Positions 1 through 64,000 of a stretch of DNA of 64,000 nucleotides are shown piece after piece. The notes beneath the pieces are model-generated. The model was given only the letters and a program-made list of their open reading frames with translations, had not been told where the DNA came from and searched no databases. The stretch is from Bacteroidales bacterium (GTDB lineage: Bacteria; Bacteroidota; Bacteroidia; Bacteroidales; UBA932): positions 36,660-100,659 of the forward strand of contig JAFXVX010000021.1 in assembly GCA_017534745.1 (NCBI GenBank). Reading direction: 5' to 3'. How positions within the stretch are numbered: position 1 is the first letter of the stretch; every line of letters starts with the position of its first letter. A program made the position numbers and the translations under genes.

Positions 1-2
1 TC

Positions 3-1280
3 TACATCGTGGAAGTGGAGCCGCCCATGCCGGCCCCGTCGAAGGTCCGCGAGGGCGTTCGCGACGAGGTGCGCGCCGACAGGAACAAGGCCAGCGGCCT
101 TGAAGGCGTCTATGACATGACCCATAAGGCCCAGACCCCGGCCCCGAAGGGCTACGAGGCTGTGTATGTTAGCCATTATGGCCGCCATGGTTCCCGTTTC
201 GCCTATACCGAAAAGGCCTATACGGTCCCGCTGGAGATCCTCCGCGAAGGGGCCGGCTCCGGCAACCTTACCCCCCGCGGATTCAAGCTCCTCCAAGACC
301 TTGAATCCTTCTGGGAGAGGTGCCAGTACAGGGTCGGCGACCTGACCCCGCTCGGCTGGGAGCAGCACGAGTGGATCGCTGCGGACATGGTGTCAAACTT
401 CCCGAAGGCATTCGGCAAGGGCAGCGTCGTGGACGCCTGCTCATCGGGAGCCCAGCGCTCCATCGTGAGCATGGCCGCCTTCTGCGCCTCGCTCTCCCGC
501 GTCGCCCCGAAAGCGGACGTCTATGCCCATCAGGGCATGCTGGACGTCCAGGCGACCCGTCCGAACATGGGCGGCAAAAACCCGTTCCGCTACAAGGGCC
601 CCGAGCCGAGGTTCCCTTACGGCGAAGAGCCGAGAGTCTTCTTCCGTCACAAGATGACCGGCTGGAAGACCGTCCTCAGCCGCATCTTCAAGGACCCTGA
701 GGCCGGCCTCGGAGGCAGGAATCCCTACGACGTGTTCTTCAACTACTACATGCTTATCGGCGGTATGGGTAACATCCCGGCCGAGGATCGCATCGAGGTC
801 GCCGACCTTATGACCACTGACGAGATGGCGCAGATGTGGGAAGTGGACAACTACGAGCGTTTCAGGGAGTACATCCGATACAAGATTTCCTGTTGCTCTA
901 TTATCGACGACATGATAGCGAAGGCGGATAAGCGGCTCGCGGATAAAAGCCGCGGCGCCGACCTCCGCTTCGGCCACGACCACGTCCTCATGGCCCTCCT
1001 TATGGACATGAACCTCGACGATTTCGGCTACATCCCGCCCTCCGCGGACGACCTCGTGAAGACCTTCCAGACCTTCCGTTCGCCTAAGGCGGCCAACATA
1101 CAGCTTGTGTTCTACACCCCCAAGGGCAAGAAGAAGGGCGATACTCTCGTGAAGGTCCTCCTCAACGGCGAGGAGGTCCGCCTCGGCGACTGCCCTGCGG
1201 CAAACGGCCCCTACTACAAGTGGGAAGACGCCAAAGCGTATCTCAATTCAAGAGTTGATAATATCGTAACGAGCAAATAG
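3..1280 (+). CDS. Histidine acid phosphatase family protein (MINPP/phytase-like), 5' end cut by window
   Basis: The frame is open from base 3, so the true start and any signal peptide lie upstream; the first possible internal start is GTG at 9. About 60 residues after that GTG is the RHGSR loop (RHGxR), the phosphohistidine-forming motif of the histidine acid phosphatase branch. Near residue 322 is a GHDH segment that matches the C-terminal HD proton-donor motif. The family removes phosphate from inositol phosphates and other monoesters and is usually secreted in Bacteroidota. A second, independent member lies at 42464-43732. The OmpA gene follows after 3 bases, suggesting co-transcription. 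Substrate cannot be told from sequence. The family call is secure; phytase-like activity is inference. Confidence 0.85.
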   Translation, partial: YIVEVEPPMPAPSKVREGVRDEVRADRNKASGLEGVYDMTHKAQTPAPKGYEAVYVSHYGRHGSRFAYTEKAYTVPLEILREGAGSGNLTPRGFKLLQDLESFWERCQYRVGDLTPLGWEQHEWIAADMVSNFPKAFGKGSVVDACSSGAQRSIVSMAAFCASLSRVAPKADVYAHQGMLDVQATRPNMGGKNPFRYKGPEPRFPYGEEPRVFFRHKMTGWKTVLSRIFKDPEAGLGGRNPYDVFFNYYMLIGGMGNIPAEDRIEVADLMTTDEMAQMWEVDNYERFREYIRYKISCCSIIDDMIAKADKRLADKSRGADLRFGHDHVLMALLMDMNLDDFGYIPPSADDLVKTFQTFRSPKAANIQLVFYTPKGKKKGDTLVKVLLNGEEVRLGDCPAANGPYYKWEDAKAYLNSRVDNIVTSK

Positions 1281-1283
1281 GCT

Positions 1284-2360
1284 ATGAAAAAGATTCTGCT
1301 TGCAGCGGCACTGATTGCATCCGCAGGCGCCTTCGCCCAGACGAAGGTCGATTACTCCAAAAGTGATTTCGTCTCCGGTGATGAGATATTCTTCGAGGAC
1401 CTTGTCGAAGGCGAGCGACTTGGCGAATTCCCCTCCCACTGGGACCTTCTTGGCGGCGAAGAGTGCGAGATCGCGAGCCTGAACGGAGAGCAGGTGATCA
1501 AGATCTCCGGCTGGTGGACGCAGATCATCCCTCTGATGAAGACTTCGGATTACCTCCCGGAGGAGTTTACCATCGAGTTCGACGTCTGGTCTCCTGCCAC
1601 TATGGGCTCCAGCCTTAATGACCATCTCGACCTGATCCTCTATTCCGAGGATATGGATGAACTTTTCCACGCGGAGCTGAATCCGGCTTTCAACGAGGTT
1701 CCGGAAGAATCGGCACAGGCCGGTTTAAATTATGTTTTCTATCCGCCGTCCCTCGAGGCGCCCCGCTTCGGGGAAGCCAAGGGAAACCTTCTCACCCCGC
1801 TTATCAAGGCCGACAGCTGGCTGAAGGTGCAGGTCTCCTTCAACAAGAGGGCGCTTAAATACTATGTAAACGGGGTCCGTATGATCAATATCCCCAACAT
1901 GGCCGCCCCGACGAGGATGAAGCTCGTTTCCGTCTCCAACTGCGACGAGAAGGACCGTTTCTTTATCAAGAATATAAGGATGGCTAAGGGCGCTGTGCCG
2001 CTCTACGACCGCCTCGCTTCCGACGGCAAGATCGTCTCCTACGCCATCACTTTCGACACCGGCAAGGCGACCATCAAGCCCGAGTCGGAGGTCGAGATCG
2101 GCCGCGTCGCGAAGCTGATGCAGGAGCATCCCGAGCTCTCCTTCGAGGTTCAGGGCCACTGCGACTCCACCGGCAGCGACAGCGTCAACGATCCCCTCAG
2201 CCAGCAGAGGGCTGAGGCTATCGTCGCCGCCCTCGTCGCCAAGGGCATCGACGCCGGCCGCCTCACCGCCGTCGGCAAGGGCTCCCACGCCCCCATCGCC
2301 GACAACGGCACCCCGGAAGGCCGCGCCCGCAACCGCCGCGTCGAGTTCGTGAAGAAATGA
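1284..2360 (+). CDS. OmpA family outer-membrane/peptidoglycan-associated protein
   Basis: The 358-residue product starts with a clear signal peptide (MKKILLAAALIASAGAFAQ). Residues about 25-240 look like an all-beta jelly-roll module, and the last ~110 residues are an OmpA/MotB peptidoglycan-binding domain (FDTGKATIKPES, GHCDSTGS, QQRAEAI, GRARNRRVEF). It probably tethers the outer membrane to the cell wall, with the jelly-roll part exposed. It starts 3 bases after the phosphatase gene and its stop overlaps the next start (ATGA), so it sits in the middle of an operon. There is no eight-stranded barrel, so it is not a classical OmpA porin. Confidence 0.88.
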   Translation: MKKILLAAALIASAGAFAQTKVDYSKSDFVSGDEIFFEDLVEGERLGEFPSHWDLLGGEECEIASLNGEQVIKISGWWTQIIPLMKTSDYLPEEFTIEFDVWSPATMGSSLNDHLDLILYSEDMDELFHAELNPAFNEVPEESAQAGLNYVFYPPSLEAPRFGEAKGNLLTPLIKADSWLKVQVSFNKRALKYYVNGVRMINIPNMAAPTRMKLVSVSNCDEKDRFFIKNIRMAKGAVPLYDRLASDGKIVSYAITFDTGKATIKPESEVEIGRVAKLMQEHPELSFEVQGHCDSTGSDSVNDPLSQQRAEAIVAALVAKGIDAGRLTAVGKGSHAPIADNGTPEGRARNRRVEFVKK

Positions 2361-3196
2361 AAAAGCCTGTAGTTTTAGGGATTGGGGAGATAGTCTGGGA
2401 CTGTCTGCCGGAGGGGAAGGCGCTCGGCGGGGCGCCGGTGAACTTTGCTTACCACGCAATGAAACTCGGGGCGGACAGCTACCCGGTGAGCGCGGTCGGA
2501 GACGATGAGCTCGGAGCTGAAACGCTCGCGGCCTGCGAGTCGTACGGCCTGCGGACTGACTACCTGCAGCATCCGGGGCTCCCGACCAGCAGGGTGCTGG
2601 TGAGCCTCGACGCCCAGGGCGTACCGAAGTACGAAATCCTCGAGAATGTCGCCTGGGATGCACTTGAGGCGACTCCGGCGGTGCTTGCGCTGGCGGCGAA
2701 AGCCGACGCCGTCTGCTGGGGCAGCCTCGCCCAGCGCTCCCCCCGCTCCCGCAAGGCCATCCTCAGAATCCTCGACGCAGTCCCTGCAGACGCGGTGAGA
2801 GTCTTTGATATCAATCTCCGCCAGCACTATTTCAGCAGGGAGGTCATCGAGGCCTCCCTCGAAAGGGCCAACGTGCTCAAACTCAATGAGGACGAACTTC
2901 CCGTCGTGATGGAAATCACGGGGCTTAAAGGCATCCCGGAGATTATCGGGCGCTACAATCTCGACTACCTCATCTACACATGCGGAGCAAAGGACAGTGA
3001 GGTCTATGGCCCACAAGGTCTTCTTTCGCATATTGACACGCCGAAGGTCAAGGTCGTCGATACCGTCGGCGCCGGCGACTCCTTCACCGCAGCGTTCATA
3101 GCGTCAATCCTTCAGGGAGAGACCCCGGCTGCGGCCCATCGCCGCGCCGTCGAGCTCTCCGCCCTCGTCTGCCGCTCCCACGGAGCGATTGTGTAG
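2357..3196 (+). CDS. PfkB-family sugar kinase (fructokinase-like)
   Basis: 279 residues. The N-terminus (GEIVWDCLPEGKALGGAPVNFAYH) has the substrate-side GG motif of ribokinase/fructokinase enzymes, and TVGAGDSFTAAF near residues 234-243 is the anion-hole and catalytic-base signature (GAGD, with Asp as base). The reaction is ATP-dependent phosphorylation of a free sugar, probably fructose or a related ketose, in the cytoplasm. The start overlaps the OmpA stop by four bases. The gene ends three bases before a convergent glycosyltransferase gene, with no room for an obvious terminator. The exact sugar is not decided by the sequence. Confidence 0.88.
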   Translation: MKKPVVLGIGEIVWDCLPEGKALGGAPVNFAYHAMKLGADSYPVSAVGDDELGAETLAACESYGLRTDYLQHPGLPTSRVLVSLDAQGVPKYEILENVAWDALEATPAVLALAAKADAVCWGSLAQRSPRSRKAILRILDAVPADAVRVFDINLRQHYFSREVIEASLERANVLKLNEDELPVVMEITGLKGIPEIIGRYNLDYLIYTCGAKDSEVYGPQGLLSHIDTPKVKVVDTVGAGDSFTAAFIASILQGETPAAAHRRAVELSALVCRSHGAIV

Positions 3197-3199
3197 CGC

Positions 3200-4354
3200 T
3201 TATTCTACCGGCGTGCTGTAGAGGCGGACAAGCTCGCTGGCCGGCAGGAGGGCTGGCTTCCCCCCTTTGTTGAGGATTGTGTCAATCAGCGACAGCCACT
3301 TCATGTCCACCACTTCGGGGTCATACTGACTGACCCAGCGGCGGGCATTGAGACCCAGCAGCTTCCGTTCTTCAGGGTTTTCGATGAGACGTATGGCTGC
3401 CTGGGCCAGCGATTCCGCATTGTCGTCACAAAGGAGGCCGCTGACTCCGTGGATAAGCATCTCGTTGACGCCGGAAGCGTTGTTGAAGCCCACGCAGGGG
3501 AGCCCGGCGGCCATGCTTTCAGCAAGGCCGAGGCTCATCCCTTCGGTGCGGGACGGGAACAGGCAGATGTCGTACTGCCGCAGCGTCTCCCCTATCTGTC
3601 TGGTCACGCCCATAAATCGGACGTTCTTCTCCAGATTCAGGGTCGCCACGCGCCGCCGGAGCATATCGCCATAGGCTTCCGGCTCGGTGTCGCCGTAAAG
3701 GTCGATGCTCCAGTCGGGGTACTTCTTCGCGATTATGGCCATGGCGTCAATGAGGATATCCACGCCCTTGGCGCGGTCTATCCTTGAGAAAAAGATCATC
3801 TTGCGGCGTTCCGTGCCGTAATCGACGCAGGCTTCCTGGCTCTCCACACCGTTGGGAATCACCGCCACCGGCCCGCGTTTCATATAGCGGGGCAGGAGGT
3901 CCTTGAAACTCTCCATAAGGACCTGAGCAGTGGTGTTGATGTAGTATTTTCGCAGGCGTCTCTTGAGGCTCGGCTTGTAGGTGAAGAAGTAGTCCGGCCT
4001 CATGTGGAACATCAGGATGCGCGGGATGTACCTGAACCGCTTCTGCAGGTGAACCTCCAGATAGTCGTGGGCGAAAAAGAACACGATAAGGTCCGGAGAG
4101 ATCTCCTCTACCAGTTTGTTGAATGCGTCCCGGCAGGCGGTAACTCCATCATATTCAAGGGAAGTGTTGACGAAACGGATACTCTCGTCCAGCCCTGCGG
4201 GCCTGTCCGGACAGTCGCTGTGGCAGGTTCCGATGACGTTGTATCCCTGCCGTGCCAGCATGTTGCAGAATCTCTTGAATATGGTGATTGAGCCGCCGGT
4301 CGTGGTCGCGACGTTGCTCTGGCTGGTTACGAGGATGGTCTGCCGGGGAGACAT
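3200..4354 (-). CDS. Glycosyltransferase family 4 (GT-B fold)
   Basis: I place the start at ATG 4354-4352 (MSPRQTILVTSQSNVATTTG), because the upstream in-frame stretch is arginine/proline-rich and antisense to the neighbouring gene. The N-terminal donor/acceptor domain has the GGSITIFKRF loop. The C-terminal domain carries FFSRIDRAKGVDILIDA and the EGMSLGLAESMAAGLPCVGF region typical of GT4, with the EX7E glutamates. It should transfer a sugar from a nucleotide donor at the cytoplasmic face. It lies 11 bases after the GH88 gene and is probably co-transcribed, an odd pairing of a degradative secreted enzyme with a biosynthetic one. No membrane segment is seen. Confidence 0.87.
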   Translation of the reverse strand: MSPRQTILVTSQSNVATTTGGSITIFKRFCNMLARQGYNVIGTCHSDCPDRPAGLDESIRFVNTSLEYDGVTACRDAFNKLVEEISPDLIVFFFAHDYLEVHLQKRFRYIPRILMFHMRPDYFFTYKPSLKRRLRKYYINTTAQVLMESFKDLLPRYMKRGPVAVIPNGVESQEACVDYGTERRKMIFFSRIDRAKGVDILIDAMAIIAKKYPDWSIDLYGDTEPEAYGDMLRRRVATLNLEKNVRFMGVTRQIGETLRQYDICLFPSRTEGMSLGLAESMAAGLPCVGFNNASGVNEMLIHGVSGLLCDDNAESLAQAAIRLIENPEERKLLGLNARRWVSQYDPEVVDMKWLSLIDTILNKGGKPALLPASELVRLYSTPVE

Positions 4355-4365
4355 GTATGGTCGGA

Positions 4366-5580
4366 TTAAAGATTCTTGTAGCGCCAGAGGGCTTCCATAA
4401 AATAGTAGTCGGCATAGGTGAGGGGGACATCGACCTCGCTGCCCTTGGGGTAATGGCCGGTGCTGTGCTTGAGGAGGAAGCCGCCGATTTCGCCCTCGGC
4501 CGCGAGGTATTTCTCGCCGCAAAGGGCTTTGAGCGTCTCAAGCGCCTGCTTGCGGCAGCGCGCTGCCAAGGCAGCATCGTGCGTCAGCCCCGCGAGCTCG
4601 AGGAACGCCGAGGCCATGACCGCTCCGGCCGAGGCATCGTCCTGGACGTCAGCCCCGGCGACCGGACCGGTAAACGGCCCCTCGGGGTTCGTGCCGCACC
4701 CCGGTGCGGCATCCTCAGGGGCGTCGAAGTCCCACGGCGGGACGGGACGGCCCTCGAGGCGCGGCAGCAGGAAGGCCGCGACCTTCTCTGCCTGGGCAAG
4801 GAAGTCTTCCTCCCCGGTCTCCCTGAACATCATCGTGAAGCCATAGAGCGCCCAGGCCTGGCCGCGGGCCCATGCAGACTCGTCGGCGAAGCCCTGGACG
4901 GTCTGCTTGCGGATGATGCTGCCGTCCTCGGGATTGTAGTCCACGAGATGGTAGCAGGAGTTGTCCTCGCGGAAATGGTTGCGCATCGTCGTCCGGGCGT
5001 GGGTGATTGCGATCTCCTTCCACTCGGGGACATCGAAGAGCCTGGATGCGTAGGTCAGCAGCTCCAGGTTCATCATGTTGTCGATGATGACGGGGTATGT
5101 AAACTTAGGATTGTTCCAGCTTTTGATGACTCCGGTGACGGGGGAAAAACGGCCGGCGAGTTCCTCGGCGGCATCGCGCAAAGTCTTCAGATACAGGCTG
5201 TCACCAGTCTCCTTCCACGCCTCGCCGGAGGAAGGCATCACTTCGAAGCCGAGGTCGTGGTCTCCGGACAGAAGGGACACGTCGAGGATCTTGGCCGTCT
5301 GCCTGAGAGCCATCTCCTTCATCGCCTCGTCCCCGCTGAGCTTGTAGGTGTACCAGCACACGCCGGGGAAGAAGCCGCTGCACCACCAGTGGGTATTGGC
5401 GAGCACCAGCTCCCCGTTCTGGAAGTTGCGCGGGAAAGTGTCCTCCGTCAGCGACTGCTCCATCAGAGTGCACTGCTTTACGGAAAGTTCAGCGATTTTG
5501 TCCACCGGAATATCGCACCGGCACGAAGCCAGCAGCCCGGCAAAGCCCGCAATGGCGGGAATAAAAAGACGTAAATTCAT
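4366..5580 (-). CDS. GH88 unsaturated glucuronyl hydrolase, lipoprotein
   Basis: Start taken at ATG 5580-5578 (MNLRLFIPAIAGF), giving 404 residues; the upstream 15 codons lack signal character. A lipobox (LLASC, Cys20) predicts a lipoprotein. GH88 landmarks are all present: HWWCSGFFPG, the GDHDLGF loop with Asp109, IIDNMMNLELL with Asp167, and AWARGQAWALYGF. Asp109 and Asp167 match the catalytic aspartates of Bacillus unsaturated glucuronyl hydrolase (family knowledge). The enzyme hydrates and cleaves the 4,5-unsaturated uronic acid left by polysaccharide lyases, which fits the two heparinase II/III-like lyases at 12-16 kb. It is divergent from the LacI gene and shares a 157-base control region with it. 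Confidence 0.9.
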   Translation of the reverse strand: MNLRLFIPAIAGFAGLLASCRCDIPVDKIAELSVKQCTLMEQSLTEDTFPRNFQNGELVLANTHWWCSGFFPGVCWYTYKLSGDEAMKEMALRQTAKILDVSLLSGDHDLGFEVMPSSGEAWKETGDSLYLKTLRDAAEELAGRFSPVTGVIKSWNNPKFTYPVIIDNMMNLELLTYASRLFDVPEWKEIAITHARTTMRNHFREDNSCYHLVDYNPEDGSIIRKQTVQGFADESAWARGQAWALYGFTMMFRETGEEDFLAQAEKVAAFLLPRLEGRPVPPWDFDAPEDAAPGCGTNPEGPFTGPVAGADVQDDASAGAVMASAFLELAGLTHDAALAARCRKQALETLKALCGEKYLAAEGEIGGFLLKHSTGHYPKGSEVDVPLTYADYYFMEALWRYKNL

Positions 5581-5612
5581 ATATAACAACGGGTGCGAAA
5601 AGCGCACACCGA

Positions 5613-5645
5613 CAAATATACCCAATAAATCCCGTAACCCCGCAA
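5613..5645 (-). promoter_or_regulatory. Promoter for GH88-GT operon
   Basis: On the minus strand TATATTTG (5620-5613) is a perfect TAnnTTTG -7 box. TTG at 5645-5643 lies 22 bases further upstream. The box ends 32 bases before the GH88 start. This is the Bacteroidota primary-sigma promoter pattern. Confidence 0.6.
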
Positions 5646-5674
5646 TACCCCCATGTAAAATATTTGTAAAATTT

Positions 5675-5690
5675 TGTAAAACGTTTTAGA
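5675..5690. promoter_or_regulatory. Putative LacI-type operator
   Basis: TGTAAAAC|GTTTTAGA is a 16-base palindrome with 7 of 8 positions matched and a central CG, the usual form of LacI/GalR-family operators. It lies between the LacI start (5738) and the GH88 promoter, and just upstream of a degenerate -7 box TACCTTCG (5701-5708) for the LacI operon. It is well placed for autoregulation and for control of the divergent GH88 operon (inference). Confidence 0.5.
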
Positions 5691-5737
5691 AACAAAATCC
5701 TACCTTCGTGGGAGCACTATTTATATATTTGTATGCT

Positions 5738-6775
5738 ATGAGTGACCGGCCAATAGTTTCCCCAGATGTGACGATCCGCGATGTCGCGGAAGCCGCCGGG
5801 GTGTCCATATCCCTGGTTTCCTTCGTGCTCAACGCACGCAGGGGCCCTTCCGGCGAGTACCTCTGCTCCGCGTCCCAAAAGACCGCGGAGCGCATCGTCG
5901 AGACGGCCGAACGCCTTGGCTATCACAGGAATAAAGCTGCGACCTCGCTTCGCACGGGCCGCAGCGACACCATAGGCGTCATCGTCTCCGACATCTCCAA
6001 CACCTGTTTCGGCCAGATTTGCCGTAAGATTGAAAAACTCGCAACCGACGCCGGCTACCTCACCATCTTCGCCAGCACCGACGACAGGAAGGAAAACTTC
6101 CGTCAGCTGGTCGATAAATTCCTCTACTCCGGAGTGGACGGTTTCATCGTGGCCCCCTGCAACGGCGTCGAAGATTCCATCGCCAAAATCCTCAACCGCA
6201 GGCTTCCAGTCGTGATTTTCGACCGGGACCTTCCCGGCGTCGAGGGCATCGGCCGAGTACTTCTCGACAACGAGAAGGCCGGCCGCAGCGCCGTGAGGAT
6301 TCTTCGCGGCCAGGGCCGCAGGCACATCGGTCTCGTGCGCTACGAGACCGACATCCCTACCATTATTGCGAGGGAGAAGGGCTGCCGTGATGAGGCTGCA
6401 AAATGCGGTATTCCCTTCACTTCGGCCATACTCGCGCGCGAGACGATGCGCCGCGACATGGTCTCCGTGCTCCACAATGCCCGCGAAGAAGGCGTTGACG
6501 CCATGATTTTTCCGTCCAACGCCATCACGGTTGACGGCCTGTCCGCCATCAACGAGCTGGGCTTCGCGATCCCGGAAGACCTCGCCGTGGTGGGGTTCGA
6601 CCAGGAAGACCGTTCGGAAATGTTCAACCCCTGGTTCTCATTCGTGAACCAGCCGACCAAACTCGTCGCCGAGTACTCGTTCCGTATGCTTCTCGGAGCA
6701 ATCAAGGGCGACGGACAGCTTGAAACCAAAATAATCAATCCTCTTTACACGCTTGGCAGCAGGATAAAGCAATGA
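5738..6775 (+). CDS. LacI/GalR-family transcriptional regulator
   Basis: Start chosen at ATG 5738 (MSDRPIVSPDVTIRD), because the earlier in-frame ATG at 5708 overlaps the likely -7 box. The N-terminal helix-turn-helix (VTIRDVAEAAGVSISLVSFV) and hinge region are followed by a periplasmic-binding-type sensor (IGVIVSDISNTCF, VDGFIVAPCNG, VVGFDQED). 345 residues is normal for the family. The stop overlaps the start of the FAD oxidoreductase by four bases, so the regulator is the first gene of its own catabolic operon. Its effector is presumably a sugar handled by that operon. The 16-base palindrome at 5675 is a candidate binding site. Confidence 0.9.
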   Translation: MSDRPIVSPDVTIRDVAEAAGVSISLVSFVLNARRGPSGEYLCSASQKTAERIVETAERLGYHRNKAATSLRTGRSDTIGVIVSDISNTCFGQICRKIEKLATDAGYLTIFASTDDRKENFRQLVDKFLYSGVDGFIVAPCNGVEDSIAKILNRRLPVVIFDRDLPGVEGIGRVLLDNEKAGRSAVRILRGQGRRHIGLVRYETDIPTIIAREKGCRDEAAKCGIPFTSAILARETMRRDMVSVLHNAREEGVDAMIFPSNAITVDGLSAINELGFAIPEDLAVVGFDQEDRSEMFNPWFSFVNQPTKLVAEYSFRMLLGAIKGDGQLETKIINPLYTLGSRIKQ

Positions 6776-8571
6776 TAGAAAGAGACAATTCCATACTACT
6801 CCCGGGCTCGATGTTCCGGAGCCCCGGCGGATGGATTTCAGACCCTCAGTTCATGGAGGTTATGGGCTCCTCGGAGCTGCTGGCCCACGGGCTCGGCAAG
6901 CCGGTCGGGGATGCCTCCACGACCTTCGAAGCCCCGCAGGACGGGGAGTACAATGTCTGGGTGCGCACCAAAAACTGGACGGCGTACTGGTCAGACAAGC
7001 CGGGCCCCGGCAAATTCACCATTATAATCGATGGTACGCCCCTTGGTGAGGTCTTCGGGACCGGCAGCCCCGAGTGGCACTGGCAGCCCGGCGGGAAAAT
7101 CCGCCTCGGCAAAGGCCGCCACGGCCTCGCCGTCCACGACCTCGACGGCTTCGATGCCCGCTTCGACTCCGTGCTTCTCACCCTCGGAGGGGATGAGCCT
7201 GGAGACATCGACGCACTCCGCCGTGCCCTCCTCGGTCTCCCTAAGCCCGAGTTCAAGGGTCGGTTCGACTTTGTCGTAGTCGGCGGCGGCGTAGCCGGGA
7301 TGTGCGCTGCGATCAGTGCGGCCCGCCTCGGCAGCAGGGTCGCTCTCGTCCAGGACCGCAAGGTTTACGGTGGCAATAACTCCTCCGAGGTCCGCGTCGG
7401 CCTCGGCGGGCGCCTCAACATCGGCCGTTTTCCTTCCCTTGGCTACCTCCTCAACGAGTTCGGCCCGGCCCGGAAGGGCAACGCCCGCCCGGCGGATGTC
7501 TATGAAGACGAAAAGAAAGCCGCAGCCATCGCCGCCGAGAAGAATATCACGGCGTTTACGGGCTACCGCGTGACGGCCGTCGAAAAGGACGGCGCCCGCA
7601 TCAAGGCGGTAATCGCCACCCAGGTGGATAATTACCGCGAGATACGGCTGGAGGGTGAAGTTTTTGCCGACTGCACCGGCGACGCGACACTCGGTGTCCT
7701 CGCCGGGGCGCAGTGGGCGATGGGCCGCGAGTCAAAGGATGTCTATGGCGAGCCCTCCGCCCCGGAGAGCCCGGACGGCATCACCCTCGGCGCCTCCATC
7801 CAGTGGTACAGCGAGCCCCGAGAGACCCCCGTGGCCTTCCCGGACATCGACTGGGGCCTCCCTATCGACGAGGAGACCGTCCAGAATGCCCGCCGCGGCC
7901 AGTGGTACTGGGAGGTAGGCATGAGGGACGACATGATAAAAGACGCCGAGAAGATCCGCGACTACGGCATGTACGTCGCCTATTCCAACTGGTCCTACCT
8001 GAAGAATCATTCCCGCTTCCGCGACGAGGTTGCCTGCGAAGACTTCACCTGGCTGTCCTTCTACGCCGGCAAGCGTGAAAGCCGCCGTCTTTTCGGCGAT
8101 CATATCCTCACCGAGAACGATCTCCGCGATTTCGTCCAGTACCCGGACGGCTGCGTCTCGACCTCATGGTACATCGACGACCACGAGCCTGACCCGGAAA
8201 ACGCCGCCCGCTTCAGGGACCCCTGGCTAAGCCGCGGCCGCCTCACACCGCTGGATTATTACCCCATCCCTTTCCGTTGCCTCTACAACAGGGACATCGA
8301 GAATATGTTCATGGCCGGACGCGACATAAGCGTCAGCCATCTCGCCCTCGGCACGGTACGTGTAATGCGTACCTGTGCGATGGAAGGTGAAGTCGTAGGA
8401 ATGGCCGCCGATATCTGCCGCCGACTGGACTGTACGCCCCGCCAGGTGTACCAGGACCACTTCGGCCAGCTCAAGGCCCTCATGAACCAGGGCACCGGCG
8501 ACCCCGCCAAGCCCTACCTCCAAACCTACACTTTGATAGACACCACCGCCGAACGAAGCGAAAACTGCTGA
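6772..8571 (+). CDS. FAD-dependent oxidoreductase with N-terminal beta-rich module
   Basis: 599 residues in two parts. Residues 1-145 form a jelly-roll-like module (DGEYNVWVRTKNW, GKFTIIIDGTPLGEVF) that resembles carbohydrate-binding or golvesin-type domains. From about residue 166 there is a Rossmann dinucleotide site (VVVGGGVAGMCAAISAARLG) followed by YGGNNSSEVRVGLGG and, near the end, NMFMAGRDISVSHLALGTVR, as in the FAD_oxidored family. No signal peptide is visible, so it should be cytoplasmic. Such enzymes recur in Bacteroidota carbohydrate loci, where their substrate is usually undefined. The start overlaps the LacI stop; the symporter follows after four bases. Confidence 0.85.
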   Translation: MIERDNSILLPGSMFRSPGGWISDPQFMEVMGSSELLAHGLGKPVGDASTTFEAPQDGEYNVWVRTKNWTAYWSDKPGPGKFTIIIDGTPLGEVFGTGSPEWHWQPGGKIRLGKGRHGLAVHDLDGFDARFDSVLLTLGGDEPGDIDALRRALLGLPKPEFKGRFDFVVVGGGVAGMCAAISAARLGSRVALVQDRKVYGGNNSSEVRVGLGGRLNIGRFPSLGYLLNEFGPARKGNARPADVYEDEKKAAAIAAEKNITAFTGYRVTAVEKDGARIKAVIATQVDNYREIRLEGEVFADCTGDATLGVLAGAQWAMGRESKDVYGEPSAPESPDGITLGASIQWYSEPRETPVAFPDIDWGLPIDEETVQNARRGQWYWEVGMRDDMIKDAEKIRDYGMYVAYSNWSYLKNHSRFRDEVACEDFTWLSFYAGKRESRRLFGDHILTENDLRDFVQYPDGCVSTSWYIDDHEPDPENAARFRDPWLSRGRLTPLDYYPIPFRCLYNRDIENMFMAGRDISVSHLALGTVRVMRTCAMEGEVVGMAADICRRLDCTPRQVYQDHFGQLKALMNQGTGDPAKPYLQTYTLIDTTAERSENC

Positions 8572-8575
8572 CAGT

Positions 8576-10162
8576 ATGAGCGTTATAGACTGGATTATAG
8601 TTGCGTTTTTCCTGATAGGGCTCACCGCGATAGGATTTTTCTTCTCGCGTAAGAACCGCAATATCGAGGACTACTTCGTCGCCGGCCGGTCGATGCCGAC
8701 GTGGCTCGTCGCGCTCGCCGCGACCGGCACCTCCATCAGCGCCGGCACCTTCGTCGGCTCGCCGGAGCTCGGCTTCAACACAAACATCACCTTCATAATG
8801 AGCTGCGTCGGCGCCGTCATCGGCGGCCTTTTCGTGGCTCTTATCGTGCTGCCCAAACTCTATGAAGCCAGGACCATCACAATCTACGGCTACATCGGCG
8901 ACCGTTTCGGCGAGACCTCAAAGCGCGCCAGCTCTGTGATGTTCCTCCTCGGCCAGCTTTTCACCTCCGGCAGCCGCCTCTTCATCGCGGCTATCGCCGT
9001 GTCTGTGATGGCCTTCGGCACCATCGACTTCCGATTCATAATGTATTCCATTATCATCCTGGGAGTTATAAGCACCATCTACACGATGGCCGGCGGCATC
9101 AAGGGCCTCCTTTACATCGACGCGCTCCAGATCCTCCTCGTAGTCGGGACCGGCGTCGCGGCGCTCGCCATCGTCTTTTCCCAGCTCGGGATGAGTTTCG
9201 GCGAGGTTATCGACAGGCTCCACCTCGGCATGGTGAAAATGCCAGCCCAGCCGGAATATGCGATGGCGGCCGATGGCACGATGACCGGCTGGGAACCCGG
9301 CAACAAGCTCCAGCTGATGGACCCCCGTTTTGACATCACGAAACCCTACAACCTTGCCGGCGCCCTCATCGCCTACGCTATTTTCAAGTTCGCGCAGTTC
9401 TCCACCGACCACGAATTCGTTCAGCGCCAGCTCACCTGCCGCTCCATCAAGAGCGCCGGCGTCTCGCTGGTCTATTCGCAGCTTCTCGCGATCCCCATCG
9501 TATTCGTGTTCCTGTCCATCGGCCTCCTTCTTTACGTGAAATATACCGCCGATCCGACCCTCGGGGCGCAGTCGGGCTTCTTTACCGACGCCCGCGACGT
9601 CTTCCCGCAGTTTATCAAAAACTGCATCCCGGCCGGTGTCCGCGGTCTTATGATAGTCGGCCTTCTCGCCGCGGCGCTCTCCAGCTTCAATTCCGCCATC
9701 AACGCCATGGCGTCGAGCTTCGTGAGCGACCTGTACCTGCCGATCAGGAAGTCCAGGGGCAGGGCGGTGGACACCGATGCGGCCCAGCTCGGCTCTTCGA
9801 AGAAGATGGCCGCGCTGATGGGCGCAGTGCTCACCGGCTTTGCCATCGTGACCGCCGTGATGCAGCAGGCGAGCGGGCTCAACCTGGTGGATTTCGCCAC
9901 CGGAGTCATGTGCTTCTCCTACGCCGGTATGCTGGGCGTTTTTGTCACAGCCCTTTATACCAAACGGGGCAACACCGCGAGCGTAATTACGGCCCTCGTC
10001 GCAGGCCTCCTCGTGGTGCTCCTGCTTCAGCCGTACATCCTCACCCCGCTCTCGACGGCGCTCTTCGGCAGGGCGATCTTCATCGCATGGCCGTGGTGGT
10101 GCCCGATCGGAGCGCTGGTCAGTACCGCAATTTGTCTAATCGGAAAACCCAAAGCCGTGTAG
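8576..10162 (+). CDS. Sodium:solute symporter (SSS family)
   Basis: 528 residues with about 13 hydrophobic segments. YFVAGRSMPTWLVALAATG near residue 30 is the SSS signature in TM1-TM2, and the SSFNSAINAMASSFVSDLY segment is typical of the mid-protein helix pair. It should import a sugar or organic acid with sodium across the inner membrane. Its position between the FAD oxidoreductase and the GxGYxYP lipoprotein suggests it carries the substrate or product of the oxidoreductase. Members of this branch include glucose/galactose, sialic-acid and uncharacterised PUL transporters; the solute is unknown here. Confidence 0.9.
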   Translation: MSVIDWIIVAFFLIGLTAIGFFFSRKNRNIEDYFVAGRSMPTWLVALAATGTSISAGTFVGSPELGFNTNITFIMSCVGAVIGGLFVALIVLPKLYEARTITIYGYIGDRFGETSKRASSVMFLLGQLFTSGSRLFIAAIAVSVMAFGTIDFRFIMYSIIILGVISTIYTMAGGIKGLLYIDALQILLVVGTGVAALAIVFSQLGMSFGEVIDRLHLGMVKMPAQPEYAMAADGTMTGWEPGNKLQLMDPRFDITKPYNLAGALIAYAIFKFAQFSTDHEFVQRQLTCRSIKSAGVSLVYSQLLAIPIVFVFLSIGLLLYVKYTADPTLGAQSGFFTDARDVFPQFIKNCIPAGVRGLMIVGLLAAALSSFNSAINAMASSFVSDLYLPIRKSRGRAVDTDAAQLGSSKKMAALMGAVLTGFAIVTAVMQQASGLNLVDFATGVMCFSYAGMLGVFVTALYTKRGNTASVITALVAGLLVVLLLQPYILTPLSTALFGRAIFIAWPWWCPIGALVSTAICLIGKPKAV

Positions 10163-10165
10163 AAT

Positions 10166-12076
10166 ATGACAAGATTTCCCATATATTGGTTGCTTACCGC
10201 GGCGCTGGTAGTGTCATCCTGTGTTTTCGGACCGAAGGAGGACTATAGCGGTGTCCCCTACACGCCGACGGTTGCAGACCAGGTCGGCCGCATCGACCTT
10301 TCCTCCTATTGGTCCTCTCCGCTCGAATGCTGGGACGAGATGCACGCCCTCTCCACCCTTCAGGGTATAGTCAACCGCACCACGGCGACGCTCTACATAG
10401 ACTATGTGAGCGAGAACGGGAAGAACATCGACAAGTACTGGTGGGACATCTACAGCAAACCGGGAGAATGGTTGTCGGGAGTGAATGTCGAGACGTTCAA
10501 TACGCCCCTGGAAGTGATTACGGCCTATAAGGGTAGGGTAAAGGGCGTTGTCGTCTATGACCCCGCGGTGGCTTCGACGAGCAATGTCGCCTCGTCCGTG
10601 GCCGGCATCGAGGATCTCATCGCAATCCGCTACAACCCGGAGGCGGGCAGTTTGTACTCGAAGGTGGTCAAGGCCGGCCTGCTTCCTGTCAAGGTCTGGC
10701 TCGTGAATGAGGACGGCACCACCAAGTTCACCGGGACTGGTACGATACCGGGAACGGCGCTGCCTTCCACCGGCTCGGCGAAATGTGACGCATATTATTG
10801 GTTCATAGAGAATTACATTAAGACAGGCAAGTGCGACACCAACTGGGCGGGCTATTACATCGACCAGTTTTGGCTGGGATGCCCCCTTAACGTCAAAGGC
10901 GACCTGCATTGCCTGACCAACCATGATTTCTTCGTCAGCAAGAGGGGATTCTTCTTCGATCTCTGCCCCTGGGGAGATTCCGTCAACGATGAGCCCGGAC
11001 AGCCGGCGGGGACCGACCTTCAGGCGATGCGCGATCTGATGATGGCCGCGTACCAAAGCCGTGATCCGGAGTCGATCTGCTATGTCGGCGGCTTCCCTTC
11101 GTGGGCGCACAAATACACCAACGCTCAGGGCGGCAGTCGTGACGCCGTGGCTACCGAATGGGAATTCACCCGCATCCTCAGCCAGTACAACGCCTGCATC
11201 GATGCGGACGCCATCAACAACGGCGCCCTGGCGAATGCCTCCTTCTGGCAGCATTTTCCCCTGAAGGCCGAGTATCCGCAGCCTTGGGTGACCCGTGAGA
11301 GCCTTAAGGAGCGGGGACTCCTGAAGGAAGACGGGACCGTCAATCTCGATGAGGACCGCGAGTATTATATTTTCTACGCAGGAGACTGGGATGCCGCATC
11401 CTGGATTTACCAGCAGGCCTTCAATGTGTGGGACGATCCTCAGAGAGGCTCAATCCCCCTGATGTGGCCGATTGGTCCGGCGCTGAGCCTCCGTTCCCCG
11501 CAGGTGCTGCATTATTTCTACACAACTGCGAGCGCCAACGACTATTTTGTCGCCGCAGACAACGGCGCCGGCTACCTCAATCCCGGCGAACTCCAGGAGC
11601 CGCGTCAGTCCGGGCTCCCTTCGGGCATCAATGCCTGGAAGAAGCACTGCACGAAATTCTACAGGCAGTGGGGGATGACGGTCACGGGCTTCATCATCGA
11701 CGGATTCTCTTCCGGAATGTCCGAGGAGGGATTGGACGCCTATGCGTCGTTCAGTCCCAACGGAATCGTTTTGCAAAGGGCTTCTACCGCAATCACCCTC
11801 CACAAGGGGATGCCTGTACTAAAAGCCAATCCAAATGACCTTAACAAGGATAACAGCGCCGTGACGGAAGCTGCCCGTCTTGCCGAGAATATCCGGCAGG
11901 AGCGTGAGAGCACCGGCCAGCGTTTCCATTGGTGCCGGGTGGTGCTCGCCAGGCCGTCGTGGTACAAAACGGTAGTGGAAACGGTCAGCAGCGACCATCC
12001 CAATTACATCCTGCTTGATGCGCCGTCGTTCTTTGAACTTGTCCGTATCTCCGAGGAAACCCGGGCGGAACAATAA
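10166..12076 (+). CDS. GxGYxYP-type putative glycoside hydrolase, lipoprotein
   Basis: The 636-residue product has a lipoprotein signal (MTRFPIYWLLTAALVVSSCVF). Residues 40-80 (DLSSYWSSPLECWDEMHAL, LQGIVNRTTATLYIDY) match the GxGYxYP N-terminal domain, with the LQGIVNR signature. Around residue 468 the name-giving motif appears as GAGYLNP, so the sixth residue is Asn in place of Tyr. The family is only presumed to be a glycoside hydrolase. It starts three bases after the symporter and ends the LacI operon; a new promoter follows. I am confident of the family, not of any activity. Confidence 0.75.
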   Translation: MTRFPIYWLLTAALVVSSCVFGPKEDYSGVPYTPTVADQVGRIDLSSYWSSPLECWDEMHALSTLQGIVNRTTATLYIDYVSENGKNIDKYWWDIYSKPGEWLSGVNVETFNTPLEVITAYKGRVKGVVVYDPAVASTSNVASSVAGIEDLIAIRYNPEAGSLYSKVVKAGLLPVKVWLVNEDGTTKFTGTGTIPGTALPSTGSAKCDAYYWFIENYIKTGKCDTNWAGYYIDQFWLGCPLNVKGDLHCLTNHDFFVSKRGFFFDLCPWGDSVNDEPGQPAGTDLQAMRDLMMAAYQSRDPESICYVGGFPSWAHKYTNAQGGSRDAVATEWEFTRILSQYNACIDADAINNGALANASFWQHFPLKAEYPQPWVTRESLKERGLLKEDGTVNLDEDREYYIFYAGDWDAASWIYQQAFNVWDDPQRGSIPLMWPIGPALSLRSPQVLHYFYTTASANDYFVAADNGAGYLNPGELQEPRQSGLPSGINAWKKHCTKFYRQWGMTVTGFIIDGFSSGMSEEGLDAYASFSPNGIVLQRASTAITLHKGMPVLKANPNDLNKDNSAVTEAARLAENIRQERESTGQRFHWCRVVLARPSWYKTVVETVSSDHPNYILLDAPSFFELVRISEETRAEQ

Positions 12077-12117
12077 ATTTTAGTAAAAAAGTATAAATCG
12101 TTTTAAGAATCAATTCC

Positions 12118-12148
12118 TTTGACGTTGCCCTCCAAAAACATAAATTTG
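12118..12148 (+). promoter_or_regulatory. Promoter for lyase/SusCD operon
   Basis: TTTG (12118-12121), 19 bases, then TAAATTTG (12141-12148), a textbook Bacteroidota -33/-7 pair in a 77-base AT-rich gap. The -7 box ends only five bases before the ATG at 12154, so the transcript may be leaderless. Confidence 0.7.
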
Positions 12149-12153
12149 CGATA

Positions 12154-13989
12154 ATGATTAAGGCCGGACGAATACTTTTCTTCCTGGCAGGGATTCTATT
12201 CTCTGCCAGCGTGTCCGCGGCTGTGCAGGACCATCCGCGTCTTTTCCTCCGCGAGGGCGGGGAGAAGGCCCTGAAAGCCAATATCGCAAAGGATGAAATC
12301 TGGACCCGAATGCACGAGGCCATCATCGAGGAATGCTCCGTCATCGACACCCTCCCTCTCTGCGAAAGAGTTATCAAGGGACCGCGTATGCACGCCGTCT
12401 CCTGCGAGGTTCTCCGCAGGGTGCTCTTCCTCAGTTACGCCTACAGGATGGAGGGTCTTGAAAAGTGCGCTGCGAGGGCGGAGAAGGAGCTTCTCCACGC
12501 CGCCGCCTTCGTCGATTGGAACCCTCCCCACTTCCTCGACGTCGCCGAGATGTCCACTGCTTTCGCCATTGGCTACGACTGGCTCTACGACTGGCTCCCC
12601 GAGGCGTCGAAGGACTCCATACGCATCAATCTGATTAAGAAGGGATTGGTCCCCGCCCTGGATCCTGCCAACGCCCACCGCTTCGTCCACACCAGCAACT
12701 GGGGCCAGGTCTGCAACGGCGGCATGGGCGTGGCGGCCCTCGCGCTCCTCAGCGAGGAGCCCGAGAAGGCGCAGGCCATCCTTGACCGCAGCCGCAAGAA
12801 TATGCTCATCCCCATGGAGGCGGCCTATCCTCCGGAGGGCTGTTTCCCTGAAGGGTTCGGCTACTGGGCCTTCGGAACGCAGTACAACATCCTCTTCCTC
12901 GACGCTCTCTGGAGGTACTACGGCAGGGACGCCATCGACGAGTACCTCAAAGTCCCCGGCTTCATCGAATCCGGCAACTATTCCCAGCAGCTCATCACCC
13001 CTTCCCTCCAGACCTTCGGCTACTCCGACAACAGCACCCGCATCTACCTCGAGCCCGCCGTGATGTGGTTCAACCTCATCAGGCCGGAGCCGAAGATGTA
13101 CTGGTGGCAGAAGCCCCTTTTCGAGAAATTCGACGAGACCAAATCCTACGTCAAGACCATCAAGAACAGGCTTATCCCGTTCATGATAATCTGGGGCGCC
13201 GGGACCGGGCCCGAGCCGGCCGTGAACCTCGCCGCCCCGGAGCAGCCGGAGGGCAATTTCTACGCCGGCCATGGCCGCAACGACGTCTGCGTGATGCGCA
13301 CCGGCTGGGGCCGCGACGACGCCTACCTCGGCTTCAAGTCCGGCCGCGCCCGCAACCCCCACGGCCACATGGACATCGGCTCGTTCTACTATGAATATAA
13401 AGGTGTCCGCTGGTCGCTTGACCTCGGCAGCGACGACTATAACAAGGTCCAGGTCCACGGCGTCGGCCTCTTCGATATGTGGGCCGGCAGCGACCGATGG
13501 ACCCAGCTGACAAAATACAACAACTTCGCGCATTCGACGACTTACCCCGACGGCGTGTACCAGGATGTCAAAGCCCAGTGCTATATCAAGGACGACGAGG
13601 CGACGATGACGGTCTCGTCAGAGATAGCCGGGGTCTATCCCGGCAAGATGAAGAGCCTGGTGCGGACCGCCCATCTCGCCGGCCCTGCGGTGGAGGTCAA
13701 AGACCACATAGAAACTGAAGACAACCAGGTCGTTATGGTCTGGAATATGACGACTGAAGCCGTGAAGTTTGAGCGCAAGAAATCCCGTCTCGTGCTGACC
13801 GGCCCCGGAGGGGAGCAGCTCGAGATGCTGGTGTCCTCGAGGTTCCCGTTCACCGCGGAGCTGGTGTCCGCCAAGCCCGCCCATAAGTACGAAGGCCAGA
13901 ATAATGGGATCAGTTTCCTCCGCCTCCGATACACCGTCCCGTCATGGACGGAATACAATTTCTCAGTAAAACTCAACCCTCTCTACTAG
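12154..13989 (+). CDS. Heparinase II/III-family protein (polysaccharide lyase), copy 1
   Basis: 611 residues with a signal peptide (IKAGRILFFLAGILFSASVSAA). The mature start HPRLFLREGGEKALKANI and the alpha/alpha-toroid region (FLDVAEMSTAFAIGYDWLYDWL, SNWGQVCNGGMGVAALALL) are followed by the beta-rich Hepar_II_III domain, with NPHGHMDIGSF near residues 399-409 and WSLDLGSDDY. Relatives are lyases for alginate, heparan or other uronate glycans (PL12, PL15, PL17, PL21), acting by beta-elimination in the periplasm or at the surface. The specific PL family cannot be assigned by eye. The next gene encodes a paralogue starting at the stop codon. Confidence 0.85.
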   Translation: MIKAGRILFFLAGILFSASVSAAVQDHPRLFLREGGEKALKANIAKDEIWTRMHEAIIEECSVIDTLPLCERVIKGPRMHAVSCEVLRRVLFLSYAYRMEGLEKCAARAEKELLHAAAFVDWNPPHFLDVAEMSTAFAIGYDWLYDWLPEASKDSIRINLIKKGLVPALDPANAHRFVHTSNWGQVCNGGMGVAALALLSEEPEKAQAILDRSRKNMLIPMEAAYPPEGCFPEGFGYWAFGTQYNILFLDALWRYYGRDAIDEYLKVPGFIESGNYSQQLITPSLQTFGYSDNSTRIYLEPAVMWFNLIRPEPKMYWWQKPLFEKFDETKSYVKTIKNRLIPFMIIWGAGTGPEPAVNLAAPEQPEGNFYAGHGRNDVCVMRTGWGRDDAYLGFKSGRARNPHGHMDIGSFYYEYKGVRWSLDLGSDDYNKVQVHGVGLFDMWAGSDRWTQLTKYNNFAHSTTYPDGVYQDVKAQCYIKDDEATMTVSSEIAGVYPGKMKSLVRTAHLAGPAVEVKDHIETEDNQVVMVWNMTTEAVKFERKKSRLVLTGPGGEQLEMLVSSRFPFTAELVSAKPAHKYEGQNNGISFLRLRYTVPSWTEYNFSVKLNPLY

Positions 13990-15893
13990 TGCGACTGCTC
14001 TCTGTCATACTGCCTCTTCTTCTGACGCTTCAGGCGCTGGCTCTTCCCCAGCACCCGAGGCTTTTCCTGCAGAAGGGAGAGGAACAGAAGCTGATGGGGA
14101 ACATCAGCGCTGACGCGCGCTGGCAGAAGGTCCACGACGTGATCCTCGCAGAGAGCGACGAGATTGCGAAGGGCCCGGCCCTCGAGTTCAAACTGAACGC
14201 CCGCAAGGAGATGCACCAGATCGGCTGCGAGGCCGTCCGCAGGATGCTCTTCCTCTCCTATTCGTGGAGGATGACAGGGGAGAAACGGTATCTGCTTGCC
14301 GCCGAGGCCCTTGCCCGCGACATCTGTGCCCTCAAGAACTGGAACCCTTACCACTTCCTCGACGTGGCGGAGATCACCGTCGCCGCGTCCATTGCCTACG
14401 ACTGGCTCTACGACGCCCTTCCAGCGGACCTTCGCACCTCCCTGATGGAAAGCATCAGGGACAAGGCGCTCGTCACTTCCGAGACCGGAGGCGCCGGCAA
14501 TCCGGAGTACAATCTACGCTGGATGGACATGACAAGCAACTGGAGCCAGATCTGTCACGGCAGCATGGCCATCGGGGCCATCGCCATATATGAAGATGCG
14601 ACCGAGACCTGCGACAAGATCCTCGCTCGTTCGCGCGATAAGATGAGCATCCCGATGGAGGCGGAATACCGCCCCGACGGCGCCTATTCCCAGGGCATCG
14701 GCTACTGGGGCTACGGCACTATGCTCAATACGATGTATCTGGACGCCATGGAGACGAATTTCGGTCCCTCAAGCGTCTCGATGCTCGAAGCCATCCCCGG
14801 TTTTATGCAGACGGGAAAATACTTCTCCGAACTCCTCACCAACACCCAGCAGTCCTTCTCCTTCAGCGACAACAGCACCGGGGATAATCTTCCGGAGCAC
14901 TGCATTTTCTGGTTCTACAGGAAGACGGGAGACCCGACTCTTCTCTATCACCAGAAGGCGATGCTGGACCGCTGGACGGACGACCCTTCGTTCGTCCACG
15001 GCTCGTACGCCCGCCACGATCCGCTGATGCTCGTCTGGGGCGCCGGCACCGTGGAGCACCCCTGCGCCGACTTCGCCTCGGCGAAGCAGCCGGAGGAGCT
15101 CTTCTACATCGTCCGCGGCCTCAACCCGATCTGCACGATGCGCTCCGGCTGGACCGCCGACGACATCTGGCTCGGCTTCAAGGCCGGCAACCCCAGTTGC
15201 CCCCACGGCCACATGGATGTCGGCGAATTCATGCTCGAGCAGGGCGGCGTCCGCTGGGCCGAGGACCTCGGCAGCGACGGCTACAGCGCCTTCGTCAGCC
15301 TCGGCAAGGGTTCGCTTTTCAACATGAAGCCGGACGCCCTCCGCTGGAACGACCTTCTCCGTTACAATAATTTCAGCCATAACACGCTGACTGTCAACAA
15401 CCAGTTCCAGAATCTCGAGACCAAGTCGGAGTTCTGCGACTCCGGCGCGGACAGGGATAACATGTATGCCGTGGCGGACCTCACCCCGACCTACGCAGGC
15501 GTTCTCGAGTCGGTAAAAAGGAGGGTATCGCTGCTTGACGGCAAATGCGTGGTGGTCGAGGACACCCTCAAGGCGCGCTCCTTCCGGGACGCGTCCGTGG
15601 TCTGGAACCTCACGACCCGTTCCGACGGCTTCACCTTCGACAAGAAGTCAGGGATCATAACCCTAACGGCCAAGAATCCCGCCGGAGAGCTTAAGACGCT
15701 CCGCCTCAAAGTAACCCTCGGCGACAAGGCCGCCAGCCCCGCCGGCTTCAAGGTCCTGCGCACCGCCGTCGATAATGAATTCTATTACCCCAACATGGAA
15801 AAGCCGGCCCACGGCTGCTATTTCGTGAGGATAAAATACACCGTTAAAAAAGGAATGTCGCAGACAATGCGAGTTGAAATGCAACCTGAATAA
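13989..15893 (+). CDS. Heparinase II/III-family protein (polysaccharide lyase), copy 2
   Basis: I choose GTG 13989, which shares a base with the previous stop (TAGTG) and begins directly with a signal peptide (RLLSVILPLLLTLQALALPQ); an in-frame ATG at 13944 would overlap the upstream gene by 46 bases. The 634-residue protein parallels copy 1: HPRLFLQKGEEQKLMGNI, FLDVAEITVAASIAYDWLYDA, SNWSQICHGSMAIGA, and CPHGHMDVGEF near residue 404 with WAEDLGSDGY. Both copies keep the same His-rich site, so both are probably active. They may cut different linkages of one uronate-containing polymer and feed unsaturated products to the GH88 enzyme (inference). Confidence 0.85.
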   Translation: MRLLSVILPLLLTLQALALPQHPRLFLQKGEEQKLMGNISADARWQKVHDVILAESDEIAKGPALEFKLNARKEMHQIGCEAVRRMLFLSYSWRMTGEKRYLLAAEALARDICALKNWNPYHFLDVAEITVAASIAYDWLYDALPADLRTSLMESIRDKALVTSETGGAGNPEYNLRWMDMTSNWSQICHGSMAIGAIAIYEDATETCDKILARSRDKMSIPMEAEYRPDGAYSQGIGYWGYGTMLNTMYLDAMETNFGPSSVSMLEAIPGFMQTGKYFSELLTNTQQSFSFSDNSTGDNLPEHCIFWFYRKTGDPTLLYHQKAMLDRWTDDPSFVHGSYARHDPLMLVWGAGTVEHPCADFASAKQPEELFYIVRGLNPICTMRSGWTADDIWLGFKAGNPSCPHGHMDVGEFMLEQGGVRWAEDLGSDGYSAFVSLGKGSLFNMKPDALRWNDLLRYNNFSHNTLTVNNQFQNLETKSEFCDSGADRDNMYAVADLTPTYAGVLESVKRRVSLLDGKCVVVEDTLKARSFRDASVVWNLTTRSDGFTFDKKSGIITLTAKNPAGELKTLRLKVTLGDKAASPAGFKVLRTAVDNEFYYPNMEKPAHGCYFVRIKYTVKKGMSQTMRVEMQPE

Positions 15894-15916
15894 ATCAACA
15901 ATAAACCACTCATATT

Positions 15917-16048
15917 ATGAAAAAAGAACTGTATCTGCCACCCGAGACAAGGGTGAAGGAACTGTCCCTGAGAGCTGGGATTCTCGAAATCTCGAACAAT
16001 CAGGCGACAATCGAAGACTATGAATTCGAAGATCTTGACAGAGTTTAA
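15917..16048 (+). CDS. Short ORF A (43 aa), leader-type peptide of the YxxP/acidic-tail design
   Basis: An ATG at 15917 opens 43 codons ending in TAA: MKKELYLPPETRV, then KELSLRAGILEIS, then an acidic tail (IEDYEFEDLD). It occupies most of the 174-base gap between the lyase gene and the lipoprotein start at 16068, with 19 bases left over. I could not assign a family. The design (basic MKK, Tyr-x-Pro-Pro, amphipathic hydrophobic core with Ile-Leu and Ser, acidic end) is shared with the short ORFs at 56134 and 61508, which also directly precede surface lipoprotein genes. There is no signal peptide. Being translated is inference. Confidence 0.55.
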   Translation: MKKELYLPPETRVKELSLRAGILEISNNQATIEDYEFEDLDRV

Positions 16049-16067
16049 CCGCAAACAGAAAGTAGTT

Positions 16068-18194
16068 ATGAAAAAGTATTTCAGCATCGCGATTGCGACC
16101 CTTCTGCTTTGCGGATGTGCAAAGCAGATTGAGGGCCCCGAAAACAACATCCCGGCCCCTAAGACTGACGGCATTACCTTTGTCGCCGGATTCACCAAAG
16201 TGACGACCGCCGCAGGTGTCAACACCTGGGAGGCGGATGACAACATCTCGATATTCAGCGCGGCTAACGGCGCCGATCCCGGTGTTGCCATTGACTCTAA
16301 CCTTGAATATAAGACGGACGCTGCCGGCGCGAGCGCGGCCTTCACCGCCGTGGGCGACCCCGCCCACGCGACCGACAAGTACTTCGCGTATCACCCCTAT
16401 TCACCCGCTTATGCGTCCAAATTGAACGCTGATGCGAATATAGGCTTCTCCGGCGTGGCAGCCAGTGCCCCCGTCACTGACTACCGCTTTATGCCTATTA
16501 TGGTCAACGGTAGCGCCGTTTTCACCTTTGATCCTGCAACCGGAGAGTCCACCAGCAGCTCGACTCCGAAGTATTACTATGCGCAGGCCGACGCCCCTGC
16601 AAATGAAGAGGATCCTGTCGTCCTGAATTTCAAGCCGGTACTTCCCATCCTCGAACTTGACCTCTATGGCCGGGGCACCCTCAAAGAGGTGGACATTTCC
16701 TTCACCGATCCTGCCACGGATGTTTTCAGCGACTACAACTGGCTGACGGCGAAGGGTGTTTTCAACACCTCCACCGGAGTCATGACGATGACCAATCACT
16801 CAAACGCCTATTCTACAATCAAGGTAACGGTCAAAGAAGAGTCCAAGGACTACATCACACTTCTCGGGGAGACCCCTATGAAGATGCAGGTCATCGTAGG
16901 ACCGTTCACCATCCAGAAGGGCCTCACGCTTAAATTCATCGACAAGGACGGCAAGACCTTCTCCAAAGCCATCTGGGCTGACGGAGTCAAGAGCTCGATC
17001 GCCAGCGACGGCTCGATGAAGCACATCCGCCAGGGCATCAATGTGCCTTACATCGCTGCCTCGGCCCCTTCTGTCGCCGAATTCGCCGCCGAAGGCGGAA
17101 CGAGTGAGGCCGTTACAATCAGCACATATTCCGCCTGGAGCGTCAAGAGCAAGCCGGAGTGGATTACCGTCAGTCCTGCCAGCGGCACGGGCAACACTTC
17201 CGTCACCTTTACCGCTGCCGCAAACAGCGGCGACGCCCGCAACGGCGATGTCGTGTTCCAGACCGCCGAAGGCAACGAATGCTCCGTCGCAGTCTCCCAG
17301 GCCAGGGTCGAGATTGTCTCTGCCGGATACTACAGCGTTGACGTGTCGGCTATTACATTTGCCGACTCCTATATCTATGATGTTAAGAATTCAAGCAATA
17401 TCCTGATCGCCCGTATTACCAAGGAGTATCTCGGCGCCACGCAGAACGTTCAGGTCCGGGCGGCATACCCCATTCTTGCCTCCGGCGAGCCGGATTATGC
17501 TCACGGACTTGTCCTTGACGACGGCGGTACCGTGAACGCCTGGACTATGAATCCTACTGCGGTTACGTATGCCGAAGGCGGTCCCGGCACTATTTCGACT
17601 ATCTGGGTAAAGGACGACGGCTCTGATATCCTTACTTCCCAGCCTTCGGGTGATATTTCGGTGGCATCTGTATCTCCGTATGTCCTCCCGTCGCCTTCCG
17701 GACAGAACCATGCCCTCGTCAAGATCGGCAGTCAGATATGGACGGCAGAAGGATACAAGACAACTAAGTTTACGAACGGGAATCCGATTACTCAAATTCA
17801 GCCATCTGATGGCGCACAGGGAACGGCTGCGCTTATAGTCAGCGGTGATATTTATCTGTATAATGCCCATGCAATTTCAAGTACAAGTGGATTTGCTCCG
17901 AACGGATGGGGACTTCCATCAAACGACCAATGGACATCCGATTTGGGTGGTTTCCTTGGCGGAACTTCCACGTATGCCAATATGGCGGTCGCTAAGGCTC
18001 AGTTGTTCAGTAGGACTACCTGGAAACTGAATGGGAAAGCATTAAAAGACCTTGGCTATTACAATACCTGGGGTAATGCGGCCGTAAGCACTTCTAAGTG
18101 GAATATGCTTATGTGCCAAAGCGGTACAGCGCCTAGCGTAAATACAAGTCAGGCTTATACCGCAATGTTCGAGGTACGACTCGTTAAGCAATAA
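16068..18194 (+). CDS. Surface lipoprotein: fimbrillin-like region, BACON domain, FISUMP-like C-terminus
   Basis: Start at ATG 16068 (MKKYFSIAIATLLLCGCAKQ), which gives an ideal lipoprotein signal with Cys at residue 18; the longer frame from 16020 overlaps short ORF A. Residues 25-320 resemble fimbrillin-type surface proteins. About 325-415 is a BACON domain (AAEGGTSEAVTISTYSAWSV, PEWITVSPASGTGNTSVTF). The last ~160 residues contain VKIGSQIWTAEGYKTTKF, a FISUMP-like motif. It probably binds glycan at the cell surface for the adjacent SusC proteins. The final 500 bases look more AT-rich than the rest. The next gene overlaps its stop (TAATG). Confidence 0.75.
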   Translation: MKKYFSIAIATLLLCGCAKQIEGPENNIPAPKTDGITFVAGFTKVTTAAGVNTWEADDNISIFSAANGADPGVAIDSNLEYKTDAAGASAAFTAVGDPAHATDKYFAYHPYSPAYASKLNADANIGFSGVAASAPVTDYRFMPIMVNGSAVFTFDPATGESTSSSTPKYYYAQADAPANEEDPVVLNFKPVLPILELDLYGRGTLKEVDISFTDPATDVFSDYNWLTAKGVFNTSTGVMTMTNHSNAYSTIKVTVKEESKDYITLLGETPMKMQVIVGPFTIQKGLTLKFIDKDGKTFSKAIWADGVKSSIASDGSMKHIRQGINVPYIAASAPSVAEFAAEGGTSEAVTISTYSAWSVKSKPEWITVSPASGTGNTSVTFTAAANSGDARNGDVVFQTAEGNECSVAVSQARVEIVSAGYYSVDVSAITFADSYIYDVKNSSNILIARITKEYLGATQNVQVRAAYPILASGEPDYAHGLVLDDGGTVNAWTMNPTAVTYAEGGPGTISTIWVKDDGSDILTSQPSGDISVASVSPYVLPSPSGQNHALVKIGSQIWTAEGYKTTKFTNGNPITQIQPSDGAQGTAALIVSGDIYLYNAHAISSTSGFAPNGWGLPSNDQWTSDLGGFLGGTSTYANMAVAKAQLFSRTTWKLNGKALKDLGYYNTWGNAAVSTSKWNMLMCQSGTAPSVNTSQAYTAMFEVRLVKQ

Positions 18195-18646
18195 TGCAGT
18201 CGCGTTGGCTTCATGTGGCCGCGGTGGCGGCGATGCTTCTCCCGGGGTGTCTGAATGAGACATTCCGGGAGGGGGAGCCGCGCCTTGAGTTCGACAGGGA
18301 GGAGACATCCGTGCGCGCCAAGGGCGGTGACGGCTTCGTGAGGGACACGTTCTACGTGTCGTCGAACCGGAGCTGGAGCGCTGCTGTCGCGGACGTGGAA
18401 GCCGACTGGCTTTCCGTCGCGACCGGCGGCTTCGAGAATCCCGCCGGGGTGCTCAAGACGGCTCCGCTCGTGGTCGTTTGCAAGGACAATCCGAGTGAGG
18501 AGGAGCGTACTTCCGAAGTGGTGATTTTCGTCTCCGGCCTGCAAAAGACCGTCAGCGTTCGCCAGAGAGGAGTGCGAATGATTGATGAACTCGAAGGAAG
18601 CGGTATAGATCCTTTTGTGTATGAAGACTATGGGCAGATTTATTAA
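18194..18646 (+). CDS. Small BACON-type lipoprotein
   Basis: 150 residues with a lipoprotein signal (WLHVAAVAAMLLPGC). The rest is one BACON/Ig-like domain: RLEFDREETSVRAKGG, VSSNRSWSAAVADVEADWLSV, ending with a strand of the SVRQRG type. BACON domains occur in carbohydrate-binding or mucin-facing surface proteins of Bacteroidota. The start overlaps the upstream stop by one base, and the final 26 bases overlap the start of the short SusC. The last residues (GSGIDPFVYEDYGQIY) are tyrosine- and acid-rich, outside the domain. Confidence 0.72.
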   Translation: MQSRWLHVAAVAAMLLPGCLNETFREGEPRLEFDREETSVRAKGGDGFVRDTFYVSSNRSWSAAVADVEADWLSVATGGFENPAGVLKTAPLVVVCKDNPSEEERTSEVVIFVSGLQKTVSVRQRGVRMIDELEGSGIDPFVYEDYGQIY

Positions 18647-20957
18647 AACTGCGCTTCCGCTTCTTGTGGCAGTGCTGTCTGCCCTGCCTTCAGCGGCCCA
18701 GGAGCCGTTCAATGCCGCGACCCTGCTGCCAGGGAGTACATCGTCCGTGCTGGTCAGTCCCGTGACCGGAAGCGCGGGCGAGGAACTCTCCGTGCTCATC
18801 CGGGGCGGCAGCGGCATCCGCGGCGCTTCGCAGCCCCTTTGGATTGTCGATGGGGTGGAGATAAATCCTTATGTCAACTTCCTCAATATCTATGATATAG
18901 AGGATATTAAGGTTGTCAAAAACCTCTATGAGACAGGGAAGTACGGTAACAGGGGAGCCGACGGGGTCGTCATCGTGACGACCGCAATCGGAAGCGGCGA
19001 AGACAAGTTCAGCATACGGTGGAATTCGGATCTCGGCCTGACCTTCCCGATTAATAAGGTCGCCGGCGCTGCGCCCGGATTCAATCACAACCACTACCTT
19101 TCACTGATCGGGACGACCAGCCGCGCCGAATACGGCGTGTCCGGATGGTTCCGCCAGACGGACGGTGTGGAGCCCCACAACAACGGGCTTGCCGGCGGCG
19201 TCCGCACCCGTTTCGAGATGAGGGCCAACAAGGTCTTGTCATTCGGGATGAACTCCGCCTTTGTGATGGGGCGGAATAATATGGCGGCCTGCGACGAGCC
19301 TTTCGGCAGCGGCAGCCTTACCCTCCTGCAGCGCAATCCGGACTTTTTCCCGGATCAGAGCATCGACGGGTGGAAAAATGACTACGACAACGAGACGCAG
19401 GACAAGCGTTTCGTGAGTGACCTGCTCCTCCAGACCAATATAGGCAAGTTTGTGAAAATCAGGCTCAATTTCGGCTTTGATTTCCGCAATTCGAACAATC
19501 TCCTATGGTACGGGGAGGGTACACCGATCGGTCGCGAGGAGAACGGCCGCTCGACAATTGAAGGCGACACGGACTTCGCCTACAATGCCGACCTGACCTG
19601 CACCTTCAGGCGTTATTTCAAGGAAAAACACAAGGTGAGCATCGACGCCGCCGTTGACGTACGCGGGAAAGACACCAAGCGCGGCTACATGAGCGGCAGC
19701 GACTTCTTCACCCACTCGCTGAGGGCGAGAGGCCTCAACCTTTACAACAGCGATCCGTCGGTCAGGAAGTTCCAGTACACGTACCTCTCGTACGGAGCCC
19801 GCCTCCAGGCCGGCTATGAATACGCCGGGATGGCCGGGGTGAACGCGATGCTCCGCCTGGACCACACTCCGAGGTATGAGAGCCTCCCGCGCCTCTACAA
19901 GAACTTCGACGGCTGGTTCGACGCAGCGAAACTTATTCCCGGAGACGGAAAGATTGTCTCCGCCTTGAAGCTCAGCGCATCTTACGGCGAGGCTGGGAGG
20001 GAGATGAACCTTCCGTATGCCGGCTACGGGGACTTCCTCACGGGAGAATACCCTGCGGTGCCGGACAATCTTCAGATGTTCTACGAAGGGTTCTGGCGCC
20101 TGCGTACCCGCGAGATTACGGCGGGCCTGGAACTCGGTTTCCTCAACGACCGCATCCGCATTGCCGCCTGCTATTTCGACAGGGCGACTGATGACAATTT
20201 CAATTCCTACTGCTTCGGGCAGAAGGATGGATACTACTGGAGAAGAGCCCCGAGGCAGGATCAGTTCGAGCGCAGCGCAAGGACCCTTATGCGCGGCATC
20301 GAGGGCGAAATCAGCGGAGTCATCCTAAAGGGTGAGGGCTACCGTTGGGACGCCTTTGCAGACATTTCCTACAATGTTTCCCAGATAAGTTCCATCGGGG
20401 ACGAGGACCTTCCGGGAGCCGAAATCGGGAGCGGCCTTATAGCCACCGCCAATGCTCTCGGCTATCCCGCGGCTTCGTTCTACGGCCATAGGACTGACGA
20501 AAACGGCGACCCAGTGGATGTCACGGGGGACGGCATCGTCAACCGTTTCGACCGCGAGGTCATCGGTAATCCCCATCCCAGGTTCTATGGGAATTTTGGG
20601 ACATCCTTCCTCTATAAAGGGTTCTCTCTGTCGGTTCTCGCCAGCTGGGCTGCCGGCTTTGAAGTACTGGACCTGAACAAACTGCTCTTCAAAGGCGGCC
20701 CCGATTTCACGGTAACAGACCGCTATGTCGGCAAGGGCGATTACCTTCGACTTTCGAAGGTCCGCGCGGCCTATGACATTCCGCTCAAAAAGCAGACTGT
20801 CGTAAAATCAGTGGCTGTGTCGCTGACTGGCTATGACCTTATTTACTGGAGAGCATTCCCGCGCTGGAATCCGGCAGTTCTTGGCGTTAATTACGACGTC
20901 TGCCCGACTTCGGCCGCGATGCTCCTTGGCGTGTCACTAACTTTTGGGAGGAAATGA
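18621..20957 (+). CDS. Short SusC-like TonB-dependent receptor
   Basis: Start at ATG 18621 or 18630; both give a signal peptide (GRFIKTALPLLVAVLSALPSAAQ). About 779 residues, shorter than usual SusC (950-1100). It has no N-terminal carboxypeptidase-regulatory-like domain and no clear TonB box. The plug is recognisable (SVLIRGGSGIRGASQPLWIVDGVEINP, DIEDIKVVKNLYETGKYG, GADGVVIVTT), as is a 22-strand-type barrel ending in GVSLTFGRK. The loop DVTGDGIVNRFDREVIGNPHPRF is typical of SusC. It overlaps the BACON lipoprotein gene and sits 1 base before a full SusC. It has no SusD of its own, unless it shares the one at 23941. Confidence 0.83.
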   Translation: MKTMGRFIKTALPLLVAVLSALPSAAQEPFNAATLLPGSTSSVLVSPVTGSAGEELSVLIRGGSGIRGASQPLWIVDGVEINPYVNFLNIYDIEDIKVVKNLYETGKYGNRGADGVVIVTTAIGSGEDKFSIRWNSDLGLTFPINKVAGAAPGFNHNHYLSLIGTTSRAEYGVSGWFRQTDGVEPHNNGLAGGVRTRFEMRANKVLSFGMNSAFVMGRNNMAACDEPFGSGSLTLLQRNPDFFPDQSIDGWKNDYDNETQDKRFVSDLLLQTNIGKFVKIRLNFGFDFRNSNNLLWYGEGTPIGREENGRSTIEGDTDFAYNADLTCTFRRYFKEKHKVSIDAAVDVRGKDTKRGYMSGSDFFTHSLRARGLNLYNSDPSVRKFQYTYLSYGARLQAGYEYAGMAGVNAMLRLDHTPRYESLPRLYKNFDGWFDAAKLIPGDGKIVSALKLSASYGEAGREMNLPYAGYGDFLTGEYPAVPDNLQMFYEGFWRLRTREITAGLELGFLNDRIRIAACYFDRATDDNFNSYCFGQKDGYYWRRAPRQDQFERSARTLMRGIEGEISGVILKGEGYRWDAFADISYNVSQISSIGDEDLPGAEIGSGLIATANALGYPAASFYGHRTDENGDPVDVTGDGIVNRFDREVIGNPHPRFYGNFGTSFLYKGFSLSVLASWAAGFEVLDLNKLLFKGGPDFTVTDRYVGKGDYLRLSKVRAAYDIPLKKQTVVKSVAVSLTGYDLIYWRAFPRWNPAVLGVNYDVCPTSAAMLLGVSLTFGRK

Positions 20958-20958
20958 T

Positions 20959-23934
20959 ATGAAAAAGATACTTTTACTCATATCCATTTCCCTCCTCGGC
21001 CTGACGGCGCTTGCCCAGGTGCCCGATTCGACCGTCCTCGCTGAAATCTACGCCGAGAGGCAGGACACCCTCGAGGAGACGGTCGTCGTCGGCTATGGCG
21101 CGATGCGCAAGAGCGACCTGACCGGCGCCGTGACGTCCATCCGCGTGGAAGACGACGAGGCGGCGCGATCGACCTCCCTTGACCAGTTGATGCAGGGCAA
21201 GGCGGCCGGCGTGCAGATTGTCCGCAACGGCGGCGCCCCGGACGGCGGTATTTCCGTCAGGATCAGGGGATTGTCTTCATTTAACGGCAGTTCCGAACCG
21301 CTGTATGTGGTAGATGGCGTGCTGCTCAATACCTCGCAGGGAGGAGAGACACTCCTCTCCCGCGGCGCAGATAATGGCAGCAGCGACGAGGCGATGAACG
21401 GCCTCCTAGGCCTGAGCCCGTCCGATATCCAGAGCATAGAAGTCCTCAAGGACGCTTCCGCGACGGCCATTTACGGCGCCCTCGGCGCCAACGGCGTCGT
21501 GCTCATCACGACCAAGATGGGCCGCAAAGAGCGTCCAACTATCCGGTTCACTGCCGGTGTCGATGTCAGTATGCCTTCAAAGAGGATAGACGTCCTCTCC
21601 TTCGACGAGTATGTGCAATATCTGGAAGACACGGGAAGTACAGGCTATCTCAACGAGATTTATGAAGATCCGGCCAATCACGCCGGGCTCAAGGTGAGGC
21701 CGGTGGATTGGCAGGATGAGGCGATGAGGACAGCCGTGAGCCAGAGGTACAACTTCGCCATCTACGGTAAGCCGAAGAACCTCTCCTATGCCTTCTCCCT
21801 CTCTTTCAACGATATGAGGGGCGTCATCAAGCAGACCGGCGTCAGGCAGTACATCGGCCGCCTGAACCTCGACTGGACCGTCCATCCCAAAGTCAAGATA
21901 GGCACGAGGTTCATTATGGCCCATATCCACTCTGACATGACCCAATCGACGGGCGGCGGACGCATGTCCTCCGCAACGTCCCTGGCGCGGTCGATGCTTT
22001 CCTACAGGCCCTACTTTGCGGACTACGATCTTGACGACAGCCAGATCTACGACGACGGCGACGAAGACGTCAAGTCGAGTCCCTACCGCTGGCTGGACAA
22101 GACCCATTTCTCCAACGACAGGAAGGATTACCGCATCACTCCGAACCTCTACGTCGAGGCCAAACTGGCCAAGTGGGTCACGTTCAAGAGCAGTGCAGGT
22201 CTTGACTACCGCAACTCCGAGAGGCGCAAGTTCAAGTCCTCCGCCATCAACACGACCAGCACAGGATCCTCCGGCGCCATCGGCACCTATGAGTACTTCA
22301 ACTGGAACTGGGACAACATGTTTATGATGAACGGCAAGTGGAAGGGCCACTCCCTTTCCGGGACCGTCGGCACGACGCTCTACAGCCATTTCATCGGCAC
22401 CCAGACTATCGAGGGCTGGAACATCGACCAGTTCAAGGGCGGCCTGGACTGCATCAACTATGCGCCCAATCGCCGCGAGAGCTACACGGAGGCAAAGAGT
22501 ACTACGCTCTCCTTCCTCGCCCGTGGAATCTACAACTACAAGGACCGCTATGTTCTGACGGCGACCTTCCGCGCGGACGGCTCCTCGAAGTTCATCGGCA
22601 AGAACAGGTGGGGATTCTTCCCCTCGTTCGCCTTCGCCTGGCGCATAAGCCAGGAGCCGTGGTTCCGGAGTTCGTGGATATCTTCGATGAAACTCCGCGC
22701 CGGCTGGGGCCGCGTGGGCGACCAGTCCATCGCTGATTACCAGACCAGGAGCACCTACACAATCTCCGCTATTTCGGCCCACGACCCGGGCAACGTGTCG
22801 GAGACTTCGGTCACCGTGACACCGAGCAACCTCGCCAATCCCCACCTCCGCTGGGAGACGACCGAGCAGGTCAACGGCGGTGTCGACCTGAGCCTTTGGA
22901 ACGGCCGCCTCAGCATCACCGCAGACGGCTATATGAAGACCACCTTCGACCTTCTGCAGAGCAAGGAAATCCCCGCCTCGTCGGGTATGACCTCCTACTA
23001 TGTCAATGAAGGAAAGATCCGCAACAGCGGATTCGAGCTCACCGTCGAGGCCGTCCCGGTCAAGACGGCGGACCTCGAGTGGGTCATCGGTGGAAACCTC
23101 ACGCTCAACCGCAACAAGATAGTCTCCGTCAGCAAGACGGCCGACCGTAAATCCATTTGGATCAGCACCGCCGAGCAGAGGGAGGTGGTCTGCTTCGAAG
23201 GCGCCCAGATAGGCAATTCCGCCTACTGCGCGCAGACGGCGAATATCTTTATGGAAGGCTATGAAATGGGCCTCTTCTACGGCTACAAAGTCAAGAGGAT
23301 AGTCCCTGAGGGCGAGACCGGCACCCCGATCAGCAACGGTGGATTGCCGCGCGAGCCCGGTAGCCTCGACTACTACGACCTCAACGGCAACGGCTACATC
23401 GACGAGGGCGACCGTACGATCATCGGAAACCCCAATCCTAAGCTCATCTACGGATTCAACACCTCGCTGCGCTACAAGGGTCTGACTTTCTCGATGGCGT
23501 TCAGCGGCTCCCACGGCAACGACCTGTTCAATTTCAACTCCTCGGTTGAGACTGCGACCAACATCACAAGGCACAACGTCCTCCGCTCCGCCTACTACGA
23601 CGCCTGGAGCCCGGAGAACCCAGGAGCCGCCTATCCTGCGATCAACAGGATAGAGAACAGCGACTTCAAGAAGTTCTCCAGTATGTATGTGGAGGACGGG
23701 TCGTATCTGCGCATTTCGAACATCTCGCTTTCCTACCTGATTTCCCTTCGCAAGAAGGCCATAAGGAACATCACCCTGACTGGTTCGGTTGCGAATGCGT
23801 ACGTCTTTACCAAATACACCGGTTGGGATCCGGACGTCAATACCTACGGGACCAACGTGAAGAAGATGGGTATTGACGGCGGTAGTTATCCTTCCTGCAG
23901 GACGTTCTCCTTCGATATCCGGTTAACATTCTGA
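20959..23934 (+). CDS. SusC/RagA-family TonB-linked outer-membrane transporter
   Basis: Start at ATG 20959, seven bases after a strong GGGAGG ribosome site (20946-20951), with signal peptide MKKILLLISISLLGLTALAQ; 991 residues. The mature N-terminus goes straight to the TonB-box region (DTLEETVVVGYGAMRKSDLTG) without the usual carboxypeptidase-like domain. Plug motifs QLMQGKAAGVQIV, VRIRGLSSFNGSSEPLYVVDG and ATAIYGALGANGVVLITTK are canonical. It ends in a phenylalanine-terminated barrel strand (SFDIRLTF), as needed for BAM insertion. With SusD seven bases downstream it forms the oligosaccharide importer of this locus. Substrate inferred to be a uronate oligosaccharide. Confidence 0.92.
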   Translation: MKKILLLISISLLGLTALAQVPDSTVLAEIYAERQDTLEETVVVGYGAMRKSDLTGAVTSIRVEDDEAARSTSLDQLMQGKAAGVQIVRNGGAPDGGISVRIRGLSSFNGSSEPLYVVDGVLLNTSQGGETLLSRGADNGSSDEAMNGLLGLSPSDIQSIEVLKDASATAIYGALGANGVVLITTKMGRKERPTIRFTAGVDVSMPSKRIDVLSFDEYVQYLEDTGSTGYLNEIYEDPANHAGLKVRPVDWQDEAMRTAVSQRYNFAIYGKPKNLSYAFSLSFNDMRGVIKQTGVRQYIGRLNLDWTVHPKVKIGTRFIMAHIHSDMTQSTGGGRMSSATSLARSMLSYRPYFADYDLDDSQIYDDGDEDVKSSPYRWLDKTHFSNDRKDYRITPNLYVEAKLAKWVTFKSSAGLDYRNSERRKFKSSAINTTSTGSSGAIGTYEYFNWNWDNMFMMNGKWKGHSLSGTVGTTLYSHFIGTQTIEGWNIDQFKGGLDCINYAPNRRESYTEAKSTTLSFLARGIYNYKDRYVLTATFRADGSSKFIGKNRWGFFPSFAFAWRISQEPWFRSSWISSMKLRAGWGRVGDQSIADYQTRSTYTISAISAHDPGNVSETSVTVTPSNLANPHLRWETTEQVNGGVDLSLWNGRLSITADGYMKTTFDLLQSKEIPASSGMTSYYVNEGKIRNSGFELTVEAVPVKTADLEWVIGGNLTLNRNKIVSVSKTADRKSIWISTAEQREVVCFEGAQIGNSAYCAQTANIFMEGYEMGLFYGYKVKRIVPEGETGTPISNGGLPREPGSLDYYDLNGNGYIDEGDRTIIGNPNPKLIYGFNTSLRYKGLTFSMAFSGSHGNDLFNFNSSVETATNITRHNVLRSAYYDAWSPENPGAAYPAINRIENSDFKKFSSMYVEDGSYLRISNISLSYLISLRKKAIRNITLTGSVANAYVFTKYTGWDPDVNTYGTNVKKMGIDGGSYPSCRTFSFDIRLTF

Positions 23935-23940
23935 CGCGCC

Positions 23941-25722
23941 ATGAAGAAGTTTCTTACTGCAATACTTATCGTTCTCACCTCCTGTTCAGGATTCCTGAAT
24001 GAGGTGCCGACGACGTCGCTCTCCGAAGAGGACGTGTATGATTCTCCGCAGGCGCTGGAAGCCAACATCAACGGCTGTTACCTGACGATGAACAACACTT
24101 CGCTCTGGAAGGGCACGATGTACGAGTACTTCCAGACAGGGTCCGGGCTTATCGTGTGGGGCGGCCAGAGGACGACCGACGAGTGGCTCGACGGTATGTT
24201 CTTCACCAAATACTCTACTTCGACCACCGGCAATAAGAATATCTGGACGGCCGTGTGGCTTGGTATCAACCGCTGCAACCGCCTGATTGATCACTTGCCG
24301 GACAGTCCTGTGGATGAAGGATTTAAGAAGGAGATAGAGGCGGAAGCCCGCTTCATCAGGGCCATCTTCTACTACACTGCGGTCCGCATCTGGGGCGATG
24401 TCCCTCTTATCAAGTCTTCGCCTGTGGAGTCGGAGGATCTCTACAATCCGAGAGTTCCCTTCTGGGATGTCTATGCTTTCGTGCTTGAGGACCTTGATTT
24501 TGCCTGGGAGAATATGCGGTCCCAGGCAAGGATGGAGGAGGTCGCGCCTTTCAAGAACCGGCCCTGCAACTGGGCTGCGCTGTCGCTGAAAGCGTCGGTG
24601 TATCTTACCATCGGCTCCCTGCTTTCGGCCCCGGATGACAATTTCTGGGACACTTCCATAAGGACTCCCGATTTCAGCGCCTGCGGGATTTCGTCTGCTG
24701 ACGATGCCTTCACGCTGGCGTATAACACGGCCGTGGATGTCATCGAAAACGGTCCCTATTCGCTGGCGCCGGACTACAGGACCCTGTTCCGCTGGACGGA
24801 GCCGGGCGACTGGTTCCTTCCGGAGAGCATCCTGAAGATTACTGCGTCCAACAAGGCCGGACAGAGCTACTGCGCTGTCCATATGCTGCCACCGTTTCCG
24901 GAGGGTACGGCCAATGTCGCCACAACCAACTCCAACGCCGGGCGCGTCCGTCCCTGCCGTTTCGCCCTGGAGAACATTATCAAGTACTCCGGCGGTCAGA
25001 AAGGCACCGAGTCGCACAATAGCAATCTTTACACGACGACCGCGGATCCTCGTTTCGCGGCCACATTCTTTGTCAAGTATCTCAATCAGAATACTAACAG
25101 GACTGTGACCACCTATCCCAACAACAGCAACGTCACGACCTCCTCGGATGCTTATATAAAGAAGTATCTGGAGCCGAGCTACGATGTGACCAGCGGCAAG
25201 GCGGACTTCTACTTTATGCGTCTTGCCGAACTCTACCTGATCGCTGCGGAGTCGGCGGCCTCCCTGAGCGCCGGTCCGGGCGATGCGTGGGCCGAGTCGG
25301 CAATCACTTATGTCAACGTGCTCCGCGACAGGGCCCGCCGTTCGAAGGACACCGGCATTGCAACGGCTCCGGCCAACTGGTCGGCGGCCAATTTCGCGGA
25401 CAAGGATGAACTCATCAACGCGATTATGTGGGAGAGGGTGATAGAGCTTATGGGCGAGGGCCACGAGTGGTTCGACACCCACCGGCGCGGCGCCACCTGG
25501 CTTCGCGACAACATCGCCGCTCCGGCCAACGAGTTCTATATCGGCCATTTGCCGGATTTTGACACCTATTTGCTTTATCATTTCCCGGGCGCCATCGAAA
25601 AGGGCTATGTGTTCCCGACAGAGATCATCGATCTCCGCAGGGGCCTTCTCAGTGCCTATCCCGAAAGCGAACTGCGCCTCAACACGGCTGAAAGCCGTCA
25701 GAACGATTTTTACTGGCAATAG
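23941..25722 (+). CDS. SusD/RagB-family glycan-binding lipoprotein
   Basis: 593 residues, lipoprotein signal MKKFLTAILIVLTSCSGFLNE with Cys15. SusD landmarks are present: FLNEVPTTSLSEEDVY, the NINGCYLTMN helix, ARFIRAIFYYTAVRIWGDVPLI, TPR-like helices with WAALSLKASVYL, and the C-terminal IMWERVIELMGEGHEWFDTHRRG. It caps the SusC at 20959-23934 and binds the glycan at the surface. The spacing of seven bases to SusC and four to the dehydrogenase gene places them in one transcript. 593 residues is at the long end for the family. Confidence 0.92.
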   Translation: MKKFLTAILIVLTSCSGFLNEVPTTSLSEEDVYDSPQALEANINGCYLTMNNTSLWKGTMYEYFQTGSGLIVWGGQRTTDEWLDGMFFTKYSTSTTGNKNIWTAVWLGINRCNRLIDHLPDSPVDEGFKKEIEAEARFIRAIFYYTAVRIWGDVPLIKSSPVESEDLYNPRVPFWDVYAFVLEDLDFAWENMRSQARMEEVAPFKNRPCNWAALSLKASVYLTIGSLLSAPDDNFWDTSIRTPDFSACGISSADDAFTLAYNTAVDVIENGPYSLAPDYRTLFRWTEPGDWFLPESILKITASNKAGQSYCAVHMLPPFPEGTANVATTNSNAGRVRPCRFALENIIKYSGGQKGTESHNSNLYTTTADPRFAATFFVKYLNQNTNRTVTTYPNNSNVTTSSDAYIKKYLEPSYDVTSGKADFYFMRLAELYLIAAESAASLSAGPGDAWAESAITYVNVLRDRARRSKDTGIATAPANWSAANFADKDELINAIMWERVIELMGEGHEWFDTHRRGATWLRDNIAAPANEFYIGHLPDFDTYLLYHFPGAIEKGYVFPTEIIDLRRGLLSAYPESELRLNTAESRQNDFYWQ

Positions 25723-25725
25723 CAT

Positions 25726-26754
25726 ATGAGAAAAGTGATTATGACCGCACCCAAAACCATTGTGGTGCAAAATGACGCTCCGGCCCCGAAGGCCGAAGAC
25801 CTGAAGGGAAACGAGATTCTGTTGAACATCAAGCGCATCGGTATCTGCGGATCCGAGATCCATTCCTACCACGGGCTGCACCCTTCGTGCATTTACCCTG
25901 TGGTCCAGGGACACGAGTACTCGGGAGTCGTCGTCGCCGTGGGTCCGGAAGTGAAGGCTTTCAAGCCGGGTGATCACGTGACCGCGCGCCCGCAGCTGGT
26001 TTGCGGTGAGTGCAATCCATGCAAACACGGCAGATACAACATCTGTGAGAACCTCAAAGTGCAGGCTTTCCACGCCGACGGCGCGGCGCAGGACTTTTTC
26101 GTCGTGACCGAGGACAGGACTGTGCTGCTGCCTGAGGATATGCCGCTCGATTTCGGTGCGATGATAGAGCCCACCGCAGTCGGAGCGCACGCCACGAGCC
26201 GGGCCCCTCTGGCGGGCCGCAACGTGGTGGTCTCCGGCGCCGGGACGATCGGCAACCTCATCGCACAGTTTGCCCAGGCCCGCGGCGCTGCCAAGGTGCT
26301 GATTGCCGACATCAGCGACTTCCGCCTCGCCAAGGCGCGCGAGTGCGGCATCAAGTACACCCTCAATGTGGCCAAGACCCCCCTTGCTGAGGGAGTGAAG
26401 GAGGTTTTCGGGGAGGAAGGCTTCCAGGCCGCCTTCGAAGTGGCTGGCGTGGAGTCCTCCATCCAGTCGCTGATGGCTACCATCGAGAAGGGTGGCGACA
26501 TCGTGATTGTCGCGGTGTTCGCGCATAACCCCGTGATCAATATGGAGCACCTCGGCGAGCACGAGCTTAACCTCATCGGTACCCTAATGTACAAGCACGA
26601 GGACTACCTGAAGGCCGTCGAGGAGGTCCACAAGGGCACAATCAACCTCAAACCCCTCATCACCGACCGCTTCCCCCTCGAGAAGTTCGACGACGCCTAC
26701 AAGTTCATCGATGCCCACAGGGAAACCTCGATGAAGGTGATGATCGATCTGTAG
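25726..26754 (+). CDS. Zinc-dependent medium-chain alcohol/polyol dehydrogenase
   Basis: 342 residues. Catalytic zinc ligands Cys41 (GICGSE), His63 and Glu64 (GHEYSG) are present, as is the structural zinc quartet Cys93, 96, 99 and 107 (CGECNPCKHGRYNIC). The Rossmann motif VVVSGAGTIGNLIAQ, followed by Asp in IADISD, points to NAD rather than NADP. Relatives oxidise sorbitol, galactitol, L-idonate or threonine. Between SusD and a PfkB kinase it most likely interconverts a polyol or hexonate with a ketose in the cytoplasm (inference). It lies four bases after SusD and three before the kinase. Confidence 0.88.
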   Translation: MRKVIMTAPKTIVVQNDAPAPKAEDLKGNEILLNIKRIGICGSEIHSYHGLHPSCIYPVVQGHEYSGVVVAVGPEVKAFKPGDHVTARPQLVCGECNPCKHGRYNICENLKVQAFHADGAAQDFFVVTEDRTVLLPEDMPLDFGAMIEPTAVGAHATSRAPLAGRNVVVSGAGTIGNLIAQFAQARGAAKVLIADISDFRLAKARECGIKYTLNVAKTPLAEGVKEVFGEEGFQAAFEVAGVESSIQSLMATIEKGGDIVIVAVFAHNPVINMEHLGEHELNLIGTLMYKHEDYLKAVEEVHKGTINLKPLITDRFPLEKFDDAYKFIDAHRETSMKVMIDL

Positions 26755-26756
26755 GG

Positions 26757-27764
26757 ATGGAACGAAAAGGGATAATTGCGGTCGGCAACTGGATTGTCGA
26801 TAATGTAAAATTCATTGGAACTTATCCCCGGAAGGGGAACCTCGCCACAATCTTCCGTCAGGAGGAAGGGCTTGGAGGGTGCGCGCACAATGTCCTGGCC
26901 GACCTTGCCGCGATGCACAGCGGCATCCCGCTTTATGCGGGCGGCTGCATCGGGGCGGACAGATTCGGTCAGATGTGTCTTGACGCCTGTGACCGGTTCG
27001 GGATAGACCGTTCCAATCTCAAGGTCCTTGATGGAGCGGCGACATCCTACACCGACGTTATGTCGGAAACTGCGGGCGACGGCTCGCGCACATTTTTCCA
27101 TTGTCGCGGCGCCAATGCGGAGCTCTCTGTGGATCAGGTGCTTGCCTGTAAGTCTCCGGCTCGTATTTTCCATCTGGGATACCTCCTGCTTCTCGATGCG
27201 CTGGACAAGGAAGACCCAGAATACGGGGTGGCAGCCGCCCGGGCGCTGGACGGCCTGCAGAAGCAAGGATACGAGACATCGGTCGATGTAGTGTCGGAGG
27301 AAGGCGACCGCTACCGCAAGGTGGTGCTTCCCTGCCTGAAATATATAGACTATCTAATTATCAATGAGGTTGAGGCCGAGAATTGCCTCGGGACTCCGCT
27401 GCGCCGCGAAGGCCAGCCTGACCTGCCTGCCATCAAGGCCGCCGCATCCGCCCTGCTGGAACTCGGCGTTCGTAAAATAGTCGTCATCCATTTCCCTGAA
27501 GGGGGAGTGGCCGCCTCCCGTGAAGGTGAGGTTTGTTATGCTCCCTCTTTCCATGTTGACCGCAGCGAAATAGTGTCCTCCGTCGGCGCCGGCGATGCCT
27601 TCTGCGCCGGTGCGCTCTATGCCATCCATGAAGGGTGGCCGCTGAAGGAAATGCTTGAATTCGCCTCAGCCGGCGCCCGCTTCAATCTGTTCAGCGCCAC
27701 ATCCACAGGCGGTGCGCCGGAGATAGGAACTATAGTGTCTTTCTTGAAATCCCACGAGGAATAA
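26757..27764 (+). CDS. PfkB-family sugar kinase
   Basis: 335 residues. The N-terminal GNWIVDNVKFIGTYPRKGNL, the GGCAHNVLADLAAMHSG loop and the C-terminal SSVGAGDAFCAGALYA (about residues 272-287, Asp as base) define a PfkB/ribokinase enzyme. It is clearly different from the kinase at 2357. It should phosphorylate a ketose or aldose with ATP; with the downstream isomerase and class II aldolase the likeliest product is a ketose-1-phosphate (inference). It starts three bases after the dehydrogenase gene. An AT-rich module with its own promoter separates it from the isomerase gene. Confidence 0.87.
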   Translation: MERKGIIAVGNWIVDNVKFIGTYPRKGNLATIFRQEEGLGGCAHNVLADLAAMHSGIPLYAGGCIGADRFGQMCLDACDRFGIDRSNLKVLDGAATSYTDVMSETAGDGSRTFFHCRGANAELSVDQVLACKSPARIFHLGYLLLLDALDKEDPEYGVAAARALDGLQKQGYETSVDVVSEEGDRYRKVVLPCLKYIDYLIINEVEAENCLGTPLRREGQPDLPAIKAAASALLELGVRKIVVIHFPEGGVAASREGEVCYAPSFHVDRSEIVSSVGAGDAFCAGALYAIHEGWPLKEMLEFASAGARFNLFSATSTGGAPEIGTIVSFLKSHEE

Positions 27765-27766
27765 AG

Positions 27767-27796
27767 TTGCATAATTATTAAATTATTCTAGCTTTG
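27767..27796 (+). promoter_or_regulatory. Promoter for the MNT/HEPN module
   Basis: TTG (27767-27769), 19 bases, TAGCTTTG (27789-27796). It lies in an AT-rich 48-base gap, with the ATG of the HTH-nucleotidyltransferase gene at 27813. Confidence 0.6.
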
Positions 27797-27812
27797 CGGA
27801 AAACAGCAAACG

Positions 27813-28310
27813 ATGAATGCAATTGACATTAAATCCATAAGGAAGGCTCGCGGGATGACTCAGGAGCAGGTGGGGATCTTGGCGGGGATGAGCAAATCCC
27901 AGGTTTCCAGGATGGAAAAAGGGACTTTGGGTAGTCCGGAGACATATGAGCGTGTCCTTTCGGCGATGGGGTATCGTATCGTTATTTCCCTGGAGGACAT
28001 CAGGCGGTCGAAAACCATGGATCGGGACTATATTCTTTCCCTTTTAAGGGTTTACTATTTGTGTAACAAGGAAAGATTTGGAATAGACAGCCTGGGCTTG
28101 TTTGGAAGTTTTGTTCGCAATGAGGGGAGGGAGGATAGTGATATTGATATTCTCATCAGTTTGAAACGGTCGAATCTTTTCACATACGCATTGATTGCAC
28201 AGCAACTTGAGACTGTTTTCGGGCGACATGTTGATCTTATTTCCTCCAGAGCAAAACTTAAGGATGATTTCCGGAATCATGTAGAGAAGGAGGTGGTGTA
28301 TGTTTCCTGA
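27813..28310 (+). CDS. HTH-XRE/minimal nucleotidyltransferase fusion (MntA-type antitoxin)
   Basis: 165 residues. Residues 1-55 are a Cro/CI helix-turn-helix (IKSIRKARGMTQEQVGILAG, SKSQVSRMEKG). Residues 85-165 are a minimal nucleotidyltransferase with GLFGSFVRNEGREDSDIDIL: Gly98-Ser99, Asp110 and Asp112 form the metal site, and Asp141 is a candidate third acid. In MNT/HEPN systems this protein neutralises the HEPN RNase by adding AMP to it (family knowledge). The fused HTH suggests autoregulation. Base composition is clearly more AT-rich than the flanking sugar genes, a sign of acquisition. The HEPN reading frame overlaps the stop by 11 bases. Confidence 0.82.
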   Translation: MNAIDIKSIRKARGMTQEQVGILAGMSKSQVSRMEKGTLGSPETYERVLSAMGYRIVISLEDIRRSKTMDRDYILSLLRVYYLCNKERFGIDSLGLFGSFVRNEGREDSDIDILISLKRSNLFTYALIAQQLETVFGRHVDLISSRAKLKDDFRNHVEKEVVYVS

Positions 28311-28464
28311 GAAGGACCGGGTTATCTCTCTTCTAGGAGATGTGATTTCTGAAACAGAGCTTCTTCTTAGGATGTCTGCCGACATAAAGACGCCGGACGA
28401 TTTCATCTCCTGTCTGTCTGGGATGACGATATTCCGAGCATGCGGGATGAGCCTGCAGCCATAA
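28300..28464 (+). pseudogene. Truncated HEPN-type toxin remnant
   Basis: An ATG at 28300, overlapping the nucleotidyltransferase stop, opens 54 codons: MFPEKDRVISLLGDVIS, then KTPDDFISCLSGMTIFRACGM. This is the start of a HEPN (DUF86-like) protein, matching its DRI-LL helix and the DDF-x(6)-G-x(4)-A-x(2)-M helix. Intact members have about 110 residues and carry the catalytic RxxxxH motif in the missing C-terminal half. The frame stops after SLQP. A further short open stretch (AINSLTYSKKNEKV) follows in another frame, so decay by deletion is likely. The antitoxin has therefore lost its partner. Confidence 0.6.
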
Positions 28465-28488
28465 ACAGTTTGACATATTCGAAGAAAA

Positions 28489-29163
28489 ATGAAAAGGTCT
28501 GAAATCAACGCTATTATCCGCGCAAACAAGCAGTTGTGCGAAAAATTCCTTTTTCACCTCCCCGACTGGGCCTTCTGGACTCCGGATGATTGGGCCTCGA
28601 AGGGGAAGGAGTGCGAGGAGATCAAGCGCAACTGCATGGGATGGGACATCACCGATTTCGGCAGCGGTGATTTTGACCGCATCGGCCTGTCGCTGATAAC
28701 TCTCCGCAACGGCAATCCTGCCTTTGACCGCAAGCCCTACTGCGAAAAGATAATGATGGTGCGCCCCGGCCAGGTTACGCCCACCCACTTCCATTGGAAC
28801 AAGATGGAGGACATCATCTTTCGTGAGGGAGACGGCACCTTCTGTATGAAACTGTGGAACGCCGATTACAGGACGGAGGAATTGATTGAGGACGGCGTCG
28901 TCCGGCTGCGCCTGGATGGTGTGATGACCGAATTTGAGCCCGGAAAGACCTACCGCCTCCGCAAAGGGCAGAGCGTCTGTTACACCCCCTTCATTTATCA
29001 CACTTTCTGGGCGGAAGACGGCCCCTGCCTCATAGGTGAGGTTTCTATGGTCAACGACGACAGCGCCGACAACAGGTTCCTGGAGCCCATCGGCCGCTTC
29101 CCGGACATCGAGGAGGATGTCCCGGCGGAGGTCCTGTTGTGTAACGAATATCCTGAATTGTAG
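28489..29163 (+). CDS. D-lyxose ketol-isomerase family cupin
   Basis: 224 residues, full length for the family. The cupin metal site is complete: His100 and His102 (PTHFHWNKMED), Glu107 and His171 (PFIYHTFW). Known members interconvert D-lyxose and D-xylulose, and D-mannose and D-fructose, using Mn2+. The N-terminal helical part (MKRSEINAIIRANKQLCEKF) is also characteristic. Placed before a class II aldolase and after a PfkB kinase, it should make the ketose for phosphorylation. It lies 24 bases after the HEPN remnant, so it may be read from the promoter of the inserted module as well as from the main operon. Confidence 0.88.
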   Translation: MKRSEINAIIRANKQLCEKFLFHLPDWAFWTPDDWASKGKECEEIKRNCMGWDITDFGSGDFDRIGLSLITLRNGNPAFDRKPYCEKIMMVRPGQVTPTHFHWNKMEDIIFREGDGTFCMKLWNADYRTEELIEDGVVRLRLDGVMTEFEPGKTYRLRKGQSVCYTPFIYHTFWAEDGPCLIGEVSMVNDDSADNRFLEPIGRFPDIEEDVPAEVLLCNEYPEL

Positions 29164-29167
29164 TACT

Positions 29168-30001
29168 ATGCTTGTTAATCTTCAGAAAATCCTCGCGTTC
29201 GCGGAGCAGGATGGGAAGGCAATAGGGATGTTTAACGCCACGGGCTTCGACTCGCTGCAGGCCGTGGTGGCCGCGGCGGAAGAACTCGGCGAGCCTGTTA
29301 TCATCGCCCACGCGGAGGTGCATAACGTGTTCAACGACATATCTTTGGTCGGCCCCGCGATGCTGGCGGTGGCGCGCAGCGCCCGCGTGCCGGTCTGCGT
29401 ACACCTGGATCATGGGGAATCACTTTCGATGATTGAAAAGGCCGTGGAGCTCGGTTTCACTTCCATTATGATAGACGCTTCCGCAAAGCCTTATGCGGAG
29501 AATGTGGCCCTGACGCGCCGCGTGGTCGAGATGTGCCATCCCAGGGGAATCGGCGTTGAGGCCGAGCTGGGCCGCCTCGCCACCCGCGAGGACGGTTCGG
29601 CCAATCCGGAGGATTTTTATACCGATCCTGCCGAGGCTGCGGATTTCGTACGGCAGACCGGCATCGACGCCCTCGCCATCGCATTCGGCACGGCGCACGG
29701 CTTCTACAAATCCACTCCGGTCCTCGATTTTGAGACAATCGCTTCCTGCCGTGAAAGTACCGGCGTCCCCCTCGTGATGCACGGCGGGTCCGGCGTTTCC
29801 CCGGCGGACTACACCCGCGCCATTAAGTCCGGTATCCGCAAGATTAACTACTATTCCTATATGTCCAAGGCTGGCTACAACGCCGCCGCAGAAGTAATCG
29901 CTTCAGGGAAGACATCTTACCTCCACGACGTCGAATTCGCCGCAATGAAGGCAATGAAAGAGGATGTCTCCCGCGCCATCCGTGTTTTTTCTGGAAAATA
30001 A
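29168..30001 (+). CDS. Class II ketose-bisphosphate aldolase
   Basis: Start at ATG 29168 (MLVNLQKILAFAEQDGKAIG), four bases after the isomerase stop; an in-frame upstream extension is antisense-like. 277 residues. Class II zinc site: Asp81 and His82 (VHLDHGES), His177 (GTAHGFYK) and His205 (MHGGSG), with EAELGR near 131-136. Related enzymes cleave fructose-, tagatose- or other ketose phosphates into dihydroxyacetone phosphate and an aldehyde. It closes the proposed isomerase/kinase/aldolase route. Specificity between one- and two-phosphate substrates cannot be read from the sequence. Confidence 0.88.
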   Translation: MLVNLQKILAFAEQDGKAIGMFNATGFDSLQAVVAAAEELGEPVIIAHAEVHNVFNDISLVGPAMLAVARSARVPVCVHLDHGESLSMIEKAVELGFTSIMIDASAKPYAENVALTRRVVEMCHPRGIGVEAELGRLATREDGSANPEDFYTDPAEAADFVRQTGIDALAIAFGTAHGFYKSTPVLDFETIASCRESTGVPLVMHGGSGVSPADYTRAIKSGIRKINYYSYMSKAGYNAAAEVIASGKTSYLHDVEFAAMKAMKEDVSRAIRVFSGK

Positions 30002-30027
30002 TGGCAATACCTTGACGCCGCTCCGGG

Positions 30028-30660
30028 CTACAGCAGAGCCGTGATGGGGCAGTTTAGGGCGCGGCTCAGGCGCAGGACGCTTTCAGCGCCTGCGTTTGCA
30101 ACTGAACGTTGCCCCTGCTCGTAGGAGCGTATGACCCTGAGTGAATTTCCCGACATGTCCGCCAGCATGCGTTGCGTAAGGGATGCGTTCTTTCGGGCTT
30201 GTTTAAAAGGATTCTCACTTCTTTCCTCCAGACGTTTCGTAGCAAACTGGACCGTTTTTGATAAATCGGCTTCGTGTAGCACCTGATACCTGTCATAAAT
30301 ATCCTGCACACCGACTCCTCGCGATTGAAGAGTTTTGTAATCTGTATTCAGGTACCAGGAAAGGTATGCCAGCGTCCAGCCGGTCCAATATTCTGGACTT
30401 CCCATGTCAATATATGCCTCTTTCTCCGGCAGGGCATCTCCTGTCCGGCTGGCGACCAGCATGGCGAGCTCAATCCCGGACATCCCGGAGAGGTATTTCG
30501 GGTTTGCAGTGGCGCAGGCGCCTGCAATGCCGCTGGCAATGAACCGGGAATAGAAGATAACAATGTCTTCTCCGCAGGCATTGACGGCATAATCCAACAT
30601 AGCTCCGATAGATGACATTGCGTCATCCAGATAGGCGATGTTATAGGCGCGGGTCTTCAT
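30028..30660 (-). CDS. HTH-type antitoxin/regulator, partner of the DUF3990 protein
   Basis: 210 residues. The N-terminal ~140 residues (AYLDDAMSSIGAMLDYAVNA, ASGIAGACATANPKYLSGMS) form a helical domain I cannot name with confidence. The C-terminal 60 residues are a Cro/CI helix-turn-helix (NPFKQARKNASLTQRMLAD, SLRVIRSYEQGQRSV). It overlaps the 3' end of the DUF3990 gene by 20 bases, so the two are translationally linked, the toxin-like gene first. An HTH at the C-terminus would allow autoregulation. It is convergent with the aldolase gene, 26 bases away. Confidence 0.75.
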   Translation of the reverse strand: MKTRAYNIAYLDDAMSSIGAMLDYAVNACGEDIVIFYSRFIASGIAGACATANPKYLSGMSGIELAMLVASRTGDALPEKEAYIDMGSPEYWTGWTLAYLSWYLNTDYKTLQSRGVGVQDIYDRYQVLHEADLSKTVQFATKRLEERSENPFKQARKNASLTQRMLADMSGNSLRVIRSYEQGQRSVANAGAESVLRLSRALNCPITALL

Positions 30661-31312
30661 TGGTCCATTTCTCGTTTAGGATGGTTGAGACAAAAACTTC
30701 ACTTTCCGAGGGCGCTTCCGTAAGCATTTTCTGATAGGATTCGCGTGCTTCCCGGTCCCTGGCCGAGCGTTTTGCGTGATAGACGGAAGCGTCGGCAGGA
30801 ATCGGATTGATAAAAGAGATGGCCTCAAAGGCACTGGGGCTGCGCAGTACGGTCTGCTCGCCCAATTTGCCCAAATGCATGGCACGGCGGAGTTGCTCCA
30901 AGGTAATGGTGTTTGACAGGAAGGCTCTGGAAAAAGAAAAATAAGAATCGTCCGCACGGTACCCCACGATCAGGTCAGAATCCTTATAATCGGGGAGGAA
31001 ATTATCCAAAATATATTTCTTTGCCCGAACGGAAATGGGGGATGACAGATCAAAGCGCCGGTTCTCCAGTAAAATGGCCAGCCAGTTAAGGATATGATAC
31101 CCCTTACCATTGAGATACAGACAGGAAAGGCCAGCCTCGTCCAGCATATAGTGATTGGCAAATCCGTCGTTTGTTTCTGAACAGGCCCATTCTTTGGCAA
31201 GTTCTATCTCCCGGGTGCAGTAGAATCCCAATCCATAGTCATTGAGTGGATTGCCCTTGCCATACTCCGGAGTACGGACAATCTTGTCGGAGCCATGATA
31301 CAGTTCGATCAT
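30641..31312 (-). CDS. DUF3990 protein, putative ADP-ribosyltransferase toxin
   Basis: Start at ATG 31312-31310 (MIELYHGSDKIV); a GTG three codons upstream is possible. 223 residues. The segment IELYHGSDKIVRTPEYGKGN followed by NDYGLGFYCTREIELAKEWAC is the DUF3990 hallmark, a fold related to ADP-ribosyltransferases (Tyr-His-Gly entry and Gly-Phe-Tyr-x-Thr). DUF3990 genes usually occur with small antitoxin or HTH partners, as here. AT content is higher than in the flanking sugar genes. Its substrate is unknown. It has its own promoter at 31337-31368. Confidence 0.75.
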   Translation of the reverse strand: MIELYHGSDKIVRTPEYGKGNPLNDYGLGFYCTREIELAKEWACSETNDGFANHYMLDEAGLSCLYLNGKGYHILNWLAILLENRRFDLSSPISVRAKKYILDNFLPDYKDSDLIVGYRADDSYFSFSRAFLSNTITLEQLRRAMHLGKLGEQTVLRSPSAFEAISFINPIPADASVYHAKRSARDREARESYQKMLTEAPSESEVFVSTILNEKWTNEDPRL

Positions 31313-31336
31313 AATAGTCACACTTTAGTGTTACTG

Positions 31337-31368
31337 CAAAGATATGACAATCATCTTTAATTATCAAA
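31337..31368 (-). promoter_or_regulatory. Promoter for the DUF3990/HTH module
   Basis: Minus strand TTTG (31368-31365), 20 bases, TATCTTTG (31344-31337), then 24 bases to the ATG. Both elements match the Bacteroidota consensus. Confidence 0.65.
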
Positions 31369-31462
31369 ATTTCTTTTCCGAAATTTACCAGGCCCCGTCA
31401 ATTTTTGTGATTTTTTCGTATCTTGCGAGGAAGTATGAAGTAATACCAATCAATAATACATT

Positions 31463-32218
31463 ATGGAACAGTTACCTTTGACTTTCATTCAGGCTACGGT
31501 CGAGCCGGACATTCAGGAATGCTTCAGACCGTCATTCAATTTCACGAAAATCAGTTCTTCCAGCGGAAGGCTTGCATTTACCCCCGGGAAGGTCTATTGG
31601 CTTCCCGACAATCCGATGGCGATGATGGACCAGGGATGGGTCATTGGCGTCTCCGAGATTGAGAGCTACGGTAAGTGGGGCCTTGCCGGCTTCAGCATCA
31701 AGCTGGTGGACGGCAAAGAGCTTCGTTTCTCCAACGTCGGAGGGAAGATGCGTGACGAGATTTCGGCTGCTATCGAGGCCCACAAGGGAGACCCTGCGCC
31801 GGCTGCCGCTCCGGCCGCTGCTGCCGCCCCGGATCCTGCCGGTCCGGAGCCCGCTGCCGCCCCTGTCCCCCCGGCAGCTGAGGAAGGCCCCGCCGCCGAA
31901 GATGCCGATGCCATGGATCCTGCGGATGTGTCCTCCAACAAGGTGATGGCAATACTTGCCTACTTTGGCATCCTTGTGCTCATCCCGATTTTCGCCGCAA
32001 AGGATTCGAAGTTTGCCCGCTACCATTCCAACCAGGGCCTGATCCTTCTGATCTGCGCCGTCGTCGCTTATGCCATCGGCAAGGTTCCCCACTTAGGCTT
32101 CCTGTGGTGGATCCTCGATGTGGTAATCCTTGTCTTCGCCATCATCGGCATAGTCCACGCCGCCAAGGGCGAGGCCAAGCCCCTGCCTCTGATCGGCAAA
32201 TTCCGCATCCTCAGCTAA
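31463..32218 (+). CDS. PH-like domain plus DUF4870-type membrane protein
   Basis: 251 residues in three parts. Residues 1-110 look like a bacterial PH/GRAM-type beta domain (FTPGKVYWLPDNP, VIGVSEIESYGKWGLAGF). Residues 112-148 are an alanine/proline-rich acidic linker. Residues 155-251 are a membrane domain (NKVMAILAYFGILVLIPIFA, KFARYHSNQGLILLI, AKGEAKPLPLIGKFRIL) of the widespread DUF4870-like type, whose function is unknown. A degenerate -7 box TATCTTGC lies at 31419-31426. A strong hairpin terminator follows its stop. It is probably a monocistronic housekeeping gene. Confidence 0.72.
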   Translation: MEQLPLTFIQATVEPDIQECFRPSFNFTKISSSSGRLAFTPGKVYWLPDNPMAMMDQGWVIGVSEIESYGKWGLAGFSIKLVDGKELRFSNVGGKMRDEISAAIEAHKGDPAPAAAPAAAAAPDPAGPEPAAAPVPPAAEEGPAAEDADAMDPADVSSNKVMAILAYFGILVLIPIFAAKDSKFARYHSNQGLILLICAVVAYAIGKVPHLGFLWWILDVVILVFAIIGIVHAAKGEAKPLPLIGKFRILS

Positions 32219-32245
32219 GTTTTTTTAGGGGATATATCAAATACC

Positions 32246-32275
32246 AAGAAGGCTCCGACACTCCGGAGCCTTCTT
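32246..32275. terminator. Bidirectional intrinsic terminator
   Basis: AAGAAGGCTCCG / CGGAGCCTTCTT form a perfect 12-base-pair stem with a six-base loop (ACACTC). It is followed by a T-rich run on the plus side (TTCATTTTTTATT) and, reading minus, by ATATCCCC and then an A/T-rich run. It lies between convergent genes and can serve both. Confidence 0.85.
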
Positions 32276-32297
32276 TCATTTTTTATTGTATGTCGGT

Positions 32298-34394
32298 CTA
32301 ACGGAACCGGAGGGTTCCGCCTTCTTTTAAGTGGGAAATCTCGACGGAATTGTTCCGGAGTGATTTCCCATTCAGCGTTACGGTCTTGAATACGGGACCG
32401 GGACATGAGGCTTTGATTACCAGCGTCTTGCCGCCGGGAAGGGTAATTTCGGCTTTTGGGAACAGGGGAGTGCCGATTATGTACTTTCCGCTGGCGGGGC
32501 AGACGGGGTAGAAACCAAGGGCCGAGAAAATGTACCAGGCGGACGTCTGTCCATTGTCCTCGTCGCCGCAGTAACCGTCCGGATCGGCGCTGTATAGGCG
32601 GTCCATCGTCTCCCGGATGTGCATCTGGCCTTTCCAGGCTTCCGAAGTCCAGCCGTATAGGTATAACATGTGCTGCGAAGGCTGGTTCCCGTGGGCGTAG
32701 TTCCCCATATTTGCGGTCTGCATCTCGCTTATTTCGTGGATGCGGTAGCCGTAGGCACTGTCGTCATAGATGGGCGGGACCTTGAAGACGGAGTCCAGCA
32801 TCTGGGTGAACATCTCTTCTCCTCCCATTTCCCGAATGAGTCCGGGCACGTCGTGGAATACGCTCCAGGTGTAGTGCCAGGCATTGCCCTCGGTGAAAGC
32901 GTCGCCCCATTTGTATGAACTGAAAGGCTCCTGGAAACCACCGTCGGCATTCCTGCCGCGCATAAGCCGAACGGCGGGGTCAAAGACATTCCGCCAGTTG
33001 CCGGAGCGCGACAAGTAAAGGTCAATTTCGTCCTGCGGGCGTTTCAGAATACGGGCGATCTGAGCAATACACCAGTCATCGTAGGCATATTCCAGAGTAC
33101 GCGCAACATTCTCTTTGACGTCTACATCGTAAGGGATGTAGCCAAGGGAGTTGTAATACTCATAACCCTTGCGACCTGAAGATGACACGTCAGGGTGGAC
33201 GTTTTCGGTCCCGTGCACGAGAGCTTTGTAAAGCACTTCCAGATCTTCGTGGGAAGTAATGCCCTGAACAGCTGCATCGGCGACGACCGATGCCGAGTTG
33301 TTACCTATCATGCAATCCCTGTGGCCGGGCGACGCCCATTCGGGAAGGAACGCATTCTCGCGGGCTACGTTGGCAAGGCCGGACTGAATTTCGGCATTGA
33401 TGTCGGGGTAGATGAGGTTCAGCAGAGGGAAAAGTGCACGGAATGTGTCCCAAAAGCCCGTGTCAGTGTAGAGATAACCGGGCTCAACTTTTCCACTGTA
33501 AGGGCTGTAATGCACTGGCTGACCATCGGCCCCGATTTCGTAGAACTTGCGGGGGAAGAGGGTGCTGCGGTAGAGGCAGGAGTAGAAGGTGCGTATCTGT
33601 TCCAGGGTTCCCCCGCTGACGCGCACACGGCCCAGAACCTCATCCCAGCTTACTTGGGCGGCGTCGCGCACATCATCGAACGGACGGTCCAGCACTTCGG
33701 CAAGATTGCGAAGTGCCTGTTCGTCAGATATGAAAGAAGATGCGATGTAAAGCGTCGCAACCTGTCCGCGTGTGGTGGCAAAACGTTCCTGGAGGGGGAC
33801 GTCTGCCTTTATCACGAAGTAGTTACGGAATCCTTCCTGCACACCGCCGTGATTCTGCACGCTGTAGCCCCTGGTCCACTCTCCGTCTGTACGAACTTCG
33901 CCCCCGTTAAAGGGATTGATCTTTATGCGGGCGTTTTCATTTTCCGGGAAAGTGACGCGCATGACAGCCGCCCGCTCGGTCGGGGTGATTTCCACGGTTA
34001 TGTCGTAATCGGCCAGATAAACTTTATAGTAATAAGGCCTGGCCTCCTCGCTCTTGTGGGAGAAAAAACTGCCGGAGTCTTCGTCTCCCGTGAACGGCAT
34101 TATGGAAAATGCGCCGTAGTCGTTTATCCATGGAGAAGGCTGGTGCGTCTGCTTGAAGCCAGTGATGCGGTGCTTGTCATACTGGTAAGCCCAGCCGTCT
34201 TCCTCGCGTTCTGCCGTCACCGGCGTCCAGAAGTTCATACCCCATGGTACGGCGATGGCGGGGTAAGTATTACCCGTGGAGAACGACCAGTCGCTCTGTG
34301 TGCCCACCAGAGTGGACACATAATCCGACAAGTGCTCCTGCGCCGGTTTTGCGCAGGCTGCGAGAAGAAGCAATATAGCTAAGTAACGTTTCAT
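32298..34394 (-). CDS. GH92 alpha-mannosidase, lipoprotein
   Basis: 698 residues, signal MKRYLAILLLLAACAKPAQE with Cys15. GH92 motifs: SWDEVLGRVRVSGG, GHRDCMIGNNSASVVADAAV, TEGNAWHYTW with Glu502 as the likely acid, and GYCGDEDNGQTSAW with Asp611 and Asp613 as the calcium-dependent base pair. The spacing 502/611/613 equals that of BT3990 (533/642/644). His553-Glu554 falls where BT3990 has the His-Glu pair I recall as linked to alpha-1,2-mannosidase specificity. The usual GNEPS-H motif reads GNQPSQH. It likely trims mannose from N-glycans or mannan at the surface or in the periplasm. It may share a transcript with the DUF4886 gene 48 bases upstream. Confidence 0.92.
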   Translation of the reverse strand: MKRYLAILLLLAACAKPAQEHLSDYVSTLVGTQSDWSFSTGNTYPAIAVPWGMNFWTPVTAEREEDGWAYQYDKHRITGFKQTHQPSPWINDYGAFSIMPFTGDEDSGSFFSHKSEEARPYYYKVYLADYDITVEITPTERAAVMRVTFPENENARIKINPFNGGEVRTDGEWTRGYSVQNHGGVQEGFRNYFVIKADVPLQERFATTRGQVATLYIASSFISDEQALRNLAEVLDRPFDDVRDAAQVSWDEVLGRVRVSGGTLEQIRTFYSCLYRSTLFPRKFYEIGADGQPVHYSPYSGKVEPGYLYTDTGFWDTFRALFPLLNLIYPDINAEIQSGLANVARENAFLPEWASPGHRDCMIGNNSASVVADAAVQGITSHEDLEVLYKALVHGTENVHPDVSSSGRKGYEYYNSLGYIPYDVDVKENVARTLEYAYDDWCIAQIARILKRPQDEIDLYLSRSGNWRNVFDPAVRLMRGRNADGGFQEPFSSYKWGDAFTEGNAWHYTWSVFHDVPGLIREMGGEEMFTQMLDSVFKVPPIYDDSAYGYRIHEISEMQTANMGNYAHGNQPSQHMLYLYGWTSEAWKGQMHIRETMDRLYSADPDGYCGDEDNGQTSAWYIFSALGFYPVCPASGKYIIGTPLFPKAEITLPGGKTLVIKASCPGPVFKTVTLNGKSLRNNSVEISHLKEGGTLRFR

Positions 34395-34442
34395 AATTGA
34401 TTAACCGGTTATTGGACCCTCGTTGCCCGCTCTGATTTGAAC

Positions 34443-35273
34443 CTATTTCGTCACCTTGAAGGGTTTGCGGCAGGCGGAGTGGGCGGCTTTCTGGCAGATG
34501 GCCGCGGTGTCGTCGGAGATGGAGTCGGGGTGGTAGGTGTTGCCGACGACGCTGAGGCCGGAGATGGCCTCGAACCAGGTGCAGGCGGCCGTGTAGCGGC
34601 CGTAGGTGGGTTCGAGGTGGTAGCCATCGCGGTTAAGGGTGTCGCCGAGGGAACTGGCGCGCGCGTTCTGGATGGCAGTGCCGGAAGGGATGATGATGGG
34701 GAAGCCGTGGTTGTGGAGCGCGCGCTTCGATGCGTCCATAATCGCCTGATACATCTTCATCTGATCGCTGCCGTAGCGGGGAAACTCCGGATGTGTCGCA
34801 TCGGCGGAATAGGCCCAGGTCTGGTGCCACATAAAGACGGCCGTCGCCGGCACGCGACGGCGGACGTAGGCCTGCAACGCCAGCAGGTAGGGCTCATAGG
34901 TCTCGTATTCGCCGGAGACGCCGCTGGCCTGCTGAAAACTGACGTAGTCCCAGCGCTCGTCGGAGAGGCCGTCGGAGAGGCCGACTTCGGGCGTGTTGGT
35001 CTTCACGCCGCCGACGATTTTACGGTAGGCGTATTTTTTCTTCCCCGTGACGGAGTTGTTGAAATGCCGCTCCAGAGTGCAGCCGCCTATGTACATGTTG
35101 CCGATGATGACCGGGATGCCGGCGGCGTCGAACAGTTCCCAGAGGTACTGCTCGACCGCGTCCTGCGAAAAACTGTTGCCTATCGCCAGGATCCGCAGGG
35201 TGTCCTTCTGCTGGCCGGCCGCGGAGGCGACGGCGACGAAAATAACTGCAAAAAATACAATAATCCGCTTCAT
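34443..35273 (-). CDS. DUF4886 protein (SGNH-hydrolase-like), secreted
   Basis: 276 residues with a signal peptide (KRIIVFFAVIFVAVASAAG). LRILAIGNSFSQDAVEQYLW near residues 26-45 is the DUF4886 opening, with a GNS motif like the GDS block of SGNH esterases; DGYHLEPTYGRYTAACTWFE near the C-terminus supplies the Asp-x-x-His pair. The family is common in Bacteroidota carbohydrate loci, and esterase activity on acylated glycans is suspected but unproven. It is divergent from the small EF-hand-like gene and upstream of GH92 in the same direction. Confidence 0.82.
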   Translation of the reverse strand: MKRIIVFFAVIFVAVASAAGQQKDTLRILAIGNSFSQDAVEQYLWELFDAAGIPVIIGNMYIGGCTLERHFNNSVTGKKKYAYRKIVGGVKTNTPEVGLSDGLSDERWDYVSFQQASGVSGEYETYEPYLLALQAYVRRRVPATAVFMWHQTWAYSADATHPEFPRYGSDQMKMYQAIMDASKRALHNHGFPIIIPSGTAIQNARASSLGDTLNRDGYHLEPTYGRYTAACTWFEAISGLSVVGNTYHPDSISDDTAAICQKAAHSACRKPFKVTK

Positions 35274-35280
35274 AACATAG

Positions 35281-35314
35281 CAAAGATACTCAATTTTTTG
35301 TACCTTGGGGCAAA
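35281..35314 (-). promoter_or_regulatory. Promoter for DUF4886-GH92
   Basis: Minus strand TATCTTTG (35288-35281), with TTTG at 35314-35311 lying 22 bases upstream. The box ends seven bases before the ATG at 35273, a very short leader. In the opposite direction TACCTTGG (35301-35308) is a weaker -7 candidate for the gene at 35334. Confidence 0.55.
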
Positions 35315-35333
35315 TTGTAAAATCCGCACAGCT

Positions 35334-35522
35334 ATGGCAGAAGAAATCAACAGGGATCCCCGCGATCTCGACGGCGACGGCAAAGTCACCCTCGAAGAGA
35401 AAATCAAGTACGCAGCCTCCAAAGCGACCGAAAAGCTCAACGAGGTCGCCGGCAACCTCAAGGAAAAAGGCGAAAACCTCGCTGAAAAAGCCAAAGGCAA
35501 GCTCGAGGGTCTCAAAAAGTAA
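35334..35522 (+). CDS. Small EF-hand-like, lysine/glutamate-rich helical protein
   Basis: 62 residues. DLDGDGKVTLEEKIKYAAS (residues 10-28) is a good single EF-hand-type calcium loop (D-x-D-x-D-x-K-x-x-x-E-E). The rest is a continuous charged helix (KATEKLNEVAGNLKEKGENL) with Ala/Leu heptad character. There is no signal peptide or membrane segment. It ends five bases before the FISUMP lipoprotein gene and may be co-transcribed. I know similar short proteins in Bacteroidota only as hypothetical proteins. Calcium binding is inferred from the loop alone. Confidence 0.65.
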   Translation: MAEEINRDPRDLDGDGKVTLEEKIKYAASKATEKLNEVAGNLKEKGENLAEKAKGKLEGLKK

Positions 35523-35527
35523 GACAA

Positions 35528-37339
35528 ATGAAAAAAATAGCTTTGTTTTTTCTGGCCGTCGGACTGTGCCTGATGGCCATGGTTTCCTGCGAGAAACCCC
35601 GTGAGGCCGAAAATAACGACGGATTCGAGGAATCGGGCGAAATCGACGACCCGATACCGCCGGTGGGTATAATTGCGCAGTGCAGTACGAATGAAGCGTC
35701 TCTGGTCACGGAGGAGTCTGCGCGTCTTCATGGCACGGCCGTCATTTCAGGCAATGATTACGACGTGCCGGTCAGTGCGTATTTCTACTATTCCGCAACA
35801 TCCGGAGATGCGCGGGCCCTTAAGGCTGAAGGACAGAAAGTCGAGGCCGGCAATATGCCTTCTGCTGGCGGAGATTTCGAGGCTGATTTATCTTCCCTGC
35901 TCCCTTCTACGACCTACTATTTTGTGGCCGTAGTCTCCATTGGCGAGCTCGAAGAATTCGGCGCCGTAATGTCCTTTACGACCGAAGAGCCCGAGCCGAC
36001 CGGCCCCAGGGCGATCGACCTCGGCATTGTTATCTCCCGCGGTGACGGGACTGCCTACAAACTCCTTTGGGCGGACTACAACCTGGGGGCAACGGCTCCC
36101 GAGGAGGGTGGCGACTATTACGCCTGGGGCGAGACGGACTACTATTATCAGGATGGTAATCGCTTCACAAATCCCACTGCCACGTGGCAATTTAAGGATG
36201 GGAAGTCCAGCGGGTATGAGTTCTCCAGTTACATTTGGGCCGGTTCCGCTGATCAGACTGTCTCGAAGTATTGCCCTTCCGACCAGGCGGACCGCTGGGG
36301 CGGTTCCGATTCTCCGGACGGTAAGACGGTGCTGGAGCCTGAAGACGACGCCGCGCGGGCGGTGCTCGGCGAAGGCTGGAGGATGCCTACGGCGAAGGAG
36401 TTTGAGGCCCTCGCCTGGTGGTGCAACCACGAATGGACCACTCAGGGCGGTGCATACGGCATGAAGGTTACCAGCACTGTTAACGGCCAGAGCATATTCC
36501 TCCCCGCCGTCGGCTACCGGTCTGCGAACTCGGTCTGGGACAACGATGAAGGGATGGGATACAAAGGCTACTACTGGATCTCTTCCATCAACAGTAAAGA
36601 TGCGTTATATGCTTCCATGGCCTATCTGAATAACGAAACGTCCGAAAGATGTTTCCTTCCTAAAATGGCCACTGATTTCGACCGCTACCAGAGGTACTGG
36701 GGAATGCAGGTGCGCGCCGTCAAGGAGGAGGAGACGCAACCGATCACCTCTACCCACATGGGCCACGAGTTCGTGGATATGGGTAACGGAATCAAGATGG
36801 CCACGAAGAATATCGGGGCTGACTACGTGGATCATCCGGGTGAACGCTTCGCCTGGGGCGAAGTGCGTCCCAAGAGTGAATACACGAAGAACACCTATCG
36901 CTATTATAGTGACGGCTTTATAACGAGATATAAAGCGGGATACAAAGGCGAAACGATAACCCTTTATCCGGAAGATGACGCCGCCCACGCCAACTGGGGT
37001 GGATCCTGGCGTATTCCGACATCTGCCGAGTGGCAGACCCTGCTGGATAAAAATAAATACCAGTGGGAGTGGGATGGGGGTGGCTTCCTGGTGACCTGCA
37101 GGGAGAACAACAACTCTGTCTTCATCCCGGCTGCGGGTGTTATGAGTGGTAAGACCCTGATGAATGTGGGTTCCTCAGCGTCTTACTGGTCCAATTCATT
37201 AAGCGGAAACGACAACGAAAGTAACGAGTACATTAGTTGTTTAAGCGGCTCGTATATTTCTGGTTTCACCCCCAATGTAACAATGGCTGCTTCTTCCCGC
37301 TATCTTGGATTCCCCATCCGCCCCGTGTGTGACCTGTAA
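35528..37339 (+). CDS. Lipoprotein with fibronectin-like domain and two FISUMP-type domains
   Basis: 603 residues, signal MKKIALFFLAVGLCLMAMVSC. Residues 50-155 form a fibronectin type III-like beta domain (ASLVTEESARLHGTAVISGN, LLPSTTYYFVAVVS). Two copies of a Fibrobacter-type major paralogous domain follow, about 165-400 and 410-603. Each has NLGA or NIGAD near its start, a WGE segment, GWRMPTAKEFEALAWW or SWRIPTSAEWQTLLDK, a FLPAVGYRS or FIPAAGVMS strand, and an R-x-V end. The repeat is an internal duplication. It is probably a surface adhesin or glycan-binding protein; no enzyme residues are apparent. Confidence 0.75.
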   Translation: MKKIALFFLAVGLCLMAMVSCEKPREAENNDGFEESGEIDDPIPPVGIIAQCSTNEASLVTEESARLHGTAVISGNDYDVPVSAYFYYSATSGDARALKAEGQKVEAGNMPSAGGDFEADLSSLLPSTTYYFVAVVSIGELEEFGAVMSFTTEEPEPTGPRAIDLGIVISRGDGTAYKLLWADYNLGATAPEEGGDYYAWGETDYYYQDGNRFTNPTATWQFKDGKSSGYEFSSYIWAGSADQTVSKYCPSDQADRWGGSDSPDGKTVLEPEDDAARAVLGEGWRMPTAKEFEALAWWCNHEWTTQGGAYGMKVTSTVNGQSIFLPAVGYRSANSVWDNDEGMGYKGYYWISSINSKDALYASMAYLNNETSERCFLPKMATDFDRYQRYWGMQVRAVKEEETQPITSTHMGHEFVDMGNGIKMATKNIGADYVDHPGERFAWGEVRPKSEYTKNTYRYYSDGFITRYKAGYKGETITLYPEDDAAHANWGGSWRIPTSAEWQTLLDKNKYQWEWDGGGFLVTCRENNNSVFIPAAGVMSGKTLMNVGSSASYWSNSLSGNDNESNEYISCLSGSYISGFTPNVTMAASSRYLGFPIRPVCDL

Positions 37340-37356
37340 TAATTGATGAAATTGAT

Positions 37357-38211
37357 ATGAAAAGAATCCTCATTGCGGCGCTTATTGTCATAGCGGCAGT
37401 ATGGTGTGTCTCGTGCAAGAAAGACAATAAAGGTGGAAAGGATAATTCCGTTGTGAAGGTCAATGGAGAAGAACTGTCTTATAAGACCGGTGACCTGGAG
37501 AGCATTCTCGCGGACAAGGAAGTGACATCCCTTGAGTGGGTTTCGGGTGAGATTGGCGGTAAGGACATCGACGCCATGCGCACCTATTGTGTGAATACAC
37601 TTAAGGTGCTCGATATGGAAAAGGCATCATTCGCCCTGGAATTAGGGGAATACGCGACAGGCATTGACGATTCACCCACCTCCAAGATATATGACATCAC
37701 TGTGGTCCCTTATGCAATGTGCTATAAATACACTAAATTGGAGTCGGTAAAACTCCCGGAAGGCGTAAAGACTATAGATATGTTTGCTTTCGGGCAATGT
37801 AGCTCCCTTTCGGAAGTTTCCATTCCTGACGCTGTCACAGAAATCGGCTCTTATGCATTCATTACCTCCGGCCTTAAGGATGTGAATCTTCCTTCCAGCC
37901 TCAAAACAATAGGCATTGAGGCTTTCTATGGCGTTCCGCTCGAAAGTCTGCTCATTCCGGAAAACGTGACGTCATTCTATGACGACACATTTATTTACAG
38001 CGGAGAGTCTAAATTACGCATAGTGGTTTGCAGGTGCATGAATCCCCCCGTCATCTTTCACTCCTCAACCATTAATCAGAAGGGAAACGTTTTCAATATC
38101 GTCCCGAGTAATTTCCAAATTACAGTCCCCGGCGCCGCCCTTACCCATTATAAAGGCCAGGCTCGCTGGTGCGAGCACGCCAATCAGATCAAAGGGAGCA
38201 CTCAGTTCTGA
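37357..38211 (+). CDS. BspA-type leucine-rich repeat lipoprotein
   Basis: 284 residues, signal MKRILIAALIVIAAVWCVSC. From about residue 125 there are four or so LRR_5 repeats (YTKLESVKLPEGVKTIDMFA, SSLSEVSIPDAVTEIGSYAF, LKDVNLPSSLKTIGIEAFYG, LESLLIPENVTSFYD). BspA-like repeats mediate binding to host proteins or other bacteria in several Bacteroidales. Composition is more AT-rich than the neighbours, which may mean recent gain. It lies 17 bases after the FISUMP gene. Confidence 0.8.
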   Translation: MKRILIAALIVIAAVWCVSCKKDNKGGKDNSVVKVNGEELSYKTGDLESILADKEVTSLEWVSGEIGGKDIDAMRTYCVNTLKVLDMEKASFALELGEYATGIDDSPTSKIYDITVVPYAMCYKYTKLESVKLPEGVKTIDMFAFGQCSSLSEVSIPDAVTEIGSYAFITSGLKDVNLPSSLKTIGIEAFYGVPLESLLIPENVTSFYDDTFIYSGESKLRIVVCRCMNPPVIFHSSTINQKGNVFNIVPSNFQITVPGAALTHYKGQARWCEHANQIKGSTQF

Positions 38212-38250
38212 TGAATTGATTCCTTAAAAATTGTGATTTTTTTGGAATCC

Positions 38251-38281
38251 TTGTAAAGCGCCTGAAAATCACGTACCTTTG
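38251..38281 (+). promoter_or_regulatory. Promoter for the GH105 gene
   Basis: TTG (38251-38253), 20 bases, TACCTTTG (38274-38281); ATG at 38304. Perfect -7 consensus in an AT-rich 92-base gap. Confidence 0.7.
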
Positions 38282-38303
38282 TTTCGTCACTCAATAAGTA
38301 GCT

Positions 38304-39488
38304 ATGAAATTAAAGATTGCCATCCTGATCGCGTCGCTTCTGTGCGCTTCCTGCGGAACGCGGGTCGCCCTTAACAGTTTTAAAGACCTCCCCGAAGACA
38401 TCAGCGTGGAGACCATTGGGAATCGCGTTGCGGAGCACCTGCTTGCCGCTGATCCGCTGGATTATGGAAATAATCTTCCGGGTTATCAGGCACCCTATAA
38501 TTATGGACGTGGCAAGGAAATGAACTATTCTGTGGTGAGCCTTTGGGTTAACGCCATCGAGTTTGCCCACCGTTCCCACAACAAGGAGTTGGAGAAGCGG
38601 CTGATTGATTTTTTTGAGCCGTTCTATGGAGAGAGAGAATCATTGCGTAATCGCGATAACCATGTGGACTTCTCCATCTTCGGAGCCATTCCCCTGGAGA
38701 TCTATCTGATGAATGGTGACAAGCGGGCATTGGAGCTGGGACTTCGATATGCCGATCATCAGTGGGAAGATCCGACAGGGGAGCCCGGCAAGAAGGTGGG
38801 CGGCAATGGTAATTTCCCTATTGAGGAGCAGCGGGAATTCCTTGCAAAAGGTTATTCTCCCCAGACCCGCCTCTGGATTGATGATATGTACATGATTACA
38901 GTCCTCCAGACCCAGGCTTATCGCGCCACCGGCGACCGCAAGTACATCGACCGTGCGGCCCGTGAGATGAAAATGTACATGGACACGCTCCAGCGGGACA
39001 ATGGACTGTTCTACCATGCCGCAGATGTCCCCTTTTTCTGGGGACGGGGGAATGGCTGGATGGCGGCAGGTCTGCCTATGCTTCTGACCTATCTCCCTGA
39101 CGATAGTGAGTATCGTACTCCGCTGATGGACGCATATATGAAAATGATGCCGACTCTCCTTGAATATCAGCGCGAAAACGGCATGTGGGGGCAGGTTATT
39201 GATGATCCGGAGTTTTGGGATGAGTCCTCCTGTTCGGCCATGTTCGCCTATGCTTTTATCGAAGGTGTGCGCCATGGCTGGCTGGACGAGGCCACATACG
39301 GCTCCGCCGCACGTAAGGCCTGGGTTTCCCTGTGCGGGAAACTGGATGAATATGCCAATCTTGCAGATATCTGCATAGGGACCGACCGTAAAAACAGCCG
39401 CGAGTGGTACATGGACCGTCCCCGCTCCAACGGTGATCCTCACGGGCAAATGGCCATGATGTGGATTTGCAGCGCGCTGCTCAAATAA
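38304..39488 (+). CDS. GH105 unsaturated rhamnogalacturonyl/glucuronyl hydrolase, lipoprotein
   Basis: 394 residues, signal MKLKIAILIASLLCASCGTR with Cys17. The alpha/alpha-barrel motifs fit GH105: NHVDFSIFGAIPLEIY, TRLWIDDMYMITVLQTQAYR with Asp193 and Asp194 at the likely catalytic position, and FFWGRGNGWMAAGLPMLL. The enzyme removes 4,5-unsaturated uronic acids from lyase products. Together with GH88 at 4366 the window has two exo-enzymes of that type. It ends one base before the convergent beta-helix gene. Confidence 0.88.
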   Translation: MKLKIAILIASLLCASCGTRVALNSFKDLPEDISVETIGNRVAEHLLAADPLDYGNNLPGYQAPYNYGRGKEMNYSVVSLWVNAIEFAHRSHNKELEKRLIDFFEPFYGERESLRNRDNHVDFSIFGAIPLEIYLMNGDKRALELGLRYADHQWEDPTGEPGKKVGGNGNFPIEEQREFLAKGYSPQTRLWIDDMYMITVLQTQAYRATGDRKYIDRAAREMKMYMDTLQRDNGLFYHAADVPFFWGRGNGWMAAGLPMLLTYLPDDSEYRTPLMDAYMKMMPTLLEYQRENGMWGQVIDDPEFWDESSCSAMFAYAFIEGVRHGWLDEATYGSAARKAWVSLCGKLDEYANLADICIGTDRKNSREWYMDRPRSNGDPHGQMAMMWICSALLK

Positions 39489-41003
39489 CTAGCGCGCTAC
39501 CGTTATTGTGTAATCCCGGAACATTTCGGGCTCGGGATTTACCGCCAGGGTCTTGCCACTGGCTATTTCAACGTTTCTGATGTTGATGACTCCCTTTGCG
39601 ATAGGAGGATAAAGCCCTTCCTCTTCGACATTGCGTTTGAATTTCCCGAAAATCAGGGGAGCCTCGTAGTCCTTGTCGCTGACGCGGCTGTCGTCAATGA
39701 CAAGATTCTCGACGTCAATCCTTTCCGGGAGGTAACAGGTGTAGCCGAAGTCGTGCTTTCCGGCATTTGACCCGCGCAGCAGGGACACGTTTTTGGCCTT
39801 TTCAGGCACGATGAGCTTGCAGTTCCTGACGATGATTTCGCCTTCCCAGGAACTGCCATAATCGTCCCTGAGGGCGATGAGTGACTTGCGATGGACGATG
39901 CAGTTCTCGAGCCGGAGCGAGCCGGAACCGACGACATTGACGCCGGTGTGCCCGAACTCGCAGCCAGTGAGGGTGACGTTCCTCACCCCTTGGTGGGCAT
40001 CGAAGCGGGAGAGGACGCAGTGGTCCATGGCGAGGGCCTTGCAGAAGTTGGAAACGAAGATCCCCCAGTAGTGCGTGTCGTTGATGTCGGTGGTCTGCGA
40101 ACAGTTCTCCCATCTGACGCCCACGCATCCATGGGCGGAGATGTCGTATGTTCCCATACTGACGGACACGCCGGCCGATCCTATGGTCTTGTAAGTCTTG
40201 TGTGCCGAAAAGAGGCAGCCGCTGACCACGACGTCGGCAGCCGTGTCCAAGGCCAGGAAGCCGCCGTACGGGGCGCCATGGTCGAGCTCTCCTTCGATAT
40301 AGTGGGTTATGCCCTCAATCCTGACGTTGGACCTCTGGACGTCAATGCCGCGGCCGTAGTAGGTGTACTTGGAAGGAGCCTGGTTGGCGATAGTGGTGAA
40401 AATGCCTCCCTTGACTGTCAGGAGCTTATCATCAATGGGGTGGGCTGTCATCCGGGTGATTTCGTTGTAATCCCAGATAAGCGCAGAAGAGGGGTCTATG
40501 TTGCCGTCACTGTCTGCGATGAAGAATTCCTGCTGGCTGACCCCGCTATTCTGGTTCGCGCCGAGTCGGATGTACACTTTATGATTGTCATTGACCACCT
40601 CGACGAGGCAGCGTCCGGGAAGGGTCCTGCCTATGTTGGTCTGGTCCCGCTTAAGGCTTCCGATTCCATCGATGGTAAAGGGCTCGAGAGAGGATTCAAC
40701 CCGGAAGATATAGTCCTCGCGGTCTTCAATGCTGACACGGCTGTCGTCGATTATGAACCTGGCGGTGCCGAAATCGACGTCAGTCCGGATTACGGCAGTC
40801 CCGGGCGTGTTGCCTATGTAATACGTCTTTCTGCCATTGGCCTTAACGGGGAGCCCCTTTTCATTGGCGGCCGCGTGGGTGGCTATGATGGCGGGGAAGT
40901 CGTCGGTGACGCCATCCCCCTTGGCTCCGAATTGCTCATACGTGAGATATTTCGGTGAAGTGCACGCAAATGCGATTCCGGCAAGAAGCAGAAGTTTATT
41001 CAT
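39489..41003 (-). CDS. Right-handed beta-helix protein (pectate lyase 3/GH28-like fold)
   Basis: 504 residues. The N-terminus is a short lipoprotein-like signal (MNKLLLLAGIAFACTSPKYL). YEQFGAKGDGVTDDFPAI is the classic opening of pectate-lyase-3 and phage tail-spike-like beta-helices. The middle consists of short repeating strands (NVRIEGITHYIEGE, DVVVSGCLFSAHKT, NVTLTGCEFGHTGVNVVG, SLRLENCIVHRK). Catalytic residues cannot be assigned. The GH39-like enzyme gene ends six bases upstream, so they form an operon with the histidine phosphatase. It probably acts on an acidic polysaccharide (inference). Confidence 0.78.
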   Translation of the reverse strand: MNKLLLLAGIAFACTSPKYLTYEQFGAKGDGVTDDFPAIIATHAAANEKGLPVKANGRKTYYIGNTPGTAVIRTDVDFGTARFIIDDSRVSIEDREDYIFRVESSLEPFTIDGIGSLKRDQTNIGRTLPGRCLVEVVNDNHKVYIRLGANQNSGVSQQEFFIADSDGNIDPSSALIWDYNEITRMTAHPIDDKLLTVKGGIFTTIANQAPSKYTYYGRGIDVQRSNVRIEGITHYIEGELDHGAPYGGFLALDTAADVVVSGCLFSAHKTYKTIGSAGVSVSMGTYDISAHGCVGVRWENCSQTTDINDTHYWGIFVSNFCKALAMDHCVLSRFDAHQGVRNVTLTGCEFGHTGVNVVGSGSLRLENCIVHRKSLIALRDDYGSSWEGEIIVRNCKLIVPEKAKNVSLLRGSNAGKHDFGYTCYLPERIDVENLVIDDSRVSDKDYEAPLIFGKFKRNVEEEGLYPPIAKGVINIRNVEIASGKTLAVNPEPEMFRDYTITVAR

Positions 41004-41009
41004 AATAAG

Positions 41010-42467
41010 TTAGAATTCTACAACTGCGATTGAATTATTGCTTAATTTGACGCTCACGGTCCCGTCTTCGGCAGGGAAGAGGGGGATCTCGGTATAACTA
41101 TGCCTATCGTCTGTAAGGTGGCAGTAGACCACCTCGCCAGGACTGTATCCCTTGACTGAGATGTTTACCGTTGCTATGTTACAGGTGTTGTTGTCTCCAT
41201 TGTAACGGGTCAGCATGAGCGTGGTTTTGCCGTCCTTGACGGCCGCTACGGCATAGATGTCCCCCTCGCCGCCCTCCAGGGCGCACTCGCACTGATCCCC
41301 GCGGAGTTTGCTCCAGGCGTAGAATACATAATACGTAGGCATGTGTTTCCGTGTCTGGGGATCGTAGAAACCGCAGAAGGAATCCACGTTTATGCGGAAA
41401 TCATAATACATCAGCATATCCACCGGAGCATCCTGCATTGCGCACATAACGGCGCCCACGAAGGCGGCGCCCTTTATGTTAAGGCGGGTTTCAAAGTTGT
41501 AGTATTCGTATGAAGACTCGGAACCGCTTTTTTTCAATTGCCAGTAATTCCACTCGGTCAGGAAGAGTTCGGCATCTTCATAGCCGTATTCCTTCATCCA
41601 TTCCCTGAGCATGTGAGCTTCCTTCACATAAAGCGAAGGCTCAACATCGTATTTGTGCCATGAAATGAAGTCGATAGGGACATCGTGGGCATGCATGTAT
41701 TCGAAGAACTGCGGGAAATACAAATACGTCTTGTCGCGAAGGATCCTGCAGTAGGAGGGGCCGCCTATCTTCAGGTCCGGGAAACGCTTTTTTAGGTGTT
41801 TTGCCGCTACTTCATAGAACTTATGGAACTCTTCCAGGGGACCGGCCCAGGTACGGGGGTCGGTCTTCCATCGGTCCGCATTCTGGTCCAGGTCGGCCTC
41901 GTTCCATATCTCCCAGTAGCGGATGTCGTAACGGAAACCGTTTGCCCAGCCTTCGTTGTAGTGCATTATGATATGCTCGCAGATCCTTGCCCATTTCTTG
42001 TAATCTTTGGGCGGATAGATGTTGTATTTCGCCTCCGGGTGGGTTTCGATGGACTGGCCAAGCCTGTACATCACCTTTGCGCCGGAATCCAGCAGCGTCT
42101 TTATAAAGGCATCGGTTTCGCGGAAATCATAGGAGGATTCCTTGTCGGGATCCTTGTCAAAATCCGGGAAAACTTCGGAAATATCCACAAGGTGATAGCC
42201 GTAATAATCATCTACGGTCGAGTCGTGGGTACGGCTGAACGGGATATTCAAAATGCGGAAATCCTCCATCTGCTGCGGATCGTCACCGACGTTGGGGCCG
42301 TTATTCACGGCGTTCATGGGCTTGATGGGGCCCTTGATCGCCGAAGGATCGATGGTGGCCTTCACGAGTACTGAAGAAATATCCGGATGGATTTTCTGTG
42401 CCCGTGCGCCTGCGGCAACGAGAAGTAAAACGAGTGCAAGGAGTATCTTTTTCATAGCGTCTATCAT
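41010..42467 (-). CDS. GH39-like glycoside hydrolase, secreted
   Basis: 485 residues from ATG 42467, which overlaps the phosphatase stop (ATGA); a second start at 42455 gives the neater signal MKKILLALVLLLVAAGARAQ. The TIM barrel has YWEIWNEADL with Glu190 as acid/base and LFLTEWNYW with Glu305 as nucleophile, the clan-A arrangement of GH39 (beta-xylosidase, alpha-L-iduronidase). The C-terminal ~90 residues form a beta-sandwich (TLMLTRYNGDNNTCNIATVN). Substrate could be a xyloside, an iduronide or another residue. Confidence 0.82.
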   Translation of the reverse strand: MIDAMKKILLALVLLLVAAGARAQKIHPDISSVLVKATIDPSAIKGPIKPMNAVNNGPNVGDDPQQMEDFRILNIPFSRTHDSTVDDYYGYHLVDISEVFPDFDKDPDKESSYDFRETDAFIKTLLDSGAKVMYRLGQSIETHPEAKYNIYPPKDYKKWARICEHIIMHYNEGWANGFRYDIRYWEIWNEADLDQNADRWKTDPRTWAGPLEEFHKFYEVAAKHLKKRFPDLKIGGPSYCRILRDKTYLYFPQFFEYMHAHDVPIDFISWHKYDVEPSLYVKEAHMLREWMKEYGYEDAELFLTEWNYWQLKKSGSESSYEYYNFETRLNIKGAAFVGAVMCAMQDAPVDMLMYYDFRINVDSFCGFYDPQTRKHMPTYYVFYAWSKLRGDQCECALEGGEGDIYAVAAVKDGKTTLMLTRYNGDNNTCNIATVNISVKGYSPGEVVYCHLTDDRHSYTEIPLFPAEDGTVSVKLSNNSIAVVEF

Positions 42468-43732
42468 TTAATTGCTGCCCAGAAGCGCTTGACGGTGGCC
42501 CATTCGTAGAAGCAGCCGGTCTTGGGTTTGAGGCCGGGGATGAGGGTTTCTTTTTCGTTGAGAAGGAATTTGACCAGGATAGGGCCGTGGCATTTTTTAC
42601 GGTAGAAGACAAGCTGTAAGTTGCCGGCCGGCGGAACGAAGTTGAAATCCTGGAAATGCTCCAGAATCTCGGTTTCATCGCATTCCGGGCAGGTGCCTTC
42701 AAACCCGATTGCGGCCATCAGCGGAAGGATGTAGGTGTCGTGGCTGAAACGAAGGGTCGCGGCGGCATCGGACCCGGACCTGATGGCCTCATCGGCATCT
42801 TTGATTATACTGTCCAGAATCCCATATCCGCGCGTGGCTACCAGAGGACTCGGATAGTTGGGCGTATTCAGATACTTTAGCCAGTGCATGCTGTTGTTGA
42901 TCCACAGGGCATACAGTTCGGCTGCGGTAAAGTACTTGCCCATGCCGGGCATCGTCGCAGGCTCGGTCAACCGTCCGGTTTTGAATACTTTATATGAATA
43001 TCTGGCCAGAAAATACACCGTGGAGGAAGGAATCGTCTCCGGTTCCAGAAAAATCCGTTCGGCAAAGACATGGAAGTCTCCGGTGCCGCCATTTATGGTT
43101 ATTCCGAGTTGGCGTAATTCCTGGTCTTTATTTTTGAGCTCCTCTTTCAATGAATCATTCAGGAGATGGTTGTAGCCAACTACTTCCTGGCTTAATACAT
43201 CCCTTCCCCAGTTGGTCACAAAAGTATCGACCACCACTTCAGGACACTTTTTCCCGAGTTCTGTGACAAAGGCGTCCATGCTGGCGACGACACGTGGCGA
43301 GCTGGTCGAAAAAGCATTGATGTGGCGGCGTTTGCCGCCGGAGAACACTTCCGGATAATGGCGTGCCATCCTGCTGCATATCTGCCGATGCTCCCTGGCA
43401 CCCAGCTCCGTGAGCTCTCCATAATGGCCTTCTGTCATATTGTACATGCACCGCAGGTCTTCCATAAGCGCGAGTCCGTCGGCGGTGAGCATCCCTTTCG
43501 CGGCATAGAAGTCAAGAGTGTCGATGGCCTGGAAATACTTCGACGCACTGCTGTCCAGGAAACGGCTTCCGTGACGGGCGATATGGCTGATATAAAAGGG
43601 CTTGTATCCCTTCGGGGCTTCGCTCACAAGGGTATCCTGCGGGAAATAACCGCACAGGTTGCCGGCCGAGAGATCAGGGTCCCTGGAAAAGATGCCAAGA
43701 GCGACCTGAAGTAATGTAATCAGTAGTCCCAT
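42464..43732 (-). CDS. Histidine acid phosphatase family protein (MINPP/phytase-like)
   Basis: Start at ATG 43732 (MGLLITLLQVALGIFS), since an upstream in-frame ATG at 43768 lies outside the likely transcript, above the -7 box TATATTTG (43764-43757). 422 residues. ISHIARHGSRF carries the RHGxR motif with His54, and RFSHDTYILPLM near the C-terminus is the HD motif. Overall layout matches the phosphatase at 3-1280, so the two are paralogues. It probably dephosphorylates inositol or sugar phosphates outside the inner membrane. It heads a minus-strand operon with GH39 and the beta-helix protein. Confidence 0.87.
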   Translation of the reverse strand: MGLLITLLQVALGIFSRDPDLSAGNLCGYFPQDTLVSEAPKGYKPFYISHIARHGSRFLDSSASKYFQAIDTLDFYAAKGMLTADGLALMEDLRCMYNMTEGHYGELTELGAREHRQICSRMARHYPEVFSGGKRRHINAFSTSSPRVVASMDAFVTELGKKCPEVVVDTFVTNWGRDVLSQEVVGYNHLLNDSLKEELKNKDQELRQLGITINGGTGDFHVFAERIFLEPETIPSSTVYFLARYSYKVFKTGRLTEPATMPGMGKYFTAAELYALWINNSMHWLKYLNTPNYPSPLVATRGYGILDSIIKDADEAIRSGSDAAATLRFSHDTYILPLMAAIGFEGTCPECDETEILEHFQDFNFVPPAGNLQLVFYRKKCHGPILVKFLLNEKETLIPGLKPKTGCFYEWATVKRFWAAIK

Positions 43733-43756
43733 AAATGCAAAACCGGATATCCTGTA

Positions 43757-43764
43757 CAAATATA
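43757..43764 (-). promoter_or_regulatory. -7 box for the phosphatase-GH39-beta-helix operon
   Basis: Minus-strand TATATTTG, 24 bases ahead of the ATG at 43732. No good -33 TTG is seen. A plus-strand TATCTTTG at 43779-43786, five bases before the PanE-like stub, faces the other way. Confidence 0.5.
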
Positions 43765-43790
43765 GCAATCTTTCTTCTATCTTTGCAGAT

Positions 43791-43934
43791 ATGAAAACTG
43801 CAATCTATGGCGCCGGATCGCTCGGAACAGTGCTCGGCGCATATCTTACCAGAGGAGGAGTCGACGTAGAGCTGGTAAACCGCAACAAGGCGCACGTTGA
43901 GGCCCTTCGCGAAAATGGCCCCATAGGCAGATAG
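43791..43934 (+). pseudogene. Truncated 2-dehydropantoate 2-reductase (PanE/ApbA) stub
   Basis: ATG at 43791 opens 47 codons: MKTAIYGAGSLGTVLGAYLT, then RGGVDVELVNRNKAHVEALR, ending in ENGPIGR. This is the first Rossmann beta-alpha-beta unit of ketopantoate reductase, with GxGxxG (GAGSLG) and the Asn-Arg end of beta-2 that suits NADPH. Full proteins have about 300 residues, so more than 80% is missing. A -7 box (TATCTTTG, 43779-43786) remains. The 178 bases that follow (43935-44112) show no continuation of the family in any frame. Confidence 0.7.
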
Positions 43935-44112
43935 CACATCCACTCCTCAAGTGCCTGAGGCGCAAATTCCAGAGTATACATTTAAAGGATTACGCTCTCC
44001 CCACCAGCAGCCAAACCAAGATATTTGCCCTGGTTTGCTCTGAAATCTCGGGCTGATTTTGATAGTATCGTCCTTGTTTTAGGGACAGTACTGGCACTAA
44101 AGGATAATCAGT

Positions 44113-44631
44113 CTAAGAAGTAAGTTTTCGGAGATCGTGGAGAGCTGCGTTGAGGTGGTTCTCCACGGTTTTTTTGTTGATGCCGAGTGCGGTGGCGATT
44201 TCGTCGTTGGATAAACCTTCGATGCGGGATAGTGTGACGACCTCGCGCCGGCGCGGGGGCATCTGGGCAATCCTTTTTTCCAGAAGGGAGTGCATCTCTC
44301 TCGCGAAGTAGTCTTCATCGAGGGGATATGTCTCGACGAAGTCTTCCTGCAATTCCACTTTTATATGACGCCGTTTGCAATAGTCGAGGGCGGCGTTGCG
44401 GCACATTCGGTATAGATAGGCGCCGAAGGAGCGGATTTCAGGAAAACCTGCCCGCGCCGCCCATATCTTGACGAAGATATTCTGCGCGAGATCCCGGGCG
44501 TCCTCATCATCCATAGTGTACTCTGCCAGAAAGACTTTAACTTTTGGGTACCAGGCATCAAAGAGCTGCCGGAAGGCAATGGTATCGCCCCTGGCTATCA
44601 GTTTCAGCAATTCTTTACTTTCCTGTGGCAT
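44113..44631 (-). CDS. ECF-type RNA polymerase sigma factor (FecI-like)
   Basis: Start at ATG 44631 (MPQESKELLKLIARGD), 172 residues; an in-frame upstream start lies above the -7 box. Region 2: FRQLFDAWYPKVKVFLAEYT, DARDLAQNIFVKIWAAR, FGAYLYRMCRNAALDYCK. Region 4: MPPRRREVVTLSRIEGLSND, EIATALGINKKTVENHL. It is divergent from the FecR-type anti-sigma gene, next to a SusC with an STN domain. In such loci ligand binding to SusC releases the sigma factor through FecR, inducing the locus (family knowledge). Confidence 0.93.
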   Translation of the reverse strand: MPQESKELLKLIARGDTIAFRQLFDAWYPKVKVFLAEYTMDDEDARDLAQNIFVKIWAARAGFPEIRSFGAYLYRMCRNAALDYCKRRHIKVELQEDFVETYPLDEDYFAREMHSLLEKRIAQMPPRRREVVTLSRIEGLSNDEIATALGINKKTVENHLNAALHDLRKLTS

Positions 44632-44639
44632 AGTCACAG

Positions 44640-44673
44640 CAAATATAGTCAATTTTGAAGAGGAGTGCACCAA
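44640..44673 (-). promoter_or_regulatory. Promoter for the ECF sigma gene
   Basis: Minus strand TTG (44673-44671), 23 bases, TATATTTG (44647-44640). It ends only eight bases before the ATG at 44631, leaving almost no leader. The spacer is slightly long. Confidence 0.5.
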
Positions 44674-44747
44674 TTGCAACATTTTATCGCACTTCCTTTG
44701 GGTGTAATGGAGGGTTTAGTCGTCTTATACATATAAAAACGGAAAAA

Positions 44748-45632
44748 ATGGAAAAATTTCCAGGGTGGGACAGAATCGATGGAAGCTCAGTCCCTAAAGA
44801 AGAAATCGATGCCGCCTGGATGGCGGTACAACGGACAATCAAGGACTCCGAAAGCCGGAACAACAGGAGGCCGGGGAAGAATCACGTGCGGACCGGATGG
44901 GTGGCCATTGCCGCCGCAATAGCTGTCGCCCTCATTTCCCCGCTGGCGGCCTGGTTGTGGGCTTCCCGTCAGGAGGCTCCGGTTCCGCGGATGTGTCAGG
45001 CTACAACTTCCCGCGGCGAGGTTACGGAAGTAATCCTGCCCGATGGCACCAAAGCGGTGCTGAATGCTGAGTCGGTACTGGTCTATCCCGAAAAATTCGG
45101 GTCAGACAGGAGCGTCTTCCTATCCGGGGAAGCGTCTTTTGACGTGACTTCCGATGAGCAGCATCCGTTTTATGTTCATACATCTGATATTACGGTCAAA
45201 GTGCATGGCACCAGATTCAATGTCAATGCTTATTTCGATGAGCCGACAGTGAAGGCCACCCTTTACCGGGGAGTCATTACGGCCTGGCCGGAAGAAAGTG
45301 AAGAGCGGGCCGTTACCTTGAAACCCAACCAGTACTTTGCATACGAAAAGGAAACCGGTGCCGTCACGACAGCTCCGGCCAATGCATTGGAATCAGTGGC
45401 TTGGGAAAGCGGCGCCCTGTGCTTCCGTTCGGCCTCAATCAGTTCCGTGATAAAGACTCTGGAGAGGCGTTTCGGCGTTTCCATCGCGCTTACGACCGGC
45501 AAATACGATACGACCGTAATTACCGCCAGTTTTATCCATGGCGAGACCCTCGACGATCTTATGGACGCCATCTGTATGATTGTCCCCGGGATGAAATACA
45601 CCCGGGAAGAAAACAAGATTTATATAAAGTAG
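44748..45632 (+). CDS. FecR-family anti-sigma factor (DUF4974 C-terminus)
   Basis: Start at ATG 44748 (MEKFPGWDRID), preceded by GGAAAAA; 294 residues. A single transmembrane helix lies near residues 46-66 (GWVAIAAAIAVALISPLAAW). The FecR domain follows (ATTSRGEVTEVILPDGTKAV, LSGEASFDVTSDEQHPFYVH, VKVHGTRFNVNAY). The C-terminal DUF4974 module (ESGALCFRSASISSVIKTLE) ends in the ENKIYIK strand, resembling an STN fold. It spans the inner membrane, holding the ECF sigma factor inside and sensing the STN domain of SusC outside. The SusC gene starts eight bases later. Confidence 0.93.
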   Translation: MEKFPGWDRIDGSSVPKEEIDAAWMAVQRTIKDSESRNNRRPGKNHVRTGWVAIAAAIAVALISPLAAWLWASRQEAPVPRMCQATTSRGEVTEVILPDGTKAVLNAESVLVYPEKFGSDRSVFLSGEASFDVTSDEQHPFYVHTSDITVKVHGTRFNVNAYFDEPTVKATLYRGVITAWPEESEERAVTLKPNQYFAYEKETGAVTTAPANALESVAWESGALCFRSASISSVIKTLERRFGVSIALTTGKYDTTVITASFIHGETLDDLMDAICMIVPGMKYTREENKIYIK

Positions 45633-45640
45633 TTTGATAT

Positions 45641-48600
45641 ATGCGTAGAACCTTCCTGTTTTTGACGGTTACCATCCTGCTCCTGCTGCCTGCAGGCGTA
45701 GGAGCGCAGACCGTCATTAACTTCCCTTCGGCCCGGATGCCGATCGGGGAAGCGCTTGCCGCAGTAGAGAGCCAGAGCGGTCTTTCCATCGCGTATAACG
45801 AGCGCATTACCGATCCTTCCCGGGTCGTGCCGACGCCAAGCGGAAGGCCCCTCCAGGAAGCCCTTGCTTCTATCCTGGAAGGGACCGGCACAGAGGCCGT
45901 TATAAAGGGGAAGATGATCCTTATTGTCAAGAAAAAGTCGGAGCCGTCGACAGAAAAAGCCGCTCCCGGCCCTGTCTCGGGCAAGATTCGGGATAAGGTC
46001 GGTCCTCTTGTCGGAGTGGTGGTTATGAACGGCTCGCAGGCAGCGACGACCGATGCGGATGGCGCCTTCACCATCAAGGCCGCCAGGGGTGATGTACTGC
46101 AAGTCTCGATGCTTGGTTATAAGGATGCCCTCTACACCGTCGGCAGTGCGACTGAAGACATTGACATCGTTATGGTTGATGACACGCAGCTTCTTGAGGA
46201 GTCTGTCGTCGTCGGTTACGGCACAATGCAGCGCCGCGACATCACGTCTTCCATAGCGACCTATAAACCCTCCGATGAGGGTGAGCGGGAGTTCCTGAGT
46301 CCTGATGCAATGCTGCAGGGCCGGGTCGCGGGCGTGAACATCGCCGCGGCTTCCGGTACGCCCGGCGGCCGTTCCCGCGTAAGCATTCGTGGTATCGGGT
46401 CTATCACGGCCGGTAATGAGCCGCTTTATGTCATTGACGGCGTCCCGATGTCGAATACGTCCGGTGACACCGGCGCCTACGGCGGCGAGGCCCTGAGCGG
46501 CCTGTCGGACATCAATCCTGCCGACATCGAGTCGATCCAGGTCCTCAAGGATGCGGCCTCTGCGGCCATTTACGGCTCCAGAGGCACCAACGGCGTCATT
46601 ATCATCACGACGAGAAAGGGCGCCAAGGGCAAGCCGAAATTCTCCGCCAATGCCAACTACGGCCTGAGTTACCTTCAAAACCTTAAGAAGCTTCGTGTCG
46701 CGGACGCCGACCTTTATCTCGAAGTCCAGAACGAGGCCATCGACAACTATAACAAGCAGACCGGCAGCGCCATCGCCCGCCTGGAGAATCCTTTCCCGGG
46801 CAAGCCGCAGTTCAGTTGGATCGATGCGGTCTTCCGTGTGGCTCAGAGTTTTCAGGCCGATTTGTCCGTCTCCGGCGGCGGCGAATACGTTGATTACTAT
46901 GTCTCCGCCTACGCCAAATACAATCAAGGCGTCGGCATCGGTTCGCTGTATCAGAAATACGGTGTCAAATCCAACATCAACAGTCAGGCGACCAAGTGGC
47001 TCAAGGTCGGGGCTTCCATCAGCCTCAGTTACACCGGCGCCAATCGCGTGCCCGACGGCGCCATCGGCACTTCGATGCTGACACACGGCCTGGAGCATCG
47101 CCCCTGGGATACCCCGTTCAAGAGCGACGGCAGCTACACCATCATCAATGCCGACCTGCTGCACTACAATCTGGTGCAGGCCCTCAACGAACAGAAGGTC
47201 TACAACAAGACCTACAGGGTTTACGGCAACGCTTATGCCAGGATTGATTTCTACAGGGATCTTAACTTTAAGACCACTTTCGGCGGCGACTTTATGTCGG
47301 CCGAGGACCACGTTTATTACAGTAAGGATCATATGTACGGCAATTCCGCAGGGGTGCTGACCGACGCCAGAAAGAATTTCACATCCATCATCGTTGACAA
47401 CATCCTGAGCTACAACCACGCCTTCGGCTGCGGACTTACGCTCGACGCTATGCTTGGTCATTCTTTCCAGCTTGACAAGACCTCCACAGCCAAACAGGTG
47501 GGGCAGGGCTTCCCCGACAAGGACTTCGACGTCAATTCCGTGGCGGCCGAAATTACCGACTACACGACCGGCCTCTCGGCCTGGGCGCTCCAGTCCTTTA
47601 TGTTTCGTACGACACTCAACTACAAGAACCGATACCTGATGACGGTCAATGCCCGCCTTGACGGCTCGTCCAAGTTCGCTTCCGATTTCAAGCATCGCTA
47701 TGGCTTTTTCCCCAGCGTCTCGCTTGGTTGGAATCTTTCCGAGGAACCGTTCTGGAAGTGGGATGACATTAACGCCAAGATCCGCGCCAGCTATGGCGCC
47801 ACGGGCAACCAGGGCGGTATCGGCAACTATGCCTGGATGACACTGGTCAATGCCGGGTATAATTACAATGGAAAGAACGGCTACGCAGTGATGCAGCCCG
47901 GCAATGCCGATCTGCAGTGGGAGACGGCCCACCAGTGGGACGTCGGTGTAGACCTGAGTTTCTTCCGCGGCGCTCTGACCTTTACGGCCGATGCCTTCCT
48001 CAAGGATACGGAGAACCTGCTGTACGATATGCCGATCTCGGCCACAAAGGGTTATACGCAGCTCACGACCAATATCGGCACGATGCGCAATAAGGGTCTT
48101 GAATTCGCTATCGGCGGCAACCTGGGCAAGGGCGATTTTCACTGGAAAGGCGATTTCAACATCACTTTTGTCAAGAACCGACTCACCTCTCTCATCGGCG
48201 ACAACGAAATCCTGATGACGGATGATTACCACGCCCTCAAGGTTGGTGAAGAGGTCGGCAGTTTCTATATGATCAAGATGCTCGGTATCTATCAGTACGA
48301 TGAGGAAGTCCCGGACTATCAGTATGAGCACTACGGTGTGCGTGCGGGCGATGTCATTTATGAGGACCTCAACGGAGACGGTGACATAAAAGTGGAGGAC
48401 GACGCCCAGTTTGTGGGGTCGGCCAATCCGCTTTTCACCGGCGGTCTCTCCAATACTTTCACCTGGAAAGGCCTGGATGCCAACATCTTCTTTACATTCT
48501 CGTATGGCGCCAAACTCTATGAGTACTGGACCGGCGGCCTCCGTCTCGGCAATGGCAACTGGCCTGCCCAGGAGAGTGAAGCCCTTGCCCGCTGGACGGG

Positions 48601-48931
48601 CCCGGGTACTTCCAACACGGTGCCTCGTGCTATCTATGGCTACACCTGGAACTCTACGATGTTCAAGAACACCCGCTTCCTGCATGACGCCTCTTATATC
48701 AGGTTGAAGAGCATCCAGATCGGTTACACACTCCCTCAGAGGCTGACCAAAAAGATCGGTATAGAGAAGTTCCGTTTCTACGTACAGGGAGACAATCTCT
48801 GGCACTACAGCCCGTTCCGTTTCCTCGATCCGGAAGTCAACACTTCGATGAGTGCCACGAAGATGGGCCTCGACTGTATGTGGATTCCACAGCCGACTAC
48901 TTTCACCTTCGGCATAAATCTTAAATTGTAG
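45641..48931 (+). CDS. SusC-family transporter with N-terminal STN signalling domain
   Basis: 1096 residues, signal MRRTFLFLTVTILLLLPAGVGAQ. Residues 24-95 are an STN domain (INFPSARMPIGEALAAVESQ, SGLSIAYNERI). About 108-180 is a carboxypeptidase-regulatory-like domain (VSGKIRDKVGPLVGVVVMNG). The TonB box region LEESVVVGYGTMQRRDITS is near 188. Plug: MLQGRVAGVNIAAASGTPGG, VSIRGIGSITAGNEPLYVID, AAIYGSRGTNGVIIITTRKG. The barrel ends TFGINLKL. Unlike the two SusC proteins at 18-24 kb it has the full signalling architecture, fitting FecR/ECF control. SusD follows after six bases. Confidence 0.94.
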   Translation: MRRTFLFLTVTILLLLPAGVGAQTVINFPSARMPIGEALAAVESQSGLSIAYNERITDPSRVVPTPSGRPLQEALASILEGTGTEAVIKGKMILIVKKKSEPSTEKAAPGPVSGKIRDKVGPLVGVVVMNGSQAATTDADGAFTIKAARGDVLQVSMLGYKDALYTVGSATEDIDIVMVDDTQLLEESVVVGYGTMQRRDITSSIATYKPSDEGEREFLSPDAMLQGRVAGVNIAAASGTPGGRSRVSIRGIGSITAGNEPLYVIDGVPMSNTSGDTGAYGGEALSGLSDINPADIESIQVLKDAASAAIYGSRGTNGVIIITTRKGAKGKPKFSANANYGLSYLQNLKKLRVADADLYLEVQNEAIDNYNKQTGSAIARLENPFPGKPQFSWIDAVFRVAQSFQADLSVSGGGEYVDYYVSAYAKYNQGVGIGSLYQKYGVKSNINSQATKWLKVGASISLSYTGANRVPDGAIGTSMLTHGLEHRPWDTPFKSDGSYTIINADLLHYNLVQALNEQKVYNKTYRVYGNAYARIDFYRDLNFKTTFGGDFMSAEDHVYYSKDHMYGNSAGVLTDARKNFTSIIVDNILSYNHAFGCGLTLDAMLGHSFQLDKTSTAKQVGQGFPDKDFDVNSVAAEITDYTTGLSAWALQSFMFRTTLNYKNRYLMTVNARLDGSSKFASDFKHRYGFFPSVSLGWNLSEEPFWKWDDINAKIRASYGATGNQGGIGNYAWMTLVNAGYNYNGKNGYAVMQPGNADLQWETAHQWDVGVDLSFFRGALTFTADAFLKDTENLLYDMPISATKGYTQLTTNIGTMRNKGLEFAIGGNLGKGDFHWKGDFNITFVKNRLTSLIGDNEILMTDDYHALKVGEEVGSFYMIKMLGIYQYDEEVPDYQYEHYGVRAGDVIYEDLNGDGDIKVEDDAQFVGSANPLFTGGLSNTFTWKGLDANIFFTFSYGAKLYEYWTGGLRLGNGNWPAQESEALARWTGPGTSNTVPRAIYGYTWNSTMFKNTRFLHDASYIRLKSIQIGYTLPQRLTKKIGIEKFRFYVQGDNLWHYSPFRFLDPEVNTSMSATKMGLDCMWIPQPTTFTFGINLKL

Positions 48932-48937
48932 AAGGCC

Positions 48938-50224
48938 ATGAAAAAGATATTATTCATTTTGCTGGTAATCGCGGCAACGTCCTGCGACAAGTTGCTGACA
49001 CAGTATCCGCACAACGCCAAGTCGGTTGATCAAATGACCGAGGCGGATGTGGAACTCCTTATGACTGGCGCCTACAATATAGCCCAGTACAAGCCGACCT
49101 TCAACGGCTACGCCCTTTTCGATATCATCGGCGGTGACCTGATTCGCCCGGGCGCCACCTCCACCAATACTCCCGCGCTGGTCATACAGGGGGCCATCGC
49201 ACCGGGACAAAGTATCGTCTCCGGCCCCTGGAACGGCTATTATGCCGGCCTGTATCAGATCAACAACTTTATCAATGCGGCCGAAAGGCTCCCTGACAGC
49301 CCCCGGAAAGCGGAAATGTGCGGTACGGGTTACTTTTTCAGGGGTCTCTACTATTATTATCTTGTAACGCGCTGGCGCAATGTTCCCATCGTGACCGGGC
49401 CCGTTGATTACGATGTCCCGCAGACACCCGAGGCCGAGGCCTGGAAATTTGTGGAAGGGGAATTCAAGAAAGCGGCCGAGATGGCGCCGGATTTCACAGA
49501 CAAGAACTATGTTTCCAAGGATGCCGCAAAGGCCCTTCTGGCGCGGACATATCTGGCAATGGGCAAAAAAGCCGAGGCCGCTGCGCTGGCCGAGGAACTG
49601 ATTACCTGCGGCCGGTTCGCTCTTGCAGATTTCTCCCAGATTTTCCGTGGGAAGGCTAATACGGAGGAGATATTCACTTTCTCCAACCTCCCCAATGAGG
49701 GCTCTTTCAACATCGGTTCCTATTATTACACCAAGGAATCGGACGTGGGCGGCAGCTACACATTCTGTCCGACACAGCAGGCGATGGATATGTTTGTCCA
49801 CTATGACAAGCGTACACCTTATTCCGTGAGTATTCAGGGTAGCAACAATGTGGTAAACAAGTATTACCAGGGCGATGCGGGACAGGATCCGATCTATATC
49901 ACCCGCCTTGGTGAAATGTACCTTATCAGCGCCGAGGGCCAGGGCCTTGCCCGTGGCATCGACCGGCTCAACCAGCTCCGTCGCTTCCGTGGCCTCCAGG
50001 ACGTTCATCCCGGCAGCGAGTCCGCTTTCCTGAACGCGGTCCTTTCTGAACGCCGCCTGGAACTTTTCGGCGAAGGATTCCGCTGGTACGATCTGGTCCG
50101 GACCGGGAAATTCGAGTCGACCGTCGGCGTGGAGACCAAATACACAGTCCTTCCTATTCCATCCAGGGAACTGACACTCAACAAGGCACTTGAGCAGCAC
50201 CCGCTCTGGACAGCAACACAGTAG
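48938..50224 (+). CDS. SusD/RagB-family lipoprotein
   Basis: 428 residues, signal MKKILFILLVIAATSCDKLL with Cys16. Conserved segments: AYNIAQYKPTFNGYALFDII, ATGYFFRG-type helix (CGTGYFFRGLYYYYLVTRWR), VPIVTGPVDYDVPQTPEAEAW, TPR helices with AAKALLARTYLAMGKKAEAA, and RLGEMYLISAEGQGLARG, then LSERRLELFGEGFRWYDLVR. It is shorter than the SusD at 23941 and diverged from it. It pairs with the STN-type SusC. The phosphodiester glycosidase gene follows after five bases. Confidence 0.93.
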   Translation: MKKILFILLVIAATSCDKLLTQYPHNAKSVDQMTEADVELLMTGAYNIAQYKPTFNGYALFDIIGGDLIRPGATSTNTPALVIQGAIAPGQSIVSGPWNGYYAGLYQINNFINAAERLPDSPRKAEMCGTGYFFRGLYYYYLVTRWRNVPIVTGPVDYDVPQTPEAEAWKFVEGEFKKAAEMAPDFTDKNYVSKDAAKALLARTYLAMGKKAEAAALAEELITCGRFALADFSQIFRGKANTEEIFTFSNLPNEGSFNIGSYYYTKESDVGGSYTFCPTQQAMDMFVHYDKRTPYSVSIQGSNNVVNKYYQGDAGQDPIYITRLGEMYLISAEGQGLARGIDRLNQLRRFRGLQDVHPGSESAFLNAVLSERRLELFGEGFRWYDLVRTGKFESTVGVETKYTVLPIPSRELTLNKALEQHPLWTATQ

Positions 50225-50229
50225 AAGTT

Positions 50230-51180
50230 ATGAAAAAGATATTTTGGCTTATAGTTTCCCTGTCGGTCCTCGCCTGCCAGAAACTTCCCGGCGGACCGGA
50301 AGACATACCGGACACCCCGTATGTCCCCCGGACCGAACTTGGCAGAATGGTGGCGGAGTCCCCTTCTGTCGCCCATATTTATGCCGACAGCACCTTCCTC
50401 CTCGCCAACGGCGTGGATGAGACGGATATCCATTTCCAGACTTCGGACTATAAAGTGGAGCATGCGTTCATACTCCGGATTAAGTTGAATACACCCGGGG
50501 TAAAGATGAAGCTCGTCCTTCCGGACGACAAGGACACCTATGTCATCGGTGCCCGGCAGACGCCTTCCGATATGATCAGCCTGGTCGACAAGCCAGGCCG
50601 CAGAGTCGTGGCGGCCGTGAATGCCGATTTCTGGGACACCTCCAACGGCAAGACCCGCGGCCCGATCCACAAGGACGGAAGCATCCTGAAGGAGGATTTC
50701 TTCTATTCGCCGACACTGACTGACCAGGCTATAAGTTTTATAGGATTCGACTATGATGGCCTCCCGATCATCCGCGATTCGGCCTATTACCGTCCCCATC
50801 AGAGTGACTTCCGCGACCTGACGGGAAGCGGCGTGCTTGTCGTGAAGGATGAAGGTATTGTCCCGACCTCGTTCAGCGCGTATTCGCCCTGGCGGCATCC
50901 TCGCAACGTGGTCGGCTACACGGCAGACAGGCAGACTCTCTATTTTATGATTGTGGACGGGCGCCAGCCGACGTGGTCGGATGGAATGCTGTACTGGGAA
51001 ATGGGGGAGATGATGAAGGCTCTCGGCTGTGTCTGGTCGTCCAATCTTGATGGCGGCGGCAGTGCCATGCTGGTGATCCGCCATCCAACCGTGGACGTTT
51101 ATCAGCTCCGCAACCGCGCTGCCGACGGCTGTGAAAGGGCCGTGGTTAGCTGCTGGATGGTAACTGTAGACGAACCGTAA
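50230..51180 (+). CDS. Phosphodiester glycosidase (NAGPA-domain) lipoprotein
   Basis: 316 residues, signal MKKIFWLIVSLSVLACQKLP with Cys16. Residues 90-316 are the NAGPA domain: RRVVAAVNADFWDTSNGKTR, GFDYDGLPII, PRNVVGYTADRQTLYFMIVD, then GRQPTWSDGMLYWEMGEMMK and LDGGGSAMLVI. The mammalian relative removes GlcNAc from GlcNAc-1-phospho-6-mannose, cleaving a sugar-phosphodiester bond; bacterial members act on varied sugar-1-phosphodiesters. Here it sits directly behind SusD, so it is likely a key enzyme of this locus. The next gene overlaps its stop by one base. Confidence 0.88.
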   Translation: MKKIFWLIVSLSVLACQKLPGGPEDIPDTPYVPRTELGRMVAESPSVAHIYADSTFLLANGVDETDIHFQTSDYKVEHAFILRIKLNTPGVKMKLVLPDDKDTYVIGARQTPSDMISLVDKPGRRVVAAVNADFWDTSNGKTRGPIHKDGSILKEDFFYSPTLTDQAISFIGFDYDGLPIIRDSAYYRPHQSDFRDLTGSGVLVVKDEGIVPTSFSAYSPWRHPRNVVGYTADRQTLYFMIVDGRQPTWSDGMLYWEMGEMMKALGCVWSSNLDGGGSAMLVIRHPTVDVYQLRNRAADGCERAVVSCWMVTVDEP

Positions 51181-52970
51181 TGCGTATGAAAAAGACAATA
51201 TATATATTGCTGACAGCGCTGTCTGTCCTTGGATGCCGGGATGCCGGCATCGTGGACGGTCCGCACGATCCCAAGGTGCTTTCCATCATTCCCAAGGCCG
51301 GATATCCGGGTACTGAAGCAACGATTTCCGGTTGGTATTTTGAGGGAAAGGATGTCGCGGTGACCGTCGGGGGCACTCCTGCAGAGGTGACGGCCTCGGC
51401 GATGGACCGCATATCGGTCATTATGCCGGAAAAGGCTCTCGGCGTCTATGAGGTGGAAGTAACGGTCGATGGCCGCAGCAAAGGCGGCATCAAATTCCGC
51501 TATGCCGAGCATCCTGAAGAAGACAGGCTTGCCATATTCTCTTATTCGCCGATGCACGGCTATGAAGGTGATCAGATTGCGATTGGCGGGCAACTTTTCT
51601 CCCCGAGACCGGAAGAGAATGTTGTCACAATCAATGACAAGCCCTGCAGCGTGACTTCTGCGACAATCAGCCGGCTGGTGGTCACACTGCCGGATAACCC
51701 GGAAGGGCAGTATCCGTTCGTCGTGACGGTCGGCGGTGAGAGTGTCACCGGTCCGATGTTTACCTATGACAGGAAGCCGGATCTCACGGTTCTTTCGATT
51801 GAGCCCACGACCGGTCTGGTCGGGGAGGAAATAACCGTCAGGGGACTCAGTTTCAGCCCTGTTGCCTCCGAAAACATCGTCACTCTGAACGGAGTAAGGG
51901 CGGAGGTTCTTTCCGCTTCGTTGAAAGAACTCCGCATCAAGGCCCCCGAGAATCCTCTCGGAAGTTACCCTGTGGTCGTAACTGTCGGGGACAAGACAGC
52001 CGAGGGACCGGCATTTATGTATGTTGCCAAGAAGCTTAAGTACACAGTGAGGACGGTTTCCGGCACGGCTGGACGTGCGGCGGATGCCGTGACGGTCATC
52101 GATGGCGGACCTTCCGAGGTGAAATACTGGCAGCCGCGCGGCCTTGTGTTCCTTCCGGACGGCCGGATGGTCATTTTCGACAACGGCAACAATGCGTTCC
52201 GGTTTATGAATCTTTCCACATATGCCGTGACATCCACCCAGTCTGCCAAGATGCTGCTGAACGCAGCATGGCGTGGAACGCTTCACGGTGATTGGATTTA
52301 CCTTGCAAGCAAGGGCAACAACCGTATAGTCCGGTACAATTACAAGACCGACGAGAGCGAAGTTGTGAGCGCGGACCTGCAGGGCGGCTCATCTCCGATG
52401 GATGTGGCATTCGATGCTGCCGGCAATGGCTATGTGCTGATTCGCGATGGAGCGAAGGGCATACTGAAGGCTCCTGGTGGCGATTTCTCTGCTCTTGAGG
52501 CTTTTGCGACCTTCCAAGATGGACCGCTGGCGATGCAGTTCGCCCCGGACGGGCAGCTTATAGTCACGACGAACGGCTGTCAGGTGATATCGGTCGCTGC
52601 CAACGGTGCCCAGACTGTCATAGCGGGCATCCGGGCGGCCAAGGCCGATGACAACGGCCAGCCCGGCCAGCCGCTGACGGCAAAATTCGGATCCAACCTA
52701 TTCGGTATGACGGTAGATGCCGAGGGCAACATATATGTGGCGGACGACAGTTTCAAGATCATCAAAATGATTCAGAAGATGTCCGACGGCTATGCAGATG
52801 CCCTCGTCAGTACCATTGCGGGTCTCAGTGGCCAGAGCGGGCAGACCGACGGTGTCGGTTCTGACGCCCGATTCGGCACTCCGGGCGAAATCCGGATGGC
52901 CCCCGACGGCGCTCATCTCTATATTTCTGAATACAGTAATTTCACCATTCGAGAAATCACTATAGAATGA
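51180..52970 (+). CDS. Surface lipoprotein with three IPT/TIG domains and an NHL-type propeller
   Basis: Start ATG 51180 (TAATG overlap) or 51186 (MKKTIYILLTALSVLGC). Three IPT/TIG Ig-like domains follow at about 28-105, 110-195 and 198-285, each opening like VLSIIPKAGYPGTEATISGW and closing with a YEVEVTV or YPVVVTV strand. Residues 290-596 are a six-bladed NHL-like propeller (QPRGLVFLPDGRMVIFDNGN, FGMTVDAEGNIYVADDSFKI), ending IREITIE. IPT/TIG tandem proteins in Sus loci act as surface glycan-binding proteins. The propeller may add binding or catalysis. It overlaps the next gene by four bases. Confidence 0.83.
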   Translation: MRMKKTIYILLTALSVLGCRDAGIVDGPHDPKVLSIIPKAGYPGTEATISGWYFEGKDVAVTVGGTPAEVTASAMDRISVIMPEKALGVYEVEVTVDGRSKGGIKFRYAEHPEEDRLAIFSYSPMHGYEGDQIAIGGQLFSPRPEENVVTINDKPCSVTSATISRLVVTLPDNPEGQYPFVVTVGGESVTGPMFTYDRKPDLTVLSIEPTTGLVGEEITVRGLSFSPVASENIVTLNGVRAEVLSASLKELRIKAPENPLGSYPVVVTVGDKTAEGPAFMYVAKKLKYTVRTVSGTAGRAADAVTVIDGGPSEVKYWQPRGLVFLPDGRMVIFDNGNNAFRFMNLSTYAVTSTQSAKMLLNAAWRGTLHGDWIYLASKGNNRIVRYNYKTDESEVVSADLQGGSSPMDVAFDAAGNGYVLIRDGAKGILKAPGGDFSALEAFATFQDGPLAMQFAPDGQLIVTTNGCQVISVAANGAQTVIAGIRAAKADDNGQPGQPLTAKFGSNLFGMTVDAEGNIYVADDSFKIIKMIQKMSDGYADALVSTIAGLSGQSGQTDGVGSDARFGTPGEIRMAPDGAHLYISEYSNFTIREITIE

Positions 52971-54208
52971 AAAGAATACTATATATCTTTCTCTTCCTCC
53001 TTGCCCTCACGGCCTGCAAGGAGCAGTATATCGCACGGATTACGGATTTGCGCCTGGTGTCGGTCGATCCCAGAAATGGCTATCCCGGAGACCTTGTGAC
53101 TTTGATCGGGTGGAATTTTTCCCCGATCCAGGAGCAGAATGAAGTACTGGTGGATGATGTGCCCGCCATCGTGCTGGAGGCTTCCTCGAGCCGTTTGCAG
53201 ATAGTCCTCCCCGAGCATCGCCCCGGCCCAGGTATGATTACGGTAAAGGGCCCGGCCGGTGAAAGCGGCGGCCTGGAAATCAATTATCTCAAGCGGCCTG
53301 ATCACGAATATATGGCCTCGACCATCGTCGGCCAGCAGGGGCAGCGCAAATGCGTGGACGGTGTTGGGACAGAGGCGTTGACCTATATGCCTACCGGCAT
53401 CAATAAGGCCCCTGACGGAACCCTTTGGTTTACCGACAGGGGCGGCAACAAGCTGCGCAGAATAGCTGCTGACCTTACGGTTACAACCCTTATGGATGCC
53501 CAGATTCCCGGTGCCGCCCTCTGGCAGGGATGTTTTGACGGCAGTGGCAATTACTGGTGCACCGACAAGGCCAACGGGATTCTTTACCGCTATGAGCCGT
53601 CTTCAGGAAGGGCAGTTACGGTAGCGACAGGGATGAATTCTCCGATGAATGTCGTGATGGACGGGGACGGCAATTTCCTCGTGCCGTGCCGGGACGAAAA
53701 AGTAATCTATAAATTCACTCCGGCCGGGCAGAAGAGCGTTTTTGCAGAGGTGGCGGAAGGACCCAGTTTCATCGCTATCGACCCCCACGGGAATGTGATT
53801 TCGGCGACCCATAATGGCTATTGCCTCCTTTCCATTGACCCGACGGGCACGACGCAGACCGTCATAGTCGGTGACGGCGTGAAGGGGAATACCCTGTTCG
53901 ACGGGGTCAACGGAGACCCGCTCACCGCCAAGATTACCTCGTGCCACGGCATCGACTTCGATTCAAAGGGGGTAATGTATATATCCGATGCATCCTTCCA
54001 CGCCATCCGTCAACTCAAGCCGGATGCCTACGGCAACTATGCAAACGGTATTCTGGAGACCGTGATGGGCGGCGTCAAGGGATACACTGACGGGAAAGGA
54101 CTCAACATAAAGTTCAACGAACCGGCCGGCATTCTGGTCTATGATGACAATACGATCTACGTCTGCGACGTACAGAACTGCCTGATCCGTAAAATAACCA
54201 TAAAATGA
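52967..54208 (+). CDS. Lipoprotein with one IPT/TIG domain and NHL-type propeller
   Basis: 413 residues, signal MKRILYIFLFLLALTACKEQ with Cys17. One IPT/TIG domain (residues 30-110: RLVSVDPRNGYPGDLVTLIG, MITVKGPAGESGGLEINYL) is followed by an NHL-like propeller (DGTLWFTDRGGNKLRRIAAD, MNVVMDGDGNFLVPCRDEKV, GIDFDSKGVMYISDASFHAI), ending in IRKITIK. It is a shorter version of the preceding protein and probably a duplication with loss of two IPT units. Both ends overlap neighbouring genes by four bases, implying translational coupling. Confidence 0.82.
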   Translation: MKRILYIFLFLLALTACKEQYIARITDLRLVSVDPRNGYPGDLVTLIGWNFSPIQEQNEVLVDDVPAIVLEASSSRLQIVLPEHRPGPGMITVKGPAGESGGLEINYLKRPDHEYMASTIVGQQGQRKCVDGVGTEALTYMPTGINKAPDGTLWFTDRGGNKLRRIAADLTVTTLMDAQIPGAALWQGCFDGSGNYWCTDKANGILYRYEPSSGRAVTVATGMNSPMNVVMDGDGNFLVPCRDEKVIYKFTPAGQKSVFAEVAEGPSFIAIDPHGNVISATHNGYCLLSIDPTGTTQTVIVGDGVKGNTLFDGVNGDPLTAKITSCHGIDFDSKGVMYISDASFHAIRQLKPDAYGNYANGILETVMGGVKGYTDGKGLNIKFNEPAGILVYDDNTIYVCDVQNCLIRKITIK

Positions 54209-56127
54209 AACGAATACTTCTTATGGCAGCCGTGCTGTTGACGATCTTCGGCTGCACCAAGACGACGCCAGAGGAGCCGGGCACTGACAATCCGGTCGAT
54301 CCTCCCGGCCCCGTCATTCCCGATCCGCCGACTCCTTCATTCACGGTGACCACTCTGTTCGGTACCGCCGGTTTCAGTAACCCTGTTTCCGGAAAGAAAG
54401 AGGGAGGTCCTGACGACGCCGTGCTCGGAGCCGTCCGTGGGATGGGCTGGATCGAGGAGGGTAAGAAAGCCTTCATTTTGGAGCAATCACAGACCATCAG
54501 GCTGTGGGATCTGGAGCAGAAGCATATTTCAATGCCGTACACCTATGGAACAGAGCAGCATGTGCCCTGGCTCGGAATAATGCACGGTGGTAAGGTTTGG
54601 TTTGCTGATAAAGCCAAAGCCGAAATACGTACGTATGACCCGTCCTCCCGGGTTAACCAGACTGAAGCGGCCCTTGCTGAATGGTCCGGCAAGAGCGTGA
54701 TGGATATCGCGTTCAGTAGTGACGGAGACGCTTTTGTCGCCGTCCGCGACCTCAATACCGTATACAAATTCACCGGAGGAGATTTCACCACTGCTCCATC
54801 CTTGTCGATTGATCTGGGGGCCTGGCCGCTCTCGTTGGTCTTTGATGCCGACGGCAACCTGATTGTCTCAACCAATGGGTGCCAGATTATCAAGGTCGAT
54901 CCGGCCACAGGCGCCACGGAGGTGATTGCAGGCGTGAAGGACGCAAAAAACTTTGATGACGGCGTCCCGGGGTCTCCGCTTACCGCCAAATTCACGGCCA
55001 ATATCGCCGATGTGGCCGTCGCACCCAATGGAGATCTGTACATTGCCGATTCCCACCGGATCCGCAGGATTCGGAAAGGATCAGCTGGATACGGGGATGC
55101 TGAGGTAGAGACGGTTGCCGGAAGCATTCAGCAGAAGAATCGCGCGCAGATTGCTAACGGGACCGGTACGGCCGCCTCTTTCAACCTTATCGGCGGACTG
55201 CTGATGTCCGCGGACGGGAAACGGCTGTATATCTCGGACCAGGGCGCCGGGATGATCCGGGAGCTCTGGATCGGCGACGGCGTAATGCCTGTTTCCACTG
55301 AAAAGAAACTTCGCGCCGGAACATACAACATCCGTTTCTATAACGACAGCGACGAGGGAAACCGTCACTGGGATGTTCGCAAGGCGGCAGTGCTTCAACT
55401 GCTGAAGGATTACGCATTCGATGTGATTGGTTTCCAGGAGTCACGCCCCGTTCAGCGGACGTTCCTCAAGGAAAACCTTCCTGCCTACACTTTCAAGGAG
55501 ACCGATGAGGAGCCCAGCCTGGCGTGGAAGACAGAGAAGTTCACCTTGCTGGACGAAGGTGTGTTTTACCTTTCACCGACTCCGGACGTGCCGAGCTCAC
55601 CCGCTCCGGGCTGGGTAGAGACGGATCCGGGCCGCAAGCGCCTTTGCGTGTGGGTCAAACTGCACGATAAGGATGCCGACAAGGATTTCTATTTCCTGAC
55701 AACCCATCTGGAAGTGGCCAGTTCGGGCACGACCATTACAGACGACGAAGCGCTCACCATTCGCGTCAAGTCAGCCGAATTGATTATCGAAAAGGTCCGG
55801 GGGATGATTTCGGACGGCTCTCCTGTTATTCTGACCGGTGATATGAACTCCCCGACGACTGAGTCGACCCACGCCGACTATTTTAAGACATATTTCACCG
55901 ATACCTATTATCGCAGTGCCGAACTTGGAGTCAATCCGAATCCCATTGCTACCTATAACGCCTGGTCTGACACTGACGAACAGGCGAAAAAGTGGTATCA
56001 CCGCTATGATTATCAGTATTATAAAGGGGATTTGGATGTAAGTTGCTATTTGGTGCTTCGCATCAATTACGACGGTGTCCTCCCTTCCGACCACTGGCCG
56101 GTTCTTGTAGATTACATTTATAAATAA
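54205..56127 (+). CDS. NHL-propeller/endonuclease-exonuclease-phosphatase (EEP) fusion lipoprotein
   Basis: 640 residues, signal MKRILLMAAVLLTIFGCTKT with Cys17, then a proline-rich linker (residues 20-45). About 48-360 is an NHL-like propeller related to the two upstream genes (SLVFDADGNLIVSTNGCQII, PNGDLYIADSHRIRRIRKGS). Residues 366-640 are an EEP domain: AGTYNIRFYN, DVIGFQES with the metal-binding Glu, THLEVA, ILTGDMNSPT (GDxN) and SDHWPVLVDYIY (SDH). All catalytic motifs are present. EEP enzymes cleave phosphoesters in nucleic acids, inositol phosphates or sphingomyelin. As a surface lipoprotein behind NAGPA it may cleave phosphodiesters of a glycan (inference). Confidence 0.86.
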   Translation: MKRILLMAAVLLTIFGCTKTTPEEPGTDNPVDPPGPVIPDPPTPSFTVTTLFGTAGFSNPVSGKKEGGPDDAVLGAVRGMGWIEEGKKAFILEQSQTIRLWDLEQKHISMPYTYGTEQHVPWLGIMHGGKVWFADKAKAEIRTYDPSSRVNQTEAALAEWSGKSVMDIAFSSDGDAFVAVRDLNTVYKFTGGDFTTAPSLSIDLGAWPLSLVFDADGNLIVSTNGCQIIKVDPATGATEVIAGVKDAKNFDDGVPGSPLTAKFTANIADVAVAPNGDLYIADSHRIRRIRKGSAGYGDAEVETVAGSIQQKNRAQIANGTGTAASFNLIGGLLMSADGKRLYISDQGAGMIRELWIGDGVMPVSTEKKLRAGTYNIRFYNDSDEGNRHWDVRKAAVLQLLKDYAFDVIGFQESRPVQRTFLKENLPAYTFKETDEEPSLAWKTEKFTLLDEGVFYLSPTPDVPSSPAPGWVETDPGRKRLCVWVKLHDKDADKDFYFLTTHLEVASSGTTITDDEALTIRVKSAELIIEKVRGMISDGSPVILTGDMNSPTTESTHADYFKTYFTDTYYRSAELGVNPNPIATYNAWSDTDEQAKKWYHRYDYQYYKGDLDVSCYLVLRINYDGVLPSDHWPVLVDYIYK

Positions 56128-56133
56128 AAGGAT

Positions 56134-56289
56134 ATGAAAAAAGTTTATTTTTCGCCGGTATTCTCACTCGCAAGAATACACTCGGACGTGAGTTTCTGTG
56201 CGAGCACCAATGTCCCGGGTGTCACTACGGGAAGCCAGGACGGCCTGGAAGGCTGGGATGAAGACCCCGAGGTGGGGGAATGGGAATAA
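56134..56289 (+). CDS. Short ORF B (51 aa), leader-type peptide of the YxxP/acidic-tail design
   Basis: ATG at 56134, seven bases after the EEP gene stop, preceded by AAAGGAT. 51 codons: MKKVYFSPVFSLARI, a middle with Cys, Ser and Gly (SFCASTNVPGVTTGS), then an acidic, tryptophan-containing tail (EGWDEDPEVGEWE). It ends 13 bases before the fimbrillin-like lipoprotein start at 56303, in the gap where that gene's GGAGG site lies. No signal peptide or known family. It matches short ORFs A and C in size, position and design. Confidence 0.6.
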   Translation: MKKVYFSPVFSLARIHSDVSFCASTNVPGVTTGSQDGLEGWDEDPEVGEWE

Positions 56290-56302
56290 AGGAGGACCGG
56301 CT

Positions 56303-58123
56303 ATGAAAACAAGAATAATCTTATTTGCAGCTGCATTGCTGACTCTGGTTTTTTCCTGCGCAAAGGAAAACCTCGACAACTCAACAGACACTCTCGGACC
56401 TGAATCCAAGAGCATTAAAACCCTTACCGCTGCCGCTCCGGAGAGCACAAAGACGGCATTTGTGGGCGGCAAATTTATGTGGAAGAAGAACAACAACATC
56501 AACGTTCGCTCCAACAATTCTGACGGTTACACAGTTTTTACGTATACCGGTGATGATACGTCTGGCCCAGCAACATTCGACATCAAGGAAGCCGATGCGG
56601 CTGACATGATTGTAACCGGTCCGAGCAGTTTCGCCGTTTATCCGGCTACCGGTGCCAGGGAAGAGGACGGAAGTCTCAAGATGAACCTCAAGACGGGGTA
56701 TACCTGGTTTGAGGGTAATGTTGAGGCTCCGATGCTGGCTCAGGTGACTGCCGACGGCACGGATCTCCAGTTCAAGCACGTGGGCGGGCTTTTGAAGGTT
56801 ACTTACAAGTATCTTCCCCCGAAGGCGGCCAAACTCATTGTCTGGGCCCCTTGCAGCGAGTCCGGAATGGTCTCTTACAAGATCTGTTCGACGATGCGTG
56901 AAACGATCGGCTGGCGGACGGACCAGGGTGGATTTACGGGTGAAACTCCGTACGTCCAGGCTTATCCGCTGGGCAGCAAATATGAAATCACACAGACGAT
57001 TTCCTCGGCTACCGCTGCGCAGCGTACTTCCGATGATGGCCTGACGGTCTATATCCCGCTTCCCGTCGGTCCCGGCGATGATCACATTTATCCTGAAATC
57101 AAGGTCCGCCTGGCCTTCGCCGACGGCACCACCGTCCCGGGCTCCGAGCGTACAGCCAAAAACGTCAAGATCGAGCGCGCCGTCATTAAGTCAATGCAGC
57201 CGATTTCCCTTACGAAGTACACTACTGAAACCATTGTGACCGGCCTTGCCCGTACACCGCATGGTTTAACCAGGATTGATGATAATAAGTTCGTGGTAAC
57301 CGCAGAGCAATATCACGTGTATTTCCTTGATGTTGTCAACAACACGGCGACACAGTCAGCGACAAATACCGCATCAAAATATCCGCAATATCCTTACGGT
57401 GTATGTTATGCCGGCGGTAATTTGTGGATCGCCAACAAGGTCGGTGCAACCGGAAACTCTGTATATAAGTACGATATGACCACCCAGATCTATTCTATAG
57501 CGGCATCCAATACCGGAATCAACCAGCCGATGCAGATCAAGGAGCATAATGGAAACATCTATGTGCTGGGAAGGGGCGATGGCAGTTCTGCCGGTAAAAT
57601 CTATGTTTATGAAAATGGCTTCCCTGGAGCAGTCAGTGCACAGGTATATGCTGACTTCAGTCAGATAAGTGTCTCTACGGGTTATGCCTGGCCGATGTCA
57701 TTTGATTTTGACACGGACGGATCTATGGTTGTGGCTGTTTCGGCTTCTTCCGGTACACCATCAGAATGCTTCAAACTCTACCGCGTGGCCTCCAAGGGCG
57801 CGACCCCTGTGCCTTTCTTTGGAAGTGGAGTTAAAGCGACCAGTTATGCAGATATGGCAGACGGCTCTTCGGCCAACGCCTCGTTTGCTCCTGATATGTT
57901 GGAACTTGCATTCGATGGTTCGGGCAACCTCTTTATTGCCGACCAGTATTCGGTCCGCGAGATTGTCCGTGGCGCGACCGGACTGGATGACGGAACGCTC
58001 GTGACACTTTGTGAGAGTTCGGTGCTACCCCGTGTCGACGGTTTGGCCTTAGACAGCACCTGCAAACATATGTACTTGTCCAATAAATCGGCGAAGTGTA
58101 TATACAAGGTGACAATTGAGTAG
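56303..58123 (+). CDS. Lipoprotein with fimbrillin-like N-terminus and NHL-type propeller
   Basis: Start at ATG 56303, seven bases after GGAGG (56291-56295); signal MKTRIILFAAALLTLVFSCA with Cys19; 606 residues. Residues 30-300 resemble fimbrillin-type beta proteins (TKTAFVGGKFMWKKNNNINV, LQFKHVGGLLKVTYKYLPPK). The C-terminal ~300 residues form an NHL-like propeller (GLARTPHGLTRIDDNKFVVT, MLELAFDGSGNLFIADQYSV), ending IYKVTIE like its upstream relatives. It is the last gene of the ECF/SusCD locus; a long hairpin follows. Likely a surface glycan- or ligand-binding protein. Confidence 0.78.
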   Translation: MKTRIILFAAALLTLVFSCAKENLDNSTDTLGPESKSIKTLTAAAPESTKTAFVGGKFMWKKNNNINVRSNNSDGYTVFTYTGDDTSGPATFDIKEADAADMIVTGPSSFAVYPATGAREEDGSLKMNLKTGYTWFEGNVEAPMLAQVTADGTDLQFKHVGGLLKVTYKYLPPKAAKLIVWAPCSESGMVSYKICSTMRETIGWRTDQGGFTGETPYVQAYPLGSKYEITQTISSATAAQRTSDDGLTVYIPLPVGPGDDHIYPEIKVRLAFADGTTVPGSERTAKNVKIERAVIKSMQPISLTKYTTETIVTGLARTPHGLTRIDDNKFVVTAEQYHVYFLDVVNNTATQSATNTASKYPQYPYGVCYAGGNLWIANKVGATGNSVYKYDMTTQIYSIAASNTGINQPMQIKEHNGNIYVLGRGDGSSAGKIYVYENGFPGAVSAQVYADFSQISVSTGYAWPMSFDFDTDGSMVVAVSASSGTPSECFKLYRVASKGATPVPFFGSGVKATSYADMADGSSANASFAPDMLELAFDGSGNLFIADQYSVREIVRGATGLDDGTLVTLCESSVLPRVDGLALDSTCKHMYLSNKSAKCIYKVTIE

Positions 58124-58158
58124 GTCTCCTAGGTTTCAAATTAAAAGCCGCCCTGATT

Positions 58159-58210
58159 AATGAAGTGAACCCCGAAAGTTAGACAAAAAACTTTCGGGGT
58201 TCACTTCATT
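58159..58210. terminator. Long perfect hairpin, terminator or fossil IS ends
   Basis: Arms 58159-58180 and 58189-58210 pair perfectly over 22 bases around an eight-base loop (AGACAAAA); the core is GTGAACCCCGAAAGTT. A T-rich run (CTTTTTTT, 58221-58228) follows 10 bases later. It would end the SusCD transcript efficiently. The arm also resembles the CCCC-GAAAGTT-GACA type of terminal repeat of IS3-family elements, so it could be two fused IS ends (inference). Confidence 0.65.
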
Positions 58211-58414
58211 TTCAGCCGGTCTTTTTTTGTGCCTCGGGCGGTGGTTAAGATATCGGTGGCTATCGGTATTTATCGCAGACTCGTCGGTGAATAGTAAAGT
58301 CTATGAGAATTAACAGGTTATCCCATCGGTGAATGCGGATACGATTATTCTCGGAAAACGTGTCCGATCGTGTCCGTTTTTCCGGGAATGTGTCCAAATG
58401 TGTCCAGAAATGAT

Positions 58415-58473
58415 TACCTTTGAGAGTTAGATAAATCGGAATTTATCGGTCTTCCGGTTTTTCAGCCGGGAAG
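58415..58473 (+). ncRNA. Candidate small structured RNA (speculative)
   Basis: A TACCTTTG box (58415-58422) is followed by a seven-base-pair hairpin GATAAAT-CGGA-ATTTATC (58430-58447) and a second stem CTTCCGG/CCGGGAAG with one bulged G (58451-58473). No protein frame follows. Transcription would run toward the 3' end of the convergent ATPase gene. There is no -33 TTG; four helically phased GTGTCC words stand in its place. Transcription is not shown by sequence. Confidence 0.25.
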
Positions 58474-58514
58474 AAAAAAGTGACCATAAGTGTCTTTATA
58501 ATGCGGAGAATGTC

Positions 58515-59690
58515 TTAATAATTTAGCCCGAAATACCAAAGCGGGATGACATTTAAATAGCCATACTCCGTGTCGTCTCGAACGATATACCCATTGGGGA
58601 TGTTTTCGATTTGCCGATGGCCCTTTTTTCGGCCACCGACCTCGAAGGTATATTTGTCGATGACAAAGTCTGAGTCTTTTGAGCTAATGATATCATTTCT
58701 AACCCTCATCTGATTGTAAAAAAATGTTTCTCTCAGATTACCAATGTTCGGCGTACCTCCGCTCAAAACTGTCATAAGAGAAGGATTATCGATATAAACC
58801 TTTTCAACTTTTCCTATTCCCCGAATTCCTCCTGTCGCGTCTCTCAGTTGTCCCACCAATCCGGCACGTTCCATAAAAATCAGGTAATCGGCAACGTTAT
58901 TTTTACTTACTCCGACTACTGTGGCGAGTGAAGACATATTGGGTTTGAAAGGGGCCGATTCCGCTATCACGGCCAATAGTCGTTTGAGCTTCCTTGCTGT
59001 CGTTGCTTTAAGGTCGGCGAACTGTGCTATGTCAGATTCAATTGTCTGGGAAATGACCTGCTGCATCTTGACAGGGAATCCCGGCTCCAAGGCAAAGGGG
59101 TAGTATCCATCTTGAAGATACCGCTCAAATACTGGACGAGGATGAGGTAGGCCGGGGATCTCAACCTTGTGGGCAAGAATCTCTTCCAGAGAAAAAACCT
59201 TGGTATCAATTCCGTGGAATAGCTTTAGATATTCCCTGAAAGAAAGACCATACATCGGATAAACTATAGCCCTTCTGGAAAGATCGGCTTCTCCGTGGAG
59301 AATATCTAAAATGGAAGATCCGGTAAAAATCACGTGGAAGTCGGGATATGCATCATAGATATTCTTCAATTCCCTTGACCATCCCGGATACTTGTGGATC
59401 TCATCTATCACAAGATGGGTAAATCCGTCCATATAGAGTTCGTGGACAAGATCCACGAGCGTATGGGAAGTAAAATATAGCAAGTCGGCAGATACATATA
59501 GATACTTTCCTTCATCTCTATGGGCTAGTATATACTGCTTCACCAAGGTGGATTTTCCTATGCCCCTGGCCCCAACGATCCCCAGCAGGCGATTCTCCCA
59601 GTGGATATCGTCGTATGTATATCTCCTGAATTCAGTTGGAGTCTGGCTTAGCATGGACTCCATATACTCTATGAGGGTGTGGTCAATCAT
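58515..59690 (-). CDS. AAA-family ATPase with DUF4143 domain
   Basis: 391 residues. Walker A is GARGIGKST (40-48) and Walker B HLVIDEIH with Asp96-Glu97. GSSILDILHGEADLSRRAIV holds a sensor-like serine and the SRR motif of this ATPase group. From about 190 to 340 is the DUF4143 domain (DIAQFADLKATTARKLKRLL, NVADYLIFMERAGLVGQLRD, KVYIDNPSLMTVLSG, ETFFYNQMRV). These proteins are very common in Bacteroidota and unassigned in function; some resemble defence or plasmid-type ATPases. Two palindromes upstream suggest tight control. Stands alone, with its own promoter. Confidence 0.87.
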   Translation of the reverse strand: MIDHTLIEYMESMLSQTPTEFRRYTYDDIHWENRLLGIVGARGIGKSTLVKQYILAHRDEGKYLYVSADLLYFTSHTLVDLVHELYMDGFTHLVIDEIHKYPGWSRELKNIYDAYPDFHVIFTGSSILDILHGEADLSRRAIVYPMYGLSFREYLKLFHGIDTKVFSLEEILAHKVEIPGLPHPRPVFERYLQDGYYPFALEPGFPVKMQQVISQTIESDIAQFADLKATTARKLKRLLAVIAESAPFKPNMSSLATVVGVSKNNVADYLIFMERAGLVGQLRDATGGIRGIGKVEKVYIDNPSLMTVLSGGTPNIGNLRETFFYNQMRVRNDIISSKDSDFVIDKYTFEVGGRKKGHRQIENIPNGYIVRDDTEYGYLNVIPLWYFGLNY

Positions 59691-59710
59691 ATTACGACAT
59701 ATTTCTGCCG

Positions 59711-59718
59711 CAAATATA
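59711..59718 (-). promoter_or_regulatory. -7 box of the DUF4143 ATPase gene
   Basis: Minus strand TATATTTG (59718-59711), 20 bases before the ATG at 59690. No clear -33 TTG; that place is taken by the palindrome at 59726-59740. Confidence 0.55.
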
Positions 59719-59725
59719 ACAAAAA

Positions 59726-59740
59726 TCCCTCAATGAGGGA
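59726..59740. promoter_or_regulatory. Palindromic operator 1 (ATPase gene)
   Basis: TCCCTCA-A-TGAGGGA, a perfect 7-1-7 palindrome located in the promoter spacer just upstream of the -7 box. A factor bound here would block RNA polymerase. Confidence 0.55.
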
Positions 59741-59757
59741 ACTTTTTAATAAAAAAC

Positions 59758-59772
59758 TCACTCAATGAGGGA
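59758..59772. promoter_or_regulatory. Palindromic operator 2 (ATPase gene)
   Basis: TCACTCA-A-TGAGGGA, the same palindrome with one mismatch. Its centre is 32 bases (three helical turns) from the centre of operator 1, so two dimers would sit on the same DNA face. Confidence 0.5.
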
Positions 59773-59797
59773 AATCGGCGGGCTATTTTATCGGCTG

Positions 59798-61300
59798 TTA
59801 CCGTACGATGCAACGTACTGCGGCATGGATTCCCTCGCCTACCTCTTCCGTGCGCAAAGTATAATTCTCTTCGTTGAAGTAGGCGATTGTTGTACCAGTT
59901 TGATCCTGGGGCCAGTATATTCCGGATGGTAAAAACAAGAAACCGGTATCGCATAGGCCAATACGTCCGCCACCACCATGCACGTACGCACGAATCCAAG
60001 TACAACCGTCTCTTAGCGTATCGAACTCATATGTTCTCGGCAGAAGATAAAAAACGGGTAATTGCAGGGCCTCAGGCCATGTGTAATTATCACGGCCGTA
60101 GATTTCCGGGGCAAACCGATTGTAATTACAGGTATACCAGGTACCAAGATCTGTAATCGTTCCATTATCGGCGATGTTTTGAAGCTTGACCGTGATATTT
60201 TCCCCCACCTCTATCCATTTGCCGACGGGAAGCAAACCGTTGTCCTTGTAACGGTTAATATTGTCGGCGTCGGGCAATCTTATGGCATCGTGGCTGGCAA
60301 GCGTTTTGTCCCTCGCATAATAGTCGTAACGCTGGTCACGTATGACGAGGTCGCCGCTGTTACCGGAAGGGCGATTGTATTCATCGCCGGAGTCGTTGTT
60401 GTTCTCGTAGATGGAGTTGGGCTTAATCATGGCGAAATAATAACCGCTTTCAAAATAATTGGCGTCCAGTTTCCCGTAGAAGAGGTAGCCGCTCACGTTG
60501 CCGTCATTATAGTAAAATCCCGGCAAATCGTCCCTGTACATCTTATCGCTGGTCTCGGTGATGGTGCCGTCGTCGCCAATGGAAGAAATATCAACGGAGA
60601 CAACCGCATCTATACCCAATAGGCAATCAACGTATTGATCGGCCCCGTCATCCTTTACGAAGAACTGCACAAAACCGTCGGCAATCTTCATGTCGAAAGC
60701 CCCGGACACGGTATTGTCGGTCACGGTGTAGGGGAGCGTGGCTGTCATGTAGTAGGCGTAGTGCGCCTCGCTGAACTTAAAGGAATGATATCTGCCAAAC
60801 TCATCAGGCTCCCCAGTGGCCGATACGGTGGCATTGCTTCCGTAAGGCAGGTACACCGCCGTCATCATGCCCGTTTCGCCATTCCACAAATCCAGCGCTC
60901 CGGGCTTTGGCTCATCGCCGTCATACTCCATGGAAGTCCATGTCGTACCGTTGTAAGTCATCTTAAGGTGACTCGGAACACTCACGTTCGTGAAGAACAC
61001 GAAGATGGCGTCGCCCTCTTCCCAGTCCTGCTTCCCGGCGCGTGTCATGGCGCGGAAAGGGGCATCGGCAGGCTCGTCGTCGTCCCACGACTGCCACCGC
61101 CATCCGCCACTCTCACTGCCGCGGGTCGTGGCCGCGTCGCCGGGGCGCGTGGCGGTCAGGTTGAACGTGATGGGTGTCACCGGCTCGGTCGGTGTCGGCT
61201 GCTCCGGCTCCGTCGGAGTCAGGGGCACTATGTTGTCCTCTTTGCTGCAAGCAGCCAGCGCAAGGATTGCGCACAGAAGTAATAATGCTTTCGTCTTCAT
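59798..61300 (-). CDS. Surface lipoprotein, fimbrillin-like
   Basis: Start at ATG 61300, eight bases after GGAGG (61313-61309); signal MKTKALLLLCAILALAACSK with Cys18; 500 residues. A Pro/Thr/Glu-rich linker (residues 27-42) is followed by a fimbrillin-like beta region (AIFVFFTNVSVPSHLKMTYN, MMTAVYLPYGSNATVSATGE). The C-terminal part has aromatic loops and FLFLPSGIYWPQDQ, reminiscent of FISUMP-type domains. It probably forms or caps a surface fibre or binds a ligand. The short ORF C ends 19 bases upstream. Not close to the other lipoproteins by eye. Confidence 0.7.
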   Translation of the reverse strand: MKTKALLLLCAILALAACSKEDNIVPLTPTEPEQPTPTEPVTPITFNLTATRPGDAATTRGSESGGWRWQSWDDDEPADAPFRAMTRAGKQDWEEGDAIFVFFTNVSVPSHLKMTYNGTTWTSMEYDGDEPKPGALDLWNGETGMMTAVYLPYGSNATVSATGEPDEFGRYHSFKFSEAHYAYYMTATLPYTVTDNTVSGAFDMKIADGFVQFFVKDDGADQYVDCLLGIDAVVSVDISSIGDDGTITETSDKMYRDDLPGFYYNDGNVSGYLFYGKLDANYFESGYYFAMIKPNSIYENNNDSGDEYNRPSGNSGDLVIRDQRYDYYARDKTLASHDAIRLPDADNINRYKDNGLLPVGKWIEVGENITVKLQNIADNGTITDLGTWYTCNYNRFAPEIYGRDNYTWPEALQLPVFYLLPRTYEFDTLRDGCTWIRAYVHGGGGRIGLCDTGFLFLPSGIYWPQDQTGTTIAYFNEENYTLRTEEVGEGIHAAVRCIVR

Positions 61301-61319
61301 TGTCCTTTCCTCCTTTCTG

Positions 61320-61508
61320 TTACCATTCTTGTTCTTCGTTAAATCCGTTGAACGTGGGATCGCCCGTCTGCTGCACCGGGCTGGCCTGTAGCAGCATCGA
61401 GCTGTGCTGCAACTCGACGAAGCGCATCGTGGGCTTCGTGTAATGTCTCCTGTCATTGTTGCAGTCATTTTGGCTTCGTGTAATGTCTCCTGTCATTGTT
61501 GCAGTCAT
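61320..61508 (-). CDS. Short ORF C (62 aa), leader-type peptide of the YxxP/acidic-tail design
   Basis: Minus-strand ATG at 61508 opens 62 codons. The first ~23 are encoded by a tandem duplication (MTATMTGDITRSQ...). The rest is the conserved core: RRHYTKPTMRFVELQHSS, MLLQASPVQQTGDPT, FNGFNEEQEW. The acidic, tryptophan-ending tail mirrors that of short ORF B. It ends 19 bases before the lipoprotein start at 61300, with that gene's GGAGG in the gap. Without the 40-base duplication no ATG would stand in this frame, so the original start may have been lost and replaced. Confidence 0.6.
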   Translation of the reverse strand: MTATMTGDITRSQNDCNNDRRHYTKPTMRFVELQHSSMLLQASPVQQTGDPTFNGFNEEQEW

Positions 61509-61511
61509 TTT
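61432..61511. repeat. Perfect 2 x 40-base tandem duplication
   Basis: Units 61432-61471 and 61472-61511 are identical (beginning GGCTTCGTGTAATGTCTCCT). As 40 is not a multiple of three, the duplication changes the frame across it. It covers the 5' end of short ORF C. Identity of the copies implies a recent event. Confidence 0.95.
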
Positions 61512-61542
61512 GTTATGGGCTTTATAGTTATTACCCGCGTTC

Positions 61543-62358
61543 CTACGGGCGGCGGAGGCTGTCGAGGAGGTCGTTGTAGGGCTTCATCGTGGTGAGGCTG
61601 TCGAGGGAGATGGCGGGGATGGAGAATTCGCCGCGGAAGAAGGCCTCGTTGACGGCGTCGTCATCGGTGTCAAGGGCCCTCTCGTCGGTGAAGGCCATTA
61701 CCTCTTCTTCGGGGATACCTATGAGTGCCATGTTCTTCCTGTTGTTCTCACGGAGGGCGAAGGTGATGTATTTAAGCCACTCCCGCCGCTGGCCGATGGC
61801 GCCCAGCTGGGCCCTTACCTCACCGTCCGAGAGGATCTTCTCGGGGAGAGTCTTGCCTGGATAGTCTCCCGGGTGTTCGGCGATTACGAGGTATTTCCTG
61901 GAGATCTCCAGCATCTGCTCTTTCCAGTCGTTTTCGATCGTCCGGAGGGCGGCGTAGGACTTTCCGACGTTGTCGATGAACTGGAAGTTGCCGACGTTCT
62001 TCCAGGTGTCGGTGTTGCTGCTGAAGATGTTTTCGATGGTCTTGTCGGTGCTGACGGAATAGTTGATCATCACTTCCGAGATGGGGGCCATCAGGACCTC
62101 CTCGGGGAGGGTCCGTACATCGGAGAGAGTTAGGTCCAGCAGCCAGTGGGCCACAGTGTCCTTACGCGCCATGATCTTGCCGCTCTCCTCCAGCTCGCGG
62201 ACGGAAGACTCGATGCTGCTGAGCACCATGAGGGCGGTCAGCCGACGGTCCTTGTTGCGGTTGACGTGATCGATGAGCGCAGATGTGCCGAAGGTCAGGA
62301 TGATCGACAGCGTCGTCCCTGCGAACGCCACCAGAAGGTCTTTTATCCAGGGTTTCAT
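61543..62358 (-). CDS. Single-pass membrane protein of unknown function
   Basis: 271 residues. One N-terminal transmembrane helix (IKDLLVAFAGTTLSIILTFG, residues 5-24) without a cleavage site; the rest is mostly helical and hydrophilic, probably periplasmic (RRLTALMVLSSIESSVRELE, NDWKEQMLEISRKYLVIAEH, IGQRREWLKYITFALRENNR). I do not recognise a family. The downstream short ORF C and lipoprotein run the same way (gap 34 bases), so it may head their operon. A minus-strand TACTTTTG (62392-62385) is a possible -7 box. Confidence 0.6.
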   Translation of the reverse strand: MKPWIKDLLVAFAGTTLSIILTFGTSALIDHVNRNKDRRLTALMVLSSIESSVRELEESGKIMARKDTVAHWLLDLTLSDVRTLPEEVLMAPISEVMINYSVSTDKTIENIFSSNTDTWKNVGNFQFIDNVGKSYAALRTIENDWKEQMLEISRKYLVIAEHPGDYPGKTLPEKILSDGEVRAQLGAIGQRREWLKYITFALRENNRKNMALIGIPEEEVMAFTDERALDTDDDAVNEAFFRGEFSIPAISLDSLTTMKPYNDLLDSLRRP

Positions 62359-62418
62359 ATTTTCAGGACAGATTTTACCGAACGCAAAAGTACTTAAAAA
62401 TCAGCATATAAAAAATCC

Positions 62419-62451
62419 TTTGCGGCGGCTGGTGAATATATCTTATATTTG
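62419..62451 (+). promoter_or_regulatory. Promoter ahead of the LMW-PTP stub
   Basis: TTTG (62419-62422), 21 bases, TATATTTG (62444-62451); ATG at 62470. Intact consensus promoter in front of a broken gene. It may now serve the NUC1-like gene at 62687. Confidence 0.6.
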
Positions 62452-62469
62452 CCGGAGAAATTGAGCATT

Positions 62470-62625
62470 ATGGTGAAAATACTTTTTGTGTGCCACGGCA
62501 ATATCTGCAGGCGGCCCGATGACGTGTACCTTCGAGCCCTTCTGGAGAGCGTTGATGCAGGTGATCTTATCTCCCTGCCAGGCCGTCACACCAGATTGTG
62601 GTGCTCTCCAGAAATGAGGCTTTAA
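62470..62625 (+). pseudogene. Low-molecular-weight protein-tyrosine-phosphatase stub
   Basis: ATG 62470 opens 51 codons beginning MVKILFVCHGNICRRPDD. VKILFVCHGNICR is the LMW-PTP start with the C-x5-R phosphate loop (Cys8 to Arg14), where the usual next residue Ser is Arg. From residue 15 on the sequence no longer matches the family, and the essential DP-D motif near residue 120 is absent. Intact members have about 150 residues. It is a 5' remnant joined to unrelated DNA. Confidence 0.6.
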
Positions 62626-62686
62626 GATCTTGGGAAATCCGCCGAAAATCATTAACTTGCAACGTTAACGTCAAGATCTCCCGGAT

Positions 62687-63583
62687 ATGAAAAAGTCGAT
62701 TTACCTCCTGATGGCGGCCCTGATGGTGCTGACGGCCGTATCCTGCAAGAAAGACAATAAAACTCAGGAGAAGCTTCCGCTCGTCACATCCGCCCCTGGC
62801 TGGCTTGAACTTCCGGAAGTTTTCAAAGTTGACGGATTCGAGTTTTTCTGCCACGATGGCACCTTGAACGGAAAGAAGATCCGCAACTGGTCGTTCTATT
62901 GGGATTATGACAACCGAGTATCCAAATGGGTGGCCTATCCGCTTTATAAGTCCATTTTCGCAGGCGCATTACGTACCGATGAATGGGGCTACGATCCACT
63001 TCTTCCGGGCGCCAAGCAGCAGAATGTAAGTGGCGGCTACAAGGAAGGCAACAATGGATGGTATGCGAGGGGTCAGCAGATTCCCTCTGCTGACCGTGCA
63101 GGTTTTGAGCTGAACAGTTCCACCTTTTACGGGACAAACATAGTACCACGGAACTCGGACTTCGAAGGTGGCCTTTGGACGGATCTGGAGTGTGAAGTCC
63201 GTTCTTGGGCAGGCCAGTCAGATACCTGTTATGTCGTCTCCGGCTGCATCACCAAAGACGCCAAATACTATGTCCGCGACCGGTCCAGCGAAGAAGTGAC
63301 CGTTCCCACGGCTTTCTTCAAGGCGGTTCTCCGCTACAGCCAGTCCACAAGTATCGGGACGGACGGCTTCTGCGCCATTGCCTTTCTCTTCGACCACGAA
63401 GAGTATAGCGAGAGTGGCAAGAGCAATCTTCATGTCTCCAAGGATATGAGCATATCCGTGAAGGATCTTGAAGATGAACTTGGATACAGACTCTTTGTCA
63501 ATCTCGACAACGCCATCGGCGAAGACAAAGCCGCCGCCGTCAAGACAGAAGATCCTCAGAGTAATAATTGGTGGTGGAAGTAG
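62687..63583 (+). CDS. NUC1-type DNA/RNA non-specific endonuclease relative, lipoprotein, catalytic His replaced
   Basis: 298 residues, signal MKKSIYLLMAALMVLTAVSC with Cys20. Residues 125-190 match the beta-beta-alpha-metal nuclease family: ARGQQIPSADRAGFELNSST, FYGTNIVPRNSDFEGGLW, then a DLECEVRSWAGQSDTCYVVS block. The family signature is DRGH-x-x-P-x-x-DR; here it reads ARGQ, with Gln130 in place of the general-base His and Ala for Asp. Activity is therefore doubtful; the fold may be kept for binding. The substitution His to Gln needs one base (CAG, 63074-63076). Confidence 0.72.
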   Translation: MKKSIYLLMAALMVLTAVSCKKDNKTQEKLPLVTSAPGWLELPEVFKVDGFEFFCHDGTLNGKKIRNWSFYWDYDNRVSKWVAYPLYKSIFAGALRTDEWGYDPLLPGAKQQNVSGGYKEGNNGWYARGQQIPSADRAGFELNSSTFYGTNIVPRNSDFEGGLWTDLECEVRSWAGQSDTCYVVSGCITKDAKYYVRDRSSEEVTVPTAFFKAVLRYSQSTSIGTDGFCAIAFLFDHEEYSESGKSNLHVSKDMSISVKDLEDELGYRLFVNLDNAIGEDKAAAVKTEDPQSNNWWWK

Positions 63584-63597
63584 GGTTTCTACGGGTC

Positions 63598-63629
63598 AAT
63601 CGGCCTCTCAAGAATCTGAGAGACCGATT
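63598..63629. terminator. Hairpin after the NUC1-like gene
   Basis: AATCGGCCTCTCA / TGAGAGACCGATT pair over 13 positions with one mismatch around AGAATC, 15 bases after the stop. No T-run follows, so it is at best a weak terminator. Confidence 0.45.
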
Positions 63630-63701
63630 ATCAGTGCCCCGGGCGGGAGCTAAGATGTTGGTGACAGGCGGGGATTGTTGTGGTCAAAACGTCTAGTTAA
63701 G

Positions 63702-64000
63702 ATGAAACAGGTTCTTGGATACTTTCTTGGCTTTGCCATTTTTATCGCAGGGATTCCGGCCCTGATGTGGCTGGTTTCCGGGATGCCTGCACTAACGGAT
63801 ATTCCCGTGGGGCGCCTATATTTATCGGCCCTTGTTGCAATTGCCGGGCTCTCGCTCAGCGTGTGGAGTATCGTTTATATGAAGCGCGTGGGGAAGGGCA
63901 ATCCTTTTGATGCGATGGGGCGCGAGATTGCGCCAAGGACCAGGCACCTGATGACGGACGGGCCATATAAGATGTCCCGGAACCCTATGCTGTCAGGGAC
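63702..64000 (+). CDS. Isoprenylcysteine-methyltransferase-like membrane protein, 3' end outside window
   Basis: ATG at 63702 (MKQVLGYFLGFAIFIAGIPA); about 99 residues visible and the frame is open to the window end. Two hydrophobic segments (residues 5-27 and 37-55) are followed by KGNPFDAMGREIAPRTRHL and DGPYKMSRNPMLSG. This G-P-Y-x-x-x-R-N-P-M pattern marks the ICMT/PEMT-type phospholipid or isoprenoid methyltransferase-like family. No -7 box is obvious in the 118-base gap. Substrate unknown in bacteria. Confidence 0.75.
   Translation, partial: MKQVLGYFLGFAIFIAGIPALMWLVSGMPALTDIPVGRLYLSALVAIAGLSLSVWSIVYMKRVGKGNPFDAMGREIAPRTRHLMTDGPYKMSRNPMLSG

Follow-up and report, generated by a model that had tools for sequence, protein, structure and literature searches.

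Three short open reading frames (ORFs) stand just ahead of lipoprotein genes in the window, by which we mean the whole 64,000-nt stretch of DNA analysed here (C9:36660-100659 of genome G000, 2.29 Mb). These ORFs, termed A, B and C, are with near certainty coding members of a real family, which is under purifying selection at the protein level. They are probably dispersed precursors of an exported and modified peptide that is processed in trans, similar to the precursors of linear polyphosphorylated peptides (LPP).

The small ORFs of the window and their family

The ORFs, their partner genes and a repeat at ORF C are as follows.

15917-16048, + strand: ORF A, proposed precursor; 43 codons, MKKELYLPPETRVKELSLRAGILEISNNQATIEDYEFEDLDRV; YLPP leader (Tyr is residue 6), hydrophobic stretch to ILEIS, acidic tail
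16068-18194, + strand: partner of A; lipoprotein whose N-terminus looks fimbrillin-like by eye, followed by BACON (5.7e-12) and Fib_succ_major (7.9e-14) domains
56134-56289, + strand: ORF B, second proposed precursor; 51 aa; YFSP ... FCAS, acidic tail; Ser at Tyr+19
56303-58123, + strand: partner of B; lipoprotein, its NHL-type matches weak and under the Pfam cut-off
61320-61508, - strand: ORF C, third proposed precursor; 62 aa as read; YTKP ... LLQAS, acidic tail; Ser at Tyr+20
59798-61300, - strand: partner of C; lipoprotein without Pfam matches; in NCBIfam a single weak match, to the Mfa1 fimbria major subunit (E 0.033, well short of the cut-off)
61432-61512, - strand: perfect 40-bp tandem duplication; the in-frame ATG of ORF C lies inside the first copy

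ORF A begins 23 nt past the preceding stop codon, and 19 nt separate its end from the lipoprotein ATG at 16068; its coordinates and its 43 codons are as the sequence-only reading had described them. ORF B starts 6 nt past the previous stop and is separated by 13 nt from the ATG at 56303, and ORF C is located 19 nt ahead of the ATG at 61300. Both A and B are mid-operon. The design proposed to be common to the three was found in all of them, with YLPP, YFSP or YTKP followed by a hydrophobic stretch and an acidic tail. None of the three matched Pfam or NCBIfam up to an E of 10. Since the ATG of ORF C lies in the first copy of the duplication and 40 bp is not a multiple of three, a copy gained or lost would shift the C leader in or out of frame.

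ORF A has neighbours of the kind expected in a polysaccharide utilisation locus, namely GxGYxYP, heparinase-like, BACON, two TonB-plug ORFs and SusD. The TonB receptor plug domain is present in both of two adjacent ORFs, 18615-20957 and 20944-23934, ahead of the SusD-like gene at 23941; these are either two SusC-like genes or one interrupted gene. Just before ORF B, the lipoprotein gene 54205-56127 encodes NHL-type repeats fused to an endonuclease/exonuclease/phosphatase domain.

With ORF A as query, four matches were obtained in its own genome, A included. A nine-row profile gave 24 own-genome matches at E<=10 and a 44-row profile 25 at E<=0.01. In the window plus 20 own-genome stretches picked around earlier matches, 27 of 2916 small ORFs matched the 44-member profile at E<=0.0011, and the next-best E was 0.84; A, B, C and most of the 27 are themselves part of this profile, as is also to be considered for the E of 1.1e-11 of ORF A. 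Thus, the "three-copy set" of the sequence-only reading was a large undercount, and its argument that three placements speak against chance is borne out. Its view that short peptides ahead of surface lipoproteins occur elsewhere in Bacteroidales as well holds for a real family, for which a name was not found: the 44 members gave no NCBIfam match and two single stray Pfam matches, and a literature search, mostly at record level, returned no description recognisable as the small-ORF family of A, B and C. Two near-identical members, L010 and L011 (bases 281-430 of C16 and C15 of G000, respectively), are found with lipoprotein starts at contig ends, and a close relative, L033 (genome G040), is likewise near a contig end, as if a repeated cassette had broken the assemblies.

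Genomes with a member were counted at each taxonomic rank, own genome included. In the genus, 27 of 41 genomes have one (first profile, E<=0.1). With the second profile, which leans toward the own family (f1), the numbers are 49 of 149 in the family (E<=0.001), 13 of 247 in the order and 4 of 198 in the class (both E<=0.01); two of the 13 order genomes, G379 and G479, have single matches that are false by appearance. A profile built mainly from members of another family, f175, matched 13 of 15 f175 genomes at E<=0.001. The metagenome-assembled genome RUG13713 of an uncultured Bacteroidia, in which RUG presumably stands for rumen, contains a locus (L251) in which residues 1-374 of the lipoprotein next to A are matched at 99% identity. 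L251 was considered as an orthologue for a codon test of A and rejected: it is identical over the whole of ORF A and is therefore uninformative on selection.

For 37 close pairs of members dN/dS ranged from 0.00 to 0.62, values that are biased low because the pairs were picked by protein identity. For 55 pairs picked by flanking DNA, pooling gave a pN/pS of 0.54 for the leader part and of 0.39 for the tail (without correction, pairs non-independent). In close pairs the variation of the tail does not exceed that of the leader (pN 0.26 vs 0.33), although across the whole family it does. In two sets of loci, L164/L165 and L127/L161/L166, the downstream DNA is 91-98% identical and the small ORFs are just 38-73% alike, as if partner gene and precursor recombine apart.

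Partner genes and secretion routes

Among the 27 members of the window and its genome, 21 have a lipoprotein start directly downstream by automatic reading, and the remaining six (A, B, L010 and L011 at contig ends, L023 and L084) also precede a lipoprotein. For a weaker own-genome member, L022, the gene that follows encodes an exported protein other than a lipoprotein. Conversely, seven other lipoprotein genes of the window, e.g. GxGYxYP at 10166, are without such a small ORF by automatic reading, and in tandem arrays the later fimbrillin-like genes often do not have one of their own.

The partners of 204 distinct members were then counted (144 from f1, 40 from f175 and 20 from other families). 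In f1, a lipoprotein start lies -20 to +60 nt downstream in 122 of 144 cases as judged by pattern, with L022 among them as a false call; the median stop-to-start gap of the 122 is 12 nt. The other 22 comprise twelve with a fimbrillin-like lipoprotein farther off or missed by the pattern, two at locus ends, the ambiguous L046 and seven exceptions. The f1 exceptions, L022 included, either precede other proteins with export-like N-termini (L022, L042, L121, L130, L194) or have neither a lipoprotein nor an export-like neighbour (L056, L167, L213). As Mfa_like_1 was found in only five of 53 partner lipoproteins searched against Pfam (E<=0.001; LRR_5 in four), the label "fimbrillin-like" is mainly based on an N-terminal pattern seen by eye.

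In f175, 30 of 40 members directly follow a gene whose product has a C-terminus resembling a type IX secretion system (T9SS) sorting domain, by a text pattern with one visible false match (L224) and one visible miss (L214); two precede a lipoprotein. Members from other families precede a lipoprotein in 14 of 20 cases. Of their remaining six, L088, L091, L103 and L104 follow T9SS-like C-termini (three by eye only), L061 has neither kind of partner and L098 is false by appearance. Curated T9SS sorting models gave few matches among 43 upstream proteins (TIGR04183 three, NF033708 two, PF18962 two). The link to T9SS is based on the text pattern, on a profile-profile match (probability 96.9, E 1.9e-10) between 28 f175 C-termini and four from other families, and on the presence of the translocon protein SprA. 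SprA was detected in 9 of 17 genomes tested, namely four f175 genomes, G256, G292, G442, G473 and G210; G447, G080 and each of the six f1 genomes examined were without it. In genomes without SprA the partners are lipoproteins, with L022 in G000 and L213 in G489 as the few exceptions. Both partner kinds occur among the genomes with SprA; G292 has lipoproteins only, G442 both and G210 neither. A leader cannot act in cis when it lies downstream of its target, and it is thus more likely that the product of the small ORF is diffusible rather than cis-acting.

Peptide design and PqqD gene clusters

An ungapped alignment on Tyr-x-x-Pro was possible for 202 of the 204 members, with Y..P kept in 198 of them. 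Numbered from this Tyr, the conserved positions are K-3 (128 members), Y0 (198), P3, V/I/L7, V/L/I10, E13 (116) and I/F/L16. Position 17 is C (96), A (52) or L (30), position 18 is variable and S19 is present in 155 of 202, with a small residue at 17 in 139 of these 155. The resulting [C/A]-x-S is the strongest family motif after YxxP. A Ser is found solely at 20 in 28 members, solely at 18 in four and at none of positions 18-20 in 15. After S19 the information drops to about 0.3-0.8 bits; the tail is net acidic in 200 of 202 members, and 137 have a Trp within the last 12 residues. ORF B matches this design in full (FCAS). In A (ILEIS) and C (LLQAS) the Ser is at 20 instead, and A is without a small residue two before its Ser. 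With their 43, 51 and 62 aa and with the conserved N-terminus and variable C-terminus of the family, A, B and C fall within what is expected of LPP precursors (35-200 aa). No N-terminal signal sequence is apparent by eye in the small ORFs.

The closest known counterpart is the LPP system of Paenibacillus alginolyticus (LppA, LppB, LppS, LppK, LppN, LppD; PMC13381572, Nat Commun 2026). As far as described in the parts of that paper used here, its gene set encodes an SpI protease, a discrete RiPP recognition element (RRE), an HprK-like kinase, an NTP transferase and an MsbA-like exporter. The precursors have the motif YxxPxVLxHQxIxFETxxS and variable C-terminal ends, with YxxP as the RRE-binding motif of the leader. 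LppA is cut before A-Q-S by the signal-peptidase-like protease, assisted by the RRE, and the Ser of this motif (core Ser3) is phosphorylated. The Bacteroidales family shares with LPP short precursors in which the N-terminus is conserved and the C-terminus varies, the five kinds of partner gene (all five near PqqD in five genomes), the YxxP followed by a conserved Ser (at +18 in LPP, at 18-20 here) and a [C/A]-x-S that resembles the A-Q-S core start of LppA. However, the family does not have the full LPP motif, of which it shares only YxxP, the Ser at the end and a few of the hydrophobic positions; the middle (VL, HQ, FET) is mostly missing, and the Ser is mostly at 19 instead of 18. The precursors are mostly scattered beside surface-protein genes, whereas those of LPP lie in the cluster, and the host is Bacteroidales, whereas the discussion of PMC13381572 limits LPP to Bacillota (its section 6 calls the protease cluster predominantly Bacillota). 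The same source, in the parts used, gives the role of LPP as unknown and notes that LPP clusters of Bacilli are often in capsule loci. We refer to the Bacteroidales family as LPP-like rather than as LPP. Modified and exported peptides of the same order are also known in the Bacteroidales RiPPs with double-glycine leaders and C39 peptidase exporters (PMC10352776), which differ in leader and protease; neither "YxxP" nor "S24" occurs in the part of that text consulted.

PqqD, the stand-alone RRE, was found in all six genomes tested, compared to 3 of 14 control genomes. Within the order, 156 of 247 genomes have a PqqD: 11 of the 13 with a member, or 10 of 11 when the two doubtful genomes are excluded, against 145 of 234 without a detected member. 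G400 has a credible member, yet no PqqD at E<=0.001, and in the f1 genomes G361 and G458 both PqqD and a detected member are missing. As PqqD is this common in genomes without a member, its co-occurrence alone is weak evidence.

At 18 of 19 PqqD sites fetched at length, at least one further LPP-type gene lies nearby according to profiles built in this analysis, for which seven of the 18 sites themselves had been used. All five LPP gene types are found near PqqD in G256, G292, G442, G426 and G346, four types in G585, G245, G447, G348, G445 and G326, and fewer in G561, G529, G275, G479 and G397; the PqqD site of G473 (L333) showed no cluster gene with these profiles. Of the two PqqD sites of G000, one has a nucleotidyltransferase and an exporter and the other a nucleotidyltransferase only; no protease or kinase was found within the 19.5-kb stretches around them, and A, B and C are on other contigs. 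The second PqqD and nucleotidyltransferase pair (L294, C10:42500-62000) follows genes that by eye resemble polysaccharide export genes, a setting similar to the capsule loci of many LPP clusters in Bacilli.

Curated models clearly identified PqqD, the nucleotidyltransferase (NTP_transf_5) and the ABC exporter. The cluster protease matches S24 or, below cut-off, archaeal-type signal peptidase, and its Ser, His and Asp are kept in 5 of 5 aligned sequences; the matching LppS residues are required for cutting, according to the part of PMC13381572 used. The cluster kinase gave weak curated matches, with a GxSGxGK[ST] loop in the four sequences aligned.

Four of the 18 clusters contain a family member (L327, L325, L326 and L336; E 2e-4 to 0.075), which is not an unbiased rate since clusters were partly fetched for a visible member: three were fetched for a member already noticed (3 of 42 PqqD loci scanned) and L327 for a shared contig. 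In L327 (G256) the member, KKLYTSPEIEVVEVIEYGFAASEP..., is the first gene of a complete five-gene cluster, 36 nt ahead of the kinase. The same genome has two more members, L088 and L103, each behind a gene whose product has a T9SS-like C-terminus. L325 and L326 are from one genus, and in each the member lies between PqqD and kinase; in L336 it adjoins both.

Proposed pathway and competing explanations

For A, B and C as precursors processed in trans, we propose the following course. The K-rich start, YxxP and hydrophobic strand of the leader would be bound by the stand-alone RRE (PqqD) encoded elsewhere in the genome. The conserved Ser would be phosphorylated by the HprK-like kinase, and the nucleotidyltransferase may add to this Ser. 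The signal-peptidase-like protease would cut near [C/A]-x-S, and the acidic core would be moved from the cytoplasm by the MsbA-like ABC exporter. The small genes are scattered, most of them next to one that encodes a large surface protein, i.e. a fimbrillin-like lipoprotein in hosts without T9SS and often a T9SS cargo in hosts with it. From linkage alone we infer that the exported peptide works with the adjacent surface protein at the envelope, in its assembly, anchoring or decoration. Among the roles offered by the sequence-only reading, the secreted or modified peptide is the best supported; attenuation and translational coupling found no support.

It is conceivable, and in our view unlikely, that the small ORF encodes a cytosolic chaperone or targeting adaptor which is co-made with its large exported neighbour and is itself never cut or exported. 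Such a role would be in keeping with the linkage of members, upstream or downstream, to large exported proteins of two export routes, with the purifying selection on the tail and with the lack of an apparent signal sequence. However, neither the fixed spacing between YxxP and [C/A]-x-S nor the presence of members within clusters of RRE, kinase, protease and exporter genes would be explained.

A leader ORF that acts in cis, by coupling or attenuating the expression of the lipoprotein gene, would agree with the short gaps of the 122 own-family cases. We regard this as improbable: A and B are mid-operon, with starts 23 and 6 nt past the previous stop, the conserved element is the amino acid sequence, and the f175 gene mostly follows its partner. 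RNA folding at the three junctions (six folds) yielded z values of -2.0 to 0.3 and no common structure. An RNA-based attenuator was rejected on the mid-operon position, the folds and the f175 placement.

YxxP is also the classic leader motif of lasso peptides, where it is bound by lasso-type RREs (PMC10368454, PMC12710340, in the parts used), and in the discrete-RRE (B1) type it is read by a PqqD-type RRE. The PqqD proteins weakly match lasso PqqD models, below cut-off. Nevertheless, a lasso precursor with a cyclised instead of a linear core is very improbable, as no macrolactam cyclase or B2 protease was found among ten cluster proteins scanned and a penultimate Thr is not a family feature. 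Finally, chance ORFs in intergenic gaps, for which their short length might speak, are practically dismissed by the selection and linkage tests, the profile gap and the fixed design.

On a wider scale, the precursor reading could tentatively be extended to a genome-wide system of Bacteroidales, in which one machine of RRE, protease, kinase, nucleotidyltransferase and exporter may mature tens of dispersed precursors, mostly encoded next to a large surface protein, and the exported, modified peptide may be a dedicated partner that assembles, anchors or decorates this protein, be it a lipoprotein in hosts without T9SS or a T9SS cargo in hosts with it. We consider this extension possible and not yet probable. 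If true, an LPP-like RiPP pathway would be extended from Bacillota to Bacteroidota, with an unusual layout of many scattered precursors sharing one machine, and RiPP chemistry would be tied to surface-protein display. An abundant class of unannotated small Bacteroidales genes, with 27 in part of one rumen-type genome, thus gains a testable identity.
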